This document shows positions 1-33,112 of a stretch of 33,112 nucleotides of DNA, in pieces; position 1 is the first letter of the stretch, and each line of letters begins with the position of its first letter. Both the position numbers and the translations under genes were made by a program. The DNA comes from a virus. Location: the IMG/VR virus record IMGVR_UViG_3300033388_002747, positions 1 through 33,112 of that record; one strand, 5' to 3'. Under the pieces are notes generated by a model. It ran no database searches and had not been told where the DNA came from. It saw only the letters and a program-made list of their open reading frames with translations.

Positions 1-252
1 AAGCTCTATGCCTTGGTGCTACTCAACTTCTCTTCTCAATATCGAGTCCCGCCGGACATAGCTATTTTTGAGCGTCATAAATACGAAACATATAACAAGC
101 TTACCTTCGATCCTGCGCCACCAAGCACGCCGCAGATTACTGATGGCATGGAAGATTGCCGGAAAGAAATTATCGAGATGTTGCGAGAATTGGCATGGAT
201 AAAACGAGTGCAGAGATCAAGCCAAATATATCAAGAAAAGGCAGGGATATAA
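1..252 (+). CDS. Hypothetical protein, 5' end probably outside window
   Basis: The reading frame is open from the first base to the TAA at 250-252. A TTG at 13 is the first possible start but has no ribosome-binding site in front, so I treat the gene as cut by the window edge. The visible part is about 83 residues, with a Pro-rich middle (DPAPPSTPQ) followed by an acidic-basic helix rich in E, K and R. I do not recognise the family. The next gene starts 1 nt after the stop, so it belongs to the same operon of small phage genes. Alternative: a complete 79-residue protein from the TTG. Confidence 0.5.
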   Translation, partial: KLYALVLLNFSSQYRVPPDIAIFERHKYETYNKLTFDPAPPSTPQITDGMEDCRKEIIEMLRELAWIKRVQRSSQIYQEKAGI

Positions 253-253
253 T

Positions 254-532
254 ATGAACCAAAAACAGATCAAGAAAACTTTGGAATCGCTGGACTTCCT
301 CATCCTAGCTATTAAATCGACTGGCGGTTATAAATACCGGGAAAAGCTACACTTATCAGAAGTAGAGATTAATAAATATATAGCATGCTCAGAGCAGGAT
401 TTAAAGAAGCTGGTCATCTCTTTACTCACTGCTGAAGAGATGTTGCAGGAGCCGGGGTATTGGGACAGGGAGCCGCGGTGGGAGGAATATCAGGAGAGAA
501 GGAAAGAGGCGCTGGAGGCGGTTAAGTCATGA
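254..532 (+). CDS. Hypothetical 92-residue protein
   Basis: An ATG-started ORF beginning 1 nt after the upstream stop and overlapping the next gene by ATGA (529-532), the usual sign of translational coupling. A run of GAAAAGGCAGG just upstream can serve as ribosome-binding site. The protein is highly charged, mostly helical in appearance, and ends in a Glu/Arg-rich stretch around residues 65-92. No known motif is visible and I do not recognise it. It is probably a small accessory phage protein. Confidence 0.7.
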   Translation: MNQKQIKKTLESLDFLILAIKSTGGYKYREKLHLSEVEINKYIACSEQDLKKLVISLLTAEEMLQEPGYWDREPRWEEYQERRKEALEAVKS

Positions 533-900
533 AACGCAAACTCGATTTGTCAAGAAAAGTATGCCATGTATGTGGCGCCAAGCTGAATAGGGACTATAAT
601 CATGAATTGGAATGGTGCAGTAATAATCAATGTATGTTATATAGCGTCAAGTTTTCGATACCGTATATTGTTAAACCAAAGTTATTAGCGACAATGAAGG
701 CAGGAGAAATGACAAACAAATTTAGTTTTAATATACAAGTGCGCTGTGGAAAGAAAACCAAGCCAAAAGTAATGGTAACATATATTGGTTCGGGGATACA
801 AACAATGCGAATTGGAAGCCAGATATATAGCAAAGAATATCTTGCAAAATGGATTAAAAATACTGTGTTGACGGCGGTTCGAAATGGGGCCAAACGATGA
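529..900 (+). CDS. Small protein with N-terminal zinc-ribbon-like cysteines
   Basis: A 123-residue protein overlapping the previous gene by 4 nt. The N-terminus carries C12-x2-C15 and C30-x4-C35, with a His at 13 and another at 25. This arrangement could bind one zinc ion, as in the zinc ribbons that start many small phage proteins. The rest (residues 40-123) is basic and beta-rich with no recognisable domain. The upstream gene's GGAGGCGGTTAAGTC supplies the ribosome-binding site. The metal site is seen in the sequence; nucleic-acid binding would be an inference. Confidence 0.65.
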   Translation: MKRKLDLSRKVCHVCGAKLNRDYNHELEWCSNNQCMLYSVKFSIPYIVKPKLLATMKAGEMTNKFSFNIQVRCGKKTKPKVMVTYIGSGIQTMRIGSQIYSKEYLAKWIKNTVLTAVRNGAKR

Positions 901-918
901 GTATACGGAAGTGGAGAA

Positions 919-1278
919 ATGAGAAAAGATAGACAAGGTTTATTATTTCCAAAACCTAAAAACTATCATTTACAATTTCTAAATGGTCGACCGGCGGGCA
1001 TGTATTCCTTAAAGCGGTTTTGTTTTGAATATGTTAGAGCAAATCCTTGTTGCCTGAGCTATTACGATTACGACTATTATGAGATCAATAAAAAGATGGT
1101 TTATATAACCTTTGGCCAAGCAGTAAGGGAAAAAATATATTTGCAAAAAAAATTAATGGAATTATATACGAGCGGTTTGAATAAAATGCGTCCTGCTTGG
1201 ATGAAACAAAGGGAATATTATAAAAATCTGTTGCGAGACATTAGGGATGGTAAGCGATTAGATCAAGATGAAGAATAA
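919..1278 (+). CDS. Hypothetical 119-residue protein
   Basis: An ATG ORF with GGAG 5 nt upstream of the start. The protein is rich in Tyr and Lys: a Tyr-rich patch (YYDYDYYE) lies near residue 50, followed by a basic helical C-terminus. No known domain is visible. It lies 18 nt after the zinc-ribbon gene in the same operon. The TAA stop overlaps a strong AAGGAGG that serves the next small ORF. Function unknown. Confidence 0.65.
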   Translation: MRKDRQGLLFPKPKNYHLQFLNGRPAGMYSLKRFCFEYVRANPCCLSYYDYDYYEINKKMVYITFGQAVREKIYLQKKLMELYTSGLNKMRPAWMKQREYYKNLLRDIRDGKRLDQDEE

Positions 1279-1289
1279 GGAGGCACAAC

Positions 1290-1460
1290 ATTAATATTTC
1301 AGAGGCAATCGAAGCTATCATAGCCAAACAGAAAGTTACTCCAGAATATCTATTGGACACGATGTTATATAAAACTGAGATAGCTGACGTTCTACAGAAG
1401 TTGCTCGATACCGGTGGAATCGGTACAGAATATATGGAGGCGGAAGATGAAAGAGATTAA
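1290..1460 (+). CDS. Small ORF, possible ATT (AUU) start
   Basis: The 136-nt gap after the previous gene holds an open frame of 56 codons that ends 14 nt inside the YopX-like gene. No ATG, GTG or TTG lies near its 5' end. A perfect GGAGG (1279-1283) sits 6 nt before an in-frame ATT at 1290, so an AUU start giving MNISEAIEA... is plausible. The fallback is TTG 1353 or ATG 1362, neither with a good ribosome-binding site. The product looks like a small amphipathic helical protein (IAKQKVTPEYLLD, then TEIADVLQKLLDT). The family is not recognised. Confidence 0.45.
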   Translation: MNISEAIEAIIAKQKVTPEYLLDTMLYKTEIADVLQKLLDTGGIGTEYMEAEDERD

Positions 1461-2037
1461 GTTTAGGGCGTGGGATGAAGAACTGCATACATTTTTCTAT
1501 TTCACATTAAAAGAATTGTGGGTAGAAGGTTGCGAAACACAATTAGCCGAACTGAGCGATTCAAAGCATCTTAGCCTAAATACAGATTTTCCCTATAAGA
1601 ATATTAAACAATACACTGGCCTTAAGGACAAGAACGGCAAGGAGATATATGAAGGGGATATTATTAAATCGGTATCTCATATGGTTGCGCTTATGACTGG
1701 TCGTCGAACCGGAAATATCAAAACATTTATATATTCAGTAGTTTATGATTCGGCAGATTTAGTTTGGTATGTAGTCGAAAAAAATGGGAATAGGTCAAGA
1801 GCTAAATATTATTTACAGAATAACACTGTTGAAATCATCGGCAATGTATATGAGAATCCTGAGCTGATGGAGGCGGAAGATGATAATGAATGTCCGGAAT
1901 GTGATGGGAATGGTTTTTTCTGCGATGAACCATGTATTCCCAATCCAGGGCAATGTATCAATTGCAAGGATACATCATCAAAAAGGATCTGCCCTGTCTG
2001 TAAAGGTACTGGCTTAAAGAAGGGGGTGGAGAAATGA
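1447..2037 (+). CDS. YopX-family phage protein with DnaJ-like zinc tail
   Basis: Start chosen at ATG 1447, where GGAGGCGGAAG precedes it and the product begins MKEIKFRAWDEE, the typical opening of YopX-family proteins (TIGR01671/PF09643). An upstream extension to 1414 lacks this fit. The family hallmark QYTGLKDKNGKEIYEGDII is present around residues 57-75. The C-terminus (about residues 149-190) carries two CxxCxGxG motifs (CPECDGNG and CPVCKGTG) with further Cys between them, like a single DnaJ zinc centre. YopX proteins are common in phages of many hosts and have no settled function. The added zinc tail may help bind nucleic acid or protein; that is inference. Confidence 0.88.
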   Translation: MKEIKFRAWDEELHTFFYFTLKELWVEGCETQLAELSDSKHLSLNTDFPYKNIKQYTGLKDKNGKEIYEGDIIKSVSHMVALMTGRRTGNIKTFIYSVVYDSADLVWYVVEKNGNRSRAKYYLQNNTVEIIGNVYENPELMEAEDDNECPECDGNGFFCDEPCIPNPGQCINCKDTSSKRICPVCKGTGLKKGVEK

Positions 2038-2201
2038 CAACACAAATGGAATTGCGAAGGTTAGGTTTATCACGGCGAGAAGCACGAGCAATACGACATA
2101 CTGCAGAAATGTATGCAAAGGCAATGAGCCGTGAATGTGGTAGAAATGATCCAGGATGGCGGAAGAAACTAATTGGAAATAGATCGAATAAAAGAGGATG
2201 A
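2034..2201 (+). CDS. Small basic protein, 55 residues
   Basis: A short ORF starting with ATG in the ATGA overlap with the YopX-like gene, preceded by GGGGGTGGAG. The product has 55 residues, is Arg-rich and helical at the N-terminus (MELRRLGLSRREARAIRH) and ends with a basic tail. Its stop (2199-2201) overlaps the start of the next gene. It resembles the short basic proteins found in phage early operons, but I recognise no family. Confidence 0.55.
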   Translation: MTTQMELRRLGLSRREARAIRHTAEMYAKAMSRECGRNDPGWRKKLIGNRSNKRG

Positions 2202-2785
2202 AGATGAGCGATGAATATGGGCCGGTCGACTTGACTGAATTGGAGCCGGATAAATTACGGAGTGAAGACATATTAGAGCTTGAAAAGCGCAGGGCTAAGT
2301 TGGAACAGTGCAGGGATGAAAACGGAAGAGTGGCAGAGAAGTTGTTAGTTCAGGTAAATGAAGCTGGATTGGAGCCGGATAGGCTGGAAAAAGTAAGACG
2401 TGTTATCGCTGAGAACTTTGGAGATACTGGGGCTATTGAACCTAATGATATCCATGAACTTATGGATGAGCTCGAAGAGTGCAAGACTGAGAATAAAGAA
2501 CTATGGGCGGTCTTCAATCTTCAACAAACACGTTTAAAAAAGGCTCAGCGGATGTGGCGAAGGGCAACGGGCAGACATAATACTTTACCGGATCTAGGAG
2601 AGTTGCTTGATTGGTTGATGGCTGAAAACGATAAAATGAAATGGTTGAAACATTTATGGCGTCAGGAATTGGCTGAAGTAAAAAAACAAAAGAATCATAG
2701 AAAATGGGCTTTGCAGGAATTATATATGATGCGAAGCGTAGCCGATCAATGCGATGAAGATAAGCATGGAATAGTCCATGGCTGA
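2198..2785 (+). CDS. Coiled-coil hypothetical protein
   Basis: Two ATGs are possible: 2198, and 2204 (giving MSDEYGPVDL). AGAGG at 2193-2197 is correctly spaced only for 2204, so that start is preferred and the protein is 193 residues. Long heptad-like runs of E, K, L and R (residues about 25-55 and 90-130) suggest coiled coils. Trp and Met are frequent in the second half. No enzymatic motif is visible. It overlaps the next, membrane-anchored gene by 8 nt. Confidence 0.7.
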   Translation: MKMSDEYGPVDLTELEPDKLRSEDILELEKRRAKLEQCRDENGRVAEKLLVQVNEAGLEPDRLEKVRRVIAENFGDTGAIEPNDIHELMDELEECKTENKELWAVFNLQQTRLKKAQRMWRRATGRHNTLPDLGELLDWLMAENDKMKWLKHLWRQELAEVKKQKNHRKWALQELYMMRSVADQCDEDKHGIVHG

Positions 2786-3101
2786 ACTATTCAGGCTTAC
2801 AATCCTTGAGCAGGTTGAGCTTGCAACTCCCTATATATTCAGTGCTGTTGTATTTGCTCTCTTCACATGGTTGATGTGTTATATAACTGAGATCCGAGTC
2901 AACCGACGGTGGCTGCATGATCCGGCCAACATGGAACGTACAGTCCAGGATCATATAAAACAGCGAGAAGATAAGATAAAGGAGGTGGAGAAGGAACGGG
3001 ATGCGCTAAAGGCTGAGAATATCAGAATGGCAGCGATTATCCGGGGAATACAGAATAGAGTATTGGTTGAAGGTAAGCCAGTAATAGAGAAAGAGACATG
3101 A
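2778..3101 (+). CDS. Single-TM coiled-coil protein, spanin- or holin-like layout
   Basis: A 107-residue protein with one hydrophobic segment at about residues 18-38 (IFSAVVFALFTWLMCYI). A basic stretch (RVNRRW) follows, then a coiled coil rich in E and K (residues about 55-90). An N-terminal anchor plus coiled coil is the layout of inner-membrane spanins (Rz) and some small phage membrane proteins, but no partner lipoprotein is visible. It could equally be a generic membrane-anchored scaffold. Translationally coupled to both neighbours. Confidence 0.6.
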   Translation: MAELFRLTILEQVELATPYIFSAVVFALFTWLMCYITEIRVNRRWLHDPANMERTVQDHIKQREDKIKEVEKERDALKAENIRMAAIIRGIQNRVLVEGKPVIEKET

Positions 3102-3184
3102 TAGAAATACTACATTTAGCTGAAATATTGGTGCTCTTAATATTGGTAGTATTAATAATTATGCGGATTTGGGGGAAGTTATGA
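3098..3184 (+). CDS. 28-residue membrane mini-protein
   Basis: An ATG in the ATGA overlap with the previous gene opens a 28-codon frame. The product is nearly all hydrophobic (MIEILHLAEILVLLILVVLI) with a short basic tail (MRIWGKL). That is one transmembrane helix. Its stop overlaps the next ATG (3181). Coupling on both sides supports it being translated. Function unknown; small phage membrane proteins of this sort are often lysis or superinfection factors, but nothing here proves that. Confidence 0.45.
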   Translation: MIEILHLAEILVLLILVVLIIMRIWGKL

Positions 3185-3303
3185 AAAGAGAAGAGGCAAT
3201 AAAAGAAGCACAGGATTGGTTGTATCATACCAAAAACTGCAATGTTTATGTTATGGCCAGAATAATTGTTAAACAATTATTAACGGCGTTAGAAGTACCA
3301 TAG
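3181..3303 (+). CDS. Hypothetical 40-residue protein
   Basis: Starts with ATG overlapping the previous stop by 4 nt; TTTGGGGGAAG provides the ribosome-binding site. The product of 40 residues (begins MKREEAIKEAQDWLYHT) looks like two short helices. No known motif. Included because of its coupling, spacing and ribosome-binding site. Confidence 0.5.
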   Translation: MKREEAIKEAQDWLYHTKNCNVYVMARIIVKQLLTALEVP

Positions 3304-3311
3304 GAAGATGC

Positions 3312-3515
3312 ATGAAACAGAAGTTTATCGTTTATTATAGTTATGTTAAATTGGGCAATACAACCGTGAAAGCTTTTTCTCCAGCTGAAGCAAAATATAT
3401 TGTCAAAAAGCGTTTAAAAGGAAGTAGATTGCTTGAGCCAAAGATCGATAAAGTGATGTCTGAGGCAGAGGAAACGGCTATTATGGAAAACAGGGATAAT
3501 CCGACAACATGGTAA
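3312..3515 (+). CDS. Hypothetical 67-residue protein
   Basis: An ATG ORF 8 nt after the previous stop, with AGGAAG upstream. The N-terminus (KFIVYYSYVKLGNTTVKAFS) looks like two beta strands, followed by a helix containing AEAKYIVKKRL. This beta-beta-alpha pattern is common in small phage proteins of unknown function. It overlaps the VRR-NUC gene by 7 nt. Confidence 0.65.
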   Translation: MKQKFIVYYSYVKLGNTTVKAFSPAEAKYIVKKRLKGSRLLEPKIDKVMSEAEETAIMENRDNPTTW

Positions 3516-3820
3516 TTGAGAAATCGGAAACTGAGATACAGCGAGAAATATTAGACTACTTAAAATTACGGAATATACCAGTCAATCGGAATAATGCAGG
3601 CAAAATAAAAATAGGCAGCAGATATATAAATCTCGGAAAGTCGGGATGGCCAGATATCATAGCAGTCCATAAAGGCTTTTTAGGAATTGAAGTGAAGAAG
3701 CCGGGGGAAGATTTAAGCGATAAACAAAAAGAAGTGAAACAAAATATTGAGCGGGCAGGCGGAATGGTGATAAAGATTTCGTCAATTGAAGAGCTGGCCA
3801 AGAGGCTCTTGACACTTTAA
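3509..3820 (+). CDS. VRR-NUC domain nuclease
   Basis: A 103-residue single-domain protein of the VRR-NUC (PF08774) branch of the PD-(D/E)xK nucleases. The expected active-site series is visible: E9 in the first helix (ETEIQREIL), D49 in SGWPDIIAV, E61-x-K63 in GIEVKKP, and Q73 in SDKQKEV. Small stand-alone VRR-NUC proteins in phages are thought to act on branched DNA (Holliday-junction or flap processing) during replication or before packaging. The length fits the phage type. It is the last gene before the promoter and the accessory cassette. Confidence 0.9.
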   Translation: MVIEKSETEIQREILDYLKLRNIPVNRNNAGKIKIGSRYINLGKSGWPDIIAVHKGFLGIEVKKPGEDLSDKQKEVKQNIERAGGMVIKISSIEELAKRLLTL

Positions 3821-3837
3821 TCATAATCGTATAATAT
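3809..3837 (+). promoter_or_regulatory. Sigma70-like promoter in front of the accessory cassette
   Basis: A consensus -35 box TTGACA (3809-3814) lies at the end of the VRR-NUC gene. A consensus TATAAT (3830-3835) follows at a short 15-nt spacing; an overlapping TAATAT (3832-3837) gives the ideal 17 nt. Either way transcription would start about 30 nt before the sialidase-like gene. This is the only short region before the cassette and the boxes match well by eye. Confidence 0.65.
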
Positions 3838-3871
3838 AGTTGTATAGCGTCGTATTGGAGAAAATTGAAGA

Positions 3872-5011
3872 ATGGCGAAACAGCCAATCAAAGAAAAACT
3901 ACGGATTAATTTAAGAGAAAAGTATCGGCAATCCTTATTCCTGGATTGGTGGGACAAGGACCTTTCTGCGCAACAACGATTCTGTGATTCAAATTATAAT
4001 CTTATCATGTGCTTTGGTGGCGCTCCCGTAATAGAAAGCTATGATAAAGGCAAAACCTGGGACTATTATAAAGGCAATCGAAGATGGCCAATAAAAGAAT
4101 ATGAATATTTTCAATATGGCTTGGATTCAATTGCTATTCATAACGGTAAAGAGTTCAGACGTTCAGAAAATAACGGAATAACCTGGGGGCCAAGACAACA
4201 AATACCTTCAATAAGCGATGAGCATTATTCACAAATAGGTAGATGGAATTTTTGTACTACAACAGTAACAAGCAGAGGACGGATTCTTATAGCTGGCGAT
4301 TATTCTCTTGGCCGTCCTGATATAGACCCCGATGTATTGTGTGTTGTGAGCAGCGGTGATTGGGGTGAAAGCTGGCAATTCAGCCGGTTGTTCTGCCCTG
4401 CCGATCCATTACCGAAAGCACCGGAAGGATTTGGCGAGCCAGTTATTGTAGAAATGCCTAACAATACCCTGTGGATGGTATTCAGGTCTTGCTATGGGGA
4501 ACTGTGGCAGTGTATCTCTCAAGACGACGGATTAACTTGGGGAACACCGACACCAACTGGATTAGCTTCACCAATATCTAACTGTTATGCGAAACGGATC
4601 CCTGATTCCCGGGCAATAGTATTATGCTGGAACCTCGTTAAGCCAGGGACAGCTATGGACTTCAGGGGGCCTGGCAGTGTTTATGGGCCAAGAACAAACC
4701 TGGTGTTTGCGGTGAGTCAGGATAATTGTAGAACATGGACGTGTCCTGTGGTAGTTGAAGAGCAGGGTGGGGAATATCCAGCAATCCATTTCACTAAAGA
4801 AGATATGTTCATAATGTATCAATCTAGTCCAGATGAAGATTATCATTCATGGGCTGATCGTGGATTGACCTTGGTGCGATATGACCGGAAAGAAGTTGAA
4901 GCTTTACCGGCATGGACACTTGAAACCATTCAACCATATATCGACGAGGGGTTAGTTGCCAACTGGTTGGCATTGAATATTAGACGGGCAAATAGAGAAA
5001 TGTATGATTAA
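3872..5011 (+). CDS. BNR/Asp-box sialidase-like protein
   Basis: A 379-residue protein with five Asp-box-like motifs spaced as in a six-bladed propeller: SYDKGKTW (56-63), SENNGITW (98-105), SGDWGESW (161-168), SQDDGLTW (216-223) and a degenerate SQDNCRTW (282-289). The segment EPVIVEMPNNTLWMVFRS (189-206) also looks like bacterial BNR sialidase-family proteins (COG4409). Such proteins often cleave terminal sialic acids. However, no signal peptide is present and the FRIP motif that opens classical GH33 sialidases is missing, so catalysis is unproven. It may act in the cytosol, after lysis, or as a glycan-binding propeller. It is the first gene behind the promoter and leads a cassette with sialate-related genes. 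Confidence 0.75.
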   Translation: MAKQPIKEKLRINLREKYRQSLFLDWWDKDLSAQQRFCDSNYNLIMCFGGAPVIESYDKGKTWDYYKGNRRWPIKEYEYFQYGLDSIAIHNGKEFRRSENNGITWGPRQQIPSISDEHYSQIGRWNFCTTTVTSRGRILIAGDYSLGRPDIDPDVLCVVSSGDWGESWQFSRLFCPADPLPKAPEGFGEPVIVEMPNNTLWMVFRSCYGELWQCISQDDGLTWGTPTPTGLASPISNCYAKRIPDSRAIVLCWNLVKPGTAMDFRGPGSVYGPRTNLVFAVSQDNCRTWTCPVVVEEQGGEYPAIHFTKEDMFIMYQSSPDEDYHSWADRGLTLVRYDRKEVEALPAWTLETIQPYIDEGLVANWLALNIRRANREMYD

Positions 5012-5017
5012 GAATAA

Positions 5018-5032
5018 TTCGTCGTTGACGAA
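5018..5032 (+). other. Short perfect inverted repeat in intergenic gap
   Basis: TTCGTC, a 3-nt loop GTT, then GACGAA: a 6-bp perfect hairpin between the sialidase-like gene and the barrel gene. It is too short and lacks a T-run for a confident terminator. It could be an operator or a processing site. Confidence 0.3.
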
Positions 5033-5059
5033 ATAAAATAAATAACTGGGAGGTAAGTA

Positions 5060-5602
5060 ATGAAACAATTACTTGCGGTTTTAATGGTATTGGCTTTGAT
5101 AGCCGGTACATCGTTTGCGGTAGACATCGGGGGTAGTACTGCTGCATCAGGAATGAGGGGTGAGAAGTATCAAAAGATATGTATTGACCAAGAGGTTGAT
5201 ATTGACATCGATGCTTTTCATATCGATCTGGACGGTGGCTATGACATCGATCTGGAGCTTGATGAGAAGGTATGGGACTATGGCCTCGGTGCATCTTATA
5301 CTTTAGCGTACTTCACGTTCGGTTCGATTATAAGCGGCGAGAAGGACTTGGAACTGAATGAAAATAAAAGTTATGTTGATTTTGTTTATGAGACTATAGG
5401 ATTTAATGTAACCACTTTATTTTCATTTGATGAAGAGAAAGACAGTTTTCAGGGCGCCGAGTTTTCCGCTTTCGGTAGTTACGGGCCAGCCGAGATAACA
5501 TTGGGTTATTTATTCACCGACGATGGCGCAGAAGTATCGGGCGATGCTCCTGATGAACCGCTTAATGGCGGCTTCTATGCCAAAGCAAAGTTAAGCTATT
5601 AG
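5060..5602 (+). CDS. Small outer-membrane beta-barrel (porin-like) protein
   Basis: A 180-residue protein with a clear Sec signal peptide (MKQLLAVLMVLALIAGTSFA, cleavage after residue 20). The mature part of about 160 residues consists of alternating hydrophobic/polar strands with acidic turns (DIDIDAFHIDLDGGYDIDL) and ends in an aromatic residue (YAKAKLSY), the usual signal of outer-membrane barrels. The size suits an 8- to 10-stranded barrel. A GGGAGG precedes the ATG. Because it stands directly before a periplasmic sugar-binding protein, a role as a sugar or sialate channel (as NanC is in E. coli) is a reasonable inference; I do not recognise a specific family. It could instead be a surface-exclusion protein. 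Confidence 0.7.
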   Translation: MKQLLAVLMVLALIAGTSFAVDIGGSTAASGMRGEKYQKICIDQEVDIDIDAFHIDLDGGYDIDLELDEKVWDYGLGASYTLAYFTFGSIISGEKDLELNENKSYVDFVYETIGFNVTTLFSFDEEKDSFQGAEFSAFGSYGPAEITLGYLFTDDGAEVSGDAPDEPLNGGFYAKAKLSY

Positions 5603-5611
5603 GAGGATGAT

Positions 5612-6919
5612 ATGAAAAAACTATTTATTCTTTTAATAGTGCTGGTCTTAATGACCGGCATGGCGTTTGCGGCTGGTCAAGAAGAGACAGATAGCTATGA
5701 ATTGAGCTACGAAGTCTCTGGCGATGAGCATTTCTTTGAAGATATCGGCAGGCCCGATGGTTGGAAAGGCAAAGTTCGGGAATGGCAGATTGAATCATAT
5801 ATGCAAGCCAATCCTAACGTTAATATCACATTAATCATTAGAGATGTTTCTCAGGGAAGTATGACTCTTGACTCTCTCATGGCTGCTGGTAAACCACCGG
5901 ATTTGTGCATGGATGCATCTTGGCTGTTTGCTAAATACCTGGTTCCTGAATTTGCACTACCGCTTGAAAAATACATGGATTTGAGCAAATTCCAGGAAGA
6001 ACTGCTTGTCATGTATACCAGGGATAGCCATGTTTATGCGATTCCTCAAAACAATGTTACAATCGGGTTTGCAGTCAACTTAGACATGCTTGACAAGATT
6101 GGATATGCACTTCCCGCACAACCGGAATGGGTATGGGATGAGTTCGATCGACTATCTGAAAAGCTTAAGAGTAATGGGATTAATTCAACCGTTATAATGA
6201 CACAGGCAGGATTGTTCAGTTGGAACCAGATGTGGGCTCAAAGTGCTGGCGGTACGATGTTCGAGAATAACGATTATTCAAAGGTTACTATGAATACGCC
6301 GGAATACGCAGAAGGGCTTAGATATATGAAGAGCCTGGTGGATAGGGGCTATACTGATCCTCGTCCCAATGAGTGTAATGATGATACAGGGATTGAGACT
6401 TTTGCAGCTGGTAAAATATTTGGTTGTACTCTTCAGACAGGTCATGTTTCCGGGTGGGTTCCGCAGATGCTTAAATCAGGAGCGCTTGAGAAAGAATTTA
6501 AATATACATTCCTTGAGGTTCCACATTCACCAAAAGTTGAACATGCAGCTATAGATGGTTATCACTCTATTGTGATTGCGCATAATTCTGAGGATGAAGG
6601 CAGGAATAAAGTTGTTGCTAACTTTGTAAAGTTTATCTTCAGTGATAAGTGGTTGCAAATTGATTCATGTCAAGGGACTGTTCCTACAGTTAAAGGGTTC
6701 GTACCGAAGGCAGGTCTTGGGGCAACTCCACCTAATTTGGAGATGTTGAAACTTGCTCAAAGTGCGCCGCCTCTGGATACTGGCCGATTACTCCCGCAAC
6801 GCAGAGCTATTTATCGAGCTTGGACACCATTTGTTCAGGATTTCATGAATGGCAAGATAAGCGCAGAAGATCTATTGGATAAGCTGGAGAATGAAGCTAA
6901 CAAGCTATTGACTGAATAA
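5612..6919 (+). CDS. ABC transporter periplasmic sugar-binding protein (CUT1 type)
   Basis: A 435-residue protein. The signal peptide (MKKLFILLIVLVLMTGMAFA) is followed by AGQEE; no lipobox Cys is present, so it should be a free periplasmic protein. The body has the features of family-1 extracellular solute-binding proteins: AAGKPPDL near residues 90-97, an IPQNN segment followed by a hydrophobic strand, a W-rich hinge region (PEWVWDEFDRL), MNTPEYAEGLRYMKSLVD, and FAAGKIFGC. Full length for the family. It binds a sugar or oligosaccharide and delivers it to the two permeases encoded downstream. The substrate cannot be read from the sequence; sialic acid is inferred from the neighbours. An AGGAGG ribosome-binding site is present. 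Confidence 0.92.
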   Translation: MKKLFILLIVLVLMTGMAFAAGQEETDSYELSYEVSGDEHFFEDIGRPDGWKGKVREWQIESYMQANPNVNITLIIRDVSQGSMTLDSLMAAGKPPDLCMDASWLFAKYLVPEFALPLEKYMDLSKFQEELLVMYTRDSHVYAIPQNNVTIGFAVNLDMLDKIGYALPAQPEWVWDEFDRLSEKLKSNGINSTVIMTQAGLFSWNQMWAQSAGGTMFENNDYSKVTMNTPEYAEGLRYMKSLVDRGYTDPRPNECNDDTGIETFAAGKIFGCTLQTGHVSGWVPQMLKSGALEKEFKYTFLEVPHSPKVEHAAIDGYHSIVIAHNSEDEGRNKVVANFVKFIFSDKWLQIDSCQGTVPTVKGFVPKAGLGATPPNLEMLKLAQSAPPLDTGRLLPQRRAIYRAWTPFVQDFMNGKISAEDLLDKLENEANKLLTE

Positions 6920-6925
6920 AAAATA

Positions 6926-6949
6926 AAGGGCTGGGGAAACCTGGCCCTT
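6926..6949 (+). terminator. Terminator-like or attenuator hairpin after the binding-protein gene
   Basis: AAGGGC (6926-6931) pairs with GCCCTT (6944-6949), with a partly paired GG/CC inside and ATTAAA after it. The tail is not a clean T-run. A hairpin directly after the binding-protein gene is common in ABC operons, where it keeps binding-protein mRNA more abundant than permease mRNA. Confidence 0.5.
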
Positions 6950-6966
6950 ATTAAACGGGGGATATC

Positions 6967-7308
6967 ATGGAAGATTTAATCAAATGGGCGACTGAACAAT
7001 TAATTCAATTTAAAGAGATAACACCAGAGTTGATGATTAAGCTTATTGAGTATTATGCTTATCGGCTTACTGTTATGAAAGCATGGGGTATGGTTTTTAT
7101 TGTGGTCAGCGGGCTTTTTATAGGAGGTACTGCAATATGGCATCTTGCGGATGAATATTTAGATTGGGACGATGGCCCAGTATTCTTTTATTTTGTATTT
7201 GGCATTGGATTGCTTATTGGCATTGGATTGCTTATTGAGGTTCAGATACAACAAAAAGCCATTGAACTCGTACCTGAAATATATGTGCTGAAACAGTTAA
7301 TGCCATGA
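6967..7308 (+). CDS. Two-TM small membrane protein
   Basis: A 113-residue protein preceded by GGGG at good spacing. The N-terminal 38 residues are amphipathic; TM1 is about 41-60 (MVFIVVSGLFIGGTAIW) and TM2 about 73-91. The second TM contains a duplicated six-residue GIGLLI unit made by an 18-bp perfect tandem repeat. Its stop overlaps the permease ATG by 4 nt. A two-TM layout of this size fits a holin, but the position between binding protein and permeases fits a transport accessory. I cannot choose between the two. Confidence 0.65.
   Translation: MEDLIKWATEQLIQFKEITPELMIKLIEYYAYRLTVMKAWGMVFIVVSGLFIGGTAIWHLADEYLDWDDGPVFFYFVFGIGLLIGIGLLIEVQIQQKAIELVPEIYVLKQLMP
7201..7236 (+). repeat. 18-bp perfect tandem duplication
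   Basis: GGCATTGGATTGCTTATT occurs twice in direct succession (7201-7218 and 7219-7236). It keeps frame and lengthens the second transmembrane helix of the two-TM protein by six residues. Confidence 0.95.
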
Positions 7309-8159
7309 AACTTAAAGCCGCATTGCTGTTATTAGCACCTGCGATCATTATGTATCTATTCTCATTCGTATGGCCGATCTTAATGGTAGTGCAACTTTCT
7401 CTTTTAGATACAAACTATGTATCGTCAAGTTTTGTAGGGCTGAAGAATTTTGCAGAAGCTTTTCAGGACTCTTACTTTATCAAATCATTTTTTAATGCCT
7501 TTATATATGTGATCTTTATCGTACCGCTTACAATATTTATAGCGTGTACTATCTCTATATTTTTGATGGACTTCAGCAAACGGGTTCAGTCAATCAGCCG
7601 ATTTGTTATTTATCTGCCATCTCTCGCTTCCGGTTATATTATTAGCTTGTTGTGGAAATGGTTTTTATTGAGAGAGGGGTTGGTTAATTACGTGCTGTCA
7701 TGGGTAGGGATAGAACCTATCTCATGGCTATTTGTTCCATGGGCTGCCAGGGGAGCGCTGTCAGGGATTGAGGTTATCTCAAGTATCGGATTCATGGTGA
7801 TACTAATGTCTGCCTCATTACAAACAGTACCACAGGACTTGCATGATGCAGCAGTGATAGATGGCGCTACGGAAAGACAGTTTAAAAGATATATTGTTTT
7901 ACCATGGTTAGTGCCTACGCTTCTGTTAGCTTCTATGCTGATGGTTATTGGAGTGATGAAGATATGGAGTACAATCTATATTCTCACACCAGAAGGCGGG
8001 CCTGGTGGCGCAACAGTTTCACCCGTATACGAGGTTTTCCTAACAGCGTTCCACATGGGACGGCATGGATACGGTGCAGCAAAAGGTATACTTTTGCTGG
8101 TTGTTATAGCTGCTATCATTGCGGTTAAACAGCGATTAGAGAAGAAGGCAAGGGAATGA
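7305..8159 (+). CDS. ABC sugar permease, MalF/UgpA-like subunit
   Basis: A 284-residue integral membrane protein with about six hydrophobic segments. It opens in the usual way for CUT1 inner-membrane permeases (L-L-L-A-P-A at 8-13; SFVWPI at 20-25; FVGLKNFAEAF at 43-53). The EAA loop that docks the ATPase is visible as D181-AAVIDG-187 with the closing I197-VLP-200. It pairs with the next gene to form the channel for the substrate captured by the upstream binding protein. It overlaps that gene by 4 nt, which suits equal synthesis of the two subunits. No ATPase gene lies in the window. Confidence 0.93.
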   Translation: MKLKAALLLLAPAIIMYLFSFVWPILMVVQLSLLDTNYVSSSFVGLKNFAEAFQDSYFIKSFFNAFIYVIFIVPLTIFIACTISIFLMDFSKRVQSISRFVIYLPSLASGYIISLLWKWFLLREGLVNYVLSWVGIEPISWLFVPWAARGALSGIEVISSIGFMVILMSASLQTVPQDLHDAAVIDGATERQFKRYIVLPWLVPTLLLASMLMVIGVMKIWSTIYILTPEGGPGGATVSPVYEVFLTAFHMGRHGYGAAKGILLLVVIAAIIAVKQRLEKKARE

Positions 8160-8962
8160 AGATAGCAAGATTCATTCTACTATTCATCATATTCGCTATT
8201 CTTCTCATGCCTATCTTCCTAATGGTATCGAATAGTTTTACGCCGGTAAAGGCATTTCTTTCAAGACCGCCAAGATTCTTACCGAAGAATTTAACACTAA
8301 AGAATTATAAACAAGCACTTTCTATGAGATATGTGCCGCGGTGGATTCTCAATACATTCATGATTGTAGGAATAATAGTTACTTGCGGTGTGTTGGTGAA
8401 TGGCATGGCTGGTTATGTATTTGCATATGGCCGATTCCGCTGGATAAAAACAGTATTTACTTTAATGATATTACCGCTATTCTGTACATCTTATGTGATG
8501 ATAATTCCTCGATTCGTTATTGTGAATAAACTAAAATTGTCTGGAACTATGGCAGTGATACTTACAGGTATTTATTGGCCTATGGGTATCTTTATATTTC
8601 GTAACTATTTTAGAACAGTACCAAGAAGTTTTATTGAAAGCGCAAGACTTGACGGCGCTAACGAATGGCAGATTTTTGCAAAGATAGTATTGCCGATTTG
8701 TAAACCGATTGTAGGAACCGCTATTGTATTCCTGGGCATGGGGATTTTAGGGGATTGGGTGTGGCAATTATTATGCCTTACAGCTAAACATACACAAACA
8801 TTTCTTGTCGGTATGATGCAAAGTACACTGGAAGAGTTTATTGTGAAGAATATTGGATATAACTTAGCGGTCGGTACTCTATTGTTTATTCCATATATAG
8901 TGATATTCTCATTTTCAAGTCGGTATTATATAAAAGGATTAACAGGAGGAGCTTTAAAATGA
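8156..8962 (+). CDS. ABC sugar permease, MalG/UgpE-like subunit
   Basis: A 268-residue membrane protein with six predicted TM segments. Features of the MalG-type partner are visible: PPRFLPKNLTLKNYKQAL (38-55), LNTFMIV, AGYVFAYGRF (85-94), and the EAA loop E161-SARLDG-167 with I177-VLP-180. The full length of the family and an intact EAA loop suggest a working subunit. It needs an ATP-hydrolysing partner such as a host MsmX/UgpC-like protein, because none is encoded here. The stop overlaps the next ATG. Confidence 0.93.
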   Translation: MKIARFILLFIIFAILLMPIFLMVSNSFTPVKAFLSRPPRFLPKNLTLKNYKQALSMRYVPRWILNTFMIVGIIVTCGVLVNGMAGYVFAYGRFRWIKTVFTLMILPLFCTSYVMIIPRFVIVNKLKLSGTMAVILTGIYWPMGIFIFRNYFRTVPRSFIESARLDGANEWQIFAKIVLPICKPIVGTAIVFLGMGILGDWVWQLLCLTAKHTQTFLVGMMQSTLEEFIVKNIGYNLAVGTLLFIPYIVIFSFSSRYYIKGLTGGALK

Positions 8963-9150
8963 AAGAGAATGAATATCAGTTATTAATTGATAAGCTGTGG
9001 ATTGATCAGTTGTGTTGTGGAATTAGTGCGTTCAAGATCACAGATAAGGGAATATGTAGGATTCCCCCGGATCAGCTAGGCTGTCCTGCAGACAGTCAGT
9101 TATATGAAGATATTATCGAAACAAAAATTGAGAAGAAGGAAAAACCATGA
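8959..9150 (+). CDS. Hypothetical 63-residue protein
   Basis: An ATG ORF with an excellent AGGAGG site, overlapping both neighbours by 4 nt. The product contains four cysteines (LCCG near residue 18, GIC and GCP later) and an acidic C-terminus. It could hold a metal or a disulphide, but no family is recognised. Its place between permeases and the CMP-sialate synthetase implies co-expression with them. Confidence 0.65.
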   Translation: MKENEYQLLIDKLWIDQLCCGISAFKITDKGICRIPPDQLGCPADSQLYEDIIETKIEKKEKP

Positions 9151-9923
9151 AAACAATAGCGGTTATTTTAGCCAGAGGCGGATCGAAACGCTTACCTCGT
9201 AAAAACACAAAGTTTTTTTGTGGTAGACCACTTGTTGCTTGGACTATTATTCAATCAAGAGCTTGTGAGCTCATAGATGAAACTTACGTTACAACGGATG
9301 ACGAACAGATAGCGGAGATCTCTGAACAATATGGTGCAAAAGTATTAATGAGAGAAGATTCCAGGGAATCTGCCGATCAGACGGTTGGTTCTGCGCCGCT
9401 TTCATTCGCAATAGAAAGAATCATGAAGGAAAGGGAATTCGATTCTGTATTATCTATATTACCAACAAGTCCACTCGTAAGAGTTAATGATTATAAAAGA
9501 TTAATTCAAAAGTTTGAGATAATGAAAGGGTACAAACTCGTTAATGAACGACGATTTTTTGCAACTGATTCACTATCCATGTATGCGCCCATGAAAGATG
9601 TTTTTATTTTTAAACGTATTGATCATGAGAGATGTGTTGCAACCATTATGGATAAGACTTTCTCATATTTGGCTAAGTGTGGCGGAACTGCTATTTCAAG
9701 TAAAGACAGCCTTCTTAAGCGTAAAATAGATTGGGATAATGAGAAAACATGGCGTGATCCAGTTATATTTAAATTAAGTAAAGAATCATATTATTACATT
9801 CTTGGCAAATGGTGGCAGACCTTTGAGATAGACTTCCAGTCTGACTTTGATATATGTGAGTATTTTTTTGATAAGTATTTGCTGGCCGATTGGGAGAATA
9901 TATATAAGGGGTTGAAGCGGTGA
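9147..9923 (+). CDS. neuA: CMP-N-acylneuraminate cytidylyltransferase-like (NeuA family)
   Basis: A 258-residue protein of the acylneuraminate cytidylyltransferase family, which activates sialic or related nonulosonic acids with CTP to give the CMP-sugar. The nucleotide-binding signature is clear: IAVILARGGSKRLPRKN (4-20), with R10 and K19 expected to hold the CTP phosphates. GRPLVAWTI (26-34), TTDDEQIAE (49-57) and LPTSPLVR (105-112) follow in family order. A C-terminal metal-binding-like segment EIDFQSDFD lies at 227-235. Length is usual. The CMP-Kdo branch (KdsB) is less likely from the motif spacing. It supplies donor sugar for the two DUF115 proteins downstream, by inference. Confidence 0.88.
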   Translation: MKTIAVILARGGSKRLPRKNTKFFCGRPLVAWTIIQSRACELIDETYVTTDDEQIAEISEQYGAKVLMREDSRESADQTVGSAPLSFAIERIMKEREFDSVLSILPTSPLVRVNDYKRLIQKFEIMKGYKLVNERRFFATDSLSMYAPMKDVFIFKRIDHERCVATIMDKTFSYLAKCGGTAISSKDSLLKRKIDWDNEKTWRDPVIFKLSKESYYYILGKWWQTFEIDFQSDFDICEYFFDKYLLADWENIYKGLKR

Positions 9924-11089
9924 ATGAAGAAAGCATAATTGCTGCTAAAAAAGATACTTTCAGAAAACAGTGGATGAATGCCAATGTTCCAATGGAAGCT
10001 AGGAACGCATTTGAGAATTACTGCTATCTCAAGGATCATAAAGAGCTGTGCATTCCTTTATACAAAGACACACTCAAAATACCAAAGCCTGCCATAGTTC
10101 TGGGTTCCGGCTCTTCACTTGGAACGGTGGTTGACATTCTCAAAGATTGGCAAGGTGCTATATTCTGTTCTTCTTCACAGGTAAAGTTATTGATGAAGCA
10201 TGATTGTATTCCAGATTATATTGCTGGTATCGATCCAAGGTATGACGCTAAAGAATGGGATTTTGATAAAAATAAATTATTTGAAAAAGCAGTTTATATT
10301 AATGCACCGACAACACCGCATGAAATTACAAGATTGTACAAAGGTGAACAACGCTGGTTCTTTGTCTGGGATTCAACACAGACATGGTACAAGCAAGTCT
10401 TTTTCGGTGTATTCCCCTGGATAGAAGATTATATTTTACCTTTCACTTCAAGTGCTGCCGGTCTTTTAGCGATTGCTCATTCACTCAACTATGCGCCTCT
10501 CTATCTTATCGGTATGGATTTTGCTGGAGACAGAATAAAAGATGGGCGAGCGAGTTATGGGAAAGGAACGTTAAAACGAACATATCATGGATTTGAGACT
10601 GATGATAACCATTTATGGAGTTGGCGAGGATTGGTTTGCACGATACGAGTTAGCATAGCACAACGGTATGGTAATTCATGGCATATTTTCAATTGTTCAA
10701 AGAAGTCAACACTTATTGATGATCTACCCTATAAAGATTTGCGCAAGATGATTCTACGCGGAAAGACAAAGGCAATAACGCGCTGGACAAAAAATAAAAT
10801 GATTCGACGACTAGATAAAACTTTGGCACGGTTCAATACTTATATTTTTGAAATACATAATGGTGAATTATATGGATCACGTATTCATATCTGCGAAACA
10901 CCACAAGACTTGTTAGGAATATTCGAGCGCGTCAATACGGTTTTGCAAAGAAGGATAGAAGAGCATTACAAAACACCAATAGAAGGGCGGCGAAAAGGTT
11001 TCGATCCTTCTAAAATAACATTAATCGATATACCAAAAAGAATGGAATATTACAGAAAATTACACGAGGAAAATAATGAAAAAAACTAA
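9920..11089 (+). CDS. DUF115/Maf-type (MptE-like) putative glycosyltransferase 1
   Basis: A 389-residue protein starting at GTG 9920, overlapping the upstream stop. It carries the DUF115 (PF01973, MAF_flag10 / MptE-like) core: VLGSGSSL (60-67), IFCSSSQVKLL (81-91), PDY at 98-100 with D105 (GIDP), and LIGMDFAG (196-203). In flagellated bacteria this family includes the motility accessory factors that attach nonulosonic acids to flagellin using CMP-activated donors. The archaeal MptE relatives are pterin pyrophosphokinases instead. Next to a NeuA-like enzyme the glycosyltransferase reading is favoured. The C-terminal third is basic and unlike known domains. Confidence 0.82.
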   Translation: MNEESIIAAKKDTFRKQWMNANVPMEARNAFENYCYLKDHKELCIPLYKDTLKIPKPAIVLGSGSSLGTVVDILKDWQGAIFCSSSQVKLLMKHDCIPDYIAGIDPRYDAKEWDFDKNKLFEKAVYINAPTTPHEITRLYKGEQRWFFVWDSTQTWYKQVFFGVFPWIEDYILPFTSSAAGLLAIAHSLNYAPLYLIGMDFAGDRIKDGRASYGKGTLKRTYHGFETDDNHLWSWRGLVCTIRVSIAQRYGNSWHIFNCSKKSTLIDDLPYKDLRKMILRGKTKAITRWTKNKMIRRLDKTLARFNTYIFEIHNGELYGSRIHICETPQDLLGIFERVNTVLQRRIEEHYKTPIEGRRKGFDPSKITLIDIPKRMEYYRKLHEENNEKN

Positions 11090-12392
11090 GATAGTTATTG
11101 ATTCATGGGTCAATAGGGGCTTTATTAAAGAAATTCAGAATGCTTTCAAGAACTATGCGTTGATAGAAAAACTACGCAGAGAGAAAAAGATAATTCCTAT
11201 GCAGGATGTTCATCATACAAAAAAAGGAAGAGCCGTTGTCTTGGGCTCCGGTTCTTCTTTGGATGATATGATACCACTGCTTAAAAAATGGAAAGGCGCT
11301 ATTTTCTGTGCTTCTTCACAAATCGATACGCTTATCTATCATGGGATTGATCCAGACTATATGGTCCATATCGAGCCATTTACAGACATTGAGATGAGAG
11401 CAACGCCGGAACTTTCTGTGCCTAAAGACAAACGATGGGGGAAAACAGTTCTGGTCGGCCATCCGAGCATGGCGCATGATTATTTAAAGCAATGGAGTTC
11501 TGAAGCGAAGAATCCCTCTATAATATTCAGATTGTTTGTTGTTTCGCTTGATTGGTATACTAGGATTTTATATTATGCCTATCCCTGGATAGAGAGTATT
11601 GTGATTCCATTTATGACTGTTGTCCCTGCTGCTATATCTGTAGCATGTACTATGGGTTATGACCCTATATATTTGGCCGGCGTAGATCAGGGCGGTGTTA
11701 GATTTGTAAAGTATTATTACAAGAATGGCAAATGGCATAAAGATAAATCTACAGGGTTACGCAAGGAGGACCAAATAAAAACAAAAGCCGGTGTGATTAT
11801 TCCATGTAGTCTTTTACACATGAAGAAAGGACCGATACTGGAAATATTTGGCGATTTATACCAGGGACGAGTAAAAAGCATATTCAATCTTGCGCCGTCA
11901 ACAAAAAGCTGTGTAACAGAAATCCCTTACTGTAATCCTGATCGGCCCATGAATAATGATGATCCGATGTACACAGATAAAATAAAAGATGAAGTATTAA
12001 GGAACACAGAACTTTATCTTGCTTTTGCTGATGTTTATCTTATTCCAGGAAATAACGGATTGGGGAAAGGTTATACAAACGTTAGAGCCGCAACCATGAA
12101 AGAACTTGCAACAAAAGTAGATGCCAAGAATAAAGAAATATTTCAAAGTAAAATGTATTACGAAAAGATTATAAAAGATAATAAAATGTCTCTGAAAGAA
12201 ATGGCGGATACAGGGAGAATACCAGATGATGGGCAGGCGGAGGCTGCACGGAATATGGATGTAAATGCAATTACATTTGTCGATAAAGAAAAGTATATGA
12301 AAGAAGCAAGGCGAATCAAAAAGCTGGCAGACGAGAAATATAAGGAATTGATTCCTATTAGGAATTCTAGATGGGACGAGTTTCTGTTATAA
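11076..12392 (+). CDS. DUF115/Maf-type (MptE-like) putative glycosyltransferase 2
   Basis: A 438-residue paralogue of the previous gene. The same core is present: VLGSGSSL (55-62), IFCASSQIDTL (76-86), PDY (93-95) and YLAGVDQGG (199-207). The position equal to D105 of the first copy is E100 (HIEP), so the two probably differ in substrate or activity. Both share a PWIE-x4-PF element before the second core segment. GAGGAAAATA precedes the start, which lies 14 nt inside the first copy. Its 3' end overlaps the terminase small-subunit gene by 22 nt, tying the cassette to the phage packaging operon. It may glycosylate a second acceptor or act with copy 1. Confidence 0.8.
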   Translation: MKKTKIVIDSWVNRGFIKEIQNAFKNYALIEKLRREKKIIPMQDVHHTKKGRAVVLGSGSSLDDMIPLLKKWKGAIFCASSQIDTLIYHGIDPDYMVHIEPFTDIEMRATPELSVPKDKRWGKTVLVGHPSMAHDYLKQWSSEAKNPSIIFRLFVVSLDWYTRILYYAYPWIESIVIPFMTVVPAAISVACTMGYDPIYLAGVDQGGVRFVKYYYKNGKWHKDKSTGLRKEDQIKTKAGVIIPCSLLHMKKGPILEIFGDLYQGRVKSIFNLAPSTKSCVTEIPYCNPDRPMNNDDPMYTDKIKDEVLRNTELYLAFADVYLIPGNNGLGKGYTNVRAATMKELATKVDAKNKEIFQSKMYYEKIIKDNKMSLKEMADTGRIPDDGQAEAARNMDVNAITFVDKEKYMKEARRIKKLADEKYKELIPIRNSRWDEFLL

Positions 12393-13042
12393 AATCACAT
12401 AAAAACAAAAAAGCAATCGAAACTGCTGTATTGCGTGGTGTTTCATTACGTAGTATTGCGGAAAAGTACGGATTTAGTGAAGCCGCATTACGTCGATATC
12501 GTGATAAATATATGCCCAAACAATTAATAAAGGCGCAAGAGAAGGATCTTGAATTAAGCGCTGACAATCTGCAAGAAACAGTTCGGGCCCTATTCAAGAA
12601 AGCACAGAATTATCTATCTGCTGCGGAAGCTGATCTGATTGATCCTGAAACTGGAAAAGTAACTTGGTTGCCTCATGCAAGTGAAGTGGAAGTATTATAT
12701 TATAAACAGGTAGGCGATAAACAAGCAAGGAAGAAAGAGAATCTACAGATATTGATTAATCGAGTAATGGAACAAGATGGTAGCAAGCTCGAATCATTTA
12801 TGTACAAACATGCTGATGCACGCAGGGAGGCGGCACGATACCTCGACGTAAGCTTGAAGACTGTTGAAACTCTTGCTAAACTAATGGGAGAGATGGATAC
12901 CGGTGATACAACGGTAACTATCAATAATACGATTGTGGATATTACGGAAATTATCCTTAAAGCAACAAAAGGCTATCCGAAGATAAGGAAAAAAATTGTT
13001 GAACGGATCAAACGTCTTGAAGGGTCTGGCACTATCGATTGA
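12371..13042 (+). CDS. terS: Terminase small subunit (HTH)
   Basis: A 223-residue protein with an N-terminal helix-turn-helix (residues about 15-45; RGVSLRSIAEKYGFSEAALR), a central coiled or helical region and a basic C-terminus. This is the usual build of phage terminase small subunits, which recognise the packaging site and regulate the large subunit. It immediately precedes and overlaps the large-subunit ATPase, which supports the call. AGGA lies about 8 nt before the ATG. It starts inside the end of the second DUF115 gene. Confidence 0.8.
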   Translation: MGRVSVIKSHKNKKAIETAVLRGVSLRSIAEKYGFSEAALRRYRDKYMPKQLIKAQEKDLELSADNLQETVRALFKKAQNYLSAAEADLIDPETGKVTWLPHASEVEVLYYKQVGDKQARKKENLQILINRVMEQDGSKLESFMYKHADARREAARYLDVSLKTVETLAKLMGEMDTGDTTVTINNTIVDITEIILKATKGYPKIRKKIVERIKRLEGSGTID

Positions 13043-13892
13043 AGAAAGGATATATGCTGAAGACCCTGCTTATTGGATGGAATGTATTATCGGAGTAAAG
13101 CCGGATCCGTGGCAAAAGAAAGTTCTTGAATCGAATGAGTTAGAAATACTTTTAAATAATTGTCGCCAATCGGGTAAAACAGAAACAGCCGCAGTAAAGG
13201 CGGGACATACTGCACGATACAAAGAAGGAACATTAGCTATTGTTGTTTCGGCAACACAACGGCAAGCAGGGATATTGCAGCGCCGTGTAACACGGTTTTT
13301 GGGTATGGCAAATGATGATTGGCAGAAATTATCTTCACATTGGGTGAATGAATATAATGAATATGAAGATAAATTTAAAATTGTTCAACGTAGTGTTCTA
13401 TCTCTTGAATTGGCAAACAGTAGCCGTGTTGTTTCTGTGCCGGCTTCCCCGGATACTGTAAGAGGATATTCACCTGATTTGATTATTATTGACGAAGCAG
13501 CTTTTGTTGGTGACGCCGTTTATTCTGCAATACGACCTATGCGGGCGGCCAAACCTGTGCAACTTGTTGTTATGAGTACACCGAAAGGAAAGATGGGATT
13601 CTTTTATGAAGAATGGATTTCGGATGATCCTGTATGGCTGAGAATCAAAGTTTCTGCTGATGATTGTCCACGGATTAATAAAGACTTTTTGAAACGAGAG
13701 AAAGAGAAGCTTGGAAAAGACTTTTTCGAGAGAGAATATTATAATAGATTCTTAGAGATGGAAGGTGCTATATTTAATCAAGAGCTGATTGATTCTCTTT
13801 TTATGTTACGGGAACCAGAAGAAGAAATAGCAAGGATACATAAGGCTGATAAAATAATGATCGATCCAGGCGGATTGGAAGGATGGAGATAA
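12996..13892 (+). CDS. terL: Terminase large subunit, ATPase part (split gene)
   Basis: A 298-residue ORF equal to the N-terminal motor half of a phage terminase. The Walker A variant is CRQSGKT (56-62), Walker B is LIIIDE (162-167), and the coupling motif is MSTP (193-196). The frame ends at TAA 13890-13892, just after the linker, and the nuclease half begins with the very next codon in the same frame. The start is uncertain: TTG 12996, 12999 or 13017 all lie inside the small-subunit gene. The product drives DNA translocation into the prohead. It must work with the separately encoded nuclease or depend on stop-codon readthrough. Confidence 0.88.
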   Translation: MLNGSNVLKGLALSIEERIYAEDPAYWMECIIGVKPDPWQKKVLESNELEILLNNCRQSGKTETAAVKAGHTARYKEGTLAIVVSATQRQAGILQRRVTRFLGMANDDWQKLSSHWVNEYNEYEDKFKIVQRSVLSLELANSSRVVSVPASPDTVRGYSPDLIIIDEAAFVGDAVYSAIRPMRAAKPVQLVVMSTPKGKMGFFYEEWISDDPVWLRIKVSADDCPRINKDFLKREKEKLGKDFFEREYYNRFLEMEGAIFNQELIDSLFMLREPEEEIARIHKADKIMIDPGGLEGWR

Positions 13893-14615
13893 ATGGATTT
13901 AACACCAAGAAAAGAAGGGTTGAAGACGCAAGATGGATTGACACCGAGAATTGACCAATATTTCATAGGACTTGACATAGGTAGAGTACGGGATTATTCA
14001 GCTCTTGCCATGATAGCAAGATTTTATTCTATGCCACCAGACAGGGATCTGAATAACATGCAACAAATGTATATGGTAACTGATTTAGTTCGCTTTCCGA
14101 TAGAAACACCCTATGCAGAAGTAGAGGAAGCGGTTTCAATAATGTGGAATAGACCCAGGGTATCTGCAAAAAGAAGAATTGCAGTAATAGATCAAACCGG
14201 TGTAGGCGATCCTGTTGTGCAGAATATCCGTAGGATTCATAAAGTAAAAACTATTGGGATAAATATAACAGGCGGGAATACAGTAACTCAGAGCGATGAA
14301 CGGACATATAATGTACCGAAGGCAACGCTGGTGACTAACTTAATTTCCGTAGCACAAAGACAAAGATTGAAGATTCACCCAGATGTAAAAGGTGCAAAAT
14401 TGTTTAAAGAAGAGTTGGCGAAATTTGGGTATCATATCGATCGGAATACTGGGAATATTCAGTATGAAGCACTCGAAGCAGCAACTCATGACGATTTGAT
14501 TATTGCTGTGAGTTTGCCGCTCTGGTTTGCAGAAGCGGTCGCTCGGGGTTCTTTGACTGGCAGAGTTCGGCAGCCCGAGATTCAGGAGGCACATGACCCT
14601 TGGGAAAAAACTTAA
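13893..14615 (+). CDS. terL: Terminase large subunit, nuclease part (split gene)
   Basis: A 240-residue ORF holding the RNase-H-like nuclease domain that cuts the phage concatemer. The three acidic residues of the active site are in place: D28 in FIGLDIG (24-30), D100 in IAVIDQTGVGD (96-106), and D200/D201 in THDDLIIAV (198-206). Its ATG follows the ATPase stop with no gap and in the same frame. GGAG at 13885-13888 sits 4 nt upstream, enough to start translation. So it looks like a functional separate subunit rather than a decayed fragment. Confidence 0.88.
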   Translation: MDLTPRKEGLKTQDGLTPRIDQYFIGLDIGRVRDYSALAMIARFYSMPPDRDLNNMQQMYMVTDLVRFPIETPYAEVEEAVSIMWNRPRVSAKRRIAVIDQTGVGDPVVQNIRRIHKVKTIGINITGGNTVTQSDERTYNVPKATLVTNLISVAQRQRLKIHPDVKGAKLFKEELAKFGYHIDRNTGNIQYEALEAATHDDLIIAVSLPLWFAEAVARGSLTGRVRQPEIQEAHDPWEKT

Positions 14616-14630
14616 AAAAAGTGCTTGACA

Positions 14631-14659
14631 GAGACCGCTGTAATAGGTGGCCTTTTTAT
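14631..14659 (+). terminator. Weak terminator-like stem with T-run after the terminase genes
   Basis: CCGC (14635-14638) can pair with GTGG (14647-14650) with one G-U pair, followed by CC and TTTTTATTT. The stem is short but the T-run is good. It lies between the terminase stop and the next promoter. Confidence 0.35.
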
Positions 14660-14666
14660 TTCCCTC

Positions 14667-14695
14667 TTGACAACCTCTTTATTTTAGTGTAACAT
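14667..14695 (+). promoter_or_regulatory. Sigma70-like promoter for the structural operon
   Basis: A perfect TTGACA (14667-14672), a 17-nt spacer, and TAACAT (14690-14695, 4 of 6 matches to TATAAT). It lies in one of the few intergenic gaps, about 30 nt before the first gene of the capsid block. A second TTGACA at 14625 has no -10 partner. Confidence 0.65.
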
Positions 14696-14724
14696 CTATT
14701 TAGTTCTTTTTATCGGAGGTTTAT

Positions 14725-14886
14725 ATGAGCGCATTGAATGATTGTCAGAGAATTGTAGACGGCAAGGTATTTGCTGAAAAGCAGATCACCAGGATATTCG
14801 CTTTGGCTATCCTGGAGCTTGAGGCACTGGCCAATAAGCCGAAAGCAAAGCCGAAAGCAAAGCCGAAAGCAAAGAAGGCACTGTAA
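14725..14886 (+). CDS. Small protein with lysine-rich KPKA repeat tail
   Basis: A 53-residue ORF with a strong CGGAGG site 6 nt before the ATG. Residues 1-37 look helical; the tail is made of three 12-bp repeats coding Lys-Pro-Lys-Ala units and ends KKAL. Such tails resemble histone H1 or phage DNA-binding tails. It is the first gene after the promoter and its stop overlaps the next ATG. DNA binding is inference. Confidence 0.7.
   Translation: MSALNDCQRIVDGKVFAEKQITRIFALAILELEALANKPKAKPKAKPKAKKAL
14836..14871 (+). repeat. Three 12-bp tandem repeats (KPKA codons)
   Basis: AAGCCGAAAGCA occurs three times in succession without mismatch (14836-14847, 14848-14859, 14860-14871), coding the basic tail of the 53-residue protein. 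Confidence 0.95.
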
Positions 14887-15383
14887 TGAGAGAGAAATTA
14901 AATTATTACGAGTGTGTTATGAATTGTGATATTATCTTTAAAAGTCGGGCAACACGGCCGGAAGAGATGGATAACATTTACGAGCCACCGATTAAGTATC
15001 GGACAAAGCGATTTTACCCAGCCGATCCTTATAAAAACCGGCAAGCTGATATTCTCGGATTGAGAGATGGACGGGAGCTTGAGCGATCATTTACAGAAAG
15101 GTTCGAGAAGAAAGTTAGCCGTCACCAACTCGACAAAGACGGCACACCAATGTCCGGTAGACGAGAATTAAAGCCAAAGTGGACAAAGATCAAGTTTGTC
15201 AAACTAGATCCTGAAGATGTCACCGAAAGCATACGAGCAAAAGTTTTAGTCCTACCTATGCGAGAAATTGATTTAAAACCTATCAAAACGAATGAAGGCA
15301 CGGATACCACGGCGCCTGCAAAACCAAGAGTTTATAAGAGGAAAAGGGTATCCAGTGCCAAAAAAGTTGGAGCGCAAGCTTAA
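14886..15383 (+). CDS. Hypothetical 165-residue protein
   Basis: ATG overlaps the previous TAA by one base. The protein is charged, with a basic, Pro-rich and probably flexible C-terminus (APAKPRVYKRKRVSSAKK). No known domain is visible. It sits between the terminase and portal genes, where phages often keep small head-related proteins. Function unknown. Confidence 0.7.
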   Translation: MREKLNYYECVMNCDIIFKSRATRPEEMDNIYEPPIKYRTKRFYPADPYKNRQADILGLRDGRELERSFTERFEKKVSRHQLDKDGTPMSGRRELKPKWTKIKFVKLDPEDVTESIRAKVLVLPMREIDLKPIKTNEGTDTTAPAKPRVYKRKRVSSAKKVGAQA

Positions 15384-15501
15384 ACTACAAGCCAAGAAAA
15401 AGTTCGGTAGTACTACCAGCCTAAGAGCCCGTAAGTATATTTACGGAACTTTACAAAAGAAAACATCCTGGAAACCCTCAAAAAAGAAGAAGAAAACATA
15501 A
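15355..15501 (+). CDS. Very basic 48-residue protein
   Basis: I prefer a GTG start at 15355, giving MPKKLERKLKLQAKKKF..., because AGGAAAAGGG precedes it with good spacing; upstream starts to 15292 lack such a site. The pattern with RARKYIYGTLQK in the middle and a poly-lysine end resembles short basic phage proteins found next to portal genes. It probably binds DNA or RNA, by composition only. It overlaps the end of the previous gene by 29 nt. Confidence 0.6.
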   Translation: MPKKLERKLKLQAKKKFGSTTSLRARKYIYGTLQKKTSWKPSKKKKKT

Positions 15502-15746
15502 TGGAAATTATTGTACGTCGAGGTGAACACAACGAAGGAATCCGAAAGGAATATACAGAGGAAAACCGTGAATACAGAAATAAGTTCCATGAAACACAGG
15601 AAGAATTTGAAAGAGCGGATATTAAAGACCTGGCAGTACGGCGTCGGTTCGCTATCAAGAAATCAAGGTTCCAGGATAAATCGCCTAAAAGTATAGCTGA
15701 GGCTGCCGCTTACCGGGATCTAATGGAGAAGGAAATCAATGGCTAA
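15501..15746 (+). CDS. Hypothetical 81-residue charged helical protein
   Basis: ATG overlaps the previous stop (TAATG). The protein is rich in E, R and K throughout, likely one long helix or coiled coil (YTEENREYRNKFHETQEEF). No recognisable family. Translationally linked on both sides (8-nt overlap with the next). Confidence 0.65.
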   Translation: MEIIVRRGEHNEGIRKEYTEENREYRNKFHETQEEFERADIKDLAVRRRFAIKKSRFQDKSPKSIAEAAAYRDLMEKEING

Positions 15747-15876
15747 AAAGAAATCAAAGGGTGGTGTTGCAGAATATAAGAAAGGAATGTCGGGACGTAA
15801 GATTAGAAGTAAAGGCAAGGGGCGTGGATTGGGACGTGGCAAAGGCTCCGGCCCCCGAGGGAAACCGAATGGCTGA
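15739..15876 (+). CDS. 45-residue Gly/Lys/Arg-rich protein
   Basis: A short ORF with GGAGAAGGAAA before its ATG. The product is nearly all K, G, R and S (MAKKKSKGGVAEYKKGMSG, then KGKGRGLGRGKG). Such composition suits RNA or DNA binding. Its stop overlaps the portal start by 8 nt. It is the third small basic protein in the gap between terminase and portal. Confidence 0.55.
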   Translation: MAKKKSKGGVAEYKKGMSGRKIRSKGKGRGLGRGKGSGPRGKPNG

Positions 15877-17524
15877 TCAAAAAGCTACAGATTTGCTTGA
15901 AGAATTCGGCCAGCTCAAACAGCGCCGGAATAACTGGGAGGGTGTTTGGACTGAGATTCAGGAGAATGTAATACCCCGACGTACAGGATTTGAGACACCT
16001 AAACCGCAAAGAGGTAAACGACACGATAGCCAGGTATATGATGGTTCTGCTCTTGGCGCTCTTACTCTTATGGCACAGGGATTCCAGGGTTATCAGTTAT
16101 CGCCTTCCTATCGATGGGCGAAAGTTAAAAGTACTTTTGAACCTCTTATGAAAATGAGAGATGTGCGATTATGGTTAACAAAAGTTGGAGATATACTTTT
16201 TTCACTTCTTGGCCGTAGTAACTTTTATCGGGAAATGCACGAGTATATTATGGACGCTGGCAGTTTTGGCACGGCTACATTATTCATTTCTGAGGATATG
16301 AAGAATTCACGAGTATGGTTCCAAACACGCCATCCACGGGAAATCTATATTGCAGAAGACGAGAATGAAGTAGTCAATACTGTATTTCGGCATACTGAAA
16401 TGTCTTTCAAACAAATGGTTGAGGCATTTGATGAAGACACTTTGCACAAGGATATTCGTAATGGTTGTGATGATAATCCTTATGATACTACGATGATTCT
16501 TCATGCTGTAAAACCGAACGAAAAGTATAATCCTGATAAAGCGGATTCCAAGTCCATGAAGTATGAAAGTACCTATATTGATATTGTAAATGAAATGATA
16601 ATCCGTGAAAGTGGGTTTAATGAAAATCCTTATGCAGTTTGGCGGTTTTATAAGAATAGTGATGAAGAATATGGCAGATCGCCTGCCTGGGATGCGCTCG
16701 GCGATATTAAAGCACTCCACCAATATTCAAAGACAAACACTACGGCGGCGCAGATGCTTGTCAATCCACCGTTAGATATACCTGATACGAGAAGAGGATT
16801 GGTTATTTATAAGCCTGGTGCAAGGAATTATCGGGAAGATGATCAAGAGATCAAAACCATGCAGACTGCAAATGCTACTTCTTATCATGTAGGTATTGAT
16901 AGAGAGAATCAGGTAAGAGAAGCAATTGAAAGAGCTTTTTATGTGCCGTTTTTTCTCATGATGGCCAACGCCGAAAAACAGATGACGGCCACAGAGATCA
17001 TGCGCAGAGACGAAGAAAAGGCAGTTATCCTGGGGCCGATGATTACCGGGTTAAATCATGATACGCTCAATCCGATGTTTGATAGATTATTTGATATTGC
17101 ATACCGTGCCGGTTGGTTGCCGCCTCCCCCAGAAATACTTTTGAGGGCTGGTGGTAAATTGGAAATAGATTATATGGGGCCGCTTGCTCAGGCACAAAGA
17201 CGGCACTTCTATTCAGAACCGTATCGTAGTGGCATGGTGGATTTAAGCGGTGTGGTACAATTTAATGAAATGATTCTTGATAATTTCAACTGGGATTATG
17301 TGGCTAAAGAAATTACAAGGGCAAATGGTTGGCCGGAAGAAGCGATTCATTCTGAAAGAGTTGTTGCTCAGGTACGGAAATTACGTCAACAGGCGATAGA
17401 AGAACAAAAGCAGCAACAGCAACTTGAAACAATAGGTAAAGCTGCACCAGGATTGAATCAGCCGGTCAAAGAGGATTCGATGTTAAGAAATATAGGGAAA
17501 CAAGCAGTTGCGGCAGCCGGATAA
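15869..17524 (+). CDS. Portal protein (head-to-tail connector, T7 gp8-like)
   Basis: ATG 15869 (MADQKATDLLEEF) preceded by GAGGG is chosen; the frame is open further upstream to 15761 but that part overlaps the small basic gene and has no family match. The 551-residue protein fits the Head-tail_con family (PF12236): an early RRNNWEGVWTEIQENVIPRR, GALTLMAQGFQGYQLSP, DAGSFGTATLFISED, and later YGRSPAWDALGDIKALHQYSK and TATEIMRRDEEKAVILGP. The C-terminus is Gln-rich. It forms the ring through which terminase pumps DNA and to which the tail adaptor binds. Confidence 0.95.
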   Translation: MADQKATDLLEEFGQLKQRRNNWEGVWTEIQENVIPRRTGFETPKPQRGKRHDSQVYDGSALGALTLMAQGFQGYQLSPSYRWAKVKSTFEPLMKMRDVRLWLTKVGDILFSLLGRSNFYREMHEYIMDAGSFGTATLFISEDMKNSRVWFQTRHPREIYIAEDENEVVNTVFRHTEMSFKQMVEAFDEDTLHKDIRNGCDDNPYDTTMILHAVKPNEKYNPDKADSKSMKYESTYIDIVNEMIIRESGFNENPYAVWRFYKNSDEEYGRSPAWDALGDIKALHQYSKTNTTAAQMLVNPPLDIPDTRRGLVIYKPGARNYREDDQEIKTMQTANATSYHVGIDRENQVREAIERAFYVPFFLMMANAEKQMTATEIMRRDEEKAVILGPMITGLNHDTLNPMFDRLFDIAYRAGWLPPPPEILLRAGGKLEIDYMGPLAQAQRRHFYSEPYRSGMVDLSGVVQFNEMILDNFNWDYVAKEITRANGWPEEAIHSERVVAQVRKLRQQAIEEQKQQQQLETIGKAAPGLNQPVKEDSMLRNIGKQAVAAAG

Positions 17525-17774
17525 ATTTACAGAGGATGCACGCATATTAAGAGGCGCTTTTGGAAATTTGGGCGGGCAGAAAGCCTTATATATACTTCTT
17601 GAAGCGGGAGGATATTTTGAGCAATCTAAAAGTCATGAGGATATGATCATTAGGAATTATTGGGTTGCTGTATTAGAGAAAATGGGAATATGGGTAAAAC
17701 CAGAAAGCAGACAAGCAAGCATTCAAAGAGCCTTGCATGATGCTTTTGAAAAGGATATAAAGGAAACAGAATGA
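17508..17774 (+). CDS. Bbp19-like small phage protein
   Basis: An 88-residue ORF from TTG 17508, overlapping the portal end by 17 nt and the scaffold start by 4 nt. The pattern RGAFGNLGGQKALYILLEAG, followed by a region ending NYWVAVLEKMGI, resembles the Bbp19-type proteins that sit beside the portal in BPP-1-like phages. The match is from memory of the pattern and is tentative. Role unknown. Confidence 0.65.
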   Translation: MRQPDKFTEDARILRGAFGNLGGQKALYILLEAGGYFEQSKSHEDMIIRNYWVAVLEKMGIWVKPESRQASIQRALHDAFEKDIKETE

Positions 17775-18595
17775 AAACTTTTAGTGATGTCCATATACAG
17801 TGGTTTGCTGAACCTGACTCGACTGGAACATCTCTGGCGACCGGCGCAGCCGATAATCAAACAGGGACTCAGGAGAACAATCAGGAAAGCAACGGAGAGC
17901 TACCGGAATGGATGGGCAATTTACCTGATGAGCTTAAAGATAAAAATATGGAGCGTTTCAAAGAGCCTTTGGACTTGGCGAAATCCTATATTGAGCTTGA
18001 GGCTAAAATCGGTAAATCTGTACAGATACCGGGAGCCGGTGCTTCACAAGAAGAGAAGGACAAATATTTTAAAAGGGTCGGACGTCCCGACTCATCGGAC
18101 GGATATGAACTCTCAAAAATAAAACTTCCCGAAGGGTCGAATCGAGACGAAGCTGCTGAAAAAGCATTTGCTGAAGAGATTTTCAAACAAGGCTATTCAA
18201 AGAAGCAGGGACAAGACACCTGGAAATATCTTCTGGATATGGCCGTAAGTGGAATGAAGAAATTAAAGAAAGAACAGGCAGACAAAATGAAGGTAGCGGA
18301 AGACAAATTGCGTGAGGACTTAGGTTCTGGATATGATGAAGGAAAAAAGTTGATGCAACGAGTTGTTGGTAGGTTCGCTGACAAGGAAGCAAGAGAGTTC
18401 TTAGAAGAAGGATTGGGCAATGATCCACGTGCGATTCGGTTTCTGATTGCGATTGGAAAAACGATGAGCGAGGATACTTTGGAAGGCAGAATTGCCGACA
18501 CAAAAGCAACGGAAGAAAAACCAGAGGCCGGTGTTCTGCAATATGATCAAAGTCCAGAAATGACGGGAGACAACCGTTATAGAGTAATTAAATGA
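17771..18595 (+). CDS. Capsid scaffolding protein
   Basis: A 274-residue, acidic and helical protein placed directly before the major capsid gene, the usual site of a scaffold. It has a disordered Gly/Thr/Asn-rich N-terminus, then LPDELKDKNMERFKEPLDLAKSY (around residue 51), typical of phage scaffold and assembly proteins, the V-GRPDSSDGYELSK segment near 103-115, and long helices. It would guide prohead assembly and then leave. AAGGAA precedes the ATG. Confidence 0.82.
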   Translation: MKTFSDVHIQWFAEPDSTGTSLATGAADNQTGTQENNQESNGELPEWMGNLPDELKDKNMERFKEPLDLAKSYIELEAKIGKSVQIPGAGASQEEKDKYFKRVGRPDSSDGYELSKIKLPEGSNRDEAAEKAFAEEIFKQGYSKKQGQDTWKYLLDMAVSGMKKLKKEQADKMKVAEDKLREDLGSGYDEGKKLMQRVVGRFADKEAREFLEEGLGNDPRAIRFLIAIGKTMSEDTLEGRIADTKATEEKPEAGVLQYDQSPEMTGDNRYRVIK

Positions 18596-18603
18596 CAAAG
18601 TAA

Positions 18604-18650
18604 CCGATTCAAAAGGATCGGGAAGCCTAAACAATCTTTGAGACTTAGGC
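18604..18650 (+). promoter_or_regulatory. Two stem-loops in the leader of the capsid gene
   Basis: CCGATTC-AAAA-GGATCGG (18604-18621) forms a 7-bp stem with one G-U pair and a tetraloop. GCCTAA (18625-18630) pairs with TTAGGC (18645-18650). No T-run follows either. They lie in the 106-nt gap before the major capsid gene and may stabilise or regulate that mRNA. Confidence 0.45.
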
Positions 18651-18701
18651 CATCGGCAATCCTTTAAATGAGTGGATTTAGCTCTTTAAGGAGAATAACT
18701 G

Positions 18702-19673
18702 ATGGCTGAAAAAGAAGTTAATGATTTAGGCGTTATCGAAATAGCGAAACGCACTAACAACGGAAATGTATTAACCACCAGTGAAGTACTTTCCAAAAAC
18801 AATGAGGTTCTACAGGACGCTGTCTGGCTTCCTGCCAATAACCTCGTTTCCCACGTACATAGCCGAAGACTCTCCCTGCCTGATGGTACTTGGCGCAAGT
18901 TAAACAAAGGCGCTGAAGTCACAGCATCTCAGACCAAACAAATCGTAGAAAATGTCGGAAGACTGGAATCCTGGAGCAGAATTGATGAGGCAACCCTCAG
19001 TGCTTTGCTTGGCGATAAAGTCAAGTTCAGAAATCAAGAGGATAATGCTTTCATCATGGGTCTTGGACAAACATTTGTCGAGACTTTTGTTGACGGAGAT
19101 ACGTCAACTGATGCGGAAAAGTTCGACGGACTAGATGTTCGTTTGGATTCTACCGGTACGATGGTCAAAAGCTGCGGCGGAAGCGGAAGCGACCTTACGT
19201 CAATGTATATCATACAGTGGGGCGAGAATATGTGTCACATGGTGTTTTTACCTGATGAGGGACATCCCTCTAAGGGTTCACCGGTAAAGGTAGCTGATCG
19301 TGGTTTACAACTGGTAGGCACGAGTACTCTGTATGACGCCTACCATACAAAATTCTCGCTTACAGCAGGATTTGCCTGTCATGATGACAGGTGTCTGGCG
19401 AGACTGGCTAATATCGAAGACGATGCGGCTGGTGCTAATATCATAGAACCGGACTATCTTGTCCAGGTTCTCAACGAAATGCTGTTCAGAGGCAAAGGTT
19501 CTTATATGTATTGCCACCAAATTGTACTCACTCAGTTGGACATTCTGGCAATGGATAAAAGTAATGTGCTTTACAACATAGGTAACCTATGGGGTGAACC
19601 GACAACTCGGTTTAGAACTACACCTGTGCGGCATCTCGAATCTATCGGCATTACTCAAAGCGCCGTGAGTTAG
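18702..19673 (+). CDS. Major capsid protein (BPP-1 Bbp17 / epsilon15-like)
   Basis: A 323-residue protein that matches the BPP-1-like major capsid family by pattern: VLSKNNEVLQDAVW near residue 29, LPDGTWRKLNKGAE around 59-72, a QTKQIVENVGRLESWS helix, a short region around EDNAFIMGLGQTF, the TSTDAEKFDGL segment, and a GSGSDLTSMYIIQWGENMCH strand. Length fits the family. It builds the HK97-type shell. An AAGGAGAA ribosome-binding site lies 7 nt before ATG. It is probably the most abundant protein encoded here. Confidence 0.95.
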   Translation: MAEKEVNDLGVIEIAKRTNNGNVLTTSEVLSKNNEVLQDAVWLPANNLVSHVHSRRLSLPDGTWRKLNKGAEVTASQTKQIVENVGRLESWSRIDEATLSALLGDKVKFRNQEDNAFIMGLGQTFVETFVDGDTSTDAEKFDGLDVRLDSTGTMVKSCGGSGSDLTSMYIIQWGENMCHMVFLPDEGHPSKGSPVKVADRGLQLVGTSTLYDAYHTKFSLTAGFACHDDRCLARLANIEDDAAGANIIEPDYLVQVLNEMLFRGKGSYMYCHQIVLTQLDILAMDKSNVLYNIGNLWGEPTTRFRTTPVRHLESIGITQSAVS

Positions 19674-19685
19674 GGGGTATAAAAA

Positions 19686-20123
19686 ATGATTGTAGATGAA
19701 AATTTGGAATTATGTGATGCACAGACAATGTGCGTGGCTGCTGCTGCGATCGACAGTGAAGACACTCTCGATTTGCAGGTAGCTGATCCACAGTACGGCG
19801 CTGGGACTCCTTTATGGTTGATTGTACAAACTCATACAGCATTTACCTGTACTACAGGAGCAACCACGTTTGTAGTGGATTTCAAGCATTCTGATAGTGG
19901 ATCCGGATCATGGGTTGATATTGCGACAAAAACTCACAACACAGCATCAGTCCCATTGGCGACACAGGGCGGGTACATAATGATACAACCGTTACCCGCT
20001 GCTGTGAGAAGGTATCTGAAGCTAGAGTTCACACCAGGGGCGACTTTGGATTTAGGGAAAGTGAGTGCTTACATCTCGAATTGTGCACCTAATACCCTTA
20101 TCCACGGAACAGACTCGATTTAA
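19686..20123 (+). CDS. Bbp16-like capsid cement protein
   Basis: A 145-residue beta-rich protein that opens with MIVDENLELCDAQ, the typical start of the Bbp16 family (jellyroll cement protein that locks the BPP-1 capsid). Strands such as FVVDFKHSDSGSGSWVDIA, then YLKLEFTPG, fit that fold. It directly follows the major capsid gene, as in BPP-1, and is followed by a strong hairpin. Confidence 0.88.
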   Translation: MIVDENLELCDAQTMCVAAAAIDSEDTLDLQVADPQYGAGTPLWLIVQTHTAFTCTTGATTFVVDFKHSDSGSGSWVDIATKTHNTASVPLATQGGYIMIQPLPAAVRRYLKLEFTPGATLDLGKVSAYISNCAPNTLIHGTDSI

Positions 20124-20129
20124 CAAATA

Positions 20130-20153
20130 GACCGGGGGAGAAATCCTCCGGTC
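20130..20153 (+). terminator. Strong hairpin after the capsid genes (attenuator/terminator)
   Basis: GACCGGGGG (20130-20138) pairs with CCTCCGGTC (20145-20153), a 9-bp GC-rich stem with one G-U pair and loop AGAAAT. CTTTAA follows, a poor T-run, so termination is probably partial. It would lower transcription of tail genes relative to the capsid and cement genes. Confidence 0.65.
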
Positions 20154-20166
20154 CTTTAAGGAGAAA

Positions 20167-20379
20167 ATGATGGCAAGAGCTTTCAACAGTGATAACGAAT
20201 TATGGACTGAAGTAAACACGTTGATCGATGCACTAGATGATGCGGCCAATTTGACTGCATTAGAACAGGCGAAACTCGCAGCTATTAATGCAAAGACATC
20301 ATGGGACGAAGGGGATATTTCAGCGTTTTGTGATCTTTTGCATGCATCAATGTTGCGATCTACCGGCACAACTGATTAA
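20167..20379 (+). CDS. Hypothetical 70-residue protein
   Basis: Two ATGs in a row (20167, 20170) follow AAGGAGAAA. The product is helical (LWTEVNTLIDALDDAANL), acidic, and of unknown family. It lies between the cement and tail adaptor genes, where small head-completion or head-decoration proteins are common. The leader CTTTAAGGAGAA is shared with the major capsid gene. Confidence 0.7.
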   Translation: MMARAFNSDNELWTEVNTLIDALDDAANLTALEQAKLAAINAKTSWDEGDISAFCDLLHASMLRSTGTTD

Positions 20380-20381
20380 TA

Positions 20382-21203
20382 ATGTCAGTTACTACAGAGG
20401 AACAAATCTGTAATATAGCCTTGTTCCATCTCGGTGAGGCTGAAATCTCTAACATATCCGGCACTGATACTACCTCAACTATTCTTGAAGAAGTATATGA
20501 CCAGAACCGAGACTTTGTCATGGAAGAATTTCCATGGCCCAGCGTTACCAAACGAACTTCATTGGCTCTGGCAGCAGAAATATCTATAACAGACATCAGT
20601 TCAGCGAAACCTGGGGTTGTAACCTGTTCAGCTCATACCTTTATAAATAATGACCTGGTAATATTCTCTGGTTGTGCTGCTGCCGGATTGACAGATATGG
20701 ATGGAAATGTATTCAGAGTATCAGGCAAAACAGACGATACTTTTGAACTGGAAGAATCGGATGGTGATGATGTAGACACAACCGGATATGGGACATATAC
20801 ATCCGGCGGATCGGTGCGGCGGTATGCTACGAGTGAGTGGGATTATGTTTATGATCTTCCTGATGATTGTCTTAAACCACTTAAAATATTGGATGAGTTA
20901 TGGGAAGAAGACACCGAATATGAATGGAAACGTGAAGGCAGTCTTATCTACTGTAACATTGAAGATGCGGCTTTAAAGTATACAAAAAAAGAAACTGATC
21001 CAGCCAACTACAGTTCTGCTTTAACTGAAGCTATCGCTTATCGATTAGGTTGGTTGGTATCAATACCTATTACCGGCAGCAAAGAGCTTAAAAATAATCT
21101 TTGGACTATGTACGACAGATTCATGAGAAAGACAAGAGGTTCAAGCGCCGAAGGTGGCGCATCACAAGATCAAGGGGAGGCTTTGTGGATCAATGCGAGG
21201 TAA
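20382..21203 (+). CDS. Tail adaptor (T7 gp11-like tail tubular protein A) with inserted FCCH-like domain
   Basis: A 273-residue protein. The N-terminal EEQICNIALFHLGEAEISNI and the region DQNRDFVMEEFPWPSV are typical of podovirus tail tubular protein A (adaptor). The C-terminal helix (YSSALTEAIAYRLGWLVS) also fits. Between them, about residues 77-148, is a beta domain with VVTCSAHTFINNDLVIFSG, then FRVSGKTDDTFEL and YTSGGSV. It resembles the E1-FCCH-type insertion found in several phage tail proteins. It connects portal and nozzle and is followed, with overlap, by the nozzle gene. Confidence 0.88.
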   Translation: MSVTTEEQICNIALFHLGEAEISNISGTDTTSTILEEVYDQNRDFVMEEFPWPSVTKRTSLALAAEISITDISSAKPGVVTCSAHTFINNDLVIFSGCAAAGLTDMDGNVFRVSGKTDDTFELEESDGDDVDTTGYGTYTSGGSVRRYATSEWDYVYDLPDDCLKPLKILDELWEEDTEYEWKREGSLIYCNIEDAALKYTKKETDPANYSSALTEAIAYRLGWLVSIPITGSKELKNNLWTMYDRFMRKTRGSSAEGGASQDQGEALWINAR

Positions 21204-24200
21204 ACCGCTTATCAAAAACTTTCTGGCTGGGGAGATTGCACCACAGTTAGATGGTTTAGTTGACGCACCCATCCAAGGGTGTAGAACATTAGAGAACTTC
21301 ATCGTCCGCAAACAAGGTGGATTACAACGCCGGCCAGGCACTTTCTGGGCGGGTGAGGTAAAAGATTCTTCTGTTTATACTCGCATTATTCCTTTCGAGA
21401 GCACTACAGGTGTTCACTATATTATAGAACTTGGTAACATATACGCTCGCTTCTGGAAACAATCTACTCATGCGGTTATGGGCGGAATGGGAAGCGAGAC
21501 GGAAGTTGTAACGCCGTATTTGACTGCTGAGCTGAGAGATATAAAATATGTTGTTATAAAAGACTCGATATATTTCACTCACCAAAACCATCCTGTACAA
21601 AGATTAACTTGGACTTCAGATACTTCCTGGGCATGGGGTCGGGCACCTCTTCGCGTCAATAGCAAAACAATTGTTGTAGGCGATGATCAATTCTCATGGG
21701 TCACGGATAAAGAAGATTTATCTGAGGAATGGGAACGGCTTGATAATAACAATTTTGATTTGACTAATACAGGAGATTTACGGGGGATTTGTTGGGGTAA
21801 TGGTGTCTGGATTATGGTAGGGCCGGTCGGCCGGGTATCCATGAGTTATGATGGGGAACTTTGGATTCCGATAGATACAGGGGAAACGACAGACTTCTTC
21901 AGTGTAAGGTTTCACGGCAGTCTATTTATTGCGACTACTACCAATTCCGTTTGGATTTCAATAGACGGTATTGCCTGGGAAGAACAAACGCTGGGATCCG
22001 CAAGTGATTATTATACGTCTGCTTATAAACCCTCGATCAATCGGTATATTATAGCGGGAAAAGACGCTCTTGAAATGTATTCGGACGATGGAGTTACTTG
22101 GGTAAGTGGGGGAGATACTCAATTCAGTGCTTCAGAACATATATATGGTTCTTGTTATGGAAATGAAACATTTGTTGTAGTAGGAAGTGCAGGTAAGATA
22201 TCTACCGGTATTACTGGTGTAAATTGGATTGCAAGAACCAGCGGCATTACAAGTGATATACAAGCGGTAAGATGGATTGAGGAACTTTCTCTGTTTGTAG
22301 CTCTCGGCAAAGGGAAAGGCATTCTCACTTCGCCTGATGCGGTTACTTGGACAATAAGGAATAATGTAGTTTTGTCAGGTGCCCAGCAATGGCATTCAAT
22401 TTGTTGGTCGCCTGAACTAAGTTTATTCTGCGCAGTAGCGACTGACGGAGTGGTTGGCGTACAAGTGATGACTAGTCCTGATGGAAAAGCCTGGACTAGT
22501 AGAACATCTGCTTCAGCCCAGCAATGGCATTCAATCTGTTGGTCGCCTGAACTAAGTTTATTCTGCGCAGTAGCTATTGACGGTGCTGTTGGCGCACAAG
22601 TGATGACGTCTCCTGATGGTATTGCCTGGACTAGTAGAACATCTGCTAGCGCCCAAAATTGGCAATCTATTTGTTGGAGTCCTGAGTTAAGTTTATTCTG
22701 TGCAGTAGCTTATGACGGTGCTGTTGGCGCACAAGTGATGACGTCTCCTGATGGTATTGCCTGGACTAGTAGAACATCTGCTTCAGCCCAGAACTGGTAT
22801 TCTATTTGTTGGAGTCCTGAGTTAAGTTTATTCTGTGCAGTAGCGACTGACGGAGTGGTTGGCGTACAAGTGATGACTAGTCCTGATGGAAAAGCCTGGA
22901 CTAGTAGAACATCTGCTTCAGCTCAGAACTGGACTTCTATTTGTTGGTCGCCTGAACTAAGTTTATTCTGCGCAGTAGCTATTGACGGCGTTGCCGGCGC
23001 ACAAGTGATGACGTCTCCTGATGGTATTGCCTGGACTAGCCGAACATCTGCTTCAGCTCAGCAATGGTGGGCTATTTGTTGGAGTCCTGAGTTAATGCTA
23101 TTCTGTGCAGTAGCTTATGACGGTGCTGTTGGCGCACAGGTTATGACTTCCCCTGATGGTATTGCCTGGACTTTAACGAGTTCAATAGAGACTAATCAAT
23201 GGCGTTCTATTTGTTGGAGTCCCGAATTAATCTTATTCTGCGCTGTAGCTACTAACGGTGCCGATCGAGCAATGTTTTCCAGTGATGGTGTTTTGTGGCG
23301 TACTCTCGATGTAATTTATGATATTGTTTGGGATGGGAATAGTGCTGTTATCTGTGGTTCAAATGGATTAATCATGGCTTCTCGGGATTTAATTACTTGG
23401 GATTCTCATACTATTGTTGAAGATTTTATTCCTACATTTAGAGCCATCGCTGTTGATTATCTTTCAGATTACTGGCGAGAACAATTCCAAGACACAGAGC
23501 ATTACCCCCATGCTTGTGCTTTCCATGAAGGGCGCCTACTTATCGGTGGGTCTGCGAATGATCCTAACACAATATGGGGAAGCAAAACCAATCGTTTTAT
23601 GGCTTTCTTTATGGGGACTTTTGATGATGATGGATGGGATATTGTTCTTGGTGGTCGTAAACAATCACGTGTTCTCTGGATGGAAGGTGCAAGCAAACTT
23701 GTTGTAGGTACTGATTCAAGAGAAGGTGTAATTGAAGGCGGGCCTTCTGGTATCACTGCTTCAGTACGTGGTGTTAAATGGCAGTCTACCTATGGCAGCG
23801 ATGATACTCTTCAGGGAATGTTAGTTAATGATGTTGTTATATTTGCGCAACGTAACGCTACAATAGTCCGGGCGCTCCAATATAAACAAGAACAGCAAAC
23901 ACCGGTCGATCTCACCTATTATGCAGATCATATAACAACGGGCGGTATTAAAGAATGGGACTTCCAGAACTCACCGGAAAGTATCCTATGGGCTATCCGG
24001 AACGATGGCACTTTACTTTCTATGAGTTTTGAACCGGCACTTAAAATCCTGGCATGGGCAAGACATACCTCTGGCGTGGCTGATTTTGAGAGTGTGGCCG
24101 TTGCTGGCGGTAGCACTGAAGATGAAATCTGGTTTGTGATAAAACGTTCTGTTGACGGGAATACTGTACGTTATCTTGAATATATGGATGTGCGGGACTT

Positions 24201-24717
24201 TGGCCTCAAGGCCGATGCACATTTTGTAGACTGTGGTACTGAAACTACAATGAGCGGAACGTCTGTTGGTGATTTAACACATATTGCTTCTGAAACAGCT
24301 GATGTTTTGATCAATGGGAATATCGTTGAATCTCATGCGGTAAGCGCTTCGGGTATAATGACGCTCACTCATGAATGTAATGCAGAAGTAGTCCATGTTG
24401 GTTTGCCTTTTGATTCGACTATGCAGACAACCAGGCTGCGCACTGGTTCGCCCTGGGGCGAGAATGTTGGCCTTAAGAAAATGATACCTAAAGTCTGGGC
24501 ATGGATTTATGAAACTATAGGCGGAAAATTTGGGCCGGAAGAAACTGTTGTTGAAACAAGAATTTATACTTCAGCAACTGATCTTGAAACTGATTTGATC
24601 CCAGTAAAGCTTCCGCCTAAATATAATGATGACGGTTATATCTGGGTTATCCAGGACGATCCTTTACCTATGACTTTACTTGCACTTTCGCCCGAAGTGC
24701 GACAAGGAGATACCTAA
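21193..24717 (+). CDS. Tail nozzle protein (tail tubular B-like) with large propeller-repeat insertion
   Basis: ATG 21193 (MRGKPLIKNFLAGEIAPQLD) is preferred over the open frame at 21154. The 1174-residue protein has the two halves of podovirus nozzle proteins: residues 1-165 (NFLAGEIAPQLDGL, then GCRTLENFIVRKQGGLQRRP) and about 745-1174 (HACAFHEGRLLIGGSANDPN, then IWGSKTNRF). Between them lie 13 propeller-blade-like units, each with S-x-D-G-x-x-W or a close form. Seven of these are nearly identical 45-residue repeats (397-711). The nozzle halves form the tail tube end. The insertion probably projects outward and may bind host glycans. Such a long propeller insertion is unusual for the family, to my knowledge. 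Confidence 0.88.
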   Translation: MRGKPLIKNFLAGEIAPQLDGLVDAPIQGCRTLENFIVRKQGGLQRRPGTFWAGEVKDSSVYTRIIPFESTTGVHYIIELGNIYARFWKQSTHAVMGGMGSETEVVTPYLTAELRDIKYVVIKDSIYFTHQNHPVQRLTWTSDTSWAWGRAPLRVNSKTIVVGDDQFSWVTDKEDLSEEWERLDNNNFDLTNTGDLRGICWGNGVWIMVGPVGRVSMSYDGELWIPIDTGETTDFFSVRFHGSLFIATTTNSVWISIDGIAWEEQTLGSASDYYTSAYKPSINRYIIAGKDALEMYSDDGVTWVSGGDTQFSASEHIYGSCYGNETFVVVGSAGKISTGITGVNWIARTSGITSDIQAVRWIEELSLFVALGKGKGILTSPDAVTWTIRNNVVLSGAQQWHSICWSPELSLFCAVATDGVVGVQVMTSPDGKAWTSRTSASAQQWHSICWSPELSLFCAVAIDGAVGAQVMTSPDGIAWTSRTSASAQNWQSICWSPELSLFCAVAYDGAVGAQVMTSPDGIAWTSRTSASAQNWYSICWSPELSLFCAVATDGVVGVQVMTSPDGKAWTSRTSASAQNWTSICWSPELSLFCAVAIDGVAGAQVMTSPDGIAWTSRTSASAQQWWAICWSPELMLFCAVAYDGAVGAQVMTSPDGIAWTLTSSIETNQWRSICWSPELILFCAVATNGADRAMFSSDGVLWRTLDVIYDIVWDGNSAVICGSNGLIMASRDLITWDSHTIVEDFIPTFRAIAVDYLSDYWREQFQDTEHYPHACAFHEGRLLIGGSANDPNTIWGSKTNRFMAFFMGTFDDDGWDIVLGGRKQSRVLWMEGASKLVVGTDSREGVIEGGPSGITASVRGVKWQSTYGSDDTLQGMLVNDVVIFAQRNATIVRALQYKQEQQTPVDLTYYADHITTGGIKEWDFQNSPESILWAIRNDGTLLSMSFEPALKILAWARHTSGVADFESVAVAGGSTEDEIWFVIKRSVDGNTVRYLEYMDVRDFGLKADAHFVDCGTETTMSGTSVGDLTHIASETADVLINGNIVESHAVSASGIMTLTHECNAEVVHVGLPFDSTMQTTRLRTGSPWGENVGLKKMIPKVWAWIYETIGGKFGPEETVVETRIYTSATDLETDLIPVKLPPKYNDDGYIWVIQDDPLPMTLLALSPEVRQGDT
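22381..23325 (+). repeat. Seven 135-bp tandem repeats with 405-bp higher-order period
   Basis: Units start at 22381, 22516, 22651, 22786, 22921, 23056 and 23191. Units 1 and 4 share an identical run of about 86 bp (22432-22517 and 22837-22922), exactly 405 bp apart. The residue before DG cycles T-I-Y-T-I-Y-T. The last unit is the most diverged. Each unit codes a W-x-(S/A)ICWSPEL-x-LFCAVA blade. Confidence 0.95.
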
Positions 24718-25355
24718 TGTTTTGGGCTGCTTTAGCTGCTGTAATAATAGGAACCGGAGCCGCAATCGCCGGTAGTGTTCTTTCTTCTGCAGAAGAAGAA
24801 AAACAGCGAGAGTTACAAGAAGAACAAGCAGAAGAAGAAACTGCCTATCTAGAAGAAGCTTCAGAATTTGCCGCATTAAAAGCCGAAACTATGGCGGCAG
24901 GATATGAAAAAGAAGCAGGACTTGTAAGAAAAGAAACAGGAGCGAAAGTTGGCGAGATGGGTGAAGCCGGAGCAGGAGCGCTCGCTACTCAAAAAGCTGG
25001 TACATTCGTTAAAGGGTTGGAAGGTGGCTCTTCCTATGAAGCCGTTAGAAAAAGATTTGAACAACGATTAATGGGGCAAATTGGCAGGACATATGAAAGA
25101 GGTTCTTTATCAGCACAAAGACTTCTTACCCAAGCCTCTTTGACACGGGGAGGTTCTGAAGTAGAACAACAGTATTATGAATTGCAGATTGCTGGACTTG
25201 GCAGAGAATTGGAAATGTTGGATTATCAGGAATCTATTGCACCTTGGAAGCTTGGATTGAATATAGTAGGGGACATAACAAGTGGCGGCATGTCTTTCGC
25301 CACATCTGGAGTAAAAGCTCCAAGTCCTACATCTGATACGGATTGGTTAAAATAA
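24717..25355 (+). CDS. Internal virion protein (T7 gp14-like position)
   Basis: A 212-residue protein with an N-terminal hydrophobic segment (residues 1-22, FWAALAAVIIGTGAAIAGSV) followed by long Ala/Glu-rich helices. Membrane-active N-terminus plus helical body, small size, and a place after the nozzle gene match the gp14-type ejected protein of T7-like phages, which helps form the channel across the cell envelope. The assignment rests on layout, not on a clear motif. Start codon overlaps the nozzle stop. Confidence 0.7.
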   Translation: MFWAALAAVIIGTGAAIAGSVLSSAEEEKQRELQEEQAEEETAYLEEASEFAALKAETMAAGYEKEAGLVRKETGAKVGEMGEAGAGALATQKAGTFVKGLEGGSSYEAVRKRFEQRLMGQIGRTYERGSLSAQRLLTQASLTRGGSEVEQQYYELQIAGLGRELEMLDYQESIAPWKLGLNIVGDITSGGMSFATSGVKAPSPTSDTDWLK

Positions 25356-27416
25356 ATGGAAATAACAGGGATCGGTAAAGAAGTAAAAGAACTCGGACAT
25401 ACCATATTGCAGATACCTTCTGTACTCGGCCAATTACAGCAAAGGCGAGAAGAGACGGAATATGAACGGGCAAAACTCGGTCTGTTCAAAGGCACTTTTC
25501 AATTCCAAAAAAGCCTTGGCACACGTAAAGACTACGAGCAATGGGAAGAGGACTGGCAACATACTCATGAACAGTTATATGAACAGATAAACGAAAGCAT
25601 AAAAACCGAAGGTGCACGCAACGCTTTTGAAATGTTGTATATGGATATAGTTCAAAAAGTAGGCGGGAATATCGGCAAAATGGTTGGGCAGAAGATACAG
25701 CAAACTGCAATTGCCGATGCTGGATACCGAATTGATGAATATGCACGATTAGGTAATGTAGAAGAAGTACGGAATCAAATTACATTATTACGCCAGCAAG
25801 GAATCTTGAAAATCGGCAATACGGATATAGGCCGATTACAATATGCAAAAGAACAAGAAGCGTATGCCAATCAAGTTCGGGGGCAACTTGAAATTATTGC
25901 CAGAAAACAGGGAGCGGAAGCGGTACTTGCATGGATAACTGATCCTGCCAGCAAGAAAGAATCGGCGGCTTTATCTGCCCTGGATGCAACGCATCAGAAT
26001 AAAATATTCACTGAAGTAAAAAATAAAGTAGCGAGTTGGAAAAAATCAAATGAACATAGGCAAACATTAGCTAAACAGGAAGGATATAAAAAGCTAGTAA
26101 CTGATTGGGAAACATTTGATGGTAATTTTGACAATTATATTCTAGATCCTAAGGTACGTGGATCTATGCAAAAGAAGTGGGATACGGAAAATGAAAATGT
26201 AGAGTTTAATTTTTGGAAGAAAGCAATAGAAGAAGTTACGGACGAAGACATACCAGAGTTGAAAGAAATATTAAAGGCTTTACCGGAAAATAAACTATCT
26301 AGCGATAGAAGAGATTCGCTGCTTGAGAAGTTGGAAACAATTTCAATTGACAGGGAATATGAACGGCTAGACAAAGCGATTGCGGCAGCTATTACAGAAG
26401 ATGAACTGAAAGTATTGGAAGATGAGATAAGAGATATTCCGCTTGAAAAGCTTAACCGTACAGACAAGAAACATTTTCAATCACGCCTTACAGCAAAACA
26501 AAAAGAATTAAAAGATGAAGACTTAGACCCAGACGAAGAGCAAGCACGATTAGATGAAGCTGAAGCATCACGGTTGTTCCGTGCTGGAAAGCTCACACCT
26601 GACAGAATCCTGCGATTTGATACATTTGATGAACACGATGTGCGCCACTGGAATAAAAGACTTGAAGAACAAAAAGAAGGAAGCAATGTAAATCCGAATG
26701 GTGAAAAACAAATCATAGATATATTTTATGATCGTCAATATACCGAAACTCAGATAGCTCAAAAAATAGCTGAATTGAGTGCCAAGGGATTGATAGACAG
26801 TACAATAGAATCAAAATGGTTAGAACGGCTTGATAATAGACAGAAATATCTCAATAATCTAGATCCTGCTGCTAAACGTGCTTTTGATGATATTGATACG
26901 CTTACTAAAGAAGAAGAATTTAAAGGGCAAGAGAGTGCAAGAGCAAAAATAATGCTTAATGAATTTCTTTCAAGTACTGAGTATCAAGAATTAAATCCAC
27001 TAGATAAAACAAAAAGGCTTGAAGAAGTCGTAGAACAGATTCGCAAAGAAGCAACTGATAATCATTTTACATATTGGATAGATAAATTATCTGAACGCAG
27101 ATTTGGAAAGACCCCAGAAGAATGGATGGCGGCTCAAGTAGGGCTTGCAGAGACTATAAGAAAACCATTGGAATTAAAAATAGGTAAAGATATAAAAGCG
27201 GATTTTGAAGCATCAGAATTTGGTGTTCCGGATACAAAGTTTGGTATTTTAAATAATGGTATGTATGTATTGAGAGATGGGAAAGGTGTTTATTACCGTA
27301 GAGAAGGCCGAAAGAAATGGTTCCGAGGTACAAAAGAGCAGGGTTGGGTTGAAATGGAAAAAGAGGGCAAGAAAGCAAAAAAAGCCAGTATGGGTGGATG
27401 GGGTACTATTAAATGA
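25356..27416 (+). CDS. Internal virion protein (T7 gp15-like position)
   Basis: A 686-residue, highly charged, helical protein with long stretches of E, K, L and Q, and no signal peptide or obvious catalytic motif. Tandem acidic helical segments near 285-395 suggest a repeated helical fold. Its size and place between the small gp14-like and the giant gp16-like genes fit the middle ejection protein. Its ATG directly follows the previous stop in the same frame, just as in the split terminase. Assignment by position. Confidence 0.7.
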   Translation: MEITGIGKEVKELGHTILQIPSVLGQLQQRREETEYERAKLGLFKGTFQFQKSLGTRKDYEQWEEDWQHTHEQLYEQINESIKTEGARNAFEMLYMDIVQKVGGNIGKMVGQKIQQTAIADAGYRIDEYARLGNVEEVRNQITLLRQQGILKIGNTDIGRLQYAKEQEAYANQVRGQLEIIARKQGAEAVLAWITDPASKKESAALSALDATHQNKIFTEVKNKVASWKKSNEHRQTLAKQEGYKKLVTDWETFDGNFDNYILDPKVRGSMQKKWDTENENVEFNFWKKAIEEVTDEDIPELKEILKALPENKLSSDRRDSLLEKLETISIDREYERLDKAIAAAITEDELKVLEDEIRDIPLEKLNRTDKKHFQSRLTAKQKELKDEDLDPDEEQARLDEAEASRLFRAGKLTPDRILRFDTFDEHDVRHWNKRLEEQKEGSNVNPNGEKQIIDIFYDRQYTETQIAQKIAELSAKGLIDSTIESKWLERLDNRQKYLNNLDPAAKRAFDDIDTLTKEEEFKGQESARAKIMLNEFLSSTEYQELNPLDKTKRLEEVVEQIRKEATDNHFTYWIDKLSERRFGKTPEEWMAAQVGLAETIRKPLELKIGKDIKADFEASEFGVPDTKFGILNNGMYVLRDGKGVYYRREGRKKWFRGTKEQGWVEMEKEGKKAKKASMGGWGTIK

Positions 27417-30400
27417 GCGATGATCTGTCTGGATTCCGATTAATTGAACCGGAACCAGAAATAGGAATAAATCTTACTCAAACAATAGAAATATCAGAAG
27501 GCGTTTCCATGCCACCGAAGACAGAACCGGAAGAAGATGAGTTTGGTTTTACATCTCTTGAATATCTTAAGCCGGAAGAAGCAGATGTTGAGATGCCTGA
27601 TCCTTCTATGCAGCCTGATATTGTAACAGCCAAGCAATCCTTTCTTGATGAAGATATTCAGGCTGAAATGGATACAACAGCGATTCTATCTGACATGATG
27701 GACATTCCGCTCAATCAAGCCAATCAATTACAAAAAGGCATGACCGAGCATCCTATCACAAAACAACCTCTTTCAGTAAAAGAACGATTGGCCTATGTCA
27801 AAGATATGTGGAATATGGGCTGGCAAGATTACAACATGGCAATGTTGGGTTGGCAAATTATCAATAATGAGGGAGATGTTGGAGGAGCATGGAAACAGAT
27901 AGAATCTATGCAAGCAGGAATCGATGTAGATAGACGAAAAGAAGTTGGGTTGTTTTTCCAAGCTCTCGGCGGAGCTGGCAGAATGTTACCTATTATGCTG
28001 AAGAGTATGGAGAAGGGTACTCAACTGGGGCTTGCTGCCGGAGCAGGGGCGGCAGGAATCGCAGCAATTGCCGGACAGGTTGGGCCACAGGCCGCACTAC
28101 CGGAAGAGATTGTAACTGTACCAGGTGCTTTTGCAACAATGTTTGGTGTTGGAATGACTACCGGATCAACACAACACATCATGAAAATTGAAGCTGGTCT
28201 TGCTTGTATTGAGATGATTCAAGAAGGGATTGATCCAGAAATAGCTAAATGGTCTTCTATCGGTGTGGGCGTGGTAAATGCAGGGATAGAAGTATTACAG
28301 ATTGAAGGTGTCTTAAAAACCATCCCAGGCATAAAACAAATCCTCAATAAATCTTTAAAGCGTGGGATAGCAAATGTAATAAAAAGTGATGTATTAAAGA
28401 ATCTTGGCCGATCAGCTATGAACGGGGTATTCGGCGTTGTGAAAGAAGCTGGCCAGGAAGTAGCACAAGAATCTGTTACAATTGTCGGTACAGAAGTTGC
28501 ACGAGAATTAACAAAACTTCTTCAAGAGAAAGATGTTAAAGGAAAAGAAAGAATTGCACTTCAAGGCCGTATCAGCACACAAGAAGCTGTAGACAGATTA
28601 TGGGAAACATTTAATCAATCTTTACTTTCTTTTGGTGTTACCATGCTTCCGGGTACGGTTGTTAGTGCTATAGCAGAAGCAGGGCCAAAAGTTAAAGGGC
28701 CTGGGATTGTTGCAGAAAAAGAAACAGGCATTAAACAACCCTCTCAAGACCTTGAAGAAATATATAAGTTGACAGAAGAGGCAAAACCAGATATTGAGAG
28801 CAAGACTCAAGAGATAGCTGGTGTATTCGATAGCGCAGAAGTTGTCATGCGTAAAGAATTGAAGAAGCGTGAAAGGGCAGAGCAGAAGATTGAGACAGAT
28901 TATGAAGGCGATGTTTCAAAAATTTCTGATATTCAAGGCGCTTTTGTTGTAGTGGAAACTACTGAAGATTTAAAAGCCAAAATACAAGAAGTTGTTAAAG
29001 ATGAGAATGTTGTAAGGATAAAGAATACCTATGATTACCCTTCTCCTGTAGGTTGGCGGAGTGTATTGTTAAATCTGAAAGCTCCTAATGATGCGGTTTA
29101 TGAAGTACAGATTACAGATAAGGATACCTATAGAGCCGATTTTGAGGGCGCAGGCCATAGCTTTTATAAGGTTATTCGCCAAGTTGATGCAGAATTGGTA
29201 GAACACAGAGATAGTTATACCGTTGAACAACAGAAAGAAATAGGTAAAATTACAGATGAATTAACAGATATTAGTTATAAGTATTATGAGAAGGCTCAGG
29301 CAGAAGGCTTTGATGCGGCGAAAGCCTTTGCTTTAGCTTCCGAAACAACTGAAGCTTTAGACCATATATCAAAAAGTCTACCAGAAGTAATTTCGTCTAA
29401 TGCTCCGTTAGAACGTAGTCTCCAAAGTCTCCGTACAGATTTATCAAACATGAAAGCGTCTGTCTCCCCGATCAGCCAGGTAATATCAGCCATTAAAAAA
29501 CCTCTCAAAAGAATTATAGGTGAAAAGAAAGAGATTGTCAAGACTGGGGAAGAAAAAGTTCTTGAGCAAAAAGCCAAGAAATACAAGACAGCAAAAGAAT
29601 TTGTGGAAAGCATATCCATAAAGAGCGGTCAAGAAAAAAGAGAGGCAATAAAGAATTGGAAAAAAGAAACAGGATATAAAGAAGTAGATAGTAGTTTTGA
29701 TCGGGGAGATGGTTTACATTCACCTGCCGATCCAGAGATGGGATCACCACTGTATAATCTCACAGAAAATGGTACCTATCCAGAAGATGTGTATTCCGTC
29801 AAAGGATTAAAATATTACGGTACTGGTGAAGTTGCAATGGACAGAAGGGCGTATAATATTATTAGTTGGGCAGAAGGATATCCATCCGCACAGCTTAAAA
29901 TATATAGGGCAGTTGAAAAAGGCGATCCGCAAAAAATATTACCTGGCGACTGGGTAACAACCGTTAGGGATTATGCTAAAGAACATGGAGAAGGAACGCT
30001 AAAGGGTGAATATAAGATTGTAAATAAATTAGTAACTGCTAAAGATTTATATACAAGCGGCGATTCGTGGCTAGAATATGGATATCATCCACAAAAATAT
30101 ATTCCTTCAGCGGTTTATAGAAAAAACAAATCTCAACTTACTGCTATTTGGAATAAGATACATAAAGAAAAAGCCATCCCATCAGAAAGAAAACCTGTTA
30201 TCGGAGAAGCAGAAATACGCCAAGAGATACGTAAAGAGACTATCGAAAGCTTACTTCAAGAAGTACAAATAGGAACTGGCAAGCGTGCTCTTGGGAAAGC
30301 ATATACAATCGGTAAAGGAGTAGGCGTTAAAGAAAGGGCAGCACTAGCCAAAGAAGCAAAAGAAAAAGTCAAGATTCGTAAAGAAACAAGCACAGAAATA

Positions 30401-32860
30401 AATAAGATAATTCGAGATTTCAAAGTTGTAAGTAAAAAACTAGATCACATGTCAGAAGGTCAAGCACAACCAATCCGTGAACTCATAGAAGGTCTTGACT
30501 TAGTCCGCCGGCGTGAGAAAACTATGCGGCGATTAGAAAAAACACGGGAATATTTTGAAAATAATCCAGAAGCGGAGATCCCAGATCGTGTCAAAAAAAC
30601 TTTATCCATTCTTGATAAAAAGAATCTGAATGAATTAACTGTTGATGAATTGCATGATATACACGATGCGGTTATGCATCACGTTCATTTAGAAAAATTG
30701 AAACAAAGAATTCGAGTAGGAAAAGAGGTGCGAAGAGCTGAAAAGGTGCTTGCTTCTGGAATAGAAGAAATGCGACCGCCGAAAGGAATATTGACCGATG
30801 AAGTAACATCAAAAATGTCAGTGGTAGATAAAGCAAAATCAGTAGGCAAAAAGATTAAGAACTTTTTCGGATTGCGCCACTTCCATTATGATTTAATTGT
30901 CGAGATGATAGCGGGCAAAAACAGTACTGCTGATAAAATTTTATTTCAGGGCGTGAAAGATGGGATTCGAGAACAATTAAGGCATAGACAGAATGCTTTC
31001 AAGCAGTTTCAAACCGATCTTGAGACAGAAGGCTTCAAAGAAAAGGATGTTGGGAAATGGCTTGATGAACGGGTGAAGGTCGGACGGTTTAATCTTACCC
31101 GCAATGAACGCATGGAGATTTATAACCATGCCCAGAATTGGGATAATAGAGAATCGATGATAGAAGCTGGTATCGGTTTCAAATATGGGCCGGATGCGAA
31201 TCAAAAGTTTACGATTAGCGAAGAAGAGTTAAATCAAATCTTATCAAGTTTGACAAAAGCGGAATTGGCCTTTGCAGGGAAGCCGGTACGGAATTTGTTT
31301 GATGCTCAAGGCCAAGCGCTTGATAATATATTCAAACAAAAAAATGGTTACAGTCTTAAATTGGAAGAGAATTATTTTCCAAAAGATGTTATGCCTATTT
31401 CCCGTGGGATGGATATAGAAAAAGAATCTGCTCTTGAAATATTTAAGGGCACATGGACAAGAATTGGAGTTAAGAAGGGAATGCTTGAAAGAAGGCAGCG
31501 TGTTAAAAAACCAATTTATATACACGGTCTCACGCGGGCAATAAATGAATCAGTAATGAACGCTTCAGCTTATGTCGGGCTTGAAATGCCATTAAGCAAT
31601 GCAAGCAAACTTTTATATAATCCAGCCTACAAAAAAAACATGGTACTTTCTTATGGAAAAGAAACATGGAATGAGATAGACAAAGGATTGAGAGATATTG
31701 CTGGTGAATGGAAAAATTATACAGACTTTGAAGAAGCATTGACAAAATTGCGTGCTCGTATGTCAACGGCTATCCTAGGTTTGAATCCATTTGTCATGGT
31801 AAAGCAACCACTTTCTTATTCTGGATATTCTGTTTATGTAAAACCTGGATATTTGATTCGGGGGATGGCTGATTATGTAGCCAAAAGCAAAGAGCTAACA
31901 GAGCGGCATAAATTATATTCCCCGGAGTTTCTTGAACGTGTTGAAGCTGGATTTAGCCGAGATGTTGGGGAAGTTGCTCAAGTCAAGGGAAGGGCAGCAA
32001 AGCGTTTATTTAAGGGTAAAGCAACTATGCCAGAACGGATGATGGGAGGTATTAAATGGTTCGATCAAGCAGCAGTTACTCCTGGCATGCAGGGCGCTGT
32101 TCTTCAAGTGCTGGATGAATTTCAATCTGGAAAGTTATCAAAAACAGTAAAAGAAGCACTGGACATGAAAGATTCGAATATAAAACGAATGACAGCAGAA
32201 GATAAGATGAAAGCGGCTTATCGATATGCTGATTATGCCACGAATAGAACACAACCGACTTTTGCCGCTGAACACCGTTCTTCTCTTTCAAGAGGCACAC
32301 CAGTGGAAAAGCTATTTACACAATTCAGTTCATATACAAACCAAGCATATAATATGTTGGTTCGATCTATGATGGATACTACACGCACCAAGAAAGGAAC
32401 TGCTGAACACAAAGCAGCCGTGAAACGTACGACCGCTGCTTTTGTTTCTGTTATGGCAATTAATACGCTGGGCAATATCGGCGTGAATGAATTGCGGCGG
32501 CTAGCCTATGGCCGTAAACGGGAAGATGATGATAAACTTTATGCAAGAATCCTGTCTTCTTGGGCAGGCATGTTTTATATTGTGAGAGATTTAACCAGTT
32601 CAGTTATGAGCAAAGTGCGAAGAGGGATATTTGCGGGATATGATATTAACCTTCCGGTAGGACGTGTGGCAAATTTGTTTGGTAATGTTATGGCAAGAAG
32701 TTTCCGAATGTTAGACCTTACAACAAGCAAAAAGAAACGGAAAAAAGAAGCTTTGAAGTTTTTGGATGAATCAATGGATTTAACCTTTTCTTTGATTGGA
32801 TTGCCTTATTCTACGCCAAGAAAATTGGTTGGTAGAATAGCAAAAGAGGTTACAAAATAA
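27413..32860 (+). CDS. Giant internal virion protein with RelA/SpoT-like and ADP-ribosyltransferase-like domains
   Basis: A 1815-residue protein. Residues 200-260 are Gly/Ala-rich and hydrophobic. At 505-600 is a RelA/SpoT-like segment: D506-IQG, V534-RIK, GWRS (547-550), EVQI (564-567) and GAGHSFYK (579-586). At about 766-900 is an ADP-ribosyltransferase-like segment with IYR832AV, GDW847VTT, EHGE and a candidate catalytic E888 in WLEYGYHP. The C-terminal 350 residues (ADYATNRTQPTFAAEHRSSL, then a short gap and LFTQFSSYTNQAYN) fit podovirus large ejection proteins. It should enter the cell at infection, so these domains could modify host targets early. No lytic transglycosylase motif is seen. 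Confidence 0.85.
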   Translation: MSDDLSGFRLIEPEPEIGINLTQTIEISEGVSMPPKTEPEEDEFGFTSLEYLKPEEADVEMPDPSMQPDIVTAKQSFLDEDIQAEMDTTAILSDMMDIPLNQANQLQKGMTEHPITKQPLSVKERLAYVKDMWNMGWQDYNMAMLGWQIINNEGDVGGAWKQIESMQAGIDVDRRKEVGLFFQALGGAGRMLPIMLKSMEKGTQLGLAAGAGAAGIAAIAGQVGPQAALPEEIVTVPGAFATMFGVGMTTGSTQHIMKIEAGLACIEMIQEGIDPEIAKWSSIGVGVVNAGIEVLQIEGVLKTIPGIKQILNKSLKRGIANVIKSDVLKNLGRSAMNGVFGVVKEAGQEVAQESVTIVGTEVARELTKLLQEKDVKGKERIALQGRISTQEAVDRLWETFNQSLLSFGVTMLPGTVVSAIAEAGPKVKGPGIVAEKETGIKQPSQDLEEIYKLTEEAKPDIESKTQEIAGVFDSAEVVMRKELKKRERAEQKIETDYEGDVSKISDIQGAFVVVETTEDLKAKIQEVVKDENVVRIKNTYDYPSPVGWRSVLLNLKAPNDAVYEVQITDKDTYRADFEGAGHSFYKVIRQVDAELVEHRDSYTVEQQKEIGKITDELTDISYKYYEKAQAEGFDAAKAFALASETTEALDHISKSLPEVISSNAPLERSLQSLRTDLSNMKASVSPISQVISAIKKPLKRIIGEKKEIVKTGEEKVLEQKAKKYKTAKEFVESISIKSGQEKREAIKNWKKETGYKEVDSSFDRGDGLHSPADPEMGSPLYNLTENGTYPEDVYSVKGLKYYGTGEVAMDRRAYNIISWAEGYPSAQLKIYRAVEKGDPQKILPGDWVTTVRDYAKEHGEGTLKGEYKIVNKLVTAKDLYTSGDSWLEYGYHPQKYIPSAVYRKNKSQLTAIWNKIHKEKAIPSERKPVIGEAEIRQEIRKETIESLLQEVQIGTGKRALGKAYTIGKGVGVKERAALAKEAKEKVKIRKETSTEINKIIRDFKVVSKKLDHMSEGQAQPIRELIEGLDLVRRREKTMRRLEKTREYFENNPEAEIPDRVKKTLSILDKKNLNELTVDELHDIHDAVMHHVHLEKLKQRIRVGKEVRRAEKVLASGIEEMRPPKGILTDEVTSKMSVVDKAKSVGKKIKNFFGLRHFHYDLIVEMIAGKNSTADKILFQGVKDGIREQLRHRQNAFKQFQTDLETEGFKEKDVGKWLDERVKVGRFNLTRNERMEIYNHAQNWDNRESMIEAGIGFKYGPDANQKFTISEEELNQILSSLTKAELAFAGKPVRNLFDAQGQALDNIFKQKNGYSLKLEENYFPKDVMPISRGMDIEKESALEIFKGTWTRIGVKKGMLERRQRVKKPIYIHGLTRAINESVMNASAYVGLEMPLSNASKLLYNPAYKKNMVLSYGKETWNEIDKGLRDIAGEWKNYTDFEEALTKLRARMSTAILGLNPFVMVKQPLSYSGYSVYVKPGYLIRGMADYVAKSKELTERHKLYSPEFLERVEAGFSRDVGEVAQVKGRAAKRLFKGKATMPERMMGGIKWFDQAAVTPGMQGAVLQVLDEFQSGKLSKTVKEALDMKDSNIKRMTAEDKMKAAYRYADYATNRTQPTFAAEHRSSLSRGTPVEKLFTQFSSYTNQAYNMLVRSMMDTTRTKKGTAEHKAAVKRTTAAFVSVMAINTLGNIGVNELRRLAYGRKREDDDKLYARILSSWAGMFYIVRDLTSSVMSKVRRGIFAGYDINLPVGRVANLFGNVMARSFRMLDLTTSKKKRKKEALKFLDESMDLTFSLIGLPYSTPRKLVGRIAKEVTK

Positions 32861-33112
32861 TGGCTAAGAAAATCATTACCGACGAATATATATTCAAATC
32901 AAAAGTATGGTTTCAGGACTTTGTTGCAGCACGGTTTGGAATCAATACAGGTGAAAAGCCTACATACAACAAAGGGTTGGTAAATGAATTGCAAATCTCC
33001 AAAGCCTGGGTTAATTTTAACGGTACCGGCACAGTAGCAATTAGAGATGATTATAATGTATCGAGTATTACGGATCATGGCACGGGTGATTATTCGATTA
33101 ATTTTACAAATG
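32860..33112 (+). CDS. Tail-fibre-like protein, 3' end outside window
   Basis: The ATG overlaps the previous stop. The first 84 residues include AWVNFNGTGTVAIRDDYNVS, followed by a D-H-G-T-G-D-Y segment and FTN. This is a widespread beta-domain of phage tail fibre and tail-tip proteins. The gene runs off the window end, so length and C-terminal domain are unknown. In this genome order it would follow the internal virion proteins, as fibres do in T7-like phages. Confidence 0.8.
   Translation, partial: MAKKIITDEYIFKSKVWFQDFVAARFGINTGEKPTYNKGLVNELQISKAWVNFNGTGTVAIRDDYNVSSITDHGTGDYSINFTN

Follow-up and report, generated by a model that had tools for sequence, protein, structure and literature searches.

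A phage gene cassette for the possible import, CMP activation and protein transfer of a sugar, located directly upstream of the terminase genes

Directly upstream of the terminase genes of a metagenomic podovirus lies a set of genes that we read jointly, with somewhat more confidence than doubt, as a phage-borne module for importing, activating and transferring a sugar. The window analyzed here is the whole 33,112-nt stretch (positions 1 to 33,112 of IMG/VR record IMGVR_UViG_3300033388_002747), a partial contig, and the cassette block that we studied occupies positions 3872-12392 of this window, with all cassette and flanking genes described below on the + strand. The virus infects bacteria, probably with a spirochaete as its host. 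Judged from the encoded protein families, the sugar handled by the cassette is best read as being of the nonulosonic type, which would be imported, activated with CMP, and transferred to protein. Because two other phages with unrelated particles have the same gene set, we regard the cassette as a real, selected viral module. No phage module uniting a sugar importer, CMP activation, and protein transfer was found in the phage collection or the open literature, and no described phage ABC sugar importer was found in the literature.

The initial annotation had placed within this block a BNR protein, a barrel-like protein, a solute-binding protein (SBP), two CUT1 permeases, a NeuA-like enzyme, and two DUF115 proteins, all of which are present. 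The barrel-like protein is without a Pfam match, and the others passed profile tests (BNR_2, SBP_bac_1, BPD_transp_1 for both permeases, CTP_transf_3, and MptE-like/DUF115 for both transferases). Two ORFs had been overlooked, one for a 113-aa protein (TM113; 6967-7308) with two hydrophobic segments by hydropathy and no Pfam match, and one of 63 aa (8959-9150) that is coupled to both neighbors by ATGA overlaps. The proposed placement between phage genes also held. A VRR-NUC nuclease gene (3509..3820; Pfam, 1.8e-5) precedes the block, and its product is 43% identical to that of positions 142-498 of contig L244, where it is likewise upstream of a cassette. The block is followed by a candidate small terminase subunit (TerS; 12371..13042) with an HTH, a weak terminase match, and a homologue before the large terminase (TerL) in L197 (3.3e-18), and then by the ATPase half of TerL (TerL1; 12996..13892; phrog_7579, 3.5e-43) and its nuclease half as a separate gene (13893..14615; phrog_27743 and phrog_2), TerL being split likewise in L197. 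A PF12236 portal and a GP7 capsid are encoded downstream of the terminase.

Successive genes overlap from TM113 through TerL1, including a 22-base overlap of the last cassette gene with TerS, an arrangement that makes a chimeric contig less likely and favors expression of the cassette together with the late genes. Fusion of phage DNA with a host operon during assembly is further opposed by the codon usage of the cassette, which matches that of the late genes (correlation of 0.949), and by L243 and L244, which have the same cassette ahead of their terminase genes. No other assembly of this phage was found, and a contig with an 86% portal match (L032) is too short to span the block; we nevertheless consider a chimera extremely improbable. 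The gene overlaps suggest that the cassette would be co-expressed with the packaging genes, and such co-expression implies that its product would be needed late. One promoter-like site was observed at 3809-3837, with total counts of such sites no higher than chance. No integrase was recognised in the window, a partial contig, and PADLOC found no defence family.

Support for a coherent module comes from its recurrence. L243 and L244 encode the SBP, both permeases, the cytidylyltransferase, and DUF115 in the same order and directly upstream of the terminase, in phages with an HK97-type portal and head as opposed to the PF12236 portal and GP7 capsid of the window. Identity to the window proteins was 24-25% for the SBPs (E about 1e-33), 29-32% for the second permease, and 46-49% over the full length for the cytidylyltransferases, and L243 encodes a homologue of the barrel-like protein at its left end (8e-8). 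Between L243 and L244, all five core genes showed a dN of 0.16-0.21 against a dS of 1.5-2.7, the latter near saturation, for a dN/dS of about 0.1; the five genes are under purifying selection. A TM113 homologue was not seen in L243 or L244, and the gene at the position of the 63-aa ORF differs among the three phages. The three known cassettes, all on metagenomic contigs, represent a lower bound since only a two-sequence DUF115 alignment recovered L243 and L244, which were missed by single-protein scans of IMG/VR. Such scans with the SBP, the BNR protein, the first DUF115 protein, or the cytidylyltransferase (PseF query) found no relative, nor did the SBP find any among genome contigs. Listeria matches to the SBP and Acinetobacter kdsB-like matches in the phage collection were rejected, since they seem to come from host DNA or from distant families. 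The initial annotation had tied its proposal to conservation of the block in related phages. L243 and L244 do share it, but the window's portal and terminase relatives lack it: no cassette gene was found by sequence search at 80 such loci, 42 of these records were without PF01973, and the 8 tested were without PF00528. In one relative, L197, a replication-type gene lies directly upstream of TerS.

The importer genes comprise the SBP (5612..6919; SBP_bac_1, 1e-16), a first permease of the MalF/UgpA type (perm1; 7305..8159; BPD_transp_1, 2e-10), and a second of the MalG type (perm2; 8156..8962; BPD_transp_1, 5.4e-14). Together with the EAA loops HDAAVIDGA and IESARLDGA read in the sequence, these identify a CUT1 importer that, by family, would import a sugar. 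No ABC ATPase was detected in the window by Pfam or motif, and no motif match was found in L243 or L244. Since the phage encodes none, a host ATPase of the MsmK/UgpC type would power import; a MalK/UgpC-type ATPase was present in 38 of 60 spirochaete genomes, often as just one copy. For none of the close relatives of the SBP is a ligand known. Its relatives with solved structures have neutral oligosaccharides such as maltose or chitin as ligands, and genes beside related transporters encode GH32, alpha-glucosidase/galactosidase, and probable GH31 enzymes.

The cytidylyltransferase (9147..9923; CTP_transf_3, 9e-21) belongs to a phage-specific subfamily and is closest to CMP-nonulosonic acid synthetases, in agreement with its earlier NeuA-like assignment. 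Every match below 1e-10 to its profile (A6) was a CMP-NeuAc synthetase. The enzyme retains the CTP motif ARGGSK-x-x-P (residue 9) and an acidic EID metal motif (residue 227). We had considered EIDFQ as a lost metal ligand, which was rejected because the family alignment has EID in other members. The sugar-binding half is divergent, and the R-[RS]-Q-D substrate motif is absent. Because of this absence and a score of 99 bits against the curated PseF cut-off of 205.7, we name the enzyme NeuA/PseF-like rather than PseF. An enzyme of this family would join CMP to the sugar, for which a nonulosonic acid or something closely related is the most likely candidate. Given the missing canonical motif and the neutral sugars handled by the nearest solved and genomic relatives of the SBP, the idea that sialic acid is the substrate is unsupported.

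The two DUF115 proteins (9920..11089, 389 aa, MptE-like/DUF115 3.7e-18; and 11076..12392, 438 aa, 4.7e-19) are tandem paralogues with 28% identity, and both resemble Maf transferases as originally suggested. When the DUF115 profile A8 was searched against the PDB, the top match was Maf (5MU5, 4.7e-11), followed weakly by sialyltransferases. A model of the second protein, of moderate quality (mean pLDDT of 58), matched 5MU5 in Foldseek at 6.6e-6, the archaeal 6-hydroxymethylpterin diphosphokinase (HPPK) 8SD5 at 9.4e-6, and the sialyltransferase ST8SiaIII at 3e-3. The proteins carry a PF01973 domain with a Maf fold and are without the three-domain Maf layout of about 630 aa, the alignment to 5MU5 covering its central domain only. 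The HPPK match and the unusual substrate site of the cytidylyltransferase could indicate that these enzymes act on a nucleotide, pterin, or DNA instead of a protein glycan, but we find this very unlikely, as the profile search returned Maf and sialyltransferases and not HPPK, and DUF115 is paired with Pse genes in another phage contig, L245. There, DUF115 is followed by PseB (1.7e-85), PseC (1.3e-54), a NeuB/PseI-like gene (1.2e-6), and an acetyltransferase-like gene, which constitutes an independent tie between phage DUF115 and pseudaminic acid.

No transporter was found in the L245 DNA examined. This arrangement, and the neutral sugars indicated by the SBP relatives and their neighboring genes, would also fit two independent cargos, a general sugar importer that feeds the cell during infection, alongside a glycosylation pair that draws on host-made CMP-sugar precursors. 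We view such independence as possible yet unlikely, because three phages, belonging to two unrelated lineages, all keep the transporter and the cytidylyltransferase-DUF115 pair together with their gene order unchanged. In the single-module reading that we prefer, the Maf-like proteins would, from their fold, move the sugar from CMP onto protein. In L246 and L248, DUF115 has the major tail protein gene on one side and the tape-measure gene on the other, a placement that links it to late genes or the virion. A phage late protein of the tail or head is slightly more likely as the acceptor than host flagellin or a surface glycan, and the packing with late genes suits virion glycosylation at least as well as a superinfection block. 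We tentatively propose, as a minority possibility, that spirochaete phages import an ulosonic-type sugar late through their own ABC importer and glycosylate their own virion proteins by means of a CMP-sugar synthetase together with a Maf-like transferase of compact size.

Several observations implicate a spirochaete as the most likely host. In the perm1 tree, the window, L243, and L244 proteins form one clade (support of 99/91) with a spirochaete permease as sister (96/82); the perm2 tree does not place the window protein. The SBPs carry spirochaete-style signal peptides (AFAAGQEE in the window). The small, secreted, outer-membrane-barrel-like protein (5060..5602) has a signal peptide with an N-terminal hydrophobic segment (1-26) and an aromatic residue at its C-terminus; spirochaete genomes gave distant matches to it (1.1e-8 at best, and 1.4e-6), and 110 genomes of another phylum gave none. 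In addition, PF12236-type prophages were observed in 3 of 296 spirochaete genomes.

The initial annotation had described an unbroken route from environment to protein glycan, of which the import, activation, and transfer genes are conserved in L243 and L244 and the release step was not supported. The sialidase-like beta-propeller protein (3872..5011; BNR_2, 3.1e-18), which we treat as accessory, has five Asp boxes, its profile (A4) matches GH33 sialidases (1.9e-23), and E189, R205, R274, and Y302 occupy the GH33 catalytic Glu, Arg2, Arg3, and Tyr positions. However, the Pfam match begins at profile position 85, the protein has a short N-terminal segment that did not align, and the Arg1 and acid/base Asp region of the first blade was not identified. 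No hydrophobic segment was present and hence no secretion signal peptide, and the gene is absent from the L243 and L244 cassettes. Release by this "sialidase" is on these three grounds unsupported; a single-sequence AlphaFold model was unusable (mean pLDDT of 30). Spirochaete flagella are periplasmic, making them poor phage receptors. With the packing of the cassette among late genes, these points render improbable the original proposal that released sialic or nonulosonic acid decorates the host surface or flagella to block superinfection or immunity, even though every named family is present, the GH33 positions above are retained, and phages that alter host nonulosonic acids are known, as in Acinetobacter baumannii prophages whose two epimerisation genes, epaA-epaB, act on the host capsule (PMC12053666).

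If our reading is true, it would describe a phage that brings in a building block for itself. It would also yield Maf-like enzymes of small, tractable size, a new subfamily of CMP-sugar synthetases, and a handle on little-studied spirochaete phages. Single phage transport proteins are known, as are phage genes changing host glycans. The importer resembles CUT1 systems that share a host MsmK/UgpC ATPase in having an SBP, two permeases with EAA loops, and no ATPase of its own, and differs in being phage encoded and translationally coupled to packaging genes. The BNR protein shares its propeller and Asp boxes with GH33/GH181 sialidases, and its E189, R205, and R274 align with E218, R234, and R305 of AmGH181 (PMC10067855); unlike these enzymes, it is without a signal peptide and an identified N-terminal catalytic region, and where GH181 has a His-Gln pair, it carries the Tyr found in GH33. 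The epaA-epaB prophages similarly have phage genes that target a nonulosonic acid and alter a glycan, but without an importer, CMP-synthetase, or transferase (PMC12053666). The DUF115 proteins share the catalytic domain (PF01973) and fold of Maf flagellin glycosyltransferases (5MU5; CbMaf, PMC11339370), with a CMP-nonulosonic donor expected, whereas they have 389 and 438 aa instead of about 630 and match the central domain only. Finally, L245 offers a phage DUF115 of the same family adjoining nonulosonic acid genes, but L245 would make its sugar with PseB, PseC, and a PseI-like enzyme, whereas the window cassette would instead import it.

The IMG/VR contig analysed here (the window) is linear and 33,112 bases long, with all main genes on the plus strand. 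Beyond small early genes and the gene for a VRR-NUC nuclease, a block at 3872-12392 encodes, in order, a BNR_2-family protein (BNR), a small secreted protein of barrel-like type (OMP), a CUT1 binding protein (SBP), a 113-amino-acid protein with two hydrophobic segments (TM113), two CUT1 permeases (perm1 and perm2), a 63-amino-acid ORF, a cytidylyltransferase, and the DUF115 pair DUF115a and DUF115b. Next come TerS, TerL (split), the PF12236 portal, the GP7-type capsid, and the tail genes. The gene list and coordinates of the initial annotation were both correct for the cassette, with every named gene at its given position. Four-base stop-start overlaps link each successive pair of genes from TM113 to DUF115a, and longer overlaps follow at DUF115a/DUF115b (14 bases), DUF115b/TerS (22 bases), and TerS/TerL (47 bases). 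Pooled codon usage of the cassette correlated with that of the late genes at 0.949. The cassette and packaging genes form a single continuous array, which argues against a chimera. Since relatives of the window's packaging module, among them phage contig L197, which shares TerS and the split TerL, do not carry the block, it is cargo for the lineage of the window.

Other features of the window were observed. The large terminase is split into adjacent ATPase and nuclease genes in both the window (12996-14615) and L197 (5207-6797). Two promoter-like sites of the form TTGACA-17-TAnnAT are located in or beside short intergenic gaps, one before BNR (3809-3837) and one after TerL (14667-14695), with total promoter-like counts not above chance. 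The TM113 gene holds a perfect 18-base tandem duplication (7199-7234). A tail protein (21154-24717) with seven propeller-like copies of a 135-base (45-amino-acid) repeat at 22381-23271 is possibly a diversified adhesin, and residues 484-580 of an 1815-amino-acid internal virion-type protein (27413-32860) give a subthreshold match to RelA_SpoT.

When the two DUF115 proteins of the window were aligned and the alignment was used as query, the cassette core was recovered in two other phage contigs, L243 (11.5 kb) and L244 (15.7 kb covered of an 18.7-kb record). Both contain SBP, perm1, perm2, cytidylyltransferase, and DUF115 genes in the order and strand of the window, immediately 5' of a terminase that, like their portal and capsid, is HK97-type and differs from that of the window. 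L243 also retains the end of an OMP homologue 5' of SBP, and L244 shares VRR-NUC and one more early gene with the window; the L244 portal gene (8654-11239) contains an intein-like splicing domain. The cytidylyltransferase is the best conserved of the set (46-49% identity to the window enzyme over full length), compared with 37% for perm1 and 24-25% for SBP. Between L243 and L244, dN was 0.16-0.21 and dS 1.5-2.7 (near saturation) across all five genes, which are therefore kept by selection. The three phage perm1 proteins form one clade (99/91) with a spirochaete permease as sister (96/82); the perm2 tree did not resolve the place of the window. Across the three cassettes compared, BNR and TM113 had counterparts in neither L243 nor L244.

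A profile of eight phage DUF115 proteins hit Maf glycosyltransferase 5MU5 at 4.7e-11, with weak hits to sialyltransferases. A DUF115 structure model of moderate quality (pLDDT 58, N-terminal core mostly 74-91) matched 5MU5 (6.6e-6), an archaeal HPPK (9.4e-6), and human sialyltransferase ST8SiaIII (3e-3). On L245, a phage contig that also encodes DnaB and a DNA methylase, DUF115 precedes PseB, PseC, NeuB/PseI-like, and acetyltransferase-like genes (9830-14141), a predicted phage-borne pathway of pseudaminic-acid type. On two further phage contigs, the DUF115 genes (L246, 9908-11005; L248, 9821-10888) sit between those for the major tail protein and the tape measure, a position suggesting virion protein glycosylation. 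A CMP-nonulosonate transferase active in the late operon is the best-fitting reading of DUF115, with a modest preference for a virion protein as acceptor.

The cytidylyltransferase retains the CTP motif ARGGSKRLP and the acidic metal motif EID, but not the R-[RS]-Q-D substrate motif present in most aligned cellular enzymes. Because it also scored 99 bits against a PseF model (cut-off, 205.7) and a profile of the three phage enzymes best matched CMP-NeuAc synthetases, we class it as a NeuA/PseF-like enzyme. Nothing points to the initially proposed sialic acid as the imported sugar: the ligands of solved SBP relatives, distant at 21-27% identity, are maltose, chitin, or other neutral sugars, and related transporters adjoin sucrose/fructan, alpha-galactosidase, and probable GH31 genes. 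An acidic sugar would be compatible with such relatives. The proposed release of sialic acid by BNR also lacks support. BNR contains five Asp boxes, and its residues E189, R205, R274, and Y302 occupy GH33 positions, the first three being counterparts of AmGH181 E218, R234, and R305 (PMC10067855); we found no signal peptide in its sequence, and its Pfam match starts after the first 84 profile positions, the region of the GH33 first Arg and acid/base Asp. BNR is an accessory gene; its nearest relatives found are a tandem BNR_2 pair on a spirochaete contig (L139, 1873-4411).

A spirochaete host is likely, though not proven, because of three observations. The signal-peptide cleavage regions of the three phage SBPs (AFAAGQEE, AFAGGQEE, and SFAAGQQE) share the style of spirochaete homologues (VFAAGTKEE, MTAAGQEE, and LFASGQQ), with homologues from other groups carrying lipoprotein or other signals instead. 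Distant OMP matches came from 3 of 198 spirochaete genomes and from 0 of 110 genomes of another phylum, and PF12236-type prophages occurred in 3 of 296 spirochaete genomes. A MalK/UgpC-type ATPase, present in 38 of 60 spirochaete genomes, could supply the ATPase missing from the phage importer.

A collection of 50,697 phage records held no credible homologue of SBP, the synthetase, DUF115, or BNR, and PHROG families gave no match to DUF115a or the synthetase and only a chance-level match to DUF115b. Phage DUF115 proteins already exist as annotations with no assigned role (BFVD), and nonulosonic acid change by phage is known (PMC12053666). As far as our searches reach, the joining of importer, synthetase, and transferase in one phage module is new.
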